From: Thiomargarita sp.
Lineage (GTDB): Bacteria > Pseudomonadota > Gammaproteobacteria > Beggiatoales > Beggiatoaceae
NCBI GenBank assembly: GCA_020721005.1
Contig: DYNP01000002.1
Span: 130,815 to 191,497 of the forward strand
Direction of reading: 5' to 3'
DNA: 60,683 nucleotides
Within the stretch, counting starts at the first letter, position 1; each line of letters begins with the position of its first letter. The translations under genes and the position numbers were made by a program. This document shows positions 1 through 60,683 of this stretch, piece after piece. The notes under the pieces were generated by a model. The model ran no database searches, was not told the origin of the DNA, and saw only the letters and a list, made by a program, of their open reading frames with translations.

Positions 1-107
1 GAGAATAGTTTTTTATATCCCCTGTCATATATTTGGGGAATTTTTCCGCTCATTTTTTCTCCTGACCTTTCAGTTTTTACACAATATTTTAGCATACTTA
101 CCCCATA

Positions 108-131
108 AGGTTGGGTCATTGGACCCAACCT
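108..131. repeat. Perfect hairpin downstream of the MerR-type gene
   Basis: A 10-bp perfect inverted repeat (AGGTTGGGTC / GACCCAACCT, arms 108-117 and 122-131) with the 4-nt loop ATTG lies just past the stop codon of the minus-strand regulator gene. It may end the pheT-ihfA-merR transcript, but no T-run follows it on the minus strand, so a classical intrinsic terminator is not assured. Confidence 0.5.
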
Positions 132-137
132 ATTGAG

Positions 138-506
138 CTACTGTGTAATATCAGTTTTCAAGATGGCCAACACTTCTTCCAACTCAAGTCGTATTTGATG
201 AATTATTTGCCAACTGGATTCTCCATGCGCAGCAGACGAGTCATCCACCAGTTGTTGCTTGGCGCCTCCAATGGTAAATCCTTGTTCATAAAGTAGGTTT
301 CTGATTTGACGAATGAGAATAACATCTTGACGTTGATAATAGCGACGATTGCCGCGCCGCTTGATGGGTTTTAATTGGACAAACTCCTGTTCCCAATAAC
401 GCAATACATGGGGCTTGACAGCACATAACTCACTGACTTCCCCTATGGTAAAATAGCGCTTGGCGGGAATAACAGGTAACTCATGATTATTCGTCGTGTC
501 CAACAT
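138..506 (-). CDS. MerR-family transcriptional regulator
   Basis: A 122-residue protein with a winged helix-turn-helix of MerR type at residues ~17-85. The signature [12 protein letters not shown] is followed by [10 protein letters not shown] and [13 protein letters not shown]. MerR proteins bind DNA as dimers. This short form lacks cysteines or an effector domain after the dimerisation helix, so no ligand can be named. Its start overlaps the end of ihfA by 20 nt, indicating translational coupling. A MerR-like gene directly after ihfA is the usual order in many gammaproteobacteria. Family assignment is firm; target genes are unknown. Confidence 0.88.
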
Positions 507-786
507 AACTTTCTACTCGCGCTCTTAATTTCTGTCCGGGCCGAAAAGTGACCACCCGACGAGCACTGATCGGGATTTCTTCCCCAGTTTTGGGATTGCG
601 GCCGGGTCGTTCATTTTTGGTCCGCAAATCAAAATTGCCAAAACCGGACAATTTAACCTGTTCCCCTTTCTCCAGGGCTAACCGAATCTCCTCAAAAAAC
701 AGATCCACCATTTCCTTAGCTTCCCGCTTATTCAATCCCATATCCTCAAATAACTTTTCTGCCATTGCTGCTTTTGTTAATGCCAT
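487..786 (-). CDS. ihfA: Integration host factor subunit alpha
   Basis: A 99-residue DNA-bending protein of the HU/IHF family. The N-terminal [14 protein letters not shown] helix, the GFGNFDLR turn and the beta-arm segment [20 protein letters not shown] (intercalating proline in RNPKTG) match IhfA. It forms a heterodimer with IhfB and bends DNA for recombination, replication and transcription. An AGGAA motif sits ~10 nt before the ATG. The gene lies 5 nt after pheT, the classic pheT-ihfA arrangement, and overlaps the following merR-type gene. Length is typical of the family (~99 aa). Confidence 0.96.
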
Positions 787-791
787 GTCAC

Positions 792-3185
792 TTATTTCCT
801 TAATTGTGCACCCAAACTTTGTTCAAGTGTATTGAGCACTTCTTGCACTTCGGTCTCCACTTCGGATTCTCTCAGATTGCGAGAAGCGGCTTGAAATAGT
901 AAGCTGATCGCCAAACTTTTTTTCCCAGGAGGAATAGTTTCTCCCTGATAAACATCAAATAAATTCAATTCCATCAAACAGTCAGAGGCACGGTTTCGTA
1001 TACAGCTTATCACTTGTTCGGCACTGGTTTGAGCGTTGATCAGAATTGCAATATCCCTCCTTACAGACGGATATTTAGAAACGGCTTTGAATTTAGGAAG
1101 TGTATAGTTTAACAGTAAATCCAGCTGTAATTCAAATAAATAAACTGGAGGTAACAAATCCAACCGTTGAATAATCTCCGGATGTAGGGCACCCAATACC
1201 CCCACTTCCTCTTCTCCACGGTAAATAACCGCCGCTTGTCCTGGATGCAATGCCGGATGAAGTGCAGGTTGATACTGTAAATTTGCCAGGTGGCTTGAGG
1301 GAGTTAACAGGGCTTCAACATCCGCCTTTAGATCGAAGAAGTCCAATGGTTGATTGATTACGCCCCATTGCTCAGGCCACCGGGAGCCTGTTGCTACGCC
1401 GGCAATCATGGGTTGTTGTTGCAGTCCCTGAGGGGTTTGCATGAAGCACAAGCTGACTTCAAATAAACGGACCCGCGGTTGTTGACGTTGTTGATTGTAC
1501 AAAACTGCCGGCAACAAACCGGCCCACAATGTGGATCGCATTACTGCCAAGGTGCTGGCAATGGGATTGGCCAGGCTCAATAGGGGTACTTGAGGGGCCA
1601 ATTGCTGTTGCAGTTGAGGGTCAACAAAACTGTAGGTGATGGCTTCTTGATAACCCCGATGCACCAGGACATTTCGTAAATGTTGCACAGTTAACCAAGG
1701 CTGAGGATCCATGCTTAAAGTGGCTTGGGGGGCTCGACTGGGCAGTTGTTCATAGCCATAAATTCGGGCAATTTCTTCAATTAAATCAATTTCTTGACGA
1801 ATGTCAAATCGATAACTGGGGGGCGTGACCTGCCATTGCCAAACCGCGTGACCACCTTCCCAAACGGCTTGGGGAATTGGGTTCATGCCCAGCCGAGTTA
1901 AGATATCCACAATTTGGGCTGCGGGCACTTCTTGCCCCAAGATTCGAGTTACCCGGGCGCTTCTCAATACCAAGGTGGGAATTTCAGGCAATGCCTCAGG
2001 CACAACCACGGCTTGCTTAGGTCCCGCCTGCCCCCCGGCAATGGCTAAAATCAAGGCGGTGGCGCGTTCCAACGCTTGATCTTGTAAATGGGGGTCCACG
2101 CCTCGTTCAAAACGATAAGCCGCGTCGGTTTGTAAACCATAACGGCGAGCCGTGCCAGCCAAAGGTTGGGGACTGAAAAAGGCACTTTCTAAAAAAATGT
2201 GTTGAGTGCTGTCCTGCACTGCAGAATGTAGACCACCCATGATTCCCGCCAAAGCCAAGGGTTGCTGTTGATCGGCAATGACCAAGGTTTGAGCATCCAA
2301 CGTGACAGTTTGTCCATCCAACAGGGTCAATTGTTCCTGATCGGTGGCCAAACGCACTTCGATGCCACCCGATAAGCTTGCCAAATCAAAGGCATGCAAA
2401 GGTTGTCCCCATTCCAACATTACATAGTTGGTCACGTCCACCAAGGCGTTGATAGTGCGCAATCCACTGCGTCTCAAACGTTCAACCAACCAGATTGGAG
2501 AGGGGGCTTGAACATTGACGTTTTGAATAACCCGACCAAGATAGCGCGGACAGGCTGCCGAGGCTTGGATAATTACCGGAATTGTTGTATCAATGGTGGG
2601 GACCACAACTTCATATTCTGGGGGGGTGCAAACGGTATGAGCCAATACTGCCACTTCTCTGGCTAAGCCTCGAATGCTCAAACAGTCGCCCCTATTGGGA
2701 GTAAGACTTAATTCTAAACTGACATCATCCAATTGTAAATAGTCGCACAATTCCATGCCCAAAGGGGCTGTCGAAGGTAATTCCAAAATGCCTATTGAAC
2801 TGTCAGCTAAGCCCAATTCTTCTGCGGAACAGAGCATGCCTTCCGACTGCAAACCTCGCAGTTCAGTGGTCTCAATGAGTCGTTCAGATATTTGTGCTCC
2901 AGCCACAGCAGTGGCCACGCGCAGTCCGACGCGGACATTGTTGGCGCCACAGATGATTTGTAAGGGTAAATCTGAGCCCACCGTGACTTGACAAAGGGTT
3001 AATTTTTCCGCGTGAGGATGAGGAGAGACGGCGATGATTTCTCCCACAATTACTTGTTGACAGGTTTTGGCGACTGGAGAGACTGATTCGACTTCCAGGC
3101 CCGCCATGGTCAGGCGTTGGATCAATTGTTCCGTGGAAAATGGGTCGTGAGCCCATGTGTGTAACCAATGACGACTGAATTTCAT
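792..3185 (-). CDS. pheT: Phenylalanyl-tRNA synthetase beta subunit
   Basis: A 797-residue protein of normal length for bacterial PheT. It starts [11 protein letters not shown] and has the tRNA-binding OB-fold region (~40-150, including [15 protein letters not shown] and ICGANNVR). Next come the B3/B4 region ([29 protein letters not shown]), the B5 region ([24 protein letters not shown]) and a C-terminal anticodon-binding fold ([11 protein letters not shown]). With PheS it charges tRNA-Phe and edits misacylated tyrosine. GGAAA precedes the ATG by ~7 nt. The partner pheS is not upstream; instead there is a repeat-bearing gap and then a guanine-deaminase-like gene, so the normal pheS-pheT operon is split here. 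Confidence 0.97.
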
Positions 3186-3221
3186 TGTAATTTCCGTTGT
3201 TACCAGTAGATAACTGAGTGA

Positions 3222-3382
3222 TTAGATCTTTTGCAAAGGGATGGGATTAATGATAAGGATGAGATCTGCCATTCAGTTAAGATACGTTGGAGTGGAGGCT
3301 TTAGCTGGTCAGCATTAGGCGCTTTGCAATTTGGGTGTGGGGGGGGATGCCTACGGCTGACCGGCTAAAGCCTCCACTCCAA
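3222..3382. repeat. Short copy of a dispersed inverted-repeat element
   Basis: Two 34-nt arms (3287-3320 and 3349-3382) with core TTGGAGTGGAGGCTTTAGC face each other around a 28-nt loop and could fold into a long hairpin. To the left, from ~3222, is a degenerate end module (TTAGATCTTTTGCAAAGG, then CAGTTAAGATAC). It matches the ends of the larger copies near 49.8-50.2 and 56.9 kb. The element fills most of the gap upstream of pheT, so it could also affect pheT transcription. No gene was seen in 3186-3431. Confidence 0.7.
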
Positions 3383-3431
3383 GCCGAATGAGATTTGAGG
3401 AAAAAGTCCTCTTTGGGAATGTTATCCTTAT

Positions 3432-3908
3432 TTAATATACAATTTTATGCACTTGTTGGCGCCAAGCTTCAAATGCACAATCTCCATTTACTTGTGGAAT
3501 GTGTAACAGGGGAATTTGTCGCTCTGCGGGCAATTTGGCAAGCTCTTGATAGATCAATTCGTCAATGAATCCAATGGCAGCCGCCTGTTCCCGGGTGTTG
3601 ACATAATAAACTCGTTGTAGACGAGCCCAGTAAATGGCGCCCAAGCACATGGCGCAGGGTTCACAACTGCTGTAAATTTCGCAGTCGGCCAACTGAAAAC
3701 TGTTGAGTTCTTGACAGGCTTGGCGGATAGCTATGATTTCTGCATGGGCTGTGGGATCTCGTTTGGAAACTACTCGATTGGTGCCAGTAGAGACCACTTT
3801 CCCCTGTTTCACAATCAGGGCTGCAAAGGGGCCGCCTTGCCCAGAAAGGACATTATCGACGGCCAATTCAAGTGTTTGTTGTATAAACTGATCGGTGTTG
3901 GTTTTCAT
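3432..3908 (-). CDS. guaD: Guanine deaminase-like nucleoside/base deaminase
   Basis: About 158 residues of the cytidine/guanine/tRNA-adenosine deaminase fold. Zinc and catalytic motifs are visible: PTAHAEIIAIR (HAE) and SSCEPCAMCLGAIYWAR (PCxxC). The GGPFAALIVK start, the AIGFIDELIYQEL segment and the C-terminal F-AW end resemble the short Bacillus-type guanine deaminase more than TadA, so guanine to xanthine conversion is the likely reaction. An in-frame GTG lies upstream at 3923, but the ATG at 3908 overlaps the DUF484 stop (ATGA) and is chosen. It occupies the place where xerC often follows DUF484. Substrate is inferred from similarity only. Confidence 0.8.
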   Translation of the reverse strand: MKTNTDQFIQQTLELAVDNVLSGQGGPFAALIVKQGKVVSTGTNRVVSKRDPTAHAEIIAIRQACQELNSFQLADCEIYSSCEPCAMCLGAIYWARLQRVYYVNTREQAAAIGFIDELIYQELAKLPAERQIPLLHIPQVNGDCAFEAWRQQVHKIVY

Positions 3909-4591
3909 AACAGTCTCAACCACATTTGTAAGAGATGGCTGATCAATTCTCCCATGTAACGCAATAAATCAGTGCTCATGCCACTGTGGAAACGAGACAC
4001 TTCTCGGCTGCCCATAGCCAATAGACCTTGTGGTTTGGGAATGCCCAGAGGAATGAGGACCACCGAGGCTACATTATTTTCTGGGAATAGGAAATCATGT
4101 TGCTTGTCTGACAATCGTCCGCAAATAAGTTGATTGCCTTCAAGAATGTTTTCAAATAACAGAAAAATTTGGGCATCGTATTCTACAAATTCTGGGCGTT
4201 CAATCAAGGGAGGAGGCGGCATAAAGAGTCGAATCACGGTGGCTTCAGTATTAAATTCTGCAGGTAAAATTTGATAAAGGGTGTCAAAAAATTCATCCAG
4301 ATGGTTGACCGCAGCCAATACCGTGATTAAACGTTGTATTTTTTGGTTGAGTTGTTCATTGTGTTGAGCAATGAGAATTAAATTTTCTAATTGGTGCTGT
4401 AGATGTCGATTTTCGTCTCGCAGCACTGAAAGTTGTTTTTCGATCAAAGAGATGGCATTGCCTTTAGCCGCATGGGGAATTTCCATCTTGGCCAATAACT
4501 CTTCATGGTAGGTAAAAAAGTCAGGATGACGCCGCAGATAATCGGTAACGGATTTTTCGGGCAGCTCATCATTGAGGGTTGATTTGTTCAT
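3905..4591 (-). CDS. DUF484 family protein
   Basis: A 228-residue protein of the DUF484 family. It starts with a short conserved region ([26 protein letters not shown]), then a coiled-coil stretch (~45-85), then a GAF-like alpha/beta domain. Function is not established. The gene overlaps dapF upstream (ATGA type, 4588-4591) and the deaminase gene downstream. The dapF-DUF484 order is conserved in gammaproteobacteria, normally ahead of xerC, which is not present here. Family assignment rests on sequence and context. Confidence 0.85.
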
Positions 4592-5418
4592 AGTTCAAGA
4601 TGACCTTCAAAAACATAGGTGACAGGTCCGGTCATGAATACCGGATGGGAGTTGCCTGCCCAGTGAATGGACAGTTGTCCTCCCGGCAGATGCACTTGCA
4701 CTGTGGAGTTTAATTTTTCCCATAATATCCCCAAAACCACCGCAGCGCAAGCCCCGGTGCCACAGGCTAAGGTTTCTCCAACGCCTCGTTCATATACTCT
4801 GAGTTTAATGGCAGATCTGTTGAGAATTTGCATAAAGCCAGCATTGACGCGTTGGGGAAATAGGGGATGTGACTCCAATCGAGGACCTAAGGTGTTGACT
4901 GGGGTTTGAGTTACAGAGTCTACCTGCAAGACTGCATGAGGATTGCCCATGGAGACTGCTCCAATTCGGTAACTGATATTGTCAATTTCCAACATATACT
5001 CAGGGGCTCTGTCTTTAACCAAAAGGGGAATTTCAAGAGGATTAAATCGAGGAGGTCCCATGTTGACTGTGACTTGGCCATCGGGCTCTATATGGGGATA
5101 GATGAGCCCGGAAGCTGTGTGCACAACCAGTTGATTTTTTGAGGTCAATCCCTTGTCTCGCACAAAGCGGGCAAAGCAACGGGCACCATTGCCACATTGA
5201 GAGACTTCTTGACCGTCGGCGTTGAAAATTCGATAGCCAAAATCAATGTTTGGAGCAGGACTATTTTCCACCAAGAGAATTTGGTCACATCCAATGCCCA
5301 AGTGTCGATCGGCCATCCAGCGCAATTGTTCCGAGGTTAGGGACAGAGATTGAGTTGTGGTGTCGATCATGATAAAGTCATTGCCGAGGCCGTGCATTTT
5401 GGTGAAGTGAATTTTCAT
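4588..5418 (-). CDS. dapF: Diaminopimelate epimerase
   Basis: A 276-residue enzyme, normal for DapF. It interconverts LL- and meso-diaminopimelate for lysine and peptidoglycan synthesis in the cytoplasm. The N-terminal [15 protein letters not shown] signature is present. Both catalytic cysteines are present, in SQCGNGARC and [11 protein letters not shown]. It is first in a tightly overlapping dapF-DUF484-deaminase operon. The 241-nt gap upstream carries a large inverted repeat shared with the divergent TPR gene's upstream region. Confidence 0.97.
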
Positions 5419-5424
5419 ATTTTG

Positions 5425-5600
5425 TTTGTCTGATTTTATTTGTCTGATTCAGGATGTTTGAATCAGAATTTTCAAAATTTTGGAATTTTCAGAATAGCAC
5501 CTCAATCCTAATAAATCCTCGATACCCATTCTGGAAATTTTATAATTCTGAAAATTCTGATTCAGACAAATAAAATCAGACATCTTGATTCAGACATCCG
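5425..5600. repeat. Long AT-rich imperfect inverted repeat
   Basis: Left arm ~5425-5496 and right arm ~5527-5600 are imperfect reverse complements. Each contains TTTGTCTGATT and GAATCAGAATTTTCA-type words. They occupy most of the divergent gap between dapF and the TPR gene. The arms are built from short repeated motifs. The structure could fold into a hairpin or be a remnant of a small non-coding mobile repeat. No gene is visible here. Confidence 0.6.
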
Positions 5601-5659
5601 TGAGTCACGCAAGGCTGGGAATGAGAACAATGTTCCCAAAATAAAAGGTAAAGGAGAAA

Positions 5660-5983
5660 ATGATGAGCAGTGCACCGATTATTCGTAATTTGGAGTTGTT
5701 ATTGGAACAGGGTCAAGACACTGCTGTGTTGCGTTTTAGCTTGGGAAGTGCTTATTTGAAAGAGAAACAGTGGGTTAAGGCAATTGAACATTTACAGCAG
5801 GCCGTGATTTGTGATCCGGAGTATTCAGCGGCTTGGAAACAGTATGGCAAAGCTTTGGTTGAAAATGAGCAGGTTGCCGAGGCTGTGGCAGTGTATCAGA
5901 AGGGAATAGAGGTTGCTCAGAATAAGGGCGATATACAAGCAGTTAAGGAAATGACCGTGTTTTTGAAACGATTACAGAAATAA
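5660..5983 (+). CDS. Small tetratricopeptide-repeat protein
   Basis: A 107-residue protein consisting almost entirely of TPR helices. AVLRFSLGSAYLKEKQWVKA and AAWKQYGKALVENEQVAEA are the A helices, and the EHLQQAVICDPE stretch has the typical TPR proline turn. TPR proteins mediate protein-protein contacts; the partner is unknown. AAGGAG lies 5 nt before tandem ATGs at 5660 and 5663. No signal peptide. It converges on the HTH gene with only 9 nt between stops. Confidence 0.85.
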   Translation: MMSSAPIIRNLELLLEQGQDTAVLRFSLGSAYLKEKQWVKAIEHLQQAVICDPEYSAAWKQYGKALVENEQVAEAVAVYQKGIEVAQNKGDIQAVKEMTVFLKRLQK

Positions 5984-5992
5984 TTTATGGGT

Positions 5993-6424
5993 TTAAAGAA
6001 GGTTTTTGATAAGTTGCTGGAGTCGTTCCAATTCTGCATTTAACGGGAAAGGCGCATGAGTCTTTGCTTCATTCAAGTGGTTAGCCAAGGTTTCCAGCAA
6101 TAGATGACACCTTCTTAGGGCATGTTGGGACTTGATCAGTTGTTGAGTAATGCTGGACAGGTGGCTGGTCAAGGCGACCGGGTCTGTTAAAGGGGTGGTT
6201 TCATGTTCCCGGCCCTTGTCATGGGTGGCTTCTGCTTTGATTTTCTCCAGTTTATTGAAGAAGTTATCTTCCAATTGCAGAGTGGGGAAAACTCGGGACA
6301 GTTCTGTCAGGGTGATTTTTCCTTCAAAAGTGGCCAGTTCATTGTGTTTGATTTTGGCTTGTAAAGTGCCGCGATTCACACCCGCAAGTTGGGCGGCTTT
6401 GGATAAGGTCAGTAGTTCGGACAT
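5993..6424 (-). CDS. Helix-turn-helix domain protein, role unknown
   Basis: A 143-residue protein. The first ~55 residues (LLTLSKAAQLAGVNRGTLQAKIKHNEL) look like a MerR/excisionase-type helix-turn-helix, followed by a predicted helical, charged C-terminal half with no recognised domain. Similar N-termini occur in poorly annotated gammaproteobacterial proteins. A DNA-binding role is inferred only. It lies downstream of the lipoprotein gene, with a 111-nt gap containing an 8-bp inverted repeat. Confidence 0.6.
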   Translation of the reverse strand: MSELLTLSKAAQLAGVNRGTLQAKIKHNELATFEGKITLTELSRVFPTLQLEDNFFNKLEKIKAEATHDKGREHETTPLTDPVALTSHLSSITQQLIKSQHALRRCHLLLETLANHLNEAKTHAPFPLNAELERLQQLIKNLL

Positions 6425-6466
6425 GGTGAGGGTGCCTGGTGGATGAGAGTATGGAATGCCCTCACC
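6425..6466. repeat. Inverted repeat ahead of the HTH gene
   Basis: Perfect 8-bp arms GGTGAGGG (6425-6432) and CCCTCACC (6459-6466) are separated by 26 nt, directly abutting the ATG of the minus-strand HTH gene. This could be an autoregulatory operator or a 5'-leader hairpin masking the start site. Neither is proven. Confidence 0.35.
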
Positions 6467-6535
6467 GCCGTTGACTCAAAAAGGGTGGCTGATCGGGTAT
6501 TACAGGGTAAGCAAGGGCAGGTAAACAGTGGATTA

Positions 6536-7210
6536 TCAGAACATGGTATCCAATTTGGGCAGGGGGGTTAATTTTGCCATCGATTGAGTTTGAGGGGTAA
6601 AGTGTACAATATCTACCTGACCCAATGCATATTCTGCCATTTTTTCCAGTAAAGCTGCAACTTCGGAAAGATAAAGTTGATCCGTGTAAACTTTTCCCGA
6701 TTTGGGAATTAAGTAATATTCCCAAGCAGTTGTTTTGGAATCCAGCAGTTGCTTTAAGAAAGTTTCTTGGAGGTCAAAAGTAATGTGTTCATTATAGACA
6801 CATTTGCCATAAATTTCTAGCGAGGAACAGTTTTCTTGACGTTTTAAGAGGGAAACGGGAAGGATTTTATTACCTTGATTAGGGTCGTAATTGACTTGAT
6901 AAAAATTTTGCCATCCCAAGCCATTGCCGGGACCTGTGTAGTAGATGACATTGTAGACTCGATAAGCACTTTTGCCGGTGCGCTTATCTAAGGTACCTTG
7001 AAGAAAATTATCATCTAAAATGGTGTCGTAGAGTCCTTGGGCAATTTGAAAACCTTTCAACGTAGAAAAAGTAACGACGTTAGTATGAGGATCTTCTTGA
7101 ATTTCTATTGCGCGTTTAAAGTAATCTTTACTGGGGGCAGGTTTGGTGGGTTGAAACCCACAATTTACGAGTAAAAGTAGGGCGCCAATTGTCAGCATGA
7201 TCAATTTCAT
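6536..7210 (-). CDS. Putative lipoprotein of unknown function
   Basis: A 224-residue protein. The N-terminus MKLIMLTIGALLLLVNC is a hydrophobic signal ending in a cysteine at residue 17, which looks like a lipobox although Asn at -1 is atypical. The remainder is soluble and tyrosine-rich with segments such as NVIYYTGPGNGLGWQNFYQVNYDPNQ. It has extra cysteines (CSSLEIYGKC) that could form a disulfide outside the cytoplasm. AGGA lies 6 nt before the ATG. I do not recognise a family. Anchoring in the inner or outer membrane is inferred from the signal sequence. Confidence 0.6.
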   Translation of the reverse strand: MKLIMLTIGALLLLVNCGFQPTKPAPSKDYFKRAIEIQEDPHTNVVTFSTLKGFQIAQGLYDTILDDNFLQGTLDKRTGKSAYRVYNVIYYTGPGNGLGWQNFYQVNYDPNQGNKILPVSLLKRQENCSSLEIYGKCVYNEHITFDLQETFLKQLLDSKTTAWEYYLIPKSGKVYTDQLYLSEVAALLEKMAEYALGQVDIVHFTPQTQSMAKLTPLPKLDTMF

Positions 7211-7874
7211 AATTATCCTAATTGTAGATCAATGAAGTTAAATCAAATAGATTATTTCTTAAAAATCAACTGGTTGAGAGATTTTAGACTGCCTTGAAAT
7301 TTTTAGCAGTTAAAAAATAATCAAATTTCCATATTCATATCTAAAACTGTGCCACTTCTTTCCTCCAGTAGAGATTTCCTCGTTTATCTCACTTGATTAA
7401 ATCCGTCCTGTAAATAGGCGTTGTAGAAGCCAAGTAAAATAGTAGGATTTGTGCAGAGTAACTCCATGAAATAAGGGAGTAATGACTTACTCACCTTACA
7501 CAAGGACCTGGTTATGCGGGTCAATTCGTAAGCGTAGTAAGACGGATAGAAGCACGCCATAACGCTTGATTTTGGTATAAACTTTGTCGCGCCGAAACTC
7601 ATCATAGGGAGCTTATTCTTGGTACATAAGCCGAGGAGCTGCCCAACTTAGCAACCGGTTATCGAGTGGGGTTCTGCATTTCTAGGTATTAAGAAAGTAT
7701 AATACTGCAATTTCTAGATTAATGCTTGACTATTTTAGCGAAACCCTTGGGCAGATTCAATTTTACTCATTTTTTTGCCCTTCTTAAAAGGGTTGATTAT
7801 TTTACCCCTAAGCAAGATTATCGCTCTTTCCGTATTGCAGCGCACCTTCAAATGATCTAAAATGAGCCTTCTCA
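7211..7874. other. Intergenic region with possible gene debris
   Basis: No convincing gene in this 664-nt stretch. Between ~7384 and 7620, minus-strand frames give short protein-like stretches interrupted by stops and frame changes. This could be decayed coding DNA, but no family is recognised. A candidate promoter for phaE lies at 7793-7821. A small CCCTT/AAGGG hairpin is seen near 7780-7793. Confidence 0.4.
7793..7821 (+). promoter_or_regulatory. Candidate sigma-70 promoter for phaE-phaC
   Basis: TTGATT (7793-7798) and GATTAT (7816-7821) are separated by exactly 17 nt, each matching four of six consensus bases. Predicted start of transcription is about 7828, giving a ~50-65 nt leader before phaE. 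Confidence 0.3.
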
Positions 7875-7892
7875 ATGACCAGGACAGTGCAG

Positions 7893-8873
7893 ATGGCAAC
7901 GACGACGTCCGCTTGGACAGAAACCCTTGATCTGTGGTGGCAAACTTTACTTCCCTCAGTTGCTCCAGACTCGTATCAAGTACTTAAAAAATTCCTAGAG
8001 CAGGGTAAGCATTATTTTCGTTTCAATGAGGAGTTTTTAAAATCATTTCAAACCTTGGCTCAGCAACCGACCAGTTCTCCCGATGACTGGCAAACTTTGT
8101 GGGAACAAAGTTGCTCCTCTTTGAAGGAACAGTTCCTAGCCACCACGCAAGAATATTCCAGTTTTAGCACTTTCCCTCTAGAACATTGGCAAACCTTTGT
8201 TGCCAGTTTTTTTGCAATTCCCAAGGAATTATTGGCCCATTTCAATGTTGCAGCTCTAGATCCAACTTCCCCCCAATTTGCCGACAAATTAAAACCATTA
8301 TTGACACTGGCCAATGCCAAATATGCTCAAGAATGGCAAAAGCAAATTTATACCCTGTTACAATTGGCCACTCGCTATCAAAAAGCTCAAGAAGCCTATG
8401 TTGCCAGTTTAAATCAGATCACCTATCAAACCGTTGAATTATTCAAAAAAAGAATGTTAGAACTGAGTGCACATGAGCCCAGCATTGACAGTTTGAGAAC
8501 AGTTTATGATCAATGGGTTAATTGTGGTGAGGAAGTGTACACTCAGGTGGCCAGCACCCCAGAATTTGGCACCGTTTATGCCGAATTGCTCAACAGTTTC
8601 CTGGCGTTTCAACACAGTCGACAACAATGGCTTGACAGTGGCTTAGCTCAACTAAACATTCCCACTCATCAAGAATTGAATACCATGAACAAGCGCCTGC
8701 ATCAGATGCGCCGAGATTGGCGAAAACTTCAAGAATCTTTGCCACAAATTCAACATTTGCAAGCTCAGATCGACAGTTTACAATCAGAATTAGCCATTCT
8801 TAAAGCCGCTTCCACTCAGGTTACCAAAAAGAGTTCCCCCAAAAAAATCATTCCCCCTTCACCAGGAAAGTAA
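7893..8873 (+). CDS. phaE: Class III PHA synthase subunit PhaE
   Basis: About 326 residues matching PhaE, the accessory subunit that pairs with a class III PhaC to polymerise hydroxyacyl-CoA into storage polyester on granules. Tryptophan-rich start (W-TLDLWWQTLLP), long helical body and C-terminal coiled coil (HQMRRDWRKLQESLPQIQHLQ) are typical of the family. An upstream in-frame ATG at 7875 is possible. The ATG at 7893 has AGGA 8 nt upstream and is preferred. phaC follows after 3 nt, so the two form an operon, as expected for a two-subunit enzyme. Confidence 0.88.
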   Translation: MATTTSAWTETLDLWWQTLLPSVAPDSYQVLKKFLEQGKHYFRFNEEFLKSFQTLAQQPTSSPDDWQTLWEQSCSSLKEQFLATTQEYSSFSTFPLEHWQTFVASFFAIPKELLAHFNVAALDPTSPQFADKLKPLLTLANAKYAQEWQKQIYTLLQLATRYQKAQEAYVASLNQITYQTVELFKKRMLELSAHEPSIDSLRTVYDQWVNCGEEVYTQVASTPEFGTVYAELLNSFLAFQHSRQQWLDSGLAQLNIPTHQELNTMNKRLHQMRRDWRKLQESLPQIQHLQAQIDSLQSELAILKAASTQVTKKSSPKKIIPPSPGK

Positions 8874-8876
8874 ATT

Positions 8877-9938
8877 GTGTCCCTGTTTAAAATCCGTCCC
8901 GATCAAATTGCTCAAGAAGTGTTAGAATTTCACAAAAAATTGGCCGAGGGACTTAAGATATTGGCCGAAATTGATGAAGTTGCGGTAGGTACAACGCCCA
9001 GAGAAGCAGTATATCAGGAAGATAAATTGGTGCTTTACCACTATAAACCTATTGTGGACAAACCCAACCCCACGCCTTTACTCATCGTATATGCTTTGGT
9101 CAATCGTCCTTATATGCTTGATCTGCAACCGGATCGATCGCTGATCAAAAATTTGTTGGAAGTTGGGCAAGATGTTTATCTCGTGGATTGGGGCTATCCG
9201 GAACAAGCTGATCGTTATTTGTCTCTGGAAGATTATATCCAAGGATATTTGCACCGTTGTGTCAAAACTATTGGCAAACGTTATGGAATTGAACAAGTCA
9301 ATTTATTGGGAATTTGTCAGGGAGGTACGTTGAGTCTCTGTTACAGTGCCTTGCATCCAGAAAAAGTACGTAATTTAATAACCATGGTTACCCCGATCGA
9401 TTTTAAAACCCCGGACAATTTGCTCAGTCATTGGTTGCAACAAGTGGATATCGATTTGTTGGTAGATACATTGGGCAATATTCCAGGAGAATTGTTAAAT
9501 TGGACCTTTTTGAATCTAAAACCATTTCGATTGACCGGCCAGAAATATTTGGACATGGTGGACAGTTTAACAGACGTTGAAGCAGCCAAAAAGTTCCTGC
9601 GCATGGAAAAATGGATTTTTGACAGTCCCGATCAAGCCGGTGAAGCCTTTCGTCAATTTGTCAAGGGGTGTTTTCAAAAAAATGCCCTGATCGAAGGTAA
9701 ATTAATGATTGGGGAACAACGAGTCAATTTGAAGGAAGTGACCATGCCGGTGTTGAACATTTATGCCACCTTAGATCACCTGGTACCCCCCAGCGCTTCG
9801 ATGGCGCTAAAAAAATATGTGGGCACGACAGATTACACTGAAGTATCCTTTGTGGGAGGGCATATTGGCATCTATGTCAGTGGCCGGGCACAAAAAGAAG
9901 TGCCTATGGCTTTGGGCCAATGGTTGGATGCCCATTGA
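8877..9938 (+). CDS. phaC: Class III poly(R)-hydroxyalkanoate synthase PhaC
   Basis: A 353-residue alpha/beta-hydrolase-fold synthase, the short class III length. The lipase-box-like GICQGG places the catalytic cysteine at residue 147. The partner aspartate is in YATLDH (~D300) and the histidine in VGGHIG (~H329). It polymerises 3-hydroxyacyl-CoA, usually 3-hydroxybutyryl-CoA, in complex with PhaE. It starts with GTG, with a weak AGGA upstream inside the end of phaE. It ends 12 nt from a convergent unknown gene. No phaA or phaB is in the window. Confidence 0.95.
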   Translation: MSLFKIRPDQIAQEVLEFHKKLAEGLKILAEIDEVAVGTTPREAVYQEDKLVLYHYKPIVDKPNPTPLLIVYALVNRPYMLDLQPDRSLIKNLLEVGQDVYLVDWGYPEQADRYLSLEDYIQGYLHRCVKTIGKRYGIEQVNLLGICQGGTLSLCYSALHPEKVRNLITMVTPIDFKTPDNLLSHWLQQVDIDLLVDTLGNIPGELLNWTFLNLKPFRLTGQKYLDMVDSLTDVEAAKKFLRMEKWIFDSPDQAGEAFRQFVKGCFQKNALIEGKLMIGEQRVNLKEVTMPVLNIYATLDHLVPPSASMALKKYVGTTDYTEVSFVGGHIGIYVSGRAQKEVPMALGQWLDAH

Positions 9939-9950
9939 GCCTCTACTTTT

Positions 9951-11072
9951 TTATGAATAATAAGGATTTTCCCAAGTTCGATTGGATTTTTCATAAATCA
10001 GCCCATAAGTCATATTCATCACCGTGGTCAAATCCAAGGTATCCAATTTTAATTTCAAATCTAAGGCATCCAGACCCGGAGAAATTTCCACAATGGCTTT
10101 TCGCACGCGTTGCAATAAGCGGGGCGTAGTTAACGCCAACATTTCATATAAATTATCTTCCCCATTTTTCAAAAGGGCCTTAAATTTACTTTCCAAACGG
10201 TCGCTGTCAATGATCTGTACACACAATTTGATATTAGTCAAAATGTTCCGAATACAACCGCGAATTTGTTTAACCTTGTGTAAAATATCCAGGACACTTG
10301 AGCCCAAAAAAAGTACTCTCAGCTCATCAGGCAATCGATCCTTAGCCCCCACATCATTGGCCCCATCATCTTCAACTCCTGCAATCAGAAATTCAGAAAT
10401 TCCTATAATTAACAGCAGCTTATCATTGAGCAAACCAATTAATTTGTCACTGACATCATTAAAATCTTCATATGCCAAACGAGCATCATATTGAGAAAAA
10501 TTCAAATAATCCTGTTTTAAAATAGCCTTAATTTCGGTCAAATTAGGCTCAGTAATGTTATTGGTTAAGGCATTATTGATCTCCATTAACAAGGGATCAT
10601 TCTCATGATGTCCCTCTTTATCCTTAACTTTTAAAATGGCTTTGATGACCGGAATAACCTCATTTACGCGAGCAATATCTTTTTGAATTTGCAACAGATT
10701 CACCGTAACATTGTGCAAACCACGACTCACTTGATCCAATAATTTTAATTGCGTGGTCAACGGTTTATTTTGCATAAAGGAGCGCAAGGCCTTATTCTTC
10801 TTATGTAGGGTTTGCACCAATTGATGAGTGGTACTGACATCCAATCTCTTATCCAAATTGATTTCAAAAATACTGCCGGCTGAAATATTAATCGTTTTCT
10901 GAATATCTAACAATTTCTGAGATTCTTCATACACTCGAACGTACTTATTCATCTGCACGTATTCGCTCACCCGATCTTCCAAACTGTGAGAAATGCGATC
11001 AAAATACCCTTGCAATGAAGCAAAGGCCGCATTGTTGCGTGCCTTGGGTTGTTTTAATGGTTTTTGGCGCAT
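9951..11072 (-). CDS. Hypothetical mostly helical protein
   Basis: A 373-residue protein that I do not recognise. Basic N-terminus (MRQKPLKQPKAR), then a largely helical, leucine/isoleucine-rich sequence with regular charged heptads. A mildly hydrophobic stretch (DKLLLIIGISEFLIAG, ~218-233) could be a buried helix rather than a membrane segment. No signal peptide, no catalytic motif. It converges on phaC with a 12-nt gap, so co-transcription with the PHA genes is excluded. Coding quality over the full length is good, hence a real gene. Confidence 0.65.
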   Translation of the reverse strand: MRQKPLKQPKARNNAAFASLQGYFDRISHSLEDRVSEYVQMNKYVRVYEESQKLLDIQKTINISAGSIFEINLDKRLDVSTTHQLVQTLHKKNKALRSFMQNKPLTTQLKLLDQVSRGLHNVTVNLLQIQKDIARVNEVIPVIKAILKVKDKEGHHENDPLLMEINNALTNNITEPNLTEIKAILKQDYLNFSQYDARLAYEDFNDVSDKLIGLLNDKLLLIIGISEFLIAGVEDDGANDVGAKDRLPDELRVLFLGSSVLDILHKVKQIRGCIRNILTNIKLCVQIIDSDRLESKFKALLKNGEDNLYEMLALTTPRLLQRVRKAIVEISPGLDALDLKLKLDTLDLTTVMNMTYGLIYEKSNRTWENPYYS

Positions 11073-11651
11073 GGTCTTCCTCTTAGAGCCTTATTACATG
11101 AACGTTAAAATCTCTCAACTTACCTTCAACCCATTTTCCCTTAAAAAATCATGCCAGTTTTCATGAGTTATTCTCTAGGAAAATACGTATTCTCCATAAA
11201 TACGTCTGCCTAAACTCCAGAACTTTACTCAACCCAACGAGATAATGCCTTGTATTTACACTCATCGCTCAGCTCTTCAACCGCTCACTTTCCAACTCCT
11301 ATCTCTCGGATTAAAACTGCATTTTTCAACCCCACACCCTCTAGAAACTCCCAAATGACTGCCTAACTCCATCTCTGCATGCCATTGAACCTATTGAATT
11401 TCAACAACCTGCTGAATTTCAACACTCCCTCGACCGGGCGGAAATCACCATGCCCCCCAACCCTATTCATTGTAAATCCAGATTGAAAGACACCAATCGA
11501 ATACTGACAAAAGGTTGATTTGCTAAGATAATCGTAAATGCCCAACTCAAAATAGCGGATTCTACCACCCAAATTCAACCAACTACTTACCCAAAAATTC
11601 TGACAGTCCTTAAAGCCCATTCTTTCAATCACGCGACCCACACTCATTCCA
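11073..11651. other. Gene-free region upstream of relA
   Basis: A 579-nt C-rich stretch with no convincing gene on either strand. A 119-codon minus-strand frame (11363-11722) overlaps the relA start and has no recognisable protein features. The only structure I can support is a candidate promoter at 11504-11532. Confidence 0.45.
11504..11532 (+). promoter_or_regulatory. Candidate sigma-70 promoter for relA
   Basis: CTGACA (11504-11509) and GATAAT (11527-11532) each match five of six consensus bases and are spaced by 17 nt. Transcription would begin near 11539, giving a ~113-nt leader before the relA ATG. Confidence 0.45.
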
Positions 11652-13889
11652 ATGGTAACCACGACAAATCCTCTACTGACTTCCAGTGATGCCGTCAACC
11701 TTGAACAATGGATTGAACACATTACTCAAAAACGAACGCAAACTGAACAACAACTTCTGCGAAAAGCAATTGCTATCGCCAAAGAAACCCATCATGGCCA
11801 AACCTTACCTTCTGGACAACCCCATTTAATTCATGTACTTACCGTAGCGGATACCATGGCTGAGCTGGGCATGGACACCGAAGTCCTCATTGCCTCCATA
11901 TTACACGAAGCCATAGAAAGCTCCCTCACCATTCAAGTCATTGAAACTCACTTTGGTCCCAAAGTGATGCGGCTGATCGATGGGGTCAATAAAATGAAGT
12001 ATATTGAGAATTTCAAGGATGATCGTCCTCCTTCAAACACCCAAGTTCCAGAAAAAAATCAATCTCAAGAAGAAACTGCCCAAATCGAAGGGCTGCGCAA
12101 AATGCTCCTTGCCATGGCCGAAGATGTGCGAGTCGTGCTCATCAAACTTGCCGATCGTTTGGACAACATGCGCAATTTAGGCTATTTATCAGACTCCAAA
12201 CAAAAACGCTATGCCCAAGAAACTCTCGACCTATTCGCCCCCTTAGCCAATCGCCTGGGCATCTGGCAAATTAAATGGGAACTTGAAGATCTTGCCTTAC
12301 GTTACCTGGAACCCACCATTTACCAAAAACTGGCCAAATTGCTTGCCGAGCGGCGAACCCATCGGGAACATTATATTAACCAAGTCATGCAACTGTTGCA
12401 AACTGCCCTGGCAAACGCTGGTATTAAAGCCGAAGTGTCTGGACGACCCAAACACCTCTACAGCATTTGGCGCAAAATGCAACGCAAAGGTCTTGATTTT
12501 GACCAAATTTTTGACGTTCGAGCCATTCGCGTTATGGTCAATAACATCAATGAATGCTACAGTGCTTTGGGCATCATTCACAACTGCTGGCAACCCATTC
12601 CCGGAGAATTTGACGACTACATTGCCAATCCCAAGCATAACAACTACCAGTCCCTACACACAGCCGTGTTGGGACCTGAACAAAAGATTTTTGAAGTTCA
12701 GATTCGTACCCATGACATGCACCATCATGCAGAACTGGGAGTTGCCTCCCATTGGCGTTACAAAGAAGGAGGTCATGGCCAACACAGCGACAGTTTTGAA
12801 CAAAAAATCGCTTGGCTGCGTCAAATCTTACAATGGAAAGACGAAGAAAACACCACCGGCGACCTCATTGATCGTTTCAAATCCGAAATCTTTGAAGATT
12901 CCGTTTACGTGCTCTCCCCCCAAGACAAAGTCATCGAACTGCCCCAAGGCTCCACCCCCTTAGACTTCGCTTACTACATTCATACCCAACTCGGGCACCG
13001 CTGCCGAGGTGCTAAAGTCAACGGACGTCTTGTTCCCCTCACCTATGTTTTAAAAAGTGGAGAACAAATTGAAATCCTCACTTCCAAGGAAGAAAAACCC
13101 AGCCGAGACTGGCTAGCTCCTCATGTTGGCTACCTCAAAACTCCCCGAGCCCGCGCTAAGGTACGCCAATGGCTCAAAAAACAAGACGTGCACCAACACA
13201 TTGATGAAGGGCGCTTAATTCTTGAACGAGAATTGCGTCGCCTCAACATCAGAGACTGCAACCTGGAAAAACTCGCTCACACTCTGCGTTTTAAAACAAT
13301 AGACGACCTATTAGCCGCGTTGGGCAGAGGCGATCTCAGTTCCGCTCAAGTCACCCATTCCTTTAACGAACAATTATTCCCTGCCAAAAAATTCACCCTC
13401 CCCACTGAATTCTCCCCTCCCAACCTCCAGACCAAAGGGCACTTCTATATCAAAGGGGTAGAAGGTCTCCTTACCCAAATGGCAGGATGTTGTAAACCCG
13501 TTCCCTATGATCCCATTGTGGGTTACATCAGTAAAGGACGAGGAGTCGTTATTCACCGCTGTGATTGTGCCAATGCCTTACGCTGGCAAGACGAAGGCAA
13601 TGAACGCCTAATTGAAGTGCAATGGAGCGACTCTAAAACCACCTCCTCAATTTACCCTGTCGACATTCAAGTCATCGCCCATGATCGGACGGGACTGTTG
13701 CATGACATCTGTCAAGTAGTCTACAACGAAAAAATCAATATCATCGCCACCCATACCATCACCGACAAAAAGGACAACTCCGTAGATATGATTTTTACCC
13801 TAGAAGTCAATGATTTAGACCAACTGAGCCGTGCCCTAGCCAAAATTGACAACCTGCTCAATGTCATGAAAGTCTGGCGCAAAACATAA
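11652..13889 (+). CDS. relA: (p)ppGpp synthetase RelA
   Basis: A 745-residue RelA/SpoT protein, close to the usual length of RelA. Order: degenerate HD hydrolase domain (~45-200), synthetase domain (~245-360 with FDVRAIRVM, PNHN-YQSLHT and HAELGVASHWRYK), TGS (~405-465 with VYVLSPQDKVIELP), and a C-terminal zinc-finger/ACT region (AGCCKPVPYDP; HDRTGLLHDI). The hydrolase motif reads ILHEAIES instead of HDxxED. The synthetase carries the acidic EFDD motif of RelA-type monofunctional enzymes, rather than the basic SpoT motif. It should therefore make but not degrade ppGpp at starved ribosomes. A separate SpoT would be needed elsewhere. Confidence 0.92.
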   Translation: MVTTTNPLLTSSDAVNLEQWIEHITQKRTQTEQQLLRKAIAIAKETHHGQTLPSGQPHLIHVLTVADTMAELGMDTEVLIASILHEAIESSLTIQVIETHFGPKVMRLIDGVNKMKYIENFKDDRPPSNTQVPEKNQSQEETAQIEGLRKMLLAMAEDVRVVLIKLADRLDNMRNLGYLSDSKQKRYAQETLDLFAPLANRLGIWQIKWELEDLALRYLEPTIYQKLAKLLAERRTHREHYINQVMQLLQTALANAGIKAEVSGRPKHLYSIWRKMQRKGLDFDQIFDVRAIRVMVNNINECYSALGIIHNCWQPIPGEFDDYIANPKHNNYQSLHTAVLGPEQKIFEVQIRTHDMHHHAELGVASHWRYKEGGHGQHSDSFEQKIAWLRQILQWKDEENTTGDLIDRFKSEIFEDSVYVLSPQDKVIELPQGSTPLDFAYYIHTQLGHRCRGAKVNGRLVPLTYVLKSGEQIEILTSKEEKPSRDWLAPHVGYLKTPRARAKVRQWLKKQDVHQHIDEGRLILERELRRLNIRDCNLEKLAHTLRFKTIDDLLAALGRGDLSSAQVTHSFNEQLFPAKKFTLPTEFSPPNLQTKGHFYIKGVEGLLTQMAGCCKPVPYDPIVGYISKGRGVVIHRCDCANALRWQDEGNERLIEVQWSDSKTTSSIYPVDIQVIAHDRTGLLHDICQVVYNEKINIIATHTITDKKDNSVDMIFTLEVNDLDQLSRALAKIDNLLNVMKVWRKT

Positions 13890-15026
<1,137 letters not shown>

Positions 15027-15059
15027 TTTAACTCCATAACAATTATAAACTCATTACCT

Positions 15060-18000
15060 ATGAATCAAACCACCGAAAACATCGATACCCTCAGTGGGAT
15101 TGCCATCATTGGCATGGCTGGTCGTTTCCCCGGGGCCAAAAACATCGACACTTTTTGGAACAACCTCAAAAACGGTCTCGAAACCATCTCTTTTTTCACT
15201 GATGAGGAACTGTTGGCAGCAGGCCTCCCTCTGACCACCCTACAAAACCCTAACTATGTCAAAGCCAGAGGTTATTTAGAAGACACCGATTGCTTTGACG
15301 CTGCCTTCTTTGGCTATTCCTCCAGAGAAGCCGAATTGATGGACCCCCAACACCGCCTCTTTTTAGAAACAACTTACCACGCCCTAGAACACGCAGGCTA
15401 TGATTCCCAACGTTATACCGGTTGGATTGGCGTATTTGGGGGCGCCAGTGACAATCATTACCTCCACTACCTTCTCAGTCAATCGGCAGATCCCCTACAA
15501 ACCATGCAAGACACCCATGTGTTTTTTGGGAACTACCGGGACTTCATGATCACTCGCACCTCTTACAAACTCAACTTAACCGGTCCAGCCATCAACATCC
15601 AAACCGCCTGCTCAACCTCTTTAGTCGCCACCAACCTGGCCTGCCAATCCCTGCTCAATTACGAATGTGACCTCGCCGTGGCTGGAGGCGTTTCAGTACA
15701 CATTCCCAGCAAATCCGGTTACCTCTACGAAACCGGTGGCATTCCCTCTCCAGATGGACACTGCCGCACTTTTGACGCCCAAGCTCAAGGCACTGTCAGT
15801 GGAGACGGGGTGGCCTTAATCGTTCTCAAACGCCTAGAAGAAGCCTTGGCTGATGGCGATACCATCTATGCAGTCATCAAAGGTTTTGCCACCAACAATG
15901 ATGGTACCGACAAAATTGGCTACACTGCCCCCGGCGTAAACGGTCAAACCACAGTCATCGCCCTCGCCCACCAAATGGCAGGTGGAAATCTGGACAATGT
16001 ATCCTATATCGAAGCTCACGGGACCGCCACACCTCTAGGAGACCCTGTAGAAATCAAAGCCTTAACTCAAGCCTTTCGTCAACACACCCAACGCACCGGT
16101 TTCTGTCGCATTGGCTCAGTCAAAAGCAACGTCGGCCATCTCGATGCTGCTGCGGGAGTTACCGGTCTCATCAAAACAGTCCTAGCCTTACAACACGAAT
16201 TCATTCCCCCCACCCTACACTTTCAACACCCCAACCCTCAAATTGACTTTGCTCACAGTCCCTTCCTGGTCAATGCCCAACTCACTCCTTGGCCACGCGG
16301 AACTCAGCCTCGCCGTGCTGGAGTCAGTTCCTTTGGCATTGGCGGCACCAATACCCACATCGTCCTAGAAGAAGCCCCTGCCCATTCCCCCTCCAGTCCC
16401 TCTCGACCCTACCAACTGTTCCTATTCTCTGCCAAAACTGCTTCTGCTTTGGAGGACATCACTGCCCATCTACAACACCATCTCCAACAACACCCCCAGA
16501 TCAACTGGGCAGATGCCGCTTACACCTTACAAATTGGGCGCGGTCAATTTGAACACCGTCGATACATTCTCTGTCAAGACCTCGCATCCCTATTACATCC
16601 ACACCCCACCAACACCGGCACTCACCTCAAAAAACCAGCGCCCCCCGAAGTCATTTTCATGTTCACCGGGCAAGGCGCTCAATATCCAAACATGGGGCAA
16701 GGTCTCTATCAACACGAACCTCTATTTAGGGAACACTTCGATCACTGTGCCAAATTGCTCAAACCCATCCTAAATGTAGACCTCTGCACCCTATTGTATT
16801 CCACTTTAGAACAACAAACTGCAGCCCAACAACACATTCACCACACTGCATTTGCCCAACCCTTACTCTTCAGTCTCGAATATGCCCTAGCCAACCTACT
16901 CATAGCTTGGGGAATTCAACCCAAAGCCATGATTGGCCACAGCATCGGTGAATATGTAGCTGCCTGTTTAGCTGGGGTATTTTCCCTAACAGACGCGCTT
17001 ACCCTCATCGCACACCGCAGCCGGCTCATGCAAACCTTACCCACCGGTGCCATGCTGTCCATCACCTGGAGCATAACGGAACTGACCCCCTTTCTCAAAA
17101 CACAACCCTATGCCCACCTAATCTCCATCGCAGCCATCAATGCTCCCCTCTCCATTGTAGCGGCTGGGCCCATCGACAGCATCGAACAATTACAAACCGA
17201 CCTCCAAACCCAAGCCATTCCCACTCGACGCCTACACACTTCTCATGCCTTTCATTCCCACATGATGGAAGGTTGTCTCAACGCCTTAGCCACTGTTTTT
17301 AAAACTATTACTCTGCATGCCCCCCAACGTCCTTTCATCTCCAATCTCACTGGGACCTGGATTCAGCCGGAACAAGCCACCGATCCCCACTACTGGCTTA
17401 ACCACTTGCGCCACACTGTCCAATTTTCCCAAGGCCTCATCACCCTTTTAAACTCATTCCCAAACCAAATCTACCTTGAAATTGGTCCAGGCATTACCCT
17501 CAGTTCCCTATTACGCAAACACCTGATCCCTTCCAATCACGAAATCGTTCTCTCTACCCTACCTGCTCCTCAAAATCCTCAATCTGATCAAGAAATTATC
17601 CTAAACACCCTCGGACAACTTTGGTTAAGCGGACTTGAAATCAACTGGGCAACCTATTACCAACACGAACAACGTCACCGCATTCCCTTACCTGGCTACC
17701 CATTCACTCCCACTCGCCACTGGGCAAAACTCCAAAAATCTTCAACTCCCTCTCAAACTTCCTCAGATTTCAAGAACTTGAATAATGAGAACATAGCAGA
17801 AATAACTGCTCTGGTGCCTCCTCCCAAACAAGATGACTTGACAAACTGGTTCTACGCCCCCCAATGGCAACGAATCTTACCTCCAATACCCACTTCTCCC
17901 ACTGACCAATCCCGCTGGCTATTGTTGATGGATGACTGTGGAATAGGCCAACAACTGATCGACGAACTCCACCGTTACGGCCAATTCCCTATTCAAATCA

Positions 18001-21000
18001 CCGCTGGAGACCGTTACCAAATTCTCTCTGACCACGCCTACACCCTTCGTCCTCAACACCCAGAAGATTACCTTAACCTGTTACAACATCTGACCATTCT
18101 CCCTAACCGAATCGTTTACCTATGGGGAATCACCCAAAATTGTGGAACGGCAACCACCGCCTACCAACACTATAACCAATTGTTATATCTGATACAAGCA
18201 CTGGGAACTCACCACCCAGTCCCTTCCACTTCAAAAATCGAAACTGGCACCCTACAACTCACCCTTGTCACCAACCAAATGCAAGCGGTATTGCCCAATG
18301 AAGCACCTTGTCCAGCCAAAGCAGTTCTATTGGGACTGTGTAAAACTATTCCCCTAGAATATCCTCAATTCTCCTGCCGTTCCATAGACCTCCCAATTAC
18401 ACTCGACATTCCCGCTGCTCAACTGCTCCAGGAACTCATTGCCCCCGGTCCACAAGCTCCGCTCACTGCCTATCGTCATCAACACCGTTGGATTCAAAAT
18501 TACCCTGCCATTCCTCTACTCGCTCCTCTTTCAACTCCCCGATTAAGGGAAAAAGGCACCTACCTGATCATTGGTGGACTGGGAGGAGTGGGACTTGCTT
18601 TGGCAGATCATCTGGCTTACCACTGCCAAGCCAACATAGCCCTGGTGGGACGTTCTCCTTTTCCCTCAAAATCCACTTGGGAACATTGGTTAAAAGAAGG
18701 ACTGTCCAGCGCTTTGGAACACTGGGCACCTGCTCTGCTCACCGAAGAACAACACCTGTGGGAAAATACCGCCATTCGTGGCATTCCCGATTACCCAAAT
18801 CTCAATGCCCAACTGCTTGAATTGTGTTGTAGTTACGCTTACGATTACCTAAAAAGTCCATTGGGAACTGCCTCCAGTATTACTCTTTCTGCACTTAAAA
18901 ATACCCTGCACATCCAACCCAAGTTTGAAAAATTCATCGATTTCATGGTGCAATATCTCGCAGAGCACCACCGGGTAGAAATATCTGCACATTCCCATCC
19001 ACACCCCCTTATCACTTTCCTTGAAGCGCCGCGGTCTCCAACAGATTTACTGACTGATTTACACGCTCAATTTCCAGAATTTCGCGGTTTATACACACTA
19101 TTAGAGCGTTGTGCTGCTCATTATTCTCCAGCTCTCTCTGGAGCAATTCCTGCCATCAGTGTTCTCTATCCAGATGGCAAATCAGACTTCCTAAATGCCT
19201 GTGAACAAGACAGCATTCCCCACAGCTATGAACCCATTTATCGGAATTTACTGCGGCATCTACTTGAAAAACTGGTAGAAATCCATCCCCAAGGCAGACC
19301 ACTGCGGATTTTAGAAGTGGGTGCCGGGCAAGGTTTATTAACTTGGGAATTAATTCCCAGTTTGGAAGGTAAAGCCGTAGAGTACCACTTCTCGGATCTG
19401 GGTCCCTCTTTTATAAAACAAGCCCAACATAAAGCCCAAACCCAAGGCTTCAATTGCCTCCGTTTCCAAATTTTAGACATCGCTAAAAATCCGTTGGATC
19501 AAGGGTTTGAGCAAGAATCTTTTGACATTATCTTGGGCATGAATGTGGTCCATGCCACCCCTCATTTAGAAGAGACCTTATTTCACCTCCAAACTCTATT
19601 GGCCCCCCAAGGTCTATTGGGACTTATCGAAACCACGCAATCCTATCCATGGGTAGATATGGCTTGGGGACTTACTGAAGGGTGGTGGTATTTTAAAGAC
19701 TACCCATTGCGTTCTCAATCGCCTCTGTTGTCCCTAGAGCAATGGGAATCTTTCCTAAAAACTCAGCCTTTTGACACAATAAAAATTTACCCCAACGCTC
19801 CAGAAATTCGTTTCAAATCAGACGTTGGACTCATCCTTGCTCAAAAGCGGGCTCGTTCTCAACGATGGCTGCCGGCAGCTGAATTTTCAGAAATGGGTCA
19901 TTTACAACGCATTCGGGCTCAAATTCTCAAATTACAAGCATTGGAACGACAAGGCGCTGAAATTGCAGTTTATCAAGCCGATGTTGCAGATCAAGCCCAA
20001 CTGAGCAGCGTCTTGGCTGCAGTGCATGACCGTTTTGGTCCTCTAAATGGCGTGATTCATGCGGCCCTGGTGCTAAAAGATGGCATGATACAATTTAAAG
20101 ATCCGCAACTGGCCCGGCAAGTGTTTGCCCCCAAAATTACGGGCACGGAAGTGCTCTATGAATTGGTAAAATCCCAACCGCTGGATTTCTTGGTCTTGTG
20201 CTCTTCACTGGCTTCTATCATAGGTACCTATGCCCAATCGGACTATTGTGCTGCCAACGCCTATCAAGATGCTTTTGCTCATCAAAAAAGACATCAAGAT
20301 CAATTCCCAATTTGGTCAATCAATTGGGGAATCTGGCAAGACACTGGAGCAGCTATGCGGTTGCTGATGAGTAAAACGGCTGCCGCCAGTCGACCCCAGT
20401 GGGTCTCACATCCCCTTTTTGACTATCGCTTGGTTTTTGCCACGCAAATTTTATACTATGGACGATTGCAAATTGCCAAAGATTGGATACTCAAGGAACA
20501 CCGTCTCAATCAACAGGCCGTGCTTGCCGGGACTGTTTACTTGGAATTGGCTCGAGCCGCTTTTCAGCACCATACTCAACAGTCTACTTTGGAACTGCAC
20601 GATGTTTACTTCCTAAAACCGTTGGTGGTCCCAGAAGGTGCAGAAATTGAATTTGTCACCTTACTTGAACCCATGGTGGACAAGTCTGGTTTTCAGTTCA
20701 CTGTTCTCAGTGGAGACCATATTGAACATGCCACTGGCACACTTTTGCCCGGCCCAGCAGTGCCATCTCAAACTCACAATATTGAGTTGCTCAAGCACCA
20801 TTGTCCTCAATTTTTAATCACTTCCTCAAATCATACTTCTTCAGAAATGGATTTGACCGCAGTGGGACCCGTGGCAGTGGGACCGCGGTGGACGCAAGCT
20901 ATACAATCTATACAACTGGGTCAGCACCAAGCCTTGGCTTTTCTCAGTTTGCCCACTCACTATCAAGACGATCTTCTGCATTATCACTGCCATCCTGCTT

Positions 21001-23156
21001 TGTTGGACATGGCCACCAGTTTTGCTCTTGGCCAAGGCGACTTTTATTTACCGCTCGCTTATCAAAAAATATCGTATTATCAAGCACTTCCCGCCAATTT
21101 CTATGCCTATGCCAGATATTTGGAAGACAGCACTTCTGGGCAAGAAACTCTTTCCTATGACCTCATATTACTGACCGAGACTGGACAAGAATGTCTCAGC
21201 ATCACAGGCTTCACATTACGCAAAGTAGACACCGCTCATTTATCCCTAGATACTTTCCCAGTCACCCAATTGGACATGAGTCGACGCGTGATCCCCAGTT
21301 TTAACCCGGAATTACAGGAAGGCATGACTTCAGAAGAAGGTGCCCAAGCCTTCATCCGAATTTTATCTCAAGACGCTCCCCAAATCGCAGTCTCCACCCA
21401 AGAATTGACGGCTGTCTTAAAACGCAATCAAACTCAATCTATCCTGCGCAATAAAACCGAACATTTACAATCCTTTCAAGTAATTGCCCAACAAATCGAA
21501 CAACGCCAAACCCAAGTTCCCAAACCTCAATCTACCGATTTTTCTCATCATTGGGAATTTATTCTAACCTCTATCTGGCAAGAAGTACTTGGAGTTCCCA
21601 TGCTGACCACAGAGGACAACTTTTTTGAACTGGGGGGAGATTCCCTACTGGCAATTATGGTCACTACCCGACTCAAAAATGCTTTGCATCTGGAGGTTTC
21701 CCCTACTTTACTATTTAAGGCGCCCAGTATTACCCTATTGATCCAGGAATTGGAAAAACTGCAAACCAAAGAAAAATCACTTGCCCTCCCCCTTCAACCT
21801 ATAGAAACTGTTTCGGAAACTGCCGATACGATCAATATGTTACCTTTGACCTTTGGACAACAACGGATGTGGTATCTTGCCACTCAGTTACCACAGGATG
21901 ATGTTTATATTATTCCCAGTGTCTATAAAATTGTGGGACCTTTGCAAATTCAAGCCCTTAAATCCAGCTTAGCGGCTCTGATTGAACGTCATGATGCCCT
22001 GCGCACCACCTTTATTCGGCAACATAACTTGGTGAAACAAGTTATTAACAAACATCAAACTTTGGCATTGACAGAAATCAATTTATTGGAACTTCCACCT
22101 TCGGAAAAACTTTCCAAACTGCAACAGTTACTGTCCCAACAAGTACAGCAACCCTTTCATTTGTTAGAACAATTACCTTGGCGCTTCCTATTAATTCAAG
22201 TAGCTGCCGACGAATTCATCTTGAGCCTGGTATTCCATAATCTGATTATCGATGGCTGGTCATTTGGACTCCTCAATCAGGAATTGGCCCTTTTATACAA
22301 TGCATTCAGTTCCCATCAACCCTCTCCGTTGCCCCAATTAAGTACTAATTATGCAGATTACACCCGTTGGCAACAACAGCATTTTCAAGGCGCAACTTTG
22401 GCGACTACGGTCTCCTATTGGCAACAGAGACTGACCACTTTACCAGCCACCTCTCTGCCCTATGACCATTCCCCTGAAATTGTTCTCAATCTATATCGTG
22501 GTAAAGTGATCAACCTTCACCTACCCACTTTGTTAGCTAACCAACTGAAAATATTCAATACTAAACAGCATTCCACCCTATTTATCACCCTGTTAACCAC
22601 CTTTACCCTATTGTTACGAAATAACTTATCTCAAGATCATATCACGGTATGGTCCCCATTTGCAAACCGGCATCGTCAGGATTTGGAGAACGTTGCGGGA
22701 CTGTTTGTCAATGCCCTGCCCATCGACCTGGATTGCAGCGGGTATCCTTCTTTTATAGAACTGGTACAACGCTGTCAATCCACTCTTTTGGAGTTAACTC
22801 AACACAGCCATTTCCCTTTTACAGCCCTGCAAGAGCAATGCGATTTTGTGCCCAATAACCTCAGTAGAGTGGAATTTGTTGTGCATAATTACTCATTTGA
22901 GCTAATGAAACTCAACGAACTGACGGTAACTCCCTTACCCATGGATATTGATTCCACCGCCTTTGATTTGGAACTGCATCTATGGGAACTTAACCGCAGT
23001 GGCTTCTCCGAACCGGTCCCTGATGAGGAAAGTGGGATTGCCGGCCAATTGTTTTATAACACGGCCTTTTTTGAACATATCACCATTCAACAACTGATAG
23101 AAGATTTTTATCAACTGTTGGGCAGTGTATTAACTCACCCCGAGCACCCTGTTTAG
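15060..23156 (+). CDS. Hybrid PKS with C-terminal NRPS condensation domain
   Basis: A 2698-residue megasynthase. Order read from motifs: KS (~10-440, Cys184 in TACSTS, His320 and His360); AT (~530-890, Ser628 in GHSIGE; HAFH at ~729-732 suggests malonyl-CoA); KR structural part and NADPH loop (GGLGGVG, ~1171); an embedded C-methyltransferase (~1230-1595, LEVGAGQG); the rest of the KR (~1600-1770, Ser in CSSLAS, Tyr in SDYCAANA); a DH-like hotdog domain (~1785-2075); a carrier (GGDSL); and a condensation domain running to the C-terminus. It has no loading domain, so the starter must come from elsewhere. The condensation motif reads HNLIIDG, not HHxxxDG. The expected product is a reduced, alpha-methylated ketide passed to the NRPS at 27.5 kb. 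No Shine-Dalgarno sequence is obvious. Confidence 0.93.
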   Translation: MNQTTENIDTLSGIAIIGMAGRFPGAKNIDTFWNNLKNGLETISFFTDEELLAAGLPLTTLQNPNYVKARGYLEDTDCFDAAFFGYSSREAELMDPQHRLFLETTYHALEHAGYDSQRYTGWIGVFGGASDNHYLHYLLSQSADPLQTMQDTHVFFGNYRDFMITRTSYKLNLTGPAINIQTACSTSLVATNLACQSLLNYECDLAVAGGVSVHIPSKSGYLYETGGIPSPDGHCRTFDAQAQGTVSGDGVALIVLKRLEEALADGDTIYAVIKGFATNNDGTDKIGYTAPGVNGQTTVIALAHQMAGGNLDNVSYIEAHGTATPLGDPVEIKALTQAFRQHTQRTGFCRIGSVKSNVGHLDAAAGVTGLIKTVLALQHEFIPPTLHFQHPNPQIDFAHSPFLVNAQLTPWPRGTQPRRAGVSSFGIGGTNTHIVLEEAPAHSPSSPSRPYQLFLFSAKTASALEDITAHLQHHLQQHPQINWADAAYTLQIGRGQFEHRRYILCQDLASLLHPHPTNTGTHLKKPAPPEVIFMFTGQGAQYPNMGQGLYQHEPLFREHFDHCAKLLKPILNVDLCTLLYSTLEQQTAAQQHIHHTAFAQPLLFSLEYALANLLIAWGIQPKAMIGHSIGEYVAACLAGVFSLTDALTLIAHRSRLMQTLPTGAMLSITWSITELTPFLKTQPYAHLISIAAINAPLSIVAAGPIDSIEQLQTDLQTQAIPTRRLHTSHAFHSHMMEGCLNALATVFKTITLHAPQRPFISNLTGTWIQPEQATDPHYWLNHLRHTVQFSQGLITLLNSFPNQIYLEIGPGITLSSLLRKHLIPSNHEIVLSTLPAPQNPQSDQEIILNTLGQLWLSGLEINWATYYQHEQRHRIPLPGYPFTPTRHWAKLQKSSTPSQTSSDFKNLNNENIAEITALVPPPKQDDLTNWFYAPQWQRILPPIPTSPTDQSRWLLLMDDCGIGQQLIDELHRYGQFPIQITAGDRYQILSDHAYTLRPQHPEDYLNLLQHLTILPNRIVYLWGITQNCGTATTAYQHYNQLLYLIQALGTHHPVPSTSKIETGTLQLTLVTNQMQAVLPNEAPCPAKAVLLGLCKTIPLEYPQFSCRSIDLPITLDIPAAQLLQELIAPGPQAPLTAYRHQHRWIQNYPAIPLLAPLSTPRLREKGTYLIIGGLGGVGLALADHLAYHCQANIALVGRSPFPSKSTWEHWLKEGLSSALEHWAPALLTEEQHLWENTAIRGIPDYPNLNAQLLELCCSYAYDYLKSPLGTASSITLSALKNTLHIQPKFEKFIDFMVQYLAEHHRVEISAHSHPHPLITFLEAPRSPTDLLTDLHAQFPEFRGLYTLLERCAAHYSPALSGAIPAISVLYPDGKSDFLNACEQDSIPHSYEPIYRNLLRHLLEKLVEIHPQGRPLRILEVGAGQGLLTWELIPSLEGKAVEYHFSDLGPSFIKQAQHKAQTQGFNCLRFQILDIAKNPLDQGFEQESFDIILGMNVVHATPHLEETLFHLQTLLAPQGLLGLIETTQSYPWVDMAWGLTEGWWYFKDYPLRSQSPLLSLEQWESFLKTQPFDTIKIYPNAPEIRFKSDVGLILAQKRARSQRWLPAAEFSEMGHLQRIRAQILKLQALERQGAEIAVYQADVADQAQLSSVLAAVHDRFGPLNGVIHAALVLKDGMIQFKDPQLARQVFAPKITGTEVLYELVKSQPLDFLVLCSSLASIIGTYAQSDYCAANAYQDAFAHQKRHQDQFPIWSINWGIWQDTGAAMRLLMSKTAAASRPQWVSHPLFDYRLVFATQILYYGRLQIAKDWILKEHRLNQQAVLAGTVYLELARAAFQHHTQQSTLELHDVYFLKPLVVPEGAEIEFVTLLEPMVDKSGFQFTVLSGDHIEHATGTLLPGPAVPSQTHNIELLKHHCPQFLITSSNHTSSEMDLTAVGPVAVGPRWTQAIQSIQLGQHQALAFLSLPTHYQDDLLHYHCHPALLDMATSFALGQGDFYLPLAYQKISYYQALPANFYAYARYLEDSTSGQETLSYDLILLTETGQECLSITGFTLRKVDTAHLSLDTFPVTQLDMSRRVIPSFNPELQEGMTSEEGAQAFIRILSQDAPQIAVSTQELTAVLKRNQTQSILRNKTEHLQSFQVIAQQIEQRQTQVPKPQSTDFSHHWEFILTSIWQEVLGVPMLTTEDNFFELGGDSLLAIMVTTRLKNALHLEVSPTLLFKAPSITLLIQELEKLQTKEKSLALPLQPIETVSETADTINMLPLTFGQQRMWYLATQLPQDDVYIIPSVYKIVGPLQIQALKSSLAALIERHDALRTTFIRQHNLVKQVINKHQTLALTEINLLELPPSEKLSKLQQLLSQQVQQPFHLLEQLPWRFLLIQVAADEFILSLVFHNLIIDGWSFGLLNQELALLYNAFSSHQPSPLPQLSTNYADYTRWQQQHFQGATLATTVSYWQQRLTTLPATSLPYDHSPEIVLNLYRGKVINLHLPTLLANQLKIFNTKQHSTLFITLLTTFTLLLRNNLSQDHITVWSPFANRHRQDLENVAGLFVNALPIDLDCSGYPSFIELVQRCQSTLLELTQHSHFPFTALQEQCDFVPNNLSRVEFVVHNYSFELMKLNELTVTPLPMDIDSTAFDLELHLWELNRSGFSEPVPDEESGIAGQLFYNTAFFEHITIQQLIEDFYQLLGSVLTHPEHPV

Positions 23157-23177
23157 AATCATTTTAATGCAAATGAT

Positions 23178-23196
23178 GGCAGTCCTCAAGACTGCC
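23178..23196 (+). repeat. Small hairpin between PKS and radical-SAM genes
   Basis: Perfect 7-bp arms GGCAGTC / GACTGCC around CTCAA lie 21 nt after the PKS stop. A short CCTTTT follows some 10 nt later. This is at best a weak terminator or processing site inside the biosynthetic operon. Confidence 0.35.
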
Positions 23197-23288
23197 ACTG
23201 CCAACCTTTTGAATTTGTGTAGGGAAAATAAAGTGATTCTCACAGCAATCTTATTCAGTCTCCAATTAACACTGAAACTGTAAATTTT

Positions 23289-25295
23289 ATGAATTCCAAC
23301 TCGACTCTATCCAGCCTCACTCCCTGGCGACATTCTGCAGCCAGAGATAAATTACTGAAAATAAAGACCATTTGTTCTGAAAACCCGGTAACCCTGGTCG
23401 TACCCCCTGTGGCCCTGTTGGATCGACCTGCCCTTTCAGTTCATATCTTACAAGGGTGTGCTGCTCAAGACAGCCAAACAGCAGTGGGAATCTTTTACGC
23501 CAATCTTTGCTTCGGAGCTTGGTTGGGACTCTCTACAAACAATGACTTATGTTATCTCAGTCCCCGTTACCTATTGTCAGAGCGACTGTTTGCTCAAGTT
23601 GCCTATGGTGTGCCAAAACTGGGCCAACAATCCCAAGAAACTTATCTGACCATGTTACGGGAAGAATTTCAAGGTGAAAAACAGTTTGGATTGACTTATG
23701 CGGAATTGCAACAATTGGCTGAGGATATAGAAAACTGGGTAAATGATATTGCTCAAACTTTGGTCAGCTTAAATTCCCAAGTGATTGGTTGTACCACTAT
23801 TTTTGAACAAACTGCTGCCAGTATAGCCATTCTCAACGCAGTCAAACGCTTATCACCCCACACCATTACCATTATCGGGGGAGCAAACTGCACCGGTGAA
23901 ATGGCAGCAGGGATTGCCTCCTTGGGCTCTACAATTGACTATATTTTTTCTGGGGAAGCCGATGCCCAATTTCCCCAATTTCTTAAACAACTTCAACAAG
24001 GACAACTGCCTACTGAAAAAATTATTCACTGTTCCCCCTATTTTGATCTGGACACCATTCCAACTCCCAATTACCAAGAATTCTTTGAGCAACAACAGCA
24101 TTTCTTCTCATCTTCTTCTCCAAAAGATGACAATCCACACGCATTCCCCATCAGCACAGATTTGCCATTTGAAAGCAGTCGCGGTTGCTGGTGGGGCATG
24201 AAACACCAATGTACATTCTGTGGTATGGATAAAGACTCTTTAACCTATCGCCAAAAATCAGCCTCACGCGCCCTATCGGAACTCAAAGAGTTGGTCTCTA
24301 CCTACTCGATAAAAGCAATTTTAGCCTATGACAGCATTATGCCCCATACCTATTTCAAGGAATTATTGCCAAAACTGAAAGAAGAATTGTCTGGGGTCGA
24401 CCTATTTTATGAACAAAAAGCCAACATTTCCCTGGCTCAAATGCGTCAACTGAAAGAAGCTCATATCGAAGTCATACAACCTGGTATTGAAGCGCTATCC
24501 AGTTCCCTATTGAAACGAATGAACAAAGGCGTCACAGCAGATCGAAATATAGCCACTTTACGATATGCCAGAGCCTGTGGAGTCGCTCCCAATTGGAATT
24601 TACTGTGTGGTTTCCCAGGAGACAGTTGGCAAGATTACCAAGAGACCTTGGCACTGTTACCCCTATTGCAACACTTGACTCCCCCAGCTATTCTCTGTCA
24701 ACTCAACTTGGATCGCTTCAGTCCCTATTTTATGCAACCTGAGCAATTTGGAATTCGCAATTTACGACCTTTAGACAGCTATGCCCAAGTATTGCCCAAA
24801 CAAGCTCATATCGACAAAATAGCCTATCGTTTCAATGGCGACTATGACAGTGCCATTTTCACTTATCCAGAACTCATTCCGCAACTTAATCAAGCCATTG
24901 TAACTTGGCGATCCCATTGGGTGCCCAGTGCAGAAATTCACAATCCTCGTTTAATTTTACCCCCCACGGCTGAAACTGAAACCCGATTGCCCACCTTGCA
25001 AGTAACTCAACTATCCACTGACTGTTACCAATTGCGAGACACTCGCCAATTGCCCACCGTTGACAAATCCTTACAATCGATCAACCGAAATCAAGCTCAA
25101 GCTGCCTTAGTCTCTTATCCACTATCAACCCCCCTATTATCAGCAGACACTCGTCAATGGGCCTTGGACCATCAAGTCGCGATCATCATGGACAATAAAT
25201 GGGTACCTTTGGCCACCGCTCACCCAGACCTACTTGCAGAATTTGAACATCATACTCACCATATTCCTATTTTATCAGAAAGAGAACGAATATAA
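23289..25295 (+). CDS. B12-binding radical SAM protein, RiPP-maturase C-methyltransferase type
   Basis: A 668-residue protein. Residues ~35-240 form a cobalamin-binding-like Rossmann region (LVVPPVALLDRPALSVHILQG; IIGGAN at ~195). The radical-SAM core starts near 290 with cysteines at 300, 308 and 311. Their Cx7CxxC spacing in SSRGCWWGMKHQCTFCG differs from canonical CxxxCxxC but is typical of the RiPP maturation radical SAM C-methyltransferase family. IQPGIEALSSSLLKRM and LLCGFPGDSWQDY are further family signatures. The C-terminal ~100 residues form the small accessory domain. It is a tandem paralogue of the next gene, between the PKS and NRPS genes. It probably C-methylates an unactivated carbon on a carrier-bound or peptide substrate; substrate unknown. 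No precursor peptide gene was seen nearby. Confidence 0.85.
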   Translation: MNSNSTLSSLTPWRHSAARDKLLKIKTICSENPVTLVVPPVALLDRPALSVHILQGCAAQDSQTAVGIFYANLCFGAWLGLSTNNDLCYLSPRYLLSERLFAQVAYGVPKLGQQSQETYLTMLREEFQGEKQFGLTYAELQQLAEDIENWVNDIAQTLVSLNSQVIGCTTIFEQTAASIAILNAVKRLSPHTITIIGGANCTGEMAAGIASLGSTIDYIFSGEADAQFPQFLKQLQQGQLPTEKIIHCSPYFDLDTIPTPNYQEFFEQQQHFFSSSSPKDDNPHAFPISTDLPFESSRGCWWGMKHQCTFCGMDKDSLTYRQKSASRALSELKELVSTYSIKAILAYDSIMPHTYFKELLPKLKEELSGVDLFYEQKANISLAQMRQLKEAHIEVIQPGIEALSSSLLKRMNKGVTADRNIATLRYARACGVAPNWNLLCGFPGDSWQDYQETLALLPLLQHLTPPAILCQLNLDRFSPYFMQPEQFGIRNLRPLDSYAQVLPKQAHIDKIAYRFNGDYDSAIFTYPELIPQLNQAIVTWRSHWVPSAEIHNPRLILPPTAETETRLPTLQVTQLSTDCYQLRDTRQLPTVDKSLQSINRNQAQAALVSYPLSTPLLSADTRQWALDHQVAIIMDNKWVPLATAHPDLLAEFEHHTHHIPILSERERI

Positions 25296-25407
25296 AATTA
25301 CCTCATACTTTCTTAATTTCATATCGGTCTCTGAGATACAACTTCTTGCAAACTCAGTCCAAGTACAGTATTGCCCAAAAACCATTCACGCTTACCAGGA
25401 AGCCATC

Positions 25408-27372
25408 ATGTCTGCCTCTTCTTCAATCAATACCCATTTTTTTGCCCACACCGACTGGAAAACCTCCAATTCCCGGGCAAAATTATTACAATTCACTCGT
25501 TCTCCTGCAACCCCTTTATCTGAAGAAAACTCAATTATTCTGGTAGTCCCACCCCCTGCCCTGTTGGATCGACCCTCCTTATCTGTCCACGTTTTACAAG
25601 GCACTGCCGCCCAACAACAACTCAAAGTAGAAGTATTCTATGCCAACTTATCCTTTGGAGACTGGATTGGAGAATTGGCTAATATTGAACTCTGCTTTCT
25701 GCCCCCCAAATATTTACTTTCAGAACGCCTATTTGCAAAAGTTGCCTATGAAGGAGTACCGTTGCTGGGACACCAAGCTGACACCCTATTTACTGAAGTT
25801 CAACGAGACTTTGCCCTTCGCAACATCCATTTGGACTATGATGAATTTCAAAACCTATCAACTGCCATCGCAGATTGGGTACATGATGTGGCTCAAATGC
25901 TGGTCAGCTGGAAACCGCAAGTAGTTGGTTGCACCACCACTTTTGAACAAACAGCTTCCAGCATAGCCATTCTAACTGCCATCAAACAACTGTCCCCAAA
26001 CACCTTAACAATCATCGGTGGCGCCAATTGCTCAGGAGAAATGGCCACTGGAATTGCCTCACTAAGTCCTTACATTGACTATGTATTTTCTGGAGAATCT
26101 GAAACCGTATTTCCAACTTTTTTAAAACAAGTGAAATCAGGTCAACTTCCTCAAAATAACATCATCCAAGGTGCTCCCTGCACCACCATGGACACCATTC
26201 CCACCCCTGACTACCATGAATTTTATACTCAACAAGCTGCCCTCGTAAATCCCTTACCTCTTAACACTTGGTTACCATTTGAGACCAGTCGCGGATGTTG
26301 GTGGGGGGACAAACAAGCCTGCACCTTTTGCGGATTAAATGGCGACGACCTCAAATACCGACGCAAGTCTCCCTCTCGAGTTTTGGAACAATTACAAGAC
26401 TTATTCTCCACCTATTCTCCTCGTAAAATCATGTCCTATGACAATATTATGCCCCATGCCTATTTTAAAGAATTATTACCTCAACTGGCTGAAATATATG
26501 GAAATAGCGACTGTGAATTTTACTATGAGCAAAAAGCCAACATGACTTTGGAACAAGTGCGACGATTACAAGCCGCCCACGTTCGAGTCATTCAACCTGG
26601 TATCGAATCACTTTCCACCTCCCTATTGAAACGAATGAGAAAAGGGGTCAGCGCTCCTCAAAACATCGCCCTGTTACGTTATGCCCGATCTTGTGGAATC
26701 ACCCTGAATTGGAATCTCCTCTATGCATTCCCAGGTGACAAATTGGAAGACTATCAGGAAACCTTACGAGTCCTGCCCTACTTGCGACATTTAAGTCCCC
26801 CTCTAAGCATGGACGCTTTGGGATTGGAACGTTTCAGTCCCTATTTCAATCATCCTGAAAACTATGGAATTCGGAACATTCGGCCATTATCCAGCTATGT
26901 CGACATTTTGCCCAAACATTCCAAAGTGACACAAGTGGCCTATAACTTTGCTTGGGAATATGACTGTGCCGCTTTTGATCATCCAGAAATTATTGAAGCA
27001 ATTCAACAAGAAATTTTAATTTGGCGAGGAACCTGGGTGCATGATGGAGATGTGTATACACCCAAAATTTTGCGAGTATCGGCAAACATTGAAGAAGGAA
27101 ATTATCCACTGCTACACATCTATTCTCAAGGCATGGAGGGTTATCGTCTGATAGACACCCGGGGACTGCCTGGGACTGTATCAACTCAACTGATCAACCT
27201 GGAACAGGCCAAAGCGGCACTGGTGACAAAACCACTGAAAAATTTGGCTATTTCTGAAGAAACTCGACACTGGGCCAACACTCATCAAGTGGCATTAGAA
27301 ATAGACAACACCTATGTTGCGCTGGCCACCGCCTCTCCAGAATTATTGGCACAATTTGAAGCAGACAAATAA
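25408..27372 (+). CDS. Second B12-binding radical SAM protein, RiPP-maturase type
   Basis: About 654 residues, closely similar to the preceding gene along its full length. Cobalamin-type N-terminal region (ILVVPPPALLDRPSLSV, IIGGAN at ~203), radical-SAM cysteines at 297, 305 and 308 (Cx7CxxC in RGCWWGDKQACTFCG), then IQPGIESLSTSLLKRM, LLYAFPGDKLEDY and LERFSPYF. The open frame extends to 25234, overlapping the first gene, but that extension has no counterpart in the paralogue. The ATG at 25408 has AGGA ~8 nt upstream and aligns with the paralogue's N-terminus. Two copies suggest two methylation sites or divergent specificity. Confidence 0.85.
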   Translation: MSASSSINTHFFAHTDWKTSNSRAKLLQFTRSPATPLSEENSIILVVPPPALLDRPSLSVHVLQGTAAQQQLKVEVFYANLSFGDWIGELANIELCFLPPKYLLSERLFAKVAYEGVPLLGHQADTLFTEVQRDFALRNIHLDYDEFQNLSTAIADWVHDVAQMLVSWKPQVVGCTTTFEQTASSIAILTAIKQLSPNTLTIIGGANCSGEMATGIASLSPYIDYVFSGESETVFPTFLKQVKSGQLPQNNIIQGAPCTTMDTIPTPDYHEFYTQQAALVNPLPLNTWLPFETSRGCWWGDKQACTFCGLNGDDLKYRRKSPSRVLEQLQDLFSTYSPRKIMSYDNIMPHAYFKELLPQLAEIYGNSDCEFYYEQKANMTLEQVRRLQAAHVRVIQPGIESLSTSLLKRMRKGVSAPQNIALLRYARSCGITLNWNLLYAFPGDKLEDYQETLRVLPYLRHLSPPLSMDALGLERFSPYFNHPENYGIRNIRPLSSYVDILPKHSKVTQVAYNFAWEYDCAAFDHPEIIEAIQQEILIWRGTWVHDGDVYTPKILRVSANIEEGNYPLLHIYSQGMEGYRLIDTRGLPGTVSTQLINLEQAKAALVTKPLKNLAISEETRHWANTHQVALEIDNTYVALATASPELLAQFEADK

Positions 27373-27532
27373 ATTTATTTAGAAAATGGTGAACAATTTC
27401 ACATTTTCAAATCATCAGTTGTAAAATACAATAATTTCCAAAATAATGATGAACTCATTTTATTGATTGCAAAACTCTGGACATTCTGACTTAAACAAGC
27501 AACCTAACTTTAAAATTTCAAGCCCTATATTT

Positions 27533-30500
27533 ATGACTGATCATACAAACAACCCTGATTTTCAAACGATTCATCAACGCTTTGAGTTTCAAGTTGAGCG
27601 GCATCCGGATAAACTTGCCATCATCGACAATCATCGCACCATAACCTATCGAGAACTCAATCAGCGTTCCAATCAACTGGCTCATTTTCTTCAAACATTG
27701 GGCATCCAACTTGAACAACCGATTGGAATTATTGCAGACCGTTCCATTGAAACGATCATGGCTATTTTAGCCATTTTAAAAGTGGGTGGGACCTATATTG
27801 CCCTGGATCCAAACTATCCCCAAAATCGCCTCAACTGGCTGTGGCAAGACGCTCAATTAAACCTACTTTTGACGCAAACCTCGCTCAACAATTCAACAGT
27901 AGCCACCTTTCCCGGTCGTCTCATTCCCTTGGATCAGGATTATAGCCACCATTCTGACCAAAATTTACCTCAAATCACCTCCTCACAACATCTTTCCCAT
28001 ATCATTTACACCTCGGGCTCTACCGGTCAACCCAAGGGAGTTTTGTTAGAGCATGGGAATGTCTTAAACCTCATGACTGCCTGCCAAACCGTTTTTGGTT
28101 TTACGGAACAAGATATCTGGGCTCTATTTCACAGTTTTGCCTTTGATGTGTCAGTCTGGGAATTGTGGGGTGCCCTGCTCCATGGAGGCACTGTGGTGAT
28201 GATTTCTCATCTGCTCAGCCGTTCCCCCGCTGATTTATACCAGTGCCTGTGTGAACAACGAGTTACGGTGCTCAACCAAACTCCCTTGGCTTTTTACCAA
28301 TTGGCTCAAGTGCAACAACATGCTCATCAACAACTCAGTTTGCGCTACATTATGATTGGAGGTGAGGTATTGGATTTTTCCCGTTTGGCCCCCTGGTTTG
28401 CCAGACTGGGTGACCAACATCCCCAAATCATCAACCTTTATGGGCTTACTGAGACCACGGTCAATGTCAGTTTTTACCGGCTGACTCAAGCGGATTGTCA
28501 ACGTTCTCAATGTTTGATTGGGCAAGCTATTCCCACAGTGCAAATCCATCTGTTGGATGCCGACCAACAACCAGTCCCAATTGGGACCATAGGGGAAATT
28601 TATGTGGGAGGCAAAGGCATTGCTCGTGGTTATTTAAACCGACCCGACTTAACCGCCCAACGCTTTATTTTTCACTCTAATGAAAGACTTTATCGCACAG
28701 GAGACTTAGGGCGTTTTTCCAATAATGGAATCTTGGAATATCTGGGTCGCAGTGATCAACAGGTGCAAATTCATGGCTTTAGAGTGGAACCAGGAGAAAT
28801 TGAAACTGTATTGAGACAACATGAATTGGTGGATGCCACAGTGGTTATTGCCCGTGAAGACCAACAGGTTGGGGAACGACAACTGGTAGCCTATGTGGTA
28901 TTCAAACAAAACACTCTCTCCCAAGTCAAGGACCAAGTTGCAGATTGGCAAAAATTGTATGAATATAAGTATGGAGAATTAACTGTTCCAACTACCCCTC
29001 CACTCCATAATTTTCTAGGCTGGCACAGCAGTTATACCGGTCTACCCATTCCCAATGATGAAATGCAAAATTGGGTGGCTCACACTTTGGAACGTCTTCA
29101 AGCCCTAAAACCCCAACGAGTGTTAGAAATTGGTTGTGGAACTGGATTGCTGTTATGGAGACTGGCACCCCAATGTTCAGAATACATAGGAACTGATTTT
29201 TCTCAAGCAGTCATTGAATACTTACGATACTGGCAAACCCAATTGTCAGGCTTTGAGCACGTGCAATTGCTGCACCAAGAAGCCAATCAATTCTCCAGCT
29301 TAGGCACTCAACAATTTGACACCATTATCATCAATTCAGTCGTTCAATATTTCCCCAGTCTAGATTACCTACAACAAGTCATCACAAATGCCCTATCTCA
29401 TCTGGTTCCCGGTGGACATTTATTCCTAGGCGATATTCGTAACTACTTGTTATTAAATGATTTTCACACTACTGTGCTCCTGGCCCAAGCATCCACTCCT
29501 CTGACCCCAGAACAATTGGCTTGGCAGCGTACACAAAATGTGGAGCGAGAAACTGAATTGCTAATTGATCCCACTTATTTTGGAACATTACCAACTCAAT
29601 ATCCTCAAATCAATCAAGTCAAAGTGTGGCCAAAACGTGGCCAAGATCGCAATGAATTAACCTGCTTTCGTTATGATGTAATTACACAAACTCATAACCT
29701 CATTTCCTCTTCAAATGAAGAAAAAAATGAAGCGATAACTCCCGTGATTTATGACTGGGAATCCTTAGATTTCAACATAATGCAACTTCCTCAACGTTTG
29801 ACAGAATGCTCTCAAGCTATTAAAATTTGTCGAGTGCCCAATCAACGTTTAAAAACCTCCGGCCTTGATCCGGAACTATTTTGGGAATGGTCTACAAATC
29901 TGCCTTACCAAGTTGAGGTCAGTTGGTTGAATACTGATTTAGAGGGAAGTTATGAAGTGATCTTCACTCCAAATTCCCAAACGACCTTGGCAGCACAATT
30001 GCGAACGACAGGTCTCACTTCACTCAATGCTCATTCCCCTGATTCCTTGTCTCCACGGTTTCCCACAGACAAACGATATGCAAATACCCCTTGGCAAGCC
30101 AAGTTGGAACGCCATCTCATTCCTCAACTCAGAAAATTTTTACAAGATCGTTTGCCAGATTACCTGGTGCCCACTGCCATTGTCAAATTAGACCGTTTAC
30201 CCCTGACAGTCAATGGCAAGGTGGACAAAAGAGCCCTGCCAGCACCCCCAAAAACTCGGGCCATTTTGGATTGCGACTATCTGGCACCACAAACTGTAGT
30301 GCAGCAACACTTGGCCCACATTTGGCAAACCGTTTTGGGAATTGAAGAACCCATTGGTATTCAAGACAATTTCTTTGAATTGGGTGGAGATTCTCTGAAA
30401 GTTATTCAAGTGATCAATCGAGCCAAAGATTTCCAACTCAATCTGTCTTTTGAACAATTTTTTAAATATCCAACCATTGCTGAATTAGTTATTCATCTTT

Positions 30501-33500
30501 CCCCATTTGAGTCTCCTCTGGAAATAGGCCCTGACCTTTCTCAAACCACCACCGATCAATCTGCGATTCAGACTTATCCGCTTTCTCCCTTACAAGCGGG
30601 AATGTTGTACCATATTTTACGAGAAGAGACCAGCACCGGAATGTATTTGATTCAATTCCTGCTGGATCTGCAAGGCGCTGTCAATCCACATCATTTTTCA
30701 CAAGCTTGCCAAGCTATATGCAATCGACATCCGGCTTTGCGCAGTTCTTTCCACTGGCAGGGCCGTCAACAACCTGTGCAAGTGGTTCATCCAGAAGTTG
30801 AAATTCAGGTATCTCAACAAGATTGGCGATCCCGATCAGCAAGTCAACAACGTTTGGAATTGGAAAAATTGGTTGAAGCCGATCGTATACAAGGCTTTGA
30901 TTTAACTCAAGTCCCTTTGTTAAGATTTACTTTAATTCAAACAACTGATCAACATAGCCAGTTGTTGCTCACCTATGTCCATCTGATTGTTTCAGAATGG
31001 GAACAATTGGTGCTGTTGGAAGAGTTATTTAAATATTATGAAGCGCTGCAAGCTGGGCAATCTTTACAATTACCCCCCACTCGACCCTATCGTGATTTTA
31101 TCAGTTATTTACACAGTTTGGATCGCCAAGCTCAGGAACAATTTTGGCGCCACACTTTACGAAATTACCAACCCACCCGTTTCCCGTTAATTCGTCGTGA
31201 AAAACTTCCTATAGCCTATCGGGAACAACAGTGGTCACTGCCCAATCAGTTGACTCAGCAATTGACCAATTTGGCCCGCCAACATAAAATCACTTTAAAT
31301 ACTTTGCTAACAGGAACTTATGCTCTGTTGTTGAGCAAATATTTGAGAACAGATGATGTGGCATTTGGTTTGGTATTTTCTGGACGCAATGTAACTTGGT
31401 CTGGTTTTGAACATACAGTTGGACTGTTTATCAACACCGTGCCATTGAGAGTTCCCATTTCTCCTAATGAGTCATTGGGAACTTGGTTAACGGCTTTACA
31501 AGCGCAAGTGGTTGAACTCAGCCGATATGAACACAGTTCCCTAGTGGATATTCAAGGTTGGAGTGAAGTGCCACGCGGTCAGGATTTGTTTGAAACCATA
31601 TTGGTATTTGATGAGGAGCGATTGGATGATTATCTCAATAAACACCTTTCTAGCTTACATATCAATGGGTTCCAAATTTTGTATGAGAGCACCAATTACC
31701 CACTGACTTTTGCAGTGATGAAAGGAACCCCGATGATGGTGCGTGCCATTTTCAATGAAGCGCAATTTGCCCCCACCACGGTTGAACGTTTGCTAGAGCA
31801 TTATCAAACTTTGTTGGAAAATTTAGTGATGGGACTGCTTGAAAATCAAGCTATTCACCAGTTGTCATTGGTCTCCCAGACTCAGCGCCATCAAGTTGTG
31901 AACACTTGGAATCAGACGGCCACCGATTATCCCAAACAACGCTGCATTCACGATTTATTTGAGCAACAAGTCGAGCATTCCCCACGGGCAGTGGCACTGG
32001 TATTTAAGGATCAACGCTTATCTTATGCAGAATTGAATGCCCGAGCCAATCAACTGGCCCATTTTCTGCGACAACAAGGAATAAATTTGGGACAGCCCAT
32101 TGGCCTGTGTTTGGAACGTTCCCTAGAGTCCATCATTGGTTTGTTGGGTATTCTCAAAGCAGGTGGAATCTATGTGCCCTTAGATCCTTCTTATCCCAAG
32201 GAACGCTTGGCTTTCATGTTGAAAGATACGCAACTGTCCATAATTTTGACTCAGCAATCCATATTACCCAACCTCCCCACCACCGCTGCTCAACCTTGGT
32301 GCCTGGATACCCAATGGCATCTTATTGCTCAGTCCAGTTCCCTTAATATTCCCAATAAGACCACTGCCAATTCGTTGGCTTACATCATGTACACCTCTGG
32401 CACCACCGGTTTACCTAAGGGAGTATGTATCACTCATCAAGCTGTGGTGCGGCTAGTTAAAGACACCAATTATATCCAATTGACTGCAAAAGATATTTTT
32501 CTGCAATTTGCACCCATGTCATTTGATGCCTCCACCTTTGAAATTTGGGGATGTTTGTTAAACGGTGGCCGTTTGGTCATCATGCCCCCTCACTTGCCCT
32601 CTCTAGAAGAATTGGGAACTGTTTTAAAACAGTATCATATTACTGTTTTGTGGTTGACTGCAGGCTTATTTCATCAAATGGTGGAGGAACGTCTGAGCGA
32701 TTTGGCTGGGCTTAAATACTTATTGGCGGGAGGAGATGTACTGGGAATCAAGGCAGTGCAGCGAATTTTACAACATTTCCCAACCATAACTTTAATCAAT
32801 GGCTATGGTCCCACTGAGAATACAACTTTCACTTGTTGCTATCCTATGTCTGGAAAAACTCTTTTGGATCATTCTGTTCCTATTGGTTATCCAATTGCCA
32901 ACACCCAAGTGTATGTGGTCGATCATCATCAACAACCATTGCCCACAGGAGTACCAGGAGAATTGTTAATCGGAGGAGATGGTTTGGCAACTGGTTACCT
33001 AAATCATCCCCAATTGACCGCCGAAAAATTCATTCCCCACCCCTTTAGCCAGAATTCCCAAGATCGTTTGTATAAGACTGGAGACTGGGTTTATTACCTC
33101 CCGGATGGCTGCCTTGAATTTTTGGGACGACTGGATCAACAAGTGAAAATTCGGGGATTTCGTATTGAGCCTCAGGAAATTGAGGTAGTGCTGGCTCAAC
33201 ATTCCCAAGTCAGTGAGGCAATTGTTGCTCCTTGGACAGATTCCGCGGGGCAAAAGCAATTGGTAGCCTATGTCATCCCCAAGCCCAATTTTGACTTGTT
33301 AGCCAATGAGTTACGTGATTTTCTAAAACCACGTTTACCAGACTATATGATTCCCAGCTTTTTCCAAATCCTGACCAGTTTGCCTTTAACTCCCAATGGT
33401 AAGGTAGACCGGCGCGCCCTGCCCAAACCCATCCCCACTGCCTCCCGAGTCTATATTGCGCCCCGGTCTCCAGAGGAAGAATTGCTGATTGGGATTTGGT

Positions 33501-36500
33501 CAGAAGTATTGGGCATCAATCAACCTGGAGTGCAGGATAATTTCTTTGAATTGGGTGGTCATTCCCTATTGGCTACTCAAGTGGTCTCTCGTATCCGGGC
33601 AGTGTTTCAGGTGGAACTTCCTTTGCGTTATTTGTTTGAATTCCCCACGGTTGAAGAATTGGTTAAACGCTTATTGGAATTGCAAAAAGTGCACTTGCCC
33701 ACGCTTCCCTTACAACCTGTTTCTAGAGCTGAACCATTGCCCTTATCCTTTGCTCAACAGAGACTGTGGTTCATTGAGAATTTTGCACCGGGGAACACTG
33801 CCTATATTGTGGTCAATGGATTGATTTTACGGGGAAATTTACAGATTTCTGCCCTTGAATTCAGTCTGCAAACCATTCTCCAACGTCAAGATTCTCTGCG
33901 AACCGTATTTCCCATGATACAAGGTCGTCCGGTCCAACAGATCTTACCCATGGTAAACTCTCCCTTAACTGTGGTGGATCTATCTGATCTGCCGGCAGAT
34001 TCTCAAACAACGGTCCTGTCCCAACATATTGCATTGAATAATCAGACCACTTTTAATCTCAACACAGGCCCCTTAACCCGTTTCAAGTTGATACGTTTGG
34101 CGCTCCAACATCATCTCCTGTTACTTGCCTTGCATCATATTATTTCAGATGGATGGTCTCTGGGGGTATTTTATCGGGAATTGAGCACTTGCTATCAGGC
34201 TGCATTGTCTAAAACTCCAGTGAACTTGCCCCAACTGCCTATCCAGTATGTAGATTTTGCGGTGGGTCAACGGGCTTGGTTGACAGGAGAAATCTATGAT
34301 CGGCAGATGAATTATTGGAAGTCTCAATTGGCTAATCTACCCGTTTTCCAATTTCCTACAGATTATTCCCGTCCCCCAATTCAAACTTTTTCTGGAGCCA
34401 CTGTGCCATTCCAGTTGTCAGAGTCCATGACTGTGGAATTGGAAAATTTAAGCCAAACTCAAGGAGTTACGTTGTTCATGACCTTGTTGGCAGCATTTTT
34501 GGGATTGCTGTTTCGCTACACAGGTCAAACAGACATTGCAGTGGGTTCCCCCATTGCCAATCGCAATCGACATGAAATTGAGCATTTAATTGGCTTTTTT
34601 GTAAATACTTTGGTATTGCGAGCCAATTTGTCGGAACGATTGCATTTTGATGAATTATTGCAACAAGTGCGTCAAACAACATTACAAGGGTATGCCCATC
34701 AAGATTTGCCATTTGAGCATTTGGTCGAGGAACTTCATCCAGAACGCAACACCAGTGTGAATCCTTTGATCCAAGTCATTTTTGCCTTGCAAAACAGTCC
34801 ATTAGCTCTCCCCAATCTGTCCGATTTGACGGTGGAATTATTTGATCATCCCATCAGTGCCACCCGTTTTGATTTAGAATTCCATTTGTGGCGTCAACCT
34901 CGTGTTGGATTAACTGGTTTTTTAATTTATAATACTGATTTGTTTGCATTGCCGAGTCTTCAACGTTTGTTGGGTTATTTTGAACGCTTCTTGCAATCAG
35001 TATTGCTGAATCCCAAACAGGCTTTGGCTGATATTGCATGGTTAACAGTTGAGGAACGTTTTGAATTGTTGCATGACTTGAATCAAACAGTGCTGCCCTA
35101 TCCCAGAGAACAGGCGGTGCATACAGTTTTTGAGTCCCAAGTGGCACAAACCCCAGATGCTATCGCCTTGTTATGGAAGGATTCTCATCTCACATATTTG
35201 GCGCTCAATCAACGTGCAAATCAGTTGGCTCATTACCTACAGTCCTTGGGAATCAAACCAGAAACTCCAGTGGGAATTTATCTGTCTCGCAGTTTAGAGA
35301 TGATTATTGGCATATTGGGAATTCTTAAAGCCGGTGGATGTTATGTGCCATTGGATCCAGCTAACCCGGCGGAAAGAGTGCGCTTTATTTTAGAAGATAC
35401 CCAAACGCAATGGGTTCTCATACAACGGGATTGCATACCTGGAGCACCCAATGGAGTGATTCCCATTTGTTTGGAGCAACACTGGCCAATGATTGCTCAA
35501 TATTCGGTTGAGAATTGCTCAGTGGAAGTGAATGCAGACAGTTTGTGTTATGTGACTTATACTTCTGGTTCCACTGGGAAGGCCAAGGGGGTGAGTGTGG
35601 TGCATCGGGGAGTGGTTCGTTTGGTGAAAAACAGCAATTATGTAACTTTCGATAAAACTGATGTATTATTACAGTTGGCCCCTTTGGCTTTTGATGCTTC
35701 CACATTTGAAATTTGGGGCGCTTTGTTGAACGGTGCTCGATTGGTCATTGCTCATCCGGAAAAGCCGACTTTGGCTGAATTGGGAGAATTGTTGCGGCAA
35801 TATCAAGTTTCCGTGTTGTGGTTGACGGCCAGTTTGTTTCAAATGATGGTGGCTGAGCAGTTGGAAGATTTGGCCAGTGTACAACAGTTATTGGCTGGGG
35901 GAGATGTGTTGCCTCCATCTTCTGTACGTCGAATATGGCAACGTTTTCCCCAATGTACAGTGATCAATGGTTATGGTCCCACAGAGAATACTACTTTCAC
36001 ATGTTGTTATCGCATGCAATCTTCGACACTGTGGGGGGAAAGTGTACCCATTGGTAAACCAATTTCTAACACGCAAGTTTATATTTTAGATGCGCAAATG
36101 GCTTTGGTTCCTCGAGGTATGGTGGGAGAATTGTATGCAGGGGGAGATGGTTTGGCTCGAGGATATTGGCATCGTCCTGATTTGACTACGGAGCGGTTTT
36201 TGCCCAATCCATTCCAAGATGAGACCGGGTCAGCGATTTTATATCGTACTGGAGATTGGGTGCGGTGGCGAGAAGAAGGTGTTTTGGAATTTATAGGTCG
36301 CTTGGATGATCAAGTGAAAATTCGTGGTTTTCGGATTGAACTGGCTGAAATTGATAAGGTTTTAAGTGGTTACCCGGCGATCAAACAATCGTTGACCTTG
36401 GCCAAACAGGCTAAATCTGGAGACAAACGATTGGTGGCTTATGTGATACCAGACTTTGGCGTTGCCGAAGTGGCGGCTGAGACTCAATCTGATGCTCAGG

Positions 36501-38212
36501 AATTGGTTGCCGAGTGGGAAACGGTTTTTGATCAGAATATTTATGCTCGGTCTCCTTCTGATCAGGAAGTCAAGGTTGCAGAGCCAGTCAACTTTGTGGG
36601 GTGGAATAGCAGTTATACTGGGGAGCCTATTCCATTGGCAGAAATGCAGGTGTGGAGCAGTTATCGTCTCCAACAGTTGCAGGCTTTACAGGCTCAACGG
36701 GTGTTGGAAATTGGGTGTGGCATGGGCATTCTCTTGCTGCCTTTAGCCATCCAGTCTACACGGTACGTTGGCACTGATATTTCCCAAGTGGCTCTTGAAT
36801 ATGTGGCAAAACGAGCCCGTAATTTGCCTCAAGTTCAGTTGTTAAAAAATCCAGCTGAACGATTTGAGATTTTGGCTGATCAGCAGTTTGACCTGTGTAT
36901 TCTCAACTCAACTGTGCAATATTTTCCCGGTGTGGATTATTTGCTAACGGTGTTGGAAGGCGCCTTGCAAACTGTGGCATTGGGTGGATGTATTTTTGTG
37001 GGCGATGTTCGTAACTTTCGATTATTAAAGATGTTTCAAGCCTCGGTGCAATTGCATAAGGCTGAGGCGCTGTGTTCACGAGAAGAGTTGCGACAACGGG
37101 TACAATGGCGTTTGCTACAAGAGAATGAGTTATTGTTAGATCCCAGTTTTTTTACTTTGTTACCCCAACGTTTTCCAAGAATTACCCAGGTACACATACA
37201 GTTGCAACGGGGCTGGGCTCATAATGAGTTGACTCAATTTCGTTATGATGTATTTTTGTGGTTGGATCGGGTCCCAGAAGTGACTCAGCCGCCAGCAGTG
37301 GTCATAGATTGGATGCAACAGGCTATGGATTTGTCTGCATTGCAGGCTTATTTGGAGCGTGAGCATCCTGATTCTCTATGGTTGACAGGGTTACCCAATG
37401 CCCGTTTGAGCCAGGCAGTGGCCACAGTGGCTTGGTTGGAGAGTGAAATGGGACCGTCTACAGTGGGAGAATGGAAGGCTAATTTGTCAAATCCCTTGCT
37501 TGGGAATGAACAAGGGGTAGAGCCAGAGGAAATATGGACATTGGGGGAAAAATTGGGTTATCAGGTGGAACTCAGTTATTCCCCAAATACTGAAACGCAA
37601 ATGGGCAATTGTCAGGCTTTATTTTGGCGTTCCCATCGACCCACTTTAGTTTTGTCATCAAAATCTAATTTGGGAACTATATCATGGAATATGTATGCAA
37701 ATCAACCATTACAGGGGGATTTTAATCGTAAAATTGCACCTAAATTACGAGATTATTTGGCTCAACGATTGCCTGATTATATGATACCTGCGGCTTTTGT
37801 GGTGTTGAGTCAATGGCCGTTGAATGCCAATGGTAAGATCGATCGTCGGGCTTTGCCAGAGCCGCGGGAACTTCAAACTGTGGCTAAACAGGTGGTGAGT
37901 CCCCAAACTGAATTGGAGCAACAGATATTGGCTATTTGGCAGGAAGTTTTGCAGGTAACTACGGCTGGAGTGGAAGATAATTTCTTTGATTTGGGAGGTC
38001 ATTCCCTATTGATGGTGCAGGTGTGTAATCAGGTGCGAAAAACTTTGCATCGGGAGCTTAGTGTGGTGGATATGTTTCAACATCCTACAGTTAGAAAAAT
38101 GGCGCATTATTTGTCTGCACAGGTTTCTACTTCGGCATTGATTGCAGAGACTCAAGATCGAGCTGACAAACAGAAGCAGGCTTTACAGCGTCGTAAACAG
38201 TTGCGTTCATAA
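27533..38212 (+). CDS. Trimodular non-ribosomal peptide synthetase
   Basis: About 3559 residues. Approximate order by position: A1 (27.56-28.87 kb), N-methyltransferase (28.93-29.69), A1 end (LPLTVNGKVDKR), T1 (GGDSLK, ~30.39), C2 (30.56-31.85), A2 (31.94-33.42), T2 (GGHSLL), C3 (33.72-35.05, canonical HHIISDG), A3 (35.1-36.4), N-methyltransferase (36.5-37.26, LEIGCGMG), A3 end, T3 (GGHSLL, ~38.0). My reading of the specificity codes is DAFWLGGTFK for A2 and A3 (valine-like). A1 reads DVWNMGLVN-K, with a Ser/Thr-like pocket region and low certainty. The product would be acyl-(N-Me-X)-Val-(N-Me-Val). C2 has an abnormal motif (VHLIVSE). No thioesterase, reductase or terminal C domain. An in-frame TTG at 27467 is an alternative start; neither start has a clear ribosome-binding site. 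Confidence 0.92.
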   Translation: MTDHTNNPDFQTIHQRFEFQVERHPDKLAIIDNHRTITYRELNQRSNQLAHFLQTLGIQLEQPIGIIADRSIETIMAILAILKVGGTYIALDPNYPQNRLNWLWQDAQLNLLLTQTSLNNSTVATFPGRLIPLDQDYSHHSDQNLPQITSSQHLSHIIYTSGSTGQPKGVLLEHGNVLNLMTACQTVFGFTEQDIWALFHSFAFDVSVWELWGALLHGGTVVMISHLLSRSPADLYQCLCEQRVTVLNQTPLAFYQLAQVQQHAHQQLSLRYIMIGGEVLDFSRLAPWFARLGDQHPQIINLYGLTETTVNVSFYRLTQADCQRSQCLIGQAIPTVQIHLLDADQQPVPIGTIGEIYVGGKGIARGYLNRPDLTAQRFIFHSNERLYRTGDLGRFSNNGILEYLGRSDQQVQIHGFRVEPGEIETVLRQHELVDATVVIAREDQQVGERQLVAYVVFKQNTLSQVKDQVADWQKLYEYKYGELTVPTTPPLHNFLGWHSSYTGLPIPNDEMQNWVAHTLERLQALKPQRVLEIGCGTGLLLWRLAPQCSEYIGTDFSQAVIEYLRYWQTQLSGFEHVQLLHQEANQFSSLGTQQFDTIIINSVVQYFPSLDYLQQVITNALSHLVPGGHLFLGDIRNYLLLNDFHTTVLLAQASTPLTPEQLAWQRTQNVERETELLIDPTYFGTLPTQYPQINQVKVWPKRGQDRNELTCFRYDVITQTHNLISSSNEEKNEAITPVIYDWESLDFNIMQLPQRLTECSQAIKICRVPNQRLKTSGLDPELFWEWSTNLPYQVEVSWLNTDLEGSYEVIFTPNSQTTLAAQLRTTGLTSLNAHSPDSLSPRFPTDKRYANTPWQAKLERHLIPQLRKFLQDRLPDYLVPTAIVKLDRLPLTVNGKVDKRALPAPPKTRAILDCDYLAPQTVVQQHLAHIWQTVLGIEEPIGIQDNFFELGGDSLKVIQVINRAKDFQLNLSFEQFFKYPTIAELVIHLSPFESPLEIGPDLSQTTTDQSAIQTYPLSPLQAGMLYHILREETSTGMYLIQFLLDLQGAVNPHHFSQACQAICNRHPALRSSFHWQGRQQPVQVVHPEVEIQVSQQDWRSRSASQQRLELEKLVEADRIQGFDLTQVPLLRFTLIQTTDQHSQLLLTYVHLIVSEWEQLVLLEELFKYYEALQAGQSLQLPPTRPYRDFISYLHSLDRQAQEQFWRHTLRNYQPTRFPLIRREKLPIAYREQQWSLPNQLTQQLTNLARQHKITLNTLLTGTYALLLSKYLRTDDVAFGLVFSGRNVTWSGFEHTVGLFINTVPLRVPISPNESLGTWLTALQAQVVELSRYEHSSLVDIQGWSEVPRGQDLFETILVFDEERLDDYLNKHLSSLHINGFQILYESTNYPLTFAVMKGTPMMVRAIFNEAQFAPTTVERLLEHYQTLLENLVMGLLENQAIHQLSLVSQTQRHQVVNTWNQTATDYPKQRCIHDLFEQQVEHSPRAVALVFKDQRLSYAELNARANQLAHFLRQQGINLGQPIGLCLERSLESIIGLLGILKAGGIYVPLDPSYPKERLAFMLKDTQLSIILTQQSILPNLPTTAAQPWCLDTQWHLIAQSSSLNIPNKTTANSLAYIMYTSGTTGLPKGVCITHQAVVRLVKDTNYIQLTAKDIFLQFAPMSFDASTFEIWGCLLNGGRLVIMPPHLPSLEELGTVLKQYHITVLWLTAGLFHQMVEERLSDLAGLKYLLAGGDVLGIKAVQRILQHFPTITLINGYGPTENTTFTCCYPMSGKTLLDHSVPIGYPIANTQVYVVDHHQQPLPTGVPGELLIGGDGLATGYLNHPQLTAEKFIPHPFSQNSQDRLYKTGDWVYYLPDGCLEFLGRLDQQVKIRGFRIEPQEIEVVLAQHSQVSEAIVAPWTDSAGQKQLVAYVIPKPNFDLLANELRDFLKPRLPDYMIPSFFQILTSLPLTPNGKVDRRALPKPIPTASRVYIAPRSPEEELLIGIWSEVLGINQPGVQDNFFELGGHSLLATQVVSRIRAVFQVELPLRYLFEFPTVEELVKRLLELQKVHLPTLPLQPVSRAEPLPLSFAQQRLWFIENFAPGNTAYIVVNGLILRGNLQISALEFSLQTILQRQDSLRTVFPMIQGRPVQQILPMVNSPLTVVDLSDLPADSQTTVLSQHIALNNQTTFNLNTGPLTRFKLIRLALQHHLLLLALHHIISDGWSLGVFYRELSTCYQAALSKTPVNLPQLPIQYVDFAVGQRAWLTGEIYDRQMNYWKSQLANLPVFQFPTDYSRPPIQTFSGATVPFQLSESMTVELENLSQTQGVTLFMTLLAAFLGLLFRYTGQTDIAVGSPIANRNRHEIEHLIGFFVNTLVLRANLSERLHFDELLQQVRQTTLQGYAHQDLPFEHLVEELHPERNTSVNPLIQVIFALQNSPLALPNLSDLTVELFDHPISATRFDLEFHLWRQPRVGLTGFLIYNTDLFALPSLQRLLGYFERFLQSVLLNPKQALADIAWLTVEERFELLHDLNQTVLPYPREQAVHTVFESQVAQTPDAIALLWKDSHLTYLALNQRANQLAHYLQSLGIKPETPVGIYLSRSLEMIIGILGILKAGGCYVPLDPANPAERVRFILEDTQTQWVLIQRDCIPGAPNGVIPICLEQHWPMIAQYSVENCSVEVNADSLCYVTYTSGSTGKAKGVSVVHRGVVRLVKNSNYVTFDKTDVLLQLAPLAFDASTFEIWGALLNGARLVIAHPEKPTLAELGELLRQYQVSVLWLTASLFQMMVAEQLEDLASVQQLLAGGDVLPPSSVRRIWQRFPQCTVINGYGPTENTTFTCCYRMQSSTLWGESVPIGKPISNTQVYILDAQMALVPRGMVGELYAGGDGLARGYWHRPDLTTERFLPNPFQDETGSAILYRTGDWVRWREEGVLEFIGRLDDQVKIRGFRIELAEIDKVLSGYPAIKQSLTLAKQAKSGDKRLVAYVIPDFGVAEVAAETQSDAQELVAEWETVFDQNIYARSPSDQEVKVAEPVNFVGWNSSYTGEPIPLAEMQVWSSYRLQQLQALQAQRVLEIGCGMGILLLPLAIQSTRYVGTDISQVALEYVAKRARNLPQVQLLKNPAERFEILADQQFDLCILNSTVQYFPGVDYLLTVLEGALQTVALGGCIFVGDVRNFRLLKMFQASVQLHKAEALCSREELRQRVQWRLLQENELLLDPSFFTLLPQRFPRITQVHIQLQRGWAHNELTQFRYDVFLWLDRVPEVTQPPAVVIDWMQQAMDLSALQAYLEREHPDSLWLTGLPNARLSQAVATVAWLESEMGPSTVGEWKANLSNPLLGNEQGVEPEEIWTLGEKLGYQVELSYSPNTETQMGNCQALFWRSHRPTLVLSSKSNLGTISWNMYANQPLQGDFNRKIAPKLRDYLAQRLPDYMIPAAFVVLSQWPLNANGKIDRRALPEPRELQTVAKQVVSPQTELEQQILAIWQEVLQVTTAGVEDNFFDLGGHSLLMVQVCNQVRKTLHRELSVVDMFQHPTVRKMAHYLSAQVSTSALIAETQDRADKQKQALQRRKQLRS

Positions 38213-38224
38213 ATTTCTATTCTC

Positions 38225-38294
38225 TATAGGGACCGGAAACTGAATTGTTAAGTTACAGGATCTTTATATCAGATCATAGGTTTTCGGCCCTATA
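38225..38294. repeat. Imperfect inverted repeat between NRPS and ATPase genes
   Basis: Arms TATAGGGACCGGAAAC (38225-38240) and GGTTTTCGGCCCTATA (38279-38294) are near-complementary and separated by 38 nt. They lie in the 120-nt gap ahead of the ATPase gene. They could form a leader hairpin or mark a regulatory site. There is no T-run to support a terminator. Confidence 0.4.
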
Positions 38295-38332
38295 TGAAAA
38301 TAGGCAAACATTTTCACCCTTAAGGATCAGTT

Positions 38333-40471
38333 ATGCTTATTGAGTTAATTCTATTTAGTGGTGCAATCGGTTTTTGGTCTGCTCATCGTCAACATCAGCA
38401 ACAATCTGCTCAACCGGTTAAAAAGGGTGCCAAAAAGTCATTGGGAGGAGCCAAAAAATCATTGGGATCGGCTTTGTCTCAAGTCGATATTGAACGATTT
38501 TTTCAAGATGCCAAAAGTGTATTGGATGGACGGGAGCGTGAGTCTCAATTGATTCCAGATTTGGAGTTAAGACAGCAAATGCAAAAGGCGCAGGCCGGTG
38601 TGAATCGGGACTTGTTGATTTCAGTGGGAACGATTAGCACAGCAATATTGGCAGCCTATTTTCCCCTGTTGGCTCTATTCAGTGTAGCCGGTATACTTTA
38701 TTCAGCGCGTCATGTTTTTCGATTGATTTGGCGAGATTTTAAGGCTAAGAATTTTTTCAGCACTTTTTTGATCAGTGCAATTTTAGTCGTGGGCATGATA
38801 GCCACAGGTCACTTGGTGTTGGCTGCCTTGTCCAGTTTACTTGGGGGGTTTTTGGCTAAGATTATTGAGCGCACAGAACATCATTCTAGGGAAAAACTAA
38901 CTCATCTGTTCAACCACCAACCTTCTAAAGTGTGGTTAGAGAGGAATGGTATAGAAATCGAGGTGGACTTTACCCAACTTCAAGTGGGAGATATTGTGGT
39001 GGTCAATGCTGGAGAAGTCATTCCAGTGGATGGTAGGATTGAAGTGGGAACGGTCAGTGTGGATCAGCATTTGCTGACTGGAGAGAGTCAACCGGTTGAA
39101 AAAGGGCCTGGAGATCAAGTATTTGCGGCTACTTTGCTGCTGTCCGGAAAGGTTAAAATTCGAGTGAACACCGCAGGGGAAGATACCGTGGCGGCTCAGA
39201 TTGGTCAGGTGCTCAATCAAACTCAAACTTATAAGGAGCAATTGATCACGCGAGGCAAAAAGATTGCTGACACTTTTTTACCTGTGGAGTTGGGAATCAG
39301 TACTGTGACTTGGTTGCTATTGGGACCAGGAGCAGCACTGACAGTACTTTGGGCTGCTTTGGGGACTAATATGATTGCATTAGGACCTATGAGTGTGTTG
39401 AATTATTTACAAATTCTCTCTCGGCACGGCATTTTAATCAAAGATGGTAGAGTGTTGGAATCTTTGCGACAGGTTGATACGGTAATCTTTGATAAAACGG
39501 GAACGTTGACTGTGGAGCAACCCACCTTGGTCCATCTTCATTGTTTTGAAAATTGGGATGAGAATACTTTGTTAACTTATGCGGCAGCTGCAGAATATCG
39601 TCAGTCTCATCCCTTGGCTAAATCCATTGTGGAACAAGCTGCTTTGCGGGAATTGGTTATTCCAAAATTGGATGAGGCTTGCTATGAAATTGGATATGGA
39701 ATCAAGGTGTTGATCGATGATCAACTGATCCGGGTAGGCAGTGCCCGTTTCTTGAGTCAAGAAGGTATCGGATTGCCAGAAAGGGTGCACAGTATTCAGA
39801 AGCAAGCGGAGGATCGCGGTTGCTCATTGGTGTATTTGGCTATTGAAGAGAAATTGGCTGGAATTTTGGAGATGCAGCCTACGATTCGTCCAGAAACTGT
39901 TGATATGGTTAACTATTTGAAAAAACGTGGAATGAAAGTGTATATCATTTCTGGCGATCATGAACAGGCCACCGCTCATACCGCAGAAAGTGTGGGAATT
40001 GATCGTTATTTTGCTGAAGTGTTGCCAAAGGACAAGGCCAACTTGGTGACTCAGTTGCGAGAAGAAGGACGATTTGTGTGCTTTATTGGGGATGGGATTA
40101 ATGATGCTATCGCCTTGAAAACGGCTCAGGTTTCCATTTCTTTAAAGGGCGCTTCTACTGCAGCCACTGACACTGCGCAGGTAATTTTGATGGATGGTAC
40201 CCTAAACCATTTGCTGGAACTGTTTGAGTTGACTGATGAATTTGAGGAGACCATGCGGGTTAATTTGTTGAGCAGTTTTGTGCCTGGAGTTGTTTGTATC
40301 GGTGGGGTGTACTTTTTGCATTTTGGGATGGCAGTTGGGATGGGAATATACTATGCAGGCAGTGTGATTGGTTTGTCTAATACTTTGTTACCTTTGATAA
40401 AATATCAGGAGCCTATTTCTGATTCGGATTCTTCAGGTCAGATGCGTTACGGCGCAAAAAAGCGCGCCTAA
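38333..40471 (+). CDS. P1B-like P-type ATPase lacking the CPx motif
   Basis: A 712-residue membrane ATPase. P-type motifs: LLTGES (actuator), DKTGTLT (phosphorylation), SHPLAKS (P1B-type HP), GDGINDAIAL (hinge). Membrane helices lie around 95-185, 310-355 and 650-690. The topology and HP motif fit heavy-metal (P1B) pumps, but the helix before RHGILIKDG reads LGTNMIALGP where copper/zinc pumps have CPC or SPC plus ALGLATP. There is also no N-terminal metal-binding domain; instead there is a basic linker with an internal repeat (KKSLGGAKKSLG). The transported ion cannot be named. AAGGATC precedes the ATG. The last residues (RYGAKKRA) are encoded inside a dispersed hairpin. It follows the NRPS on the same strand, but a role in the pathway is unproven. 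Confidence 0.85.
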   Translation: MLIELILFSGAIGFWSAHRQHQQQSAQPVKKGAKKSLGGAKKSLGSALSQVDIERFFQDAKSVLDGRERESQLIPDLELRQQMQKAQAGVNRDLLISVGTISTAILAAYFPLLALFSVAGILYSARHVFRLIWRDFKAKNFFSTFLISAILVVGMIATGHLVLAALSSLLGGFLAKIIERTEHHSREKLTHLFNHQPSKVWLERNGIEIEVDFTQLQVGDIVVVNAGEVIPVDGRIEVGTVSVDQHLLTGESQPVEKGPGDQVFAATLLLSGKVKIRVNTAGEDTVAAQIGQVLNQTQTYKEQLITRGKKIADTFLPVELGISTVTWLLLGPGAALTVLWAALGTNMIALGPMSVLNYLQILSRHGILIKDGRVLESLRQVDTVIFDKTGTLTVEQPTLVHLHCFENWDENTLLTYAAAAEYRQSHPLAKSIVEQAALRELVIPKLDEACYEIGYGIKVLIDDQLIRVGSARFLSQEGIGLPERVHSIQKQAEDRGCSLVYLAIEEKLAGILEMQPTIRPETVDMVNYLKKRGMKVYIISGDHEQATAHTAESVGIDRYFAEVLPKDKANLVTQLREEGRFVCFIGDGINDAIALKTAQVSISLKGASTAATDTAQVILMDGTLNHLLELFELTDEFEETMRVNLLSSFVPGVVCIGGVYFLHFGMAVGMGIYYAGSVIGLSNTLLPLIKYQEPISDSDSSGQMRYGAKKRA

Positions 40472-40480
40472 CGCACCCTA
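40441..40480. repeat. REP-like hairpin at the end of the ATPase gene
   Basis: Arms TGCGTTA-C-GGCGC (40443-40455) and GCGCC-TAACGCA (40464-40475) form a 12-bp stem with one bulge, and CCCTAC follows. The ATPase stop codon (40469-40471) lies in the right arm. A related hairpin with the same GTTA-N-GGCGC ... CCTAAC layout lies at 51004-51041. It could also serve as a bidirectional terminator between the convergent ATPase and hoxY genes. Confidence 0.6.
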
Positions 40481-40534
40481 CACTTGTTACACTTGCTTTT
40501 TGAGCAGTGGCAACAGTTGGGTTGTGATGGAGAA

Positions 40535-41074
40535 TCAGTCGTAATGAATCTGGTGGTAGGGGAAGTGAATGGTTTTCCCTTCTAACATTTCAGTTAAAAA
40601 GGTCCAAATTGCATCTCCAGAAGGGGGACATCCAGGCAGGAAATAGTCGATTTTGACTACTTCGTGGAGAGGATGCACTTTGTCCAATAGCAAGGGAATT
40701 TCTGGATCGTTGGGAATATGGGCATTTTCCACGCCCACAGCATGTAAATAGGATTCTTCCAAACATTCTTGGAGGGTAAAATTGTTGCGCATGGAGGGAA
40801 CACCCCCATTGATGCCACAAGCGCCTATGGCAACCAGCACTTTGCAATTTTGTCGAAATTCTTGCAATACGTGCACATTCTCTGCATTGCATAATCCCCC
40901 TTCAATAATGCCAATGTCACAAGGTCCACAGTGTTTGATGTCAGTTAAAGGGGTGCGATCAAATTCCACATGTTCCAACAGTTGTAACAGACGTTCATCA
41001 ATGTCCAAAAATGACATGTGACAGCCAAAACAGCCTGCCAATGAGGTGGTGGCCACTTTCAGTTTTTTAGCCAT
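40535..41074 (-). CDS. hoxY: NAD-reducing [NiFe] hydrogenase small subunit HoxY
   Basis: About 179 residues. HoxY carries the iron-sulfur cluster next to the NiFe site of HoxH. Cluster ligand regions are seen in LAGCFGCHMS, KHCGPCDIGI, IGACGINGG and PGCPPSGDA. The open frame starts upstream, but the ATG at 41074 begins MAKKLKVATTS. It has GGAG 9 nt before it and overlaps the hoxU stop by 8 nt. No hoxH follows: the gene ends ~60 nt from the convergent ATPase gene. The catalytic subunit must be elsewhere or lost. Confidence 0.9.
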   Translation of the reverse strand: MAKKLKVATTSLAGCFGCHMSFLDIDERLLQLLEHVEFDRTPLTDIKHCGPCDIGIIEGGLCNAENVHVLQEFRQNCKVLVAIGACGINGGVPSMRNNFTLQECLEESYLHAVGVENAHIPNDPEIPLLLDKVHPLHEVVKIDYFLPGCPPSGDAIWTFLTEMLEGKTIHFPYHQIHYD

Positions 41075-41795
41075 GGTGCTTTGCTCCATAATGAGGTTCC
41101 GCAGCGTCTCCCACCACATCGATGGGATTGAGGTCATAAAACCGTTGTCCAATGGGGACGGTGTAGGCTTGGCGTTTTAACAGGATGGCACCGACCGGAC
41201 ATACTTTTGCTGCTTTGTCTTGGGCATCAAAATTGGTATCGCCCAGTTTACCGGTGGGGGAATTGACAATCAAGTGGGTTTTTAAGCCCCGACCGGATAA
41301 TGAGAATACATTTTTCTTGTCTATATCGCGACTGGCTCGCACACATAATTCACATAAAATACAACGGTTAAAGTCAATAGCTACATCCGGATGGGAAGCG
41401 TCGACTTCTCGTATTGGATAGAAATGTTGGAAACGAGGTCCCAACATTTCTACATAGTAGGCTACGGCTTGTAATTGACAATTGCCGGTTTTTTCGCAGG
41501 CTGGGCAGATGTGATTCCCTTCCACAAATAGCATTTGAATGAGCGTGCGACGTTCCTGTTGCAGGGTTTCAGTTTTGTTTAACACGACTTGACCAGAGGC
41601 TGCTGGGGTGTTGCAAGCGGTTACTTTGCGGCCATTGACACTGACTGTGCATACCCGACAACTGCCATGGGGTTTAAATTCCGGGTAGTGACAAAGGTGG
41701 GGAATGTAAATGCCTGCTGCCATGGCAGCTTCAATAATTGTTTGCCCTTCTTGAAAGGGCACGGTTTGTCCATCAATTGTAAATGTGTTTGCCAT
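41067..41795 (-). CDS. hoxU: NAD-reducing hydrogenase diaphorase subunit HoxU
   Basis: A 242-residue iron-sulfur protein related to the N-terminus of NuoG. Plant-type 2Fe-2S ligands lie at HLCHYPEF, GSCRVCTV and VTAC. A His/Cys 4Fe-4S site (EGNHICPACEKTGNC) and a further ferredoxin-like 4Fe-4S site (RCILCELC with AAKVCPVGA) follow. It passes electrons between HoxY and the flavin in HoxF. It lies 6 nt after hoxF and overlaps hoxY, so it is one operon. Confidence 0.95.
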   Translation of the reverse strand: MANTFTIDGQTVPFQEGQTIIEAAMAAGIYIPHLCHYPEFKPHGSCRVCTVSVNGRKVTACNTPAASGQVVLNKTETLQQERRTLIQMLFVEGNHICPACEKTGNCQLQAVAYYVEMLGPRFQHFYPIREVDASHPDVAIDFNRCILCELCVRASRDIDKKNVFSLSGRGLKTHLIVNSPTGKLGDTNFDAQDKAAKVCPVGAILLKRQAYTVPIGQRFYDLNPIDVVGDAAEPHYGAKHHG

Positions 41796-41801
41796 AACCA
41801 G

Positions 41802-43604
41802 TTATCCTAAATGAGCCTCACTGTCATTGCGTTGAGTAAGGCGACGCGCCGCTTCTAACGAGGCTTCCAAGTTAAAAGTGGGGGTCAATCCAGAGGTGTT
41901 GAGTTTAAAATGTTTTTGATAGATAAACGGGAATTTTTTCAGGGTGTCTTGTACAAAATTGGTGGCAGTGAGTCCCAAACCGCAATGGCTGGTGGTTTTA
42001 ATTAAGTGACTGAGTTCAGTCAATTCTTCCAGTTCAGCAGGACTCCCATTGCCTTGGGCAATTTTTTCAATCAGTCCCTGTACGAGACCGGTACCAACCC
42101 GACATGGGGTGCAAAAGCCGCAGGTTTCATGGACAAAGAATTGGGCAAAGTTGCGAGCCATTTCTAACAGGTCTCGTTGTTGATTGAAGATCATAAAGGA
42201 GCCGGTGGTGTTGAGGTCTTCAAAACACAATTTGCGATCAAATTCAGCTGGAGAGACACAGATTCCCGCGGGACCTGCGTTTTGTACTGCTTGCACTTCT
42301 CTGGCTCCGCAGGCGGCCAGCACTTCTCGTACCGTGACTCCAAATGGGAATTCGTAGATACCCGGTTTGTCACAGTCGCCACTGATGCTCAGCAATTTAG
42401 TGCCCTTGGATTGGGTTGTGCCCAGTTCAGCAAAGCGGTCAGCGCCATAAGTTATGATTCTGGCAGCCAAGGCAAAGGTTTCAACATTGTTGACTACGGT
42501 GGGCTGATTGAGATAGCCTTGGGTCACTGGATAGGGGGGAGCTTTGCGACAGGCAGTGCCTCGTTTGCCTTCTAAGGATTCAATCAGAGCGGTCTCCGCG
42601 CCACAAATGTAGGCGCCTGCTCCCAGGTGAATTTCAATGTCAAATTCTAGGTTGGGATTGCCTAAAATATTGGGTCCCAATAAATTAGCTTGGCGACGTT
42701 TTGCTAAGGTGGCTTGTAATTCTGGCAGCAGGAAACGGTATTCTCCACGCAGATATAAGAATCCACGTTTTGCGCCAATGATATAGGCACAGAGGGTCAT
42801 GCCTTCAAATACTATATCTGCATACTTTTGCAGTAACACTCGGTCTTTAAAAGTCCCGGGTTCTCCTTCGTCGGCATTGCAGATAACAAAGCGTTGGTCA
42901 GAGGGGGTGTTGCGACAGAGTTTCCATTTGACTTCGGTTTTAAATCCAGCACCGCCACAGCCTCGCAGGCCAGCTTGCCCAATTTGGGTTAAGCTGACGT
43001 CAGGACCTTGAGCAAGAGCGGTTTTTAAAGATTCGCCGCTGACAAAAGGGTGACCGAGCAGCAGTCCCGTTTGTTGAATGTTGGTGGCAATGGTGAACCA
43101 TTCTCGCGGCCAATCGGTTAAGGGAATTTGTTGTTCTATCAAATTCGCCATTTCGTCAATGCGAGATAGAGACAGGCGAGTTAAGGCGTGCCCATTGACT
43201 AAGATAGCCGGTCCCTGATCACTCATGCCAATGCATGAAGTGTTTCCAACCGTGACTCGACCATCGGCTCGAGGTCGATTGAGTTCTACACCCAATTTTT
43301 TCAGCAGATAGTTCATGAGCTCTGGTTTACCTTGCCAGTGTTCGATGATGTTGTCGCTGAATAGAATGTCATATTGACCGCGGGGAGAATTGTGGAAGAA
43401 GCTGTAAAATCCAGCCACTCCAGCCACATGAGCATAGGTGAGATTTAATTCCCCAGCCAGAGTTTCGATGGCAATATTTGGAATGTAGGAATACTGTTCC
43501 TGCACACGCCATAACATTTGCATCAGGTCTGCGGGACGCTTGTTATAGGTTTGGGTAATCGCCTGCACGGCGGTTCGAACTGTGGTTATATCCAAAGAGG
43601 ACAC
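41802..43604 (-). CDS. hoxF: NAD-reducing hydrogenase diaphorase subunit HoxF (NuoE-NuoF fusion)
   Basis: About 600 residues, the length of Cupriavidus-type HoxF. A NuoE-like thioredoxin fold (~1-150) is followed by a NuoF-like domain. FMN/NADH motifs are GLRGCGGAGFKT, CNADEGEPGTFKDR and GAGAYICGAE. A C-terminal 4Fe-4S site is at ETCGFCTPCRVG. It exchanges electrons with NAD(H). In the NuoE part only one cysteine of the usual CxGxC is kept (CIGMS), so that 2Fe-2S cluster is doubtful. The GTG at 43604 has a perfect AGGAGG 7 nt upstream. A TTG farther upstream would sit at the predicted transcription start and is rejected. Confidence 0.93.
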   Translation of the reverse strand: MSSLDITTVRTAVQAITQTYNKRPADLMQMLWRVQEQYSYIPNIAIETLAGELNLTYAHVAGVAGFYSFFHNSPRGQYDILFSDNIIEHWQGKPELMNYLLKKLGVELNRPRADGRVTVGNTSCIGMSDQGPAILVNGHALTRLSLSRIDEMANLIEQQIPLTDWPREWFTIATNIQQTGLLLGHPFVSGESLKTALAQGPDVSLTQIGQAGLRGCGGAGFKTEVKWKLCRNTPSDQRFVICNADEGEPGTFKDRVLLQKYADIVFEGMTLCAYIIGAKRGFLYLRGEYRFLLPELQATLAKRRQANLLGPNILGNPNLEFDIEIHLGAGAYICGAETALIESLEGKRGTACRKAPPYPVTQGYLNQPTVVNNVETFALAARIITYGADRFAELGTTQSKGTKLLSISGDCDKPGIYEFPFGVTVREVLAACGAREVQAVQNAGPAGICVSPAEFDRKLCFEDLNTTGSFMIFNQQRDLLEMARNFAQFFVHETCGFCTPCRVGTGLVQGLIEKIAQGNGSPAELEELTELSHLIKTTSHCGLGLTATNFVQDTLKKFPFIYQKHFKLNTSGLTPTFNLEASLEAARRLTQRNDSEAHLG

Positions 43605-43691
43605 TAGAAACCTCCTAATTTTAAAGTAGTTTACCAATTGGGATTATAGGATAAAATAAGCGCAGATACAATTAAAAAGGTGGATTTGGTT
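43579..43691. repeat. 113-bp direct repeat, copy 1 (over hoxF start)
   Basis: Nearly identical to 44484-44597: two substitutions and one single-base indel in ~113 positions. This copy covers the first codons of hoxF, its AGGAGG, its promoter and a remnant of the methyltransferase 3' end (PNPPF-stop on the minus strand). The two copies bracket the PIN cassette. Confidence 0.93.
43643..43671 (-). promoter_or_regulatory. Sigma-70-type promoter of hoxFUY
   Basis: On the minus strand a perfect TATAAT (43648-43643) lies 17 nt downstream of TTGTAT (43671-43666). Predicted start near 43636 gives a ~32-nt leader ending in AGGAGG and the hoxF GTG. The same promoter is present in repeat copy 2 at 44549-44577. 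Confidence 0.65.
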
Positions 43692-43776
43692 AGGGCAATC
43701 GCATCAAACGCATTTTTCGAGCATTCCCGATCCATGTATGTTATACTTGTTACTCATCACAACCCTTGCAATGGTC

Positions 43777-44218
43777 ATGAAGAAACTCAAACTTTATCTG
43801 GATAACTGTTGTTTTAACCGTCCATTCGACGACCAAAGTCAACTCAAAATTTATCTTGAAACTCAAGCTAAACTGGCTATCCAGGAAAAAATTCTGTCTG
43901 GTGAATACTCGTTGGTATGGTCCTATATTCTTGACTATGAAAATTTACACAATCCACACGACATCGTAAAACGAGAAATCAATAAGTGGCAAACCCTCAG
44001 TGAATGGTCTGTTGTCGAATCAACTGCAGTGTTGGAAAAGGCCCATTTGCTGAGGCAATCCAATGTTGAAGTTAAAGATGCACTTCATGTTGCTTGCGCC
44101 ATCTTGGCAGAAGTGGACTATTTTATTACGACATGATCGAAAATTATTAAACAAACTACTGGGACATGCGGAAATTCGTGCCGTCAGTCCCATCACCTTC
44201 ATTGAGGAGACCGACTGA
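43777..44218 (+). pseudogene. PIN-domain toxin gene with a frameshift near its 3' end
   Basis: The frame begins MKKLKLYLDNCCFNRPFDD (start uncertain; in-frame ATGs also at 43738 and 43771). It contains PIN-type acidic motifs (YLDN; KDALHVACA) and ends in DYFITT at a TGA at 44134-44136. Removing one T there restores a coherent tail, DRKLLNKLLGHAE to FIEETD. That tail supplies the missing last conserved Asp (ITTD) and ends at a TGA (44216-44218) overlapping the next gene's ATG. PIN proteins are usually RNases of toxin-antitoxin pairs. The break should inactivate or shorten the enzyme unless it is a sequencing error. Confidence 0.75.
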
Positions 44219-44424
44219 TGAAATCTGATGCAATCATTTTGAACGAGGCTATGGCTGCCCTTGGTGCCAGACTCAATCCCGTGGAAATTGAAAAATTCAT
44301 TGTGCTAATCAATCGTAACGGTTTTGATTACCAACAGTGGCGAACACAGTTGTGGCAAGAAGAGACGCTGGAATCTTTGTCTCGTAAGGCCCAGACTTAT
44401 TACGAAAATAAGCCCTCTGTGTAA
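44218..44424 (+). CDS. Small partner protein of the PIN cassette (putative antitoxin)
   Basis: A 68-residue acidic protein (MKSDAIILNEAMAALGARL ... ESLSRKAQTYYENK), mostly helical. Its ATG overlaps the end of the restored PIN frame in TGATG, so the two were translationally coupled. Small proteins of this type are commonly found beside PIN genes of the same kind, which suggests an antitoxin. No DNA-binding motif is obvious. Function is inferred from the pairing only. Confidence 0.6.
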   Translation: MKSDAIILNEAMAALGARLNPVEIEKFIVLINRNGFDYQQWRTQLWQEETLESLSRKAQTYYENKPSV

Positions 44425-44438
44425 CTTATATGAAAAAC

Positions 44439-44481
44439 TTTGTAGGGTGGGCAGCGATAAACCCATTGTCCATCCTACAAA
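44439..44481. repeat. Hairpin downstream of the PIN cassette
   Basis: 15-nt arms TTTGTAGGGTGGGCA (44439-44453) and TGTCCATCCTACAAA (44467-44481) pair with two G/T-type mismatches. The hairpin lies between the small partner gene and the start of repeat copy 2, ending two bases before it. It could terminate cassette transcription or be part of a dispersed repeat. Confidence 0.5.
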
Positions 44482-44483
44482 TT

Positions 44484-44597
44484 ACTGTGGTTATATCCTA
44501 AAAAGGACACTAGAAACCTCCTAATTTTAAAGTAGTTTACCAATTGGGATTATAGGATAAAATAAGCGCAGATACAATTAAAAAGGTAGATTTGGTT
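44484..44597. repeat. 114-bp direct repeat, copy 2 (over methyltransferase end)
   Basis: This copy contains the true end of the methyltransferase gene (stop at 44578-44580), then the hox-type promoter (44549-44577), AGGAGG and GTG start. Because of a one-base insertion and the junction, the frame from this GTG ends after ~11 codons. The duplicate promoter therefore points antisense into the PIN cassette. Confidence 0.93.
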
Positions 44598-45513
44598 TAC
44601 GAGCCCTAAAATAATATTGTGGTTCTCCTAAATAGCCGTATAAATAACTCCAGTAATGGATCAATCCCACGGCTTCAAAACCTACAGTTTTCAGTTGATC
44701 TACAAAATCCCAACCAAAATCATGGAATACCAGGGCACCTTCTGCTGACAGTGGATTGCCATGATAAAGGGGAGGGAGTAAAAAATGCAGTTGGCCCTGT
44801 TCCAATTTTGCGCGTCGAACTGTCAGTTGGGAATTGGCATGAAAGGGAATGGTAATCAGCAGTTCGCCACTGGGTTTGAGAACGCGATAAATTTCTTGCA
44901 TGGCTTGTATGGGATGGTTGACATGTTCCAACACATCGTTGGAAATTATGAGATCGAAGTGGGCAGTTTGAAAACTCAACTGTTCTACATTTTCATGTCG
45001 TAACCCATTGATTACAGTGCCCCCTGCAATTTCTTCCCCCAAATATTCGCTGCCCACACAATCGACTTGAGAGAATTGATGGGTTAGCCAGTGAAAAAGA
45101 GGGGTCACTTGTTCCATGGCATATAGGGAAAGCCGAGGAGGAAGATCCGGCTTGTCTATAATTCCATCTGTTCTCAAATTGGAATAATAACCGGATAAAC
45201 GTTGAGCAACCGCCAGTTGTAAGGCATAAATCAGAGCTCGTTGTCGATTGTTCAGGCGACAGTGTTGGCATTCTAAACGTTCTCGCCAGTTGGGCAACCA
45301 ACCTTGAGGAGTTTGTTGAGCACCATACAATTGGTCAACCAAAAATACCGTGGGTTGACGACAGGCTTGACAGTAACCTTCTAAAAAATAACGTTCTTCT
45401 GGATGATGACGTTTCACCAGAGCCGTTTCAAATTCGTAATGTCTGTGCACTTCTTGGTCAGTTTGTAAGAAATGTAGAAAGGGTGCTTGGTCAGCAAAAG
45501 AGGTTATTTTCAT
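44578..45513 (-). CDS. SAM-dependent methyltransferase, class I
   Basis: A 311-residue protein. The N-terminal ~90 residues carry CxxC pairs (YCQACRQP; ECQHCRLN) that may bind zinc. The C-terminal half is a methyltransferase fold with FDLIISNDVLEHVNHP and YRVLKPSGELLITIPFH, typical of class I enzymes acting on small molecules or glycans. Substrate unknown. Its last codons lie in repeat copy 2. Before the cassette arrived it probably lay directly upstream of hoxF. Confidence 0.85.
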   Translation of the reverse strand: MKITSFADQAPFLHFLQTDQEVHRHYEFETALVKRHHPEERYFLEGYCQACRQPTVFLVDQLYGAQQTPQGWLPNWRERLECQHCRLNNRQRALIYALQLAVAQRLSGYYSNLRTDGIIDKPDLPPRLSLYAMEQVTPLFHWLTHQFSQVDCVGSEYLGEEIAGGTVINGLRHENVEQLSFQTAHFDLIISNDVLEHVNHPIQAMQEIYRVLKPSGELLITIPFHANSQLTVRRAKLEQGQLHFLLPPLYHGNPLSAEGALVFHDFGWDFVDQLKTVGFEAVGLIHYWSYLYGYLGEPQYYFRARKPNLPF

Positions 45514-45645
45514 GAGTTAAATTTAAGTTAATAGAGGAAAAATTGTTATCCAAAAATTGAGAGTCTATTTTTTGATGATGAGTCAGTGAATATTCTGAGA
45601 TGCCACTGGTTTTATCTTAATGACAATACCGGGTTTCAAAAGATA

Positions 45646-45674
45646 TTGACTTTACTGGTTTAAAATATTATCTT
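45646..45674 (+). promoter_or_regulatory. Candidate promoter of the DsrE-like gene
   Basis: TTGACT (45646-45651) and TATCTT (45669-45674) are spaced by 17 nt in an AT-rich gap. The predicted leader is ~85 nt. Confidence 0.35.
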
Positions 45675-45765
45675 GTGCTGGCCACTTAATATGGTAAGCA
45701 GTCATGATTTGACTTAATAATTTACTGGAAATCAGTTGATTTCAAAATGAGAAGGAAATATCTAT

Positions 45766-46122
45766 ATGAAAATATTAATTATTTTTAATCGAGAACCTTA
45801 TGATAATACGGATATAACATGGAATGGATTGCGTTTGGCCGGAAAACTGCAGGAATCTGGACAGGATGTTAGAATTTTTCTAATGAGTGATGCCGTAGAT
45901 ATGGCACGCGATGCTTGTAAACCACCTGAGAGTTATGATCAAGATTTGTCAATGATGCTCAAACAATTGATCAGCAAAGGAGTTCCCGTTAAAGTTTGTG
46001 GGACATGCATGGCTCGATGTGGTATTTATAAAAATCACCCTTACTTTGATGGGGCGGAACAATCAACTATGCCTGCATTGGCCGACTGGGTGATTGACAG
46101 TGATAAGGTCATAACATTTTAA
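45766..46122 (+). CDS. DsrE/DsrF-like family protein
   Basis: A 118-residue protein of the DsrE/YchN fold. It starts MKILIIFNREPYDNTDITWNGLRLA and has DVRIFLMSDAVDMA and the cysteine-containing segment VCGTCMARCGI. Family members take part in sulfur-relay or sulfur-oxidation pathways through cysteine persulfides. This short single-gene form has no dsr genes around it, so a specific role cannot be assigned. AAGGAAA lies ~10 nt before the ATG. Cytoplasmic, no signal peptide. Confidence 0.82.
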   Translation: MKILIIFNREPYDNTDITWNGLRLAGKLQESGQDVRIFLMSDAVDMARDACKPPESYDQDLSMMLKQLISKGVPVKVCGTCMARCGIYKNHPYFDGAEQSTMPALADWVIDSDKVITF

Positions 46123-46154
46123 GCAGCCATCAGGGTTTGGCGACAGCCCTGTAA

Positions 46155-46174
46155 GTGGGGTCATTTGACCCCAC
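46155..46174. repeat. Hairpin after the DsrE-like gene
   Basis: 8-bp arms GTGGGGTC / GACCCCAC around ATTT lie 33 nt past the stop. It shares the GGGTCATT-N-GACCC core with the hairpin at 108-131. Possible terminator, though no T-run follows. Confidence 0.45.
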
Positions 46175-46193
46175 AATTTAAGATACTGATAAT

Positions 46194-46229
46194 ATTGAGT
46201 TACGCTCTGCTAACTCGATTTACCTTTCT
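46194..46229. repeat. Dispersed 36-nt repeat, copy A
   Basis: ATTGAGTTACGCTCTGCTAA followed by CTCGATTTACCTTTCT. It matches 51059-51094 at nearly every position. It lies between the convergent DsrE-like and MORN genes. The GAGTTA ... TAACTC words form a short stem. Confidence 0.6.
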
Positions 46230-46283
46230 AAAAATTTTGGGTGACCAATTTTAAATCAAAAGAAGAATTGGTGCGAAAGTTTC

Positions 46284-48920
46284 TTAAGAATATTCATCAG
46301 GAATTTGGGTCAATATTTGTAATAGCACTGGCTGGTTTTGTTGCCACAGTCCCTGATATTGACTTTGTTGCGACAAGGAAACCAGGTTACCCTTGCCTTG
46401 ACGCATGTTTTGTGACCATTCCCCTTCATAATAGTCGCCATTGGGCCAGGTCAATGTTCCCCACCCTGTACGTTGTCCCCGTTGCCAGCTGCCCTGATAA
46501 GTGCCGCCATCGCTCCAAGTCATGGTCCCATGTCCTTCTGGAAGGTCATTTTTCCAATAACCTTCATAACGGGCACGTTGATGAGAATGGTGTCCCTGCC
46601 ATACCATTGTCCCAAATCCTGTCTTCTGGTCTTGTCGCCATTCACCTTCATAATATCCCTTCTCATTTGCCAGGGTTAACCGGCCCTGGCTATGACGTTG
46701 ACCGTTGACCCAATTCCCTTCGTAGTGATCACCATTGGCCAAACTGAAACTACCCGTCCCAGAGGGTTTTCCCTGGCGCCAGTTGCCTTGATAGCGATCT
46801 CCATTTTTCCAGTACATAGTCCCATATCCATCTATGAGGTCTTGTCGCCAGTCGCCTTCGTATTGTTCCCCGTTAGATAAAGTGGCTTTCCCAAAACCAT
46901 GACGCTGCCCGGCTGACCAGAATCCATCGTATTTTTGATCCTTGGGACTGGAAAATTTTCCTTGTCCTTCATACCGATCAGCGGCCCAATTGCCCTGATA
47001 GAGGTCCCCATTTTTCCAAGATTGAATCCCCTCACCGTGGCGTTTGTCCGCCAACCAGTGTCCCTGGTAGGAAAATTCAGAGGTGAGCAAAGTTCCTGTT
47101 CCCTCACGTTGACCATTTAACCAGTCTCCTTCATAGTAATCACCATGGTCCCAAATGGCAATTCCTTTTCCTGAAGGTTGCCCGTTTGGGTTGCATTCGC
47201 CTGCATAATGGAATTGGTTATGAGTATTGAAGGCTGTAACATGTTGAATGTGCAGGCTTGTCAATTCCTGTTGCAACTGTGTTAGACGATCTAATTTTTG
47301 TAAATTTTTTAGTTTGGCTATGTAGGTTTGTAGGTTGGTAAATGACCAGTCTACAATTAATAGGCCTTCTAACGCTGCCAGATGAGTTTCATCCAGTTGC
47401 AGAGCCCGTTGATAGGCTTCTTGGGCGGCTACCAATTCTCCGCGGTTACGCAAAATCGTCGCTCGTTTCTGCCATGTCATTGACAGTGATTGGGAGATGT
47501 GTTTGAACAGTTTGTATAGGTTTGGGAAGTCGTTAAAGGCAAATTGGGTAAATGGTTGTTGGTTGATAAATACCTTGTTTAAGGTTAGATTAATGGTCAC
47601 AATTTCTTTCCATAACCAGCCACTCGTAAAATCAGAGGAGACCAAACCTTTGTCAGTCAGTAAAAAACCAGTGGTGGCGGTCCCGAAAAAGCTATTATCA
47701 AATAGCAACCCTGGTTTTGCCTTTTTGTAGTATTTTGCATAGTTCTCTTGAGCACTGATCAACTTTTTGGGTGGAATGGCGTTGAAGAAATAAACTCCGG
47801 ATTCCTGTATAGTAGTATATTGCTTGAGTAGAGATTCTATCTGACTTCCCCAACTTTCAAAATCCATAATATCTTGTATTTCTTGATAAATATGGCAAAA
47901 TTGTAGCAGGGGCAGTGGGTCTTCCTGAACCGGGTGGCTGGTGATTACTGTTTGCTTGACTTCTGCTGTCTTAGAGTCAACCAAAAGGCATTGAAGATAG
48001 ATGTCTACACTTTGAAATGTTAGGTTGTGCATTTCGGTTTCAGGCAATAACAAGGGGGGAGTTAGGGCAACGCTTGGAAAAACTTTTTGTTGTTGATAGG
48101 TTTGCAAACCACTGATTTTGCCTGCAATCAGTTTCATGTCATGTTCAAAGAAATATTGTAAATCTGCAGCCACAAATGCGTAAGTTGATTCGGTGAGGCG
48201 ATTTTTTATGGACCCCACATCACGTAGAATGCGTTTTTGCAATTCTTGGTAGCTGTGTAGGCCGGCTCGGTATTCTGATTGCAGACAATATATTTCTGAA
48301 ATGGATGATTGAATTCCCCAAGAGCATTCTAGGCAGCGCAGGTTGGCTGCTGGATTCATGCCCTGGTTTGTAAGGAAATGGTCATAGATGGAGAGTGATT
48401 TTACAAACATATTCAAACAACTGCTGAGGCTATGGATGCGAATTTCTTTGTTTTCAATGAGCAGGGCGGCTTTGAGTTGTTCTAAGCCTTTGATATAGCA
48501 GCTATAGGCTTCCCCTAGGCGTTGTTGTTGCTGGTATTCTAATAAATTTTCCAGTTGGGCAGAAAAAAATAATTTGAGGTCAAGAAATCCATTTTCTAGT
48601 TTTTTGTCCAAACGATTCAATTTGTTATGTACTTGAATTATTTGGAATAGATTGACTGCGGACAATACACATCCAGCAACGCTGGAAATTCCAATGGCAC
48701 CGATGGAACTTTGAATAATAGACAGTTTGTTGCTTTGATGCTCAATGTTGTCTAAAAAAGTTTCCGCTTTTTCGATAATATCAAACAGTTCAAAGCCAAC
48801 CTTGCTTGCTTGTATTTGTCCATTTTCGTGCTCGATCAATGAATTTTGAGAAACTGGCTTTAAGTTGGGACTCAGTATGCCTAAATTGCCTTGCAAGACC
48901 AGTGGATTGAAAGGGGTCAT
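46284..48920 (-). CDS. TPR/MORN-repeat protein with N-terminal hydrophobic helix
   Basis: An 878-residue protein. A hydrophobic segment (~72-95, IGAIGISSVAGCVLSAVNLF) followed by a coiled coil (HNKLNRLDKKLENGF) suggests membrane attachment. The middle (~130-480) is helical and unrecognised. A TPR-like unit (GELVAAQEAYQRALQLDE) lies near 495-520. The C-terminal ~290 residues hold about 13 MORN repeats of ~23 residues (YEGDW-NGQREGTGTL pattern). MORN repeats often bind lipids or act as scaffolds. No catalytic domain is seen. The combination suggests a membrane-associated scaffold; the role is unknown. Confidence 0.8.
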   Translation of the reverse strand: MTPFNPLVLQGNLGILSPNLKPVSQNSLIEHENGQIQASKVGFELFDIIEKAETFLDNIEHQSNKLSIIQSSIGAIGISSVAGCVLSAVNLFQIIQVHNKLNRLDKKLENGFLDLKLFFSAQLENLLEYQQQQRLGEAYSCYIKGLEQLKAALLIENKEIRIHSLSSCLNMFVKSLSIYDHFLTNQGMNPAANLRCLECSWGIQSSISEIYCLQSEYRAGLHSYQELQKRILRDVGSIKNRLTESTYAFVAADLQYFFEHDMKLIAGKISGLQTYQQQKVFPSVALTPPLLLPETEMHNLTFQSVDIYLQCLLVDSKTAEVKQTVITSHPVQEDPLPLLQFCHIYQEIQDIMDFESWGSQIESLLKQYTTIQESGVYFFNAIPPKKLISAQENYAKYYKKAKPGLLFDNSFFGTATTGFLLTDKGLVSSDFTSGWLWKEIVTINLTLNKVFINQQPFTQFAFNDFPNLYKLFKHISQSLSMTWQKRATILRNRGELVAAQEAYQRALQLDETHLAALEGLLIVDWSFTNLQTYIAKLKNLQKLDRLTQLQQELTSLHIQHVTAFNTHNQFHYAGECNPNGQPSGKGIAIWDHGDYYEGDWLNGQREGTGTLLTSEFSYQGHWLADKRHGEGIQSWKNGDLYQGNWAADRYEGQGKFSSPKDQKYDGFWSAGQRHGFGKATLSNGEQYEGDWRQDLIDGYGTMYWKNGDRYQGNWRQGKPSGTGSFSLANGDHYEGNWVNGQRHSQGRLTLANEKGYYEGEWRQDQKTGFGTMVWQGHHSHQRARYEGYWKNDLPEGHGTMTWSDGGTYQGSWQRGQRTGWGTLTWPNGDYYEGEWSQNMRQGKGNLVSLSQQSQYQGLWQQNQPVLLQILTQIPDEYS

Positions 48921-48960
48921 GGTAAAATGTCCTGATTTTTAATTGATGGGACCAACTTGA

Positions 48961-49000
48961 TTGATGCGCTTCGCAAGAGAACGCTCAGCACATCCTACAG
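48961..49000. repeat. REP-like dispersed repeat
   Basis: TTGATGCGCTTCGC ... ACGCTCAGCACATCCTACAG, with a short insert in the middle, occupies the gap between znuB and the MORN gene. GCG/CGC words on both sides allow partial pairing. It resembles the other CCTAC-ended hairpins in the window. Confidence 0.4.
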
Positions 49001-49061
49001 GGTCTTCAGTGAGCACTTTCCATGCCATTTTGTCTACAGGTATTGATGGGTCCGGTAAATT

Positions 49062-49835
49062 TTACAGCGACCAAGCCAGAATAAATAATAGGGTGGCTGA
49101 TACGACTATTGAGGGAGAAGCCGGGGTGTCCCAATACCAAGATAGGCTAAGGCCCATGATCACTGCCAGGCAGCCCACTAAGCTGGCCAGCAGGGCCATT
49201 TGTTCTGGGGTGTGGGAGAAGCGGCGAGCCACTGCCGGGGGAATGATTAATAATGAGGTGATTAAGAGAATGCCTACAATTTTCATGGCGATGGCAACGA
49301 CTAAGGCTACGGACAGCATGAACAGGGCCTTGGTCCTTAAGACTGGTATGCCTTCCACCTGGGCTAATTCTTCGTGTAGGGTGATGGCTAATAGGGCTTG
49401 CCACATAAATAGTAACAGTCCCAACAGGACCAGTCCCCCTCCATAAATCCAATATAAATCAAGTCGATTCACAGCCAACAGGTCTCCAAATAGGTAGGCG
49501 GATAGGTCAATGCGCAGGCCTGGGATAAAGGCTAAAATGACCAGGCTGAGGGCAAGGGCACTGTGGGCTAAAATTCCCAAGGAGGTGTCGGTGGCCAACC
49601 GTTTTTGTTGTTGCAGCAGGATGAGCAGGGCAGCGAGGGTTAAGGAAACGATGAGTGTGCTGAGTTTTAAATCCAGTCCCCATAGAAATCCCAAGGCAAT
49701 TCCCAATAGGGCTGAGTGAGCAAGGGTGTCGCCAAAATAGGCCATGCGTCTCCATACGATGAAACAGCCTAAAGGACCTGCAATCAGGGCAATACCCACG
49801 CCTCCCAAAAGAGCCCGCCATAAGAAATCTTCCAT
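49062..49835 (-). CDS. znuB: Zinc ABC transporter permease ZnuB
   Basis: A 257-residue polytopic membrane protein of the ABC-3 permease family. Conserved features are PLGCFIVWRRMAYFGDTLAHSALLG near the N-terminus, repeated hydrophobic helices, and VGILLITSLLIIPPAVAR near 200. With ZnuC and a periplasmic ZnuA it imports Zn(II); manganese is possible. It is downstream of znuC on the same strand, but a 386-bp repeat element separates them. No znuA or zur is in the window. Confidence 0.9.
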   Translation of the reverse strand: MEDFLWRALLGGVGIALIAGPLGCFIVWRRMAYFGDTLAHSALLGIALGFLWGLDLKLSTLIVSLTLAALLILLQQQKRLATDTSLGILAHSALALSLVILAFIPGLRIDLSAYLFGDLLAVNRLDLYWIYGGGLVLLGLLLFMWQALLAITLHEELAQVEGIPVLRTKALFMLSVALVVAIAMKIVGILLITSLLIIPPAVARRFSHTPEQMALLASLVGCLAVIMGLSLSWYWDTPASPSIVVSATLLFILAWSL

Positions 49836-49840
49836 AATAA

Positions 49841-50226
49841 ACCTCTTGCAAAAGTATAATGATGCGATATGAAAAAATAAAAAGGAAATCCTTCCCCCTT
49901 AGAGTGGAGACTCTAGAAGGTAGGTTGGAGTGGAGGCTTTAGCCGGTAGGTTGGAATGGAGGCTTTAGCCGGTCAGCCGTAGGCCTCACCCCACATACAC
50001 AAATTGCAAGGACCTACCGCTGGCCGGCTAAAGCCTCCACTCCAAGGAGCTACCGCTGGCCGGCTAAAGCCTCCACTCTAAGGAGCTGCCGCTGGCCGGC
50101 TAAAGCCTCCACTCCAAGGAGCTGCCGCTGGCCGGCTAAAGCCTCCACTCCAAAGCTTCCACTCCAAGGTATTTTAACTGAGGAGCAACTCTCATTTTTT
50201 CATGATCGCATACTTTTGCAAGAGGT
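49841..50226. mobile_element. MITE-like element with terminal inverted repeats inside znuCB
   Basis: Perfect 17-bp terminal inverted repeats, ACCTCTTGCAAAAGTAT (49841-49857) and its complement (50210-50226), enclose a 386-bp element with no transposase. Inside are two forward units of TTGGAGTGGAGGCTTTAGCC type (49924-49980) and four reverse units at an exact 36-bp period (50021, 50057, 50093, 50129). The right end continues TCATGAAAAAATGAGAG on the minus strand, as in the 56.9-kb copy. It fills the whole znuC-znuB gap. No clean target-site duplication was found. Confidence 0.75.
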
Positions 50227-50239
50227 CTAATGGGTATTT

Positions 50240-50947
50240 TTAAGGGTGATGGTGAGTGTAAATAGCCAAGTCTCGACCTGCCCGGGTCCCAAATAGTTTT
50301 ACATAGGCGGGGTGTTGACTGACGGTTTTAGGACGCCCGGAACAGCAGATGGTTTGGTTTAAACAGATAACGTAGTCAGTGGCGGCCATTACTAAATATA
50401 GGTCATGAGAGACCATGAGAATGCCATAACCTCGTTGGGTTCGCAGTTGGGCAATGAGTTCATAAAGTTCATATTGTCCAATGACATCGACGCCTTGAAT
50501 AGGTTCATCCAATACGAGCAGATCGGGTTGTTGTAATAGGGCTTTGGCTAATAGGACTCGACGCATTTCGCCGCCAGAAATGTTTTGCAGAGGGCGATTT
50601 AATAGGGAATGTATTTTTAATTCGGCTAAAGTGTGTTCTAAAAGATCGGGATTTTGGGTTCGATTGAGATTTAAAAAACGGGTTACCGTGATGGGTAAAC
50701 TGGGATCGATGACCCATTGTTGGGGCATGTATCCGATGCGTAGGTTGGGTGCCCGCACAATGTGTCCAGTATGGGGTTGAATGAGACCTAAAATCACTCT
50801 GACCAGGGTTGTTTTTCCAGCGCCATTGGGACCAATCAGGGTGAGAATTTCTCCACGGTTTAGGGAAAGTGAAATGTCTTTTAAGGCAATGTGTTGTTGA
50901 AAGGTGACGCTGATATTATGGGCTTTGATTAGAGTGTCTGAGGTCAT
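50240..50947 (-). CDS. znuC: Zinc ABC transporter ATPase ZnuC
   Basis: A 235-residue ABC ATPase. Walker A GPNGAGKTT, Q-loop MPQQW, signature ISGGEMRR, Walker B LLVLDEPIQGVD and H-loop MVSHD are all present. The C-terminus ends in a histidine cluster (YTHHHP), common in zinc transporters. It powers ZnuB. It is first in the znuC-znuB pair; the upstream gap holds REP-like hairpins and no clear Zur site was recognised. Confidence 0.9.
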   Translation of the reverse strand: MTSDTLIKAHNISVTFQQHIALKDISLSLNRGEILTLIGPNGAGKTTLVRVILGLIQPHTGHIVRAPNLRIGYMPQQWVIDPSLPITVTRFLNLNRTQNPDLLEHTLAELKIHSLLNRPLQNISGGEMRRVLLAKALLQQPDLLVLDEPIQGVDVIGQYELYELIAQLRTQRGYGILMVSHDLYLVMAATDYVICLNQTICCSGRPKTVSQHPAYVKLFGTRAGRDLAIYTHHHP

Positions 50948-51003
50948 TGGGAATGAGTGGTGGTTTGGGGCTTTGTCCCCAATCTCCTGTTGTAATTATT
51001 TAG

Positions 51004-51041
51004 GTTGGGTTATGGCGCGTTCTTTTGCGTCCTAACCCAAC
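51004..51041. repeat. REP-like hairpin upstream of znuC
   Basis: Arms GTTGGGTTA (51004-51012) and TAACCCAAC (51033-51041) with inner GGCGC ... GCG-CC words. Same layout as the hairpin at 40441-40480. It lies between cheR and znuC. Confidence 0.55.
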
Positions 51042-51058
51042 AACAATTTCCAACAATT

Positions 51059-51094
51059 ATTGGGTTACGCTTCGCTAACTCAATCTACCTTTCT
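51059..51094. repeat. Dispersed 36-nt repeat, copy B
   Basis: Second copy of the repeat at 46194-46229 (ATTGGGTTACGCTTCGCTAA then CTCAATCTACCTTTCT). It lies immediately downstream of the cheR stop codon. Confidence 0.6.
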
Positions 51095-51096
51095 GC

Positions 51097-51921
51097 TTAA
51101 CGTTTCACGTAAATAAAGGCACCGTTGAATTCTTGCAGTTCAAAATCCGTGGTGAGTTTCAAAAGGGATTCTGAAGCACCTACAAATAGATAACTGGGAA
51201 TAGGCATACATTCAAAAAAATGGCGCACTGTTCGTCGAATGGTTTCTTCTGAGAAGTAGATAAATACATTTCGACAAAAAATAAATTGAGACAGGGCACC
51301 CACTGATAAACAATCGGCTTGGATTGTGATATTTGCGGTGGTCCATTCGATACGAGATAGAATATGAGGCGCCACTTTCCAAAGTCCACCGGGGTGTTCA
51401 ATAAAGTACCGGTTTCGTAAATCGGTTGGAAAATTGCGCAGTGAATAGGGACGATAAATGCCTTGTTTCCCTTTTTGAATAGCTGAATAGCTCAAATCGC
51501 TGGCAACAATTTTAATGGGCAGTTGCTCAAACCAACCGGCTCTGTCTAAGGTTATGGCGATGCTCAAAGGTTCCTCTCCTGTGGAGCAAGCTGCACACCA
51601 GATTTTTAAGGATTTGGCACCATAGACTGCCACATGTCGCGGAATAAGTACTTCGCTTAAGACATCAACTTGATCTCGTTCCCGTCCAAAGAAGGTTTCT
51701 GGAACTCGCAAAGCATCGATGACTTTTTTCCATTCTTCTGCAGCCATGGTGTCATACTTCAGCAAGTAGTAATAATCCAAAAATGAATTAAATCCCTTAT
51801 CAATCACTAAGGATAATAATTTATCTTCTAACAAATCCCGCTTATTCGGATGATAAAACAGGCCGATGCGTTCCGCAATCAGGTCACGCAAAATCACAAA
51901 TTCAGCATCTGACAATTTCAT
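51097..51921 (-). CDS. cheR: CheR-type chemoreceptor methyltransferase
   Basis: A 274-residue protein with the N-terminal CheR all-alpha domain (~1-75) and the SAM-binding catalytic domain (WCAACSTGEEPLSIA; FCRNVFIYFS). It methylates glutamates of chemoreceptors to set adaptation. It is last in the minus-strand chemosensory cluster, 26 nt after the PAS-HEAT gene. No cheB methylesterase is in the window, so either demethylation is encoded elsewhere or adaptation is atypical. Confidence 0.92.
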   Translation of the reverse strand: MKLSDAEFVILRDLIAERIGLFYHPNKRDLLEDKLLSLVIDKGFNSFLDYYYLLKYDTMAAEEWKKVIDALRVPETFFGRERDQVDVLSEVLIPRHVAVYGAKSLKIWCAACSTGEEPLSIAITLDRAGWFEQLPIKIVASDLSYSAIQKGKQGIYRPYSLRNFPTDLRNRYFIEHPGGLWKVAPHILSRIEWTTANITIQADCLSVGALSQFIFCRNVFIYFSEETIRRTVRHFFECMPIPSYLFVGASESLLKLTTDFELQEFNGAFIYVKR

Positions 51922-51947
51922 AAAGATTCACTGACAAATAAATAAGG

Positions 51948-54686
51948 TCAAGCCCGCTCTAATACACTTTGCGCAGCTCTACGAACTGCCAAATTGGGAT
52001 CGTTAGTGGGCAGGGCAATTTCTGGGGCCAATTGACCCAGGGTCGTGATGGTGGCCAATCTAATTACAGCCTCCTTGTCAGACAATGCCGGGACCAGAGC
52101 ATTAATGGCATGTTGAGATTTGATCCGAGCTAACACTTCTACAATTGCAGCTCGAATATTCACAGATTCATGAAAAAGACCCTTCGCAATCCATTCAATT
52201 TGCTCTTTTCCCGAGCATTCAGCAAGTGCCTTGATAATCGATTCCCGTTTGCTGGATTGACCAATCAGAGCAATCAAGGCAAGCACGGCAGGCTCTGTGG
52301 CAATTTGGACCAACTTATCCATGGCCAAATCGACTAAACTGGCTTCTTTTTCTGTCGCAGCCAATCGTTGTAGAGCATGAATTACCTCCAATTCTGGATG
52401 CTCTGCCAGAGCTTCAACGACCACCATTTTTCTTTTTAACAGGAGCGCTGTAGACAAGAGACCAAGTAGCACTTCCATGGACTTCGGATGCTTAAGATGA
52501 CCTAGAGAACTAATGGCAGCCAACGCCAAATCTTCCTCCTCCACTTTGGTGAGCAATTTCAGCAGCGGAATAGCTTCTGATTCATTGAGCAGTCCCAACG
52601 CTTCAACGGCTGCAATTCTCACGTGGTGAGCCGCATCAGTTTGAGCCATTTTCAACAAATCGTCCAAGGCGGTGGAAGCTTGTTGTTGACCCAAAGCACG
52701 TACTGCAAAATAGCGCACCCAAGCATCTTCATCGTCAAGGGATTTTTGCAACAAAGGAATCACTGCAGGAATCTCAATTTCCCCCAACGATCGAATTACT
52801 GAACAGCGAATGCGAGGGGTATCTTTGTTGAGTAGATCCGCTAATAAACTGAGAGTCAAAGAATCTACCTTGAAATTCGGTAAACTTTCCACGGCCGCTT
52901 GGCGAACATTCTCATCTTCATCCAAACAACATTGTTTTAATAGGACGGGACTGTTGGAATAGCCCACATAACCGATGATCTTGATGGCGGATTCTCTGAC
53001 CAGTGGATTGGGATTTTTCAGTAAAATCAAGGCTTTTTCAGCCATCTTGGGGTGATTGAGAGCATTGAGCGCGGCAATGATAGCTTGGCGCACTGCACTG
53101 TTGGGATGACCTAGGAAATTGACCAAAGCTTCAAAACCTTGACGATCTCCAATTTTAGTAAGGGCGTTGGCAGTACTTATGATCAGTTCTTCATTATCTT
53201 CTTCGTTGAGAATTCGAATGAGAGCCGGGACCGCTCTTACTTCGCCAATCCGTTCCAAGGCCCCAATAGCAGCTTGACGAGCTTCAAAGTCACGGATATT
53301 GAGCTGTTCAATCAGCAATTCTCCAATTCGAGGGCCATAACGAACCAAGGCTTTGATCACCTCTTTTTGAGCAGAGGCATTGCCCAGTAGGTGAGTAAGT
53401 GCTTGCTCCACTTCGGGACCCTCGAGCCAACCGAGAATGATGACTAGGGCTCGCAGATATTGTTGGGGGGAATTTTCCAAGGCATGAAGTAGATTTTGAA
53501 TCCCTTGGGTGTTAATAGTGAGTTGAACTATTTCACGGATTTTATTACCTTCATCGAAGAATTCAGTGTAGCGATCGTAGAGAGCAGCAATGGCCTGGGC
53601 AGCACTGAGAAGAGGGGTGTTGGGTTGATTGAGCAAGTTAACTAAGGGGGGAATGGTGGTTTCATCCCCCAGTTGGCCTAAGGTTTCAATCACCGGTTCA
53701 CATAATAGTTCGTCGTTAAGGAGGGGGAGAATGCTATGGATGATGCCAAAATCGCCAATTTTGCGCAGGGCATCCAGAGCAGGAAAAGCCAGGAAAAAGT
53801 CTCCTGAAAGAGTAATGGCAAGTAACATGGGAGTGGCTTCCACTGCCCCTAATTTACCTAAGGCTTCGATGGCATTGTAGCGAACATTTTGATTGTCATC
53901 TTCCAAGGCTCGCATCAGGATTGGAATCGCTCGCCGATCACCTTGTTCCCCCAAAGCCAAGGTCACATAACCTCTCAGATCTTCATCGGGAATTTGGAGC
54001 AGTTCCGTGAGAGGAGTGACAATATCACCCTGCATTTGCGTGAGGACTTTGAGCACACTGTTTAACACGCTGATGTCCCGGTGCTCATTGCGGATTTTAT
54101 TGACCAAAGTTGAGACTGCATTGGGATCACCGCGTTCCGCCAACGTTTCTACTGCCACTTGTCGAACTCGCCAACTTTTGTCGCCCAGGGCTTGGAGCAG
54201 TTTTTCAGTGTCTTTGAAATCATCCTTTTTGGTGGCAAGGGTTTGGGCAGCCCGCAAACGCATGGATTCATCGGTGCTCTTCAGTTGTTCCGCCAGCTCA
54301 CCGAGTTCTTGTTCCCGTTCCAATTGGGGCGTGATGTCTTCAATGGTGACGATGGTGCCAATGATTTTTTCCCGTTCCCGCAGCGGAGCAATGACCACGT
54401 GTTGCTGCATGTATTCAAAATATTTCGAATAAATTCGAGGAACACAGGGAATTAGGTAACTGTGGGTTGTGAAGGCCAATTTTTCAACTTGGCCAGTCCT
54501 AAGCACTTTGTCAAAACAACAGTCCAAACCTTGGGTGATGAGGTTGGGAAAAATCTCCAGCAGGTGAATCCCCTTAACTATTTCGGAGGACAACCCAGTG
54601 ACTTCAACCAACCAACTGTCCCACGATCGTATTTTTAGGCTGTTGTCGGTGGTGAAAATGCCGATATATTGTTCAGTTTGGGCCAT
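51948..54686 (-). CDS. PAS domain-HEAT repeat protein of a chemosensory cluster
   Basis: A 912-residue soluble protein. The N-terminal ~130 residues form a PAS-like sensor fold (IGIFTTDNSLKIRSWDSWLVEVTG ... IGTIVTIEDITPQ). A short coiled coil follows, then about 750 residues of HEAT/PBS-lyase-type repeats (~31 residues each; for example VRQVAVETLAERGDPNAV and VRYNAIEALGKLGAVEA). HEAT solenoids bind proteins. With a sensory domain in front, it may be the real signal input or an adaptor for the neighbouring sensor-less MCP. It sits 15 nt downstream of the mcp gene and before cheR. No kinase or cyclase domain. Confidence 0.85.
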   Translation of the reverse strand: MAQTEQYIGIFTTDNSLKIRSWDSWLVEVTGLSSEIVKGIHLLEIFPNLITQGLDCCFDKVLRTGQVEKLAFTTHSYLIPCVPRIYSKYFEYMQQHVVIAPLREREKIIGTIVTIEDITPQLEREQELGELAEQLKSTDESMRLRAAQTLATKKDDFKDTEKLLQALGDKSWRVRQVAVETLAERGDPNAVSTLVNKIRNEHRDISVLNSVLKVLTQMQGDIVTPLTELLQIPDEDLRGYVTLALGEQGDRRAIPILMRALEDDNQNVRYNAIEALGKLGAVEATPMLLAITLSGDFFLAFPALDALRKIGDFGIIHSILPLLNDELLCEPVIETLGQLGDETTIPPLVNLLNQPNTPLLSAAQAIAALYDRYTEFFDEGNKIREIVQLTINTQGIQNLLHALENSPQQYLRALVIILGWLEGPEVEQALTHLLGNASAQKEVIKALVRYGPRIGELLIEQLNIRDFEARQAAIGALERIGEVRAVPALIRILNEEDNEELIISTANALTKIGDRQGFEALVNFLGHPNSAVRQAIIAALNALNHPKMAEKALILLKNPNPLVRESAIKIIGYVGYSNSPVLLKQCCLDEDENVRQAAVESLPNFKVDSLTLSLLADLLNKDTPRIRCSVIRSLGEIEIPAVIPLLQKSLDDEDAWVRYFAVRALGQQQASTALDDLLKMAQTDAAHHVRIAAVEALGLLNESEAIPLLKLLTKVEEEDLALAAISSLGHLKHPKSMEVLLGLLSTALLLKRKMVVVEALAEHPELEVIHALQRLAATEKEASLVDLAMDKLVQIATEPAVLALIALIGQSSKRESIIKALAECSGKEQIEWIAKGLFHESVNIRAAIVEVLARIKSQHAINALVPALSDKEAVIRLATITTLGQLAPEIALPTNDPNLAVRRAAQSVLERA

Positions 54687-54701
54687 GATTTTTAACCGAT
54701 G

Positions 54702-56783
54702 TCAAAACGATTGATCAGAACGATTGATCAGGTGGATGATGTTTTCTGCATGCTCTATGGCATCAATGACTTGGCGACGCGATTCCTTGAGATTCCCCAA
54801 ATAACCTTGGTTAGATTCCAAAATTGTGGTGAAAGATTTCAGTAATTTTTCGCCGATCACGGAGTGTTCCCGGTTGCTGCGAGAGATCATACCAATTTGT
54901 TTGGCTACGTTTTGGGTGGCAGTGGTCATGTCCTCAACGCCGGCAGTTTGTTCGCGCATGGACTTGGCCACTTGAGCCGCTTGTTGGCGCATCGATTCCG
55001 AGGCTTTGACAATTTGTTCGGTGGCTACCGATTGTTCGATCATCGCTTTGTTGACGGTTTCAATCAATCTGCCCAACATGCTGGTTTGATCGAGTACTTG
55101 ATTGGAAAAAGCGTTTTGTTCCCCAAGCAAACGAGAAGTTGAATTCGCTGTTTTGCGCATTGATTCCACCGCTTGTGTAATTTGTTCCGCAGCTTTCGCC
55201 TGCTCAGCCGTGGCTTTGCTGACTTGGGAGGCTAAGGCAGCGGTGCTTTGAGCGGCTTTGATAATATCGCGGGCGGCTCGCGTTTGTTCATTCATGGCTT
55301 GAGTGGTTTGTTGGGCAATTTTACGCATTTCTCGCACAGTATGTACCATGCCATCCACAGTTTTAGCTTGTTCAGAAGTGGAAAGCGCCACCTGTTTCGC
55401 TTGAGTGACCGTGCTGTTGATCGCGTCGACCGCATTTTGTCCCAGGGTGATTTGTTCGGAAGTGGCTAAGGTGATTTTATTGGCAAAACTGGCGGTATTA
55501 TTCACTCCGGATAATATTTTTTTCAACCCGCCCAAACCATCCTCAGCCAGTCGACCACTTTCTTCTGCAATCCGTTGACCCTCATTCGATGTGGAGATGG
55601 CTTCTCCGACCACTTCTTGTAAGGCTTTGATGATAGAAGCAATTTCAGAAGTCGCTTGCGCAGAACGATCGGCTAAATTACGAATTTCTTCGGCGACCAC
55701 CGCAAACCCGCGACCGGCTTCTCCAGCACGGGCTGCCTCAATTGAAGCGTTTAAAGACAACAAATTCGTGCGTTCTGCGATCAGATTGATCGTATCCACA
55801 ATTCCCGTAATTTCATCCGCACGTTTGCCCATTTGTTTCATCACTGTGGCAGATTGGGTCATCGAATTGCGCACCCGACCCAAACCGTGAATCGCTTTCT
55901 CCACCGCCAAACCACCTTCTTCGGCATCTCGGGCCGAACGTTGCGCCGTGTCTTCAGTTTGCCTGGCCAAATCCGCAACATTGCGAATAGAACGATCCAA
56001 TTGATTGATATTATTGGCAGTTTTAACTGCAGTGTCAGTAATCTCTTGGGCATTTTTTGAAATACCCTGTACGGAGCGGGACAGCTCTTCCATCGACGTC
56101 GAACTTTGTTCCACCAAAGAGACCAAACTTTCACTGATGCCACTGACTTCTTCCACTGAGGAGGCAATTTCATTGATGGCAGCCGTGCTCTCATTGGCCG
56201 CATTGCTGAGATCGTTGGCATTCTCAGCCACACCTTGAATGGAACGAGCCATTTCTTCAATGCTGGAAGCAGTCTCATCCACTGCATTGGCCAGATTTTC
56301 AATGTCTTTGCCTACATTTTTGGTATTCGAAAGCATTTGGTTAATGCTCTGAGTCACCTTCAGGGAAGTGCCAGATAACTCTTGGGTCATTTTGGTGACG
56401 CTTTGTATGGAGGCGGTGGTTTCTTGTACTGAAGAAGCCGTCTGAGCAATGGCAGCGGAAAGGTCAGTGGTGTTGCGATTGACTTCTTCAATGGAGGCAC
56501 TCATTTCATTAGCAGAAGAGACCAATTCCTCAATAGAGGTAGATACTGATTCCGCTTGAGAGGCAGTTTCTTTTAAAGAAGAGCTGAGTTGACTGGCACC
56601 CGTGATGGAGGTTTCGATCTGGTCTTTTTGCTTATGGGCAATATCCAAGGATTTTTCGTGTAACTGATTGGTTTCATTGGCAGTATTGATAATGTCTTGA
56701 ACCTTGCTGATCAAGGATTTGAACTGGACAGAAGTTGGAGAGGGTTCCGGAGGGGTTACATTTTTAGTTCTGCGAGTGACCAT
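54702..56783 (-). CDS. Soluble methyl-accepting chemotaxis protein without sensor domain
   Basis: A 693-residue protein that is coiled coil from ~residue 60 to the end. The highly conserved hairpin tip ([20 protein letters not shown] through AEEIRNLA) lies at ~337-370, with arms of similar length on either side. It has no transmembrane segment, HAMP or ligand domain, so it is a cytoplasmic signalling hairpin. It should bind CheW and CheA at the tip, with input from a partner protein. It lies between the repeat array downstream of cheW and the PAS-HEAT gene. Confidence 0.92.
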
Positions 56784-56899
56784 AAAATAATTGTCCTAAA
56801 GACAGTGGTGAGAAGTAGGGGAGTGGGGGAAGTAACCCCTGCCCCCTAATTGGTAGAAGAAACATTGACACACCTTTACTTCATTGGAGAAGAAATTTT

Positions 56900-57481
56900 A
56901 AAGGGTTCGTTAGACCTCTTTCAAAAGAATGCGAACATGAAAAAATGAGAGTTGCCCATCAGTTAAAGTACGTTGGAGTAGAGGATTTAGCCGGTCAGCG
57001 GAAGTCCCTTGGAGTAGAGGCTTTAGCCGGTCAGCGGAAGTCCCTTGGAGTGGAGGCTTTAGCCGGTCAGCCATAATCCCTTGGAGTGGAGGCTTTAGCC
57101 GGTCAGCGGAAGTCCCTTGGAGTAGAGGCTTTAGCCGGTCAGCCGTAGGCATCAAATTGCAGTGGACTACCGCTGGCCGGCTAAAGCCTCCACTCCAAAA
57201 AGTTTCGACTCCAAGGGACTACCGCTGGCCGGCTAAAACCTCCACTCCAAAAAACGTCGACTCCAAGGGACTACCGCTGGCCGGCTAAAGCCTCCACTCC
57301 AAAAAGCGTCGACTCCAAGGAGCTACCGCTGGCCGGCTAAAGCCTCCATTCCAAAAAGCGTCGACTCCAAGGGACTACCTCTGGCCGGCTAAAGCCTCCA
57401 CTCCAAAAGGCTTCCTAAAGCCTCCACTTCAAAAGGCTTCCTAAAGCCTCCATTCCAAGGAAAGGAAAAAAAGGGTTCATT
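56900..57481. mobile_element. Large inverted array of 36-, 52- and 26-bp repeats between cheW and mcp
   Basis: Five forward units (core TTGGAGTRGAGG) start at 56973, 57009, 57045, 57081 and 57117: exact 36-bp period. After a centre at ~57145-57165, five reverse units (CTGGCCGGCTAAAGCC) start at 57173, 57225, 57277, 57329 and 57381: exact 52-bp period. Three 26-bp truncated units follow (57390, 57416, 57442). The left end has the same module as the znu element (TTAGACCTCTTTCAAAAG, ATGAAAAAATGAGAG). The whole is bracketed by AAAGGGTTC-[G/A]-TT (56900-56911 and 57470-57481), a possible 12-bp target duplication reaching the cheW stop codon. No transposase. Confidence 0.8.
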
Positions 57482-57947
57482 GTGGAGAGTCTTGAGGGGA
57501 TATTTCTGGCATATTGAGTACCTCTTGAATATCAAGAATGAGGATGAGGCGTTGTTGGAGTTTGGCGATTCCAGCAAGGTATTGTCCAGTGAGGCCAGAA
57601 AGTTTCTCGGGAGGAGGTTGTATGGCATCTGTGGATATTGATATGAATTCGCGGGCGGTGTCAACGAGTAGGCCAAGAGTGCGATTCCCCACATTAACCA
57701 CAATGAGGCGGGTGCGGGGGGAGTGAGAGACTTTTTCCAGTCCGAAGCGGAGGCGTAAATTAATGGCCGGGATGACTTGGCCACGTGTCATGACAATGCC
57801 TTCGACAAAGGATAAAGATTTTGGGACTGGGGTTATTTCTTGTATGATCTCGATTTGTTGAACGAGGCGACTGGGAATACCATAGGTGGTTTTGCCAAGT
57901 TCAAATAGGATATAGCTTTCAGAGGTGGTGGGGGAGATGGGTTCCAT
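57477..57947 (-). CDS. cheW: CheW-like coupling protein
   Basis: A 156-residue single CheW domain (ILFELGKTTYGIPSRLVQQIEI; IVMTRGQVIPAINLRLRFG; LILDIQEVL). It links receptor to CheA. It lies 4 nt after cheA. The possible target duplication of the downstream repeat element overlaps its stop codon, so its last residues may have been reshaped by the insertion. Confidence 0.93.
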   Translation of the reverse strand: MEPISPTTSESYILFELGKTTYGIPSRLVQQIEIIQEITPVPKSLSFVEGIVMTRGQVIPAINLRLRFGLEKVSHSPRTRLIVVNVGNRTLGLLVDTAREFISISTDAIQPPPEKLSGLTGQYLAGIAKLQQRLILILDIQEVLNMPEISPQDSPQ

Positions 57948-57951
57948 TCTT

Positions 57952-60135
57952 TTAAACTCCTTTTAAGGTGGCAAGGTCGAGAATAAGGATGAGTTTTCCA
58001 TTGCCCAATTCTGTAGCGCCCGATATGCCAGGTACTTGTAATAGGGGATCGGTCAGTCCTTGGACAACGATTTCTTGTTGGCCAAGGATGCGATCTACGG
58101 TAATTGCGAGGTTGTCATTGAGGAGCAGAGCATAGTAGGGTTGCGTGGGAGTGTGCTGGAGGGTGTTAAAGAGGCGGGTCAGTGGAATGAGGAGGAGAAT
58201 TTTTTCTCTATTGCGTATAATTTCATGGTTATCAAATACAGTGGTGTTGTCAGGTGATATTTCAAGTACTTCTTGTATGGAGAGTTGTGGGATGGCATAT
58301 TGTTGGGTGCCCGCTTGGATTATTAATGCGTCAATGATGGCTAGAGTGAGAGGGAGTTGCAGAGTAAATTGGGTGCCAATACCCTTTTGGGTTTTCATGT
58401 GGAGTGTGCCACCCATTTTACTGAGGGTCCTACGGACAATATCCATGCCCAGTCCACGGCCACTGGTATGATCGGGGGTGATTTGAGTACTAAATCCTGG
58501 CTGACATAAAATAGACAATAAATTACAGTGATCAATTGGAATTTCAGGTGCAATGAGTCCACGTTGTCGAGCTTGTTGAGTGATATACTCAAGGTCAATG
58601 CCGCGTCCATCGTCTGTAACTTGAATAATAACAGCATCGCCAGCGGTCTCAGCTTTTAAAGTGAGTTGAGCCTGAAGAGGTTTGTGAGTGCGCACTCGTT
58701 CGTCGGGCGTCTCAATCCCATGGCTGACGGCATTTCTTACTAAATGTAGTAAAGGATCCAGCAGTTGATCTACCGTAATTTTGTCGATCTGAGTGTCTTG
58801 TCCTTGCAGACTCAGTTGTATTTGCTTATGATTGTGTTTGACCAAGTCTCGAACGACAAATTTCATACGTTCAAAGGCAGTGCCAATAGGTACCATACGT
58901 ACTCGCATAATGCCTTCATGCAACGAACGCAGTTGTCTTTCGAGTTGATTATTACTTTCCTGAAGCAATCTCCACTGTTGATGAGGCAATACTGTTTTAA
59001 GCTGTTTGAACAGATTCTGTTGCCGGGAACGGGCGGTGACGAGTTCCCCCACCATTCGCATCAACTCTTCTAAACGAGCCATTTCGACCCGCACAATATT
59101 GGCGTTGGTTAAGGAAGGTTCTATTTGAATTTCTGATTCCAAAGGAGGACTTCCTCCCCCTTGACCCTTCCTTAGTGCTGGAATGGGAATTGTTCCAGCG
59201 ACCAATTCTTCGGGAAGAGAATGAAGTTGAGGATCTACCCCTTCTTCAGAACCGTCGAAAGAACTGATGTCTATCCTCTTTTCGAGAGAAGGATGGGCTG
59301 TCGATTCTAACTTTTTCTCAGGAGAAGGATGGCAATTCTCTGCTTTTACTACTTCCTTGGAAGTGGAATGAGAAGGCAGTTTTAATTTTTCGTCAGTAGA
59401 AGAATCGAGTGCTTCATAGGGTTGATAATGAATTCCTTCTTGGGACCATTGGGCAAATTGAGCTTCGGGAGCCGTAGTTTTAAGAAGAAATTGGAAAGCG
59501 AGTTCTCCGCCATGTTGGGGTAAAATCGGTTTAGCCTCTAACAACTCCCCTAAATTTTCCAGTCGAGCGCGCACTTGATTAACATTAATCCCCTTTTCAG
59601 CTAAGTAGGGTTTGGGGGTGAACTCAAATTGCCAGAGTCGAGGCGTAGACTCTAAAGGAGGTTCCTCCGCTACAATTTCTGCGGTTGTAGACTCTGGGCT
59701 GATAAATTCTGGAGTATTATTTGGAGTGCCGACGAGCCGTAAAAGCGCATTGAGAACCTGTACGTTAAAAGGAATGGAATGTTGAGCCTGATGAGCCCCG
59801 ATCATAGACTCAAGATTATTAAGAGCGGTGACCAAAATTTCTATACCTAAAGGACTTAGCTCTGTTTGCTTTTGCCGCACCATGCGTAAGTACTGTTCTG
59901 CTTGGTGAGTCAGTTCTTCGGCATCCCCCAAATTGATGGTACCAGCTAGACCCTTAAGAGTATGCAAATGGCGTAAAAGAGTATCTAAAGCCAGGTCATC
60001 AACCGTATCTTGAGGAAGGTTTTGCTCCAAGTCCAGTAATATACGTCTAACAGTAGTTAGGCGTTCCTCATATTCTGCATAAAGATCATGAATGAATTCC
60101 GAAAAAAACAATTCTTCTTCAGTAGGAGTTGACAT
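57952..60135 (-). CDS. cheA: Chemotaxis-type histidine kinase CheA
   Basis: A 727-residue kinase. The N-terminal Hpt domain has the phospho-acceptor His58 in LHTLKGLAG. A second small domain (~165-240, WQFEFTPKPY) resembles a P2-like response-regulator docking module. A linker (~245-345) follows, then the P3 dimerisation helices, the P4 ATPase (HLVRNAVSHGIE, DDGRGID, GRGLGMDIV) and the C-terminal CheW-like P5. It phosphorylates the neighbouring CheY. The linker contains a repeat-derived stretch (TIPIPALRKGQGGGSPPLE, ~314-333). It begins 10 nt after the cheY stop. Confidence 0.94.
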   Translation of the reverse strand: MSTPTEEELFFSEFIHDLYAEYEERLTTVRRILLDLEQNLPQDTVDDLALDTLLRHLHTLKGLAGTINLGDAEELTHQAEQYLRMVRQKQTELSPLGIEILVTALNNLESMIGAHQAQHSIPFNVQVLNALLRLVGTPNNTPEFISPESTTAEIVAEEPPLESTPRLWQFEFTPKPYLAEKGINVNQVRARLENLGELLEAKPILPQHGGELAFQFLLKTTAPEAQFAQWSQEGIHYQPYEALDSSTDEKLKLPSHSTSKEVVKAENCHPSPEKKLESTAHPSLEKRIDISSFDGSEEGVDPQLHSLPEELVAGTIPIPALRKGQGGGSPPLESEIQIEPSLTNANIVRVEMARLEELMRMVGELVTARSRQQNLFKQLKTVLPHQQWRLLQESNNQLERQLRSLHEGIMRVRMVPIGTAFERMKFVVRDLVKHNHKQIQLSLQGQDTQIDKITVDQLLDPLLHLVRNAVSHGIETPDERVRTHKPLQAQLTLKAETAGDAVIIQVTDDGRGIDLEYITQQARQRGLIAPEIPIDHCNLLSILCQPGFSTQITPDHTSGRGLGMDIVRRTLSKMGGTLHMKTQKGIGTQFTLQLPLTLAIIDALIIQAGTQQYAIPQLSIQEVLEISPDNTTVFDNHEIIRNREKILLLIPLTRLFNTLQHTPTQPYYALLLNDNLAITVDRILGQQEIVVQGLTDPLLQVPGISGATELGNGKLILILDLATLKGV

Positions 60136-60145
60136 GGGCGTGATT

Positions 60146-60523
60146 TCACTGAGTCGCTAAGGTAAGCAATTCTTTAACTTTTTCTGCCAATATACTGGGC
60201 TCAAATGGTTTGGTGAGATAAAAAGAGGCTCCCGCTTTTAAGGTAGCTAACCGATTGGCTTCATCGCCCCGCGTGGTCAACACAATGACGGGCAGATCAT
60301 GAAAAGTTTGATGATTGCGTATAAAATTGAGGACCTCTATACCGTGCATATCCGGCATATTAAGATCTAGAATCATTAAATCGACTTGAAGTAAGGTTAG
60401 GCGTTCTAAAGCCTCTAAGCCATTGCCGGCTTCTTCAAAATTAGCGCCTTCTAAAGTACGCAAGGATACTTTAACCATACGTCTCATAGTGATTGAATCG
60501 TCAACAATTAAAATGTGTTTCAT
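60146..60523 (-). CDS. cheY: Single-domain response regulator, CheY type
   Basis: A 125-residue receiver domain. Acidic pair DD at 8-9, phosphorylated Asp53 (MILDLNMPD), Thr83/84 (VLTT) and Lys105 (YLTKPF) are present. No output domain, so it acts by protein contact, e.g. on a motility or other effector. First gene of the chemosensory cluster; cheA follows after 10 nt. Confidence 0.94.
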   Translation of the reverse strand: MKHILIVDDSITMRRMVKVSLRTLEGANFEEAGNGLEALERLTLLQVDLMILDLNMPDMHGIEVLNFIRNHQTFHDLPVIVLTTRGDEANRLATLKAGASFYLTKPFEPSILAEKVKELLTLATQ

Positions 60524-60642
60524 AGGTGATTGTGAATAGCCATTGTCATTGGGTGATTGTAAATTAAGTACCTAAGCATAACCTGTATGGTTTTTCAGTA
60601 TAATTTTTAAAACGGTTTGTGCTGATTTAAAAATAAATTCTT

Positions 60643-60657
60643 CTCCTTAGTAAGGAG
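60643..60657. repeat. Short palindrome upstream of cheY
   Basis: CTCCTTA-G-TAAGGAG, 7-bp arms around one base, lies ~120 nt before the cheY start in otherwise AT-rich DNA. It could be an operator or the edge of a dispersed repeat cut by the window end. Confidence 0.3.
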
Positions 60658-60683
60658 GGGTTAGCGGTGGTTAATTGCTCAAT

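What the first reader, a model, noticed from the sequence alone, without database searches (positions are those of the whole stretch)
23289..27372. Tandem RiPP-maturase-type B12 radical SAM enzymes inside a PKS-NRPS cluster
Two paralogous proteins with the Cx7CxxC radical-SAM motif and B12-type N-termini sit between the PKS and NRPS genes. Their family is known for C-methylating ribosomal peptides, yet no short precursor ORF or leader-like peptide is visible in the flanking gaps (23157-23288, 27373-27532). The downstream NRPS seems to load valine twice. I infer that the pair may methylate unactivated carbons of a carrier-bound peptide, for example valine to tert-leucine as in polytheonamide-type chemistry. 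That would be an unusual use of a RiPP enzyme family on an assembly line.
Basis: partly seen in the sequence, partly recalled or inferred. Interest (0 to 1): 0.85.

Follow-up and report, generated by a model that had tools for sequence, protein, structure and literature searches.

The report
RiPP-type methylase pair on assembly line
Two vitamin-B12 enzymes of a kind best known for decorating ribosome-made peptides sit inside a gene cluster that builds its peptide without ribosomes, and the cluster's layout suggests that they add methyl groups to valines of a small molecule built like the sponge compound hemiasterlin, whose biosynthetic origin was still called unknown in 2025.

Summary
Both proteins (23289-25295; 25399-27372) score 513 and 534 bits against TIGR03975, "RiPP maturation radical SAM C-methyltransferase" (cut-off 282); no other in the genome passes the cut-off. 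They lie between a PKS and an NRPS gene; two leader families (NHLP, Nif11) gave no match in the genome. A second genus carries, over three contigs, the orthologous PKS, both paralogues, the NRPS and a P-type ATPase, with the same A-domain codes. The five carrier-linked enzymes form one clade, apart from precursor-linked members of the same bacterial family. The KS is of the NRPS-fed type, so the line probably runs NRPS then PKS: N-Me-X, Val, N-Me-Val, then a C-methylated, reduced, dehydrated C2 unit. With Val-to-tert-Leu methylation this is the backbone logic of hemiasterlin; the A1 code does not look aromatic, so it is probably not hemiasterlin itself. The principle has a precedent: DscE (2025) methylates a nonribosomal discodermin at valine in vitro.

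The parts
15060..23156 (+). PKS gene: KS - AT (GHSIGE/HAFH) - KR with an inserted C-methyltransferase - DH - carrier - terminal C domain with HNxxxDG
   Evidence: Pfam; motifs; MT domain best PDB match CurJ; 52% identical orthologue in G032 with the same domains
23289..25295 (+). rSAM 1: B12-type radical SAM C-methyltransferase, TIGR03975
   Evidence: 513.3 bits, Cx7CxxC, tree
25399..27372 (+). rSAM 2: paralogue, TIGR03975; ORF open from TTG 25234
   Evidence: 534.0 bits, AF2 model mean pLDDT 92.9, fold match to OxsB/TsrM/TokK
27533..38212 (+). NRPS gene: A1(DVWNMGLVN)-MT-PCP-C(VHLIVSE)-A2(DAFWLGGTF)-PCP-C(HHIISDG)-A3(DAFWLGGTF)-MT-PCP; no thioesterase match; ORF open from TTG 27467
   Evidence: Pfam, motifs (code positions by eye), MT1 best PDB match the NRPS chain 5wmm; orthologue in G032 with the same codes
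38333..40471 (+). P1B-like P-type ATPase without the CPx metal motif (GPMS in its place, by eye); a homologue follows the NRPS in G032 and lies 2.1 kb from the rSAM gene in G028

Best explanation
A PKS-NRPS cluster makes a short lipophilic peptide-polyketide, and the two B12 radical SAM enzymes C-methylate unactivated side-chain carbons of it. The line probably runs against gene order: NRPS (N-methyl-X, Val, N-methyl-Val), then the PKS module adds a malonyl unit that is C-methylated, reduced and dehydrated, and the last C domain (HNxxxDG) handles release. Val Cbeta to tert-leucine, the reaction of PoyC and DscE, is the likeliest for at least one enzyme. Product logic: N-Me-X / tert-Leu / N-Me-homovinylogous-Val, i.e. 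hemiasterlin-type. Shown: family, fold by prediction, gene content, conservation in a second genus, clade, codes, KS type. Inferred: substrates, number and site of methylations, timing, release, product.
For: TIGR03975 for both. Cx7Cx2C as in PoyC, which methylates Val/Ile Cbeta (PMC11285071 passages). Orthologous PKS, rSAM pair, NRPS and ATPase in another genus, with the same codes. Five carrier-linked enzymes form one clade in a 48-row tree, SH-aLRT 100. An NHLP leader lies 0.4 kb from one of the two TIGR03975 genes of G029 and 1.7 kb from that of G027, below the curated cut-off; no match in G000, G032, G028 (gaps). The third setting (G028) has a stand-alone carrier protein and an AMP ligase. 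KS in the NRPS-fed clade: of 20 comparison KSs in it, 11 follow an A domain in frame, 2 follow a gene ending in an A domain, 1 follows KR, 6 undetermined (tree). PKS MT matches CurJ best, NRPS MT1 the NRPS chain 5wmm. DscE precedent.
Against: No chemistry, metabolite or expression data. Leader families other than NHLP and Nif11 were not searched; 22 of the 29 comparison genomes that hold a TIGR03975 relative also lack an NHLP match, so its absence is weak evidence. The A1 code resembles Ser/Thr codes (recalled), not aromatic ones, so residue 1 does not match hemiasterlin. The DH motif is atypical (EHRLNQQAVLAG in the window) and DH follows KR. The G032 cluster has an amidinotransferase for which the own genome gives no match. 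The tree is of the quick kind, without bootstrap, and has long branches outside the clade. The shorter C-terminal domain, which I first read as loss of leader recognition, also occurs in other members.
Confidence: 0.66

Rival explanations
1. Methylation takes place after release, as in vitro with DscE, rather than on the carrier protein. (A variant of the best explanation, not exclusive of it.)
For: DscE turned discodermin D into B, and B into a little A, as free peptides. Pfam shows only radical SAM and weak B12-binding in these proteins, no docking domain.
Against: The three clusters of this clade contain carrier proteins, and in G028 the carrier is a stand-alone one. CysS, a fold relative, acts on carrier-bound substrate.
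Confidence: 0.45
2. The enzymes work on an unlinked ribosomal precursor elsewhere in the genome and their place in the PKS-NRPS cluster is accidental.
For: The family is named for RiPP maturation; only two leader families were tested.
Against: The gene content is kept in a second genus at about 50-57% protein identity for PKS, rSAMs and NRPS. No NHLP or Nif11 match in the own genome. Clade apart from precursor-linked members.
Confidence: 0.08
3. The line is co-linear with gene order (PKS first), so the PKS unit is an N-terminal acyl cap and not a vinylogous residue; the rSAM pair still methylates the peptide.
For: Gene order; the PKS C domain and the NRPS A1 would together form a normal C-A-MT-PCP module split over two proteins. 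The G032 amidinotransferase could supply a starter.
Against: The KS falls in the NRPS-fed clade; no loading domain in the PKS; the PKS C domain has HN in place of HH in both genera; the NRPS begins with A and shows no thioesterase.
Confidence: 0.25
4. The enzymes catalyse another B12-radical reaction (ring formation, thioether) or methylate residue X or the polyketide part rather than valine.
For: OxsB and BchE show non-methyl chemistry among B12 radical SAM enzymes (PMC13331322, passage); OxsB is the top fold match. Two paralogues suggest two sites.
Against: The characterised enzymes that resemble them most in motif or setting, PoyC and DscE, are C-methyltransferases of Val or Ile; I had neither sequence, so their place in TIGR03975 was not tested.
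Confidence: 0.2

Closest known systems
DscE / discodermin NRPS ('Ca. Entotheonella monilis', Nat Chem Biol 2025, PMC12858407)
   Same: Cobalamin radical SAM C-methyltransferase encoded with an NRPS; methylates valine (V5) of a nonribosomal peptide that bears t-leucine
   Different: One enzyme, 14-module NRPS; shown on the free peptide.
PoyB / PoyC (polytheonamide RiPP)
   Same: Two C-methyltransferases used in one pathway; PoyC has the Cx7Cx2C motif and methylates Val/Ile Cbeta (PMC11285071, passages)
   Different: Substrate is a ribosomal precursor peptide; none is found here. Sequences not compared.
CysS (cystobactamid)
   Same: B12 radical SAM enzyme serving an NRPS line; carrier-protein-bound substrate (PMC8992657, passage); solved with pantetheinylated substrate (titles of 9n1b and 9n1c; 9n1c also)
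   Different: About 14% identity in the fold alignment; different substrate (methoxy group of an aminobenzoate)
Hemiasterlin (sponge tripeptide; structure recalled)
   Same: N-Me residue, Val-derived residue (tert-Leu), N-Me-Val extended by an alpha-methyl-enoate, free acid: the same order of N-Me / no N-Me / N-Me plus C-methylated, reduced, dehydrated C2 unit
   Different: Hemiasterlin begins with a methylated tryptophan; A1 here does not look aromatic. A search listed 19 papers; in the four I looked into no gene cluster for it is named, and PMC12858407 calls its origin unknown.

Membership tests
TIGR03975 RiPP maturation radical SAM C-methyltransferase (sequence family) | Score over curated cut-off, near full length | tested here: met
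   513.3 and 534.0 bits against 281.85; profile 1-551 and 1-581 of 606
TIGR03975 RiPP maturation radical SAM C-methyltransferase (sequence family) | Cx7CxxC cluster motif | tested here: met
   RGCWWGMKHQCTFC and RGCWWGDKQACTFC
RiPP maturase (function) | Linked precursor with leader peptide | tested here: not met
   No precursor-like ORF in the gaps (judgement); no NHLP or Nif11 match in the genome; other leader families not tested
B12 radical SAM methylase fold | Cobalamin-binding Rossmann domain plus radical SAM barrel | tested here: met
   Model of rSAM 2, mean pLDDT 92.9; best fold matches OxsB, TsrM, TokK. Cobalamin binding itself not tested. DxHxxG (recalled motif) is absent before the radical SAM motif in 40 of 42 rows, window pair included; two rows have it just before that motif
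NRPS-product C-methyltransferase (DscE-like) | Activity on a nonribosomal peptide | not testable with these tools
   Needs enzyme assay
Hemiasterlin-type assembly line | A-MT / A(Val) / A(Val)-MT / KS-AT-CMT-KR-DH domain content | tested here: met
   Val and malonyl assignments recalled; DH motif atypical
Hemiasterlin-type assembly line | NRPS-to-PKS order | tested here: inconclusive
   KS clade supports it; gene order is the reverse
Hemiasterlin-type assembly line | First residue aromatic (Trp) | tested here: not met
   A1 code DVWNMGLVN in both genera (residues, positions by eye); nearest codes recalled are Thr/Ser

The most novel reading that the evidence does not exclude
A conserved family of hemiasterlin-type assembly lines, in which a dedicated carrier-acting clade of the PoyC-type family makes tert-leucine and a second C-methylated residue on the line. 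It would give a genetic blueprint for the scaffold of the sponge antimitotics and explain how tert-leucine enters NRPS-PKS products.
Probability: 0.3. Interest if true: 0.86.

Novelty: new variant of a known kind. Interest (0 to 1): 0.64.

Why it matters
tert-Leucine occurs in plocabulin and hemiasterlin, which PMC12858407 calls of unknown biosynthetic origin. This cluster is a compact (three NRPS modules, one PKS module) and testable case of likely radical C-methylation in an NRPS-PKS pathway, and its two paralogues allow a direct test of carrier-bound against post-release methylation by a family named for ribosomal peptides.

Tried and rejected
Loss of leader recognition as a mark of the clade: AF2 shows three strands, three helices and a wing in the C-terminal domain of the L044 enzyme, which has an NHLP neighbour, and one helix fewer in window rSAM 2. 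I first took this for a clade mark, but the stretch from DTR to the wing is 58-59 aa in the five, 51-56 in four and 60-61 in eight other rows, and 66-77 in the remaining 25 of 42, so I dropped it as evidence.

The small-ORF listing around family members (93 ORFs) was not used: in GC-rich contigs real precursors can be masked by antisense ORFs.

Amidinotransferase as a required part: present in the G032 cluster; no match in G000 or G028 (that search had no genome known to match).

Orthology of the paralogues: 26 columns pair rSAM 1 with 1 and 2 with 2 across the two genera, 19 pair by genome, 8 cross; the tree leaves them unresolved. So an old duplication is likelier than not, no more.

Papers: 10 searches, in the open PMC library only. 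PMC12858407: section 10 whole and passages of other sections. PMC11285071, PMC8992657, PMC13331322, PMC7750434, PMC6264372: passages only. PMC7024214: looked up, the term is not in the held part of the text. Papers listed (crocacin) were not opened; hydrolytic release by a terminal C domain is recalled.
Full report
What is there. Two same-strand ORFs, 23289-25295 and 25234-27372 (ATG at 25399), encode proteins 55% identical to each other. Both belong to TIGR03975 with 513.3 and 534.0 bits (cut-off 281.85) and carry Cx7CxxC. Of 4 matches in this 4.05 Mb, 133-contig genome only these two pass the cut-off. The structural model of the second protein (mean pLDDT 92.9) matches OxsB, TsrM and TokK best. 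The cobalamin motif DxHxxG (recalled) is absent before the radical SAM motif in 40 of 42 aligned members, the window pair included.

Surroundings. Upstream is a PKS gene with KS, AT, KR with an inserted methyltransferase, DH, carrier and a last C domain. Downstream is an NRPS gene with A-MT-PCP-C-A-PCP-C-A-MT-PCP, then a P-type ATPase. Neither big gene shows a thioesterase. Genes further out look unrelated: RelA and porphobilinogen synthase upstream, NADH-dehydrogenase or hydrogenase-like subunits downstream.

Conservation. Of 42 genomes of the family, own included, 5 have TIGR03975 over cut-off: own, G027, G028, G029, G032. G032, of another genus, has on one contig a PKS 52% identical over its length with the same domain set, an amidinotransferase, and two tandem rSAM genes. 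Its NRPS lies on two other contigs: A1 at 57% identity and the rest at 53-54%, followed by the same kind of P-type ATPase. The A codes agree at the nine positions read: A1 DVWNMGLVN, A2 and A3 DAFWLGGTF (residues, positions placed by eye). Whether the transposase ORF at the end of one contig means that the G032 NRPS is broken cannot be told. G028 has a single member of the clade in another setting: carbamoyltransferase, AMP ligase, stand-alone carrier protein, GNAT-like protein, aldo/keto reductase and a P-type ATPase.

Own clade. In a tree of 48 rows the five carrier-linked enzymes are one side of a branch with SH-aLRT 100; the method was the quick one, without bootstrap, and long branches outside the clade were flagged. 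Seven rows were dropped first: four fragments of two loci (L074, L089), L073 and L076 without the motif, and L088, identical to L053. The enzymes of G027 and G029, same bacterial family, lie elsewhere; an NHLP-leader ORF lies 0.4 kb after one of the two G029 genes and 1.7 kb after the G027 gene, at 42.5-46.8 bits, below the curated 50.9. In wider searches 6 of 369 class genomes and 7 of 398 phylum genomes, own included in each, had a match at 1e-50; the best outside the family is 494.8 bits against 1181-1256 for the clade. A separate TIGR03975 gene in G464 lies next to a PKS, but also next to a Cys-rich ORF and a SPASM peptide maturase: another association, outside the clade. Around 29 relatives from genome contigs, tblastn with the window PKS and NRPS found nothing at 1e-10 in the held flanks, which are up to 10 kb and often shorter.

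Precursor. No NHLP match in G000, G032 or G028, no Nif11 match in G000 or G032 (one in G028 on another contig). This is weak: only 7 of 29 comparison genomes have an NHLP match, and other leader families were not searched.

Order of the line. With the window KS as query, 54 KS matches at 1e-80 were found in six genomes of the family, of which 30 were fetched. They split into 22 at 56% identity or more and 8 at 45% or less, with SH-aLRT 100 for the split. Among the 20 of the upper group other than the window's and G032's, 11 follow an A domain in frame, 2 follow a gene that ends in an A domain, 1 follows a KR, and 6 could not be told. In the lower group 1 follows a KR in frame, 3 follow a gene with KR, 1 has a weak A-like match (23%), 3 could not be told. 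The 24 weaker matches that were not fetched were not classed. Hence the window KS most likely takes a peptide from the NRPS. The methyltransferase of the PKS is of the CurJ kind (a C-methyltransferase by recall); that of NRPS module 1 matches the NRPS chain 5wmm (an N-methyltransferase by recall). AT has GHSIGE and HAFH (malonyl by recall). The last C domain has HNxxxDG, and the first C domain of the NRPS has VHLIVSE or IHLILSE, in the two genera.

Reading. N-Me-X, Val, N-Me-Val, then a C2 unit with alpha-methyl and double bond: this is the order of hemiasterlin (structure recalled), in which the middle residue is tert-leucine. Methylation of valine Cbeta is what PoyC does (PMC11285071, passages) and valine of a nonribosomal peptide is what DscE methylates (PMC12858407, section 10). 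The same paper names hemiasterlin and plocabulin as tert-leucine compounds of unknown biosynthetic origin and suggests radical C-methylation for them. It also mentions another Entotheonella NRPS cluster with a radical SAM C-methyltransferase homologue. The A1 code does not fit tryptophan, so the product is at most a relative.

Limits. No chemistry is shown. Timing (carrier-bound or after release) is open. Code-to-residue assignments, the meaning of HNxxxDG, the malonyl motif and the hemiasterlin structure are recalled. The literature check covers open PMC papers only.

Noticed in passing
window 38333-40471; L111 9275-11332; L042 13485-15584: P1B-like P-type ATPases near the rSAM genes' clusters in three genera, with DKTGT but without the CPx metal motif (GPMS, APMV, GPLS in its place, by eye): perhaps an exporter or immunity part of these clusters.
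   Followed up: partly
L041 8700-9887; L110 23-1606 and 2178-2954: The G032 cluster has an arginine:glycine amidinotransferase between PKS and rSAM genes, and a serine carboxypeptidase and a methyltransferase just before its NRPS.
   Followed up: partly
L125 2790-11062 (G464): A Cys/Gly-rich ORF, a TIGR04463-like radical SAM/SPASM peptide maturase (504.7 bits, cut-off 525), a TIGR03975 enzyme and a type I PKS lie in a row: a possible RiPP-PKS mixture.
   Followed up: no
L110 4572-5522: A transposase-like ORF at the contig end right after NRPS A1 in G032 (named from its sequence by eye): either an insertion in the NRPS or an assembly break.
   Followed up: no
L042 1033-15584 (G028): A further cluster with carbamoyltransferase, AMP ligase, stand-alone carrier protein, GNAT-like protein, one rSAM of this clade and a P-type ATPase.
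   Followed up: partly
G000:C79:287536-288783: A second NRPS-fed KS in an open frame of 6323 aa in the same genome, outside the window.
   Followed up: no
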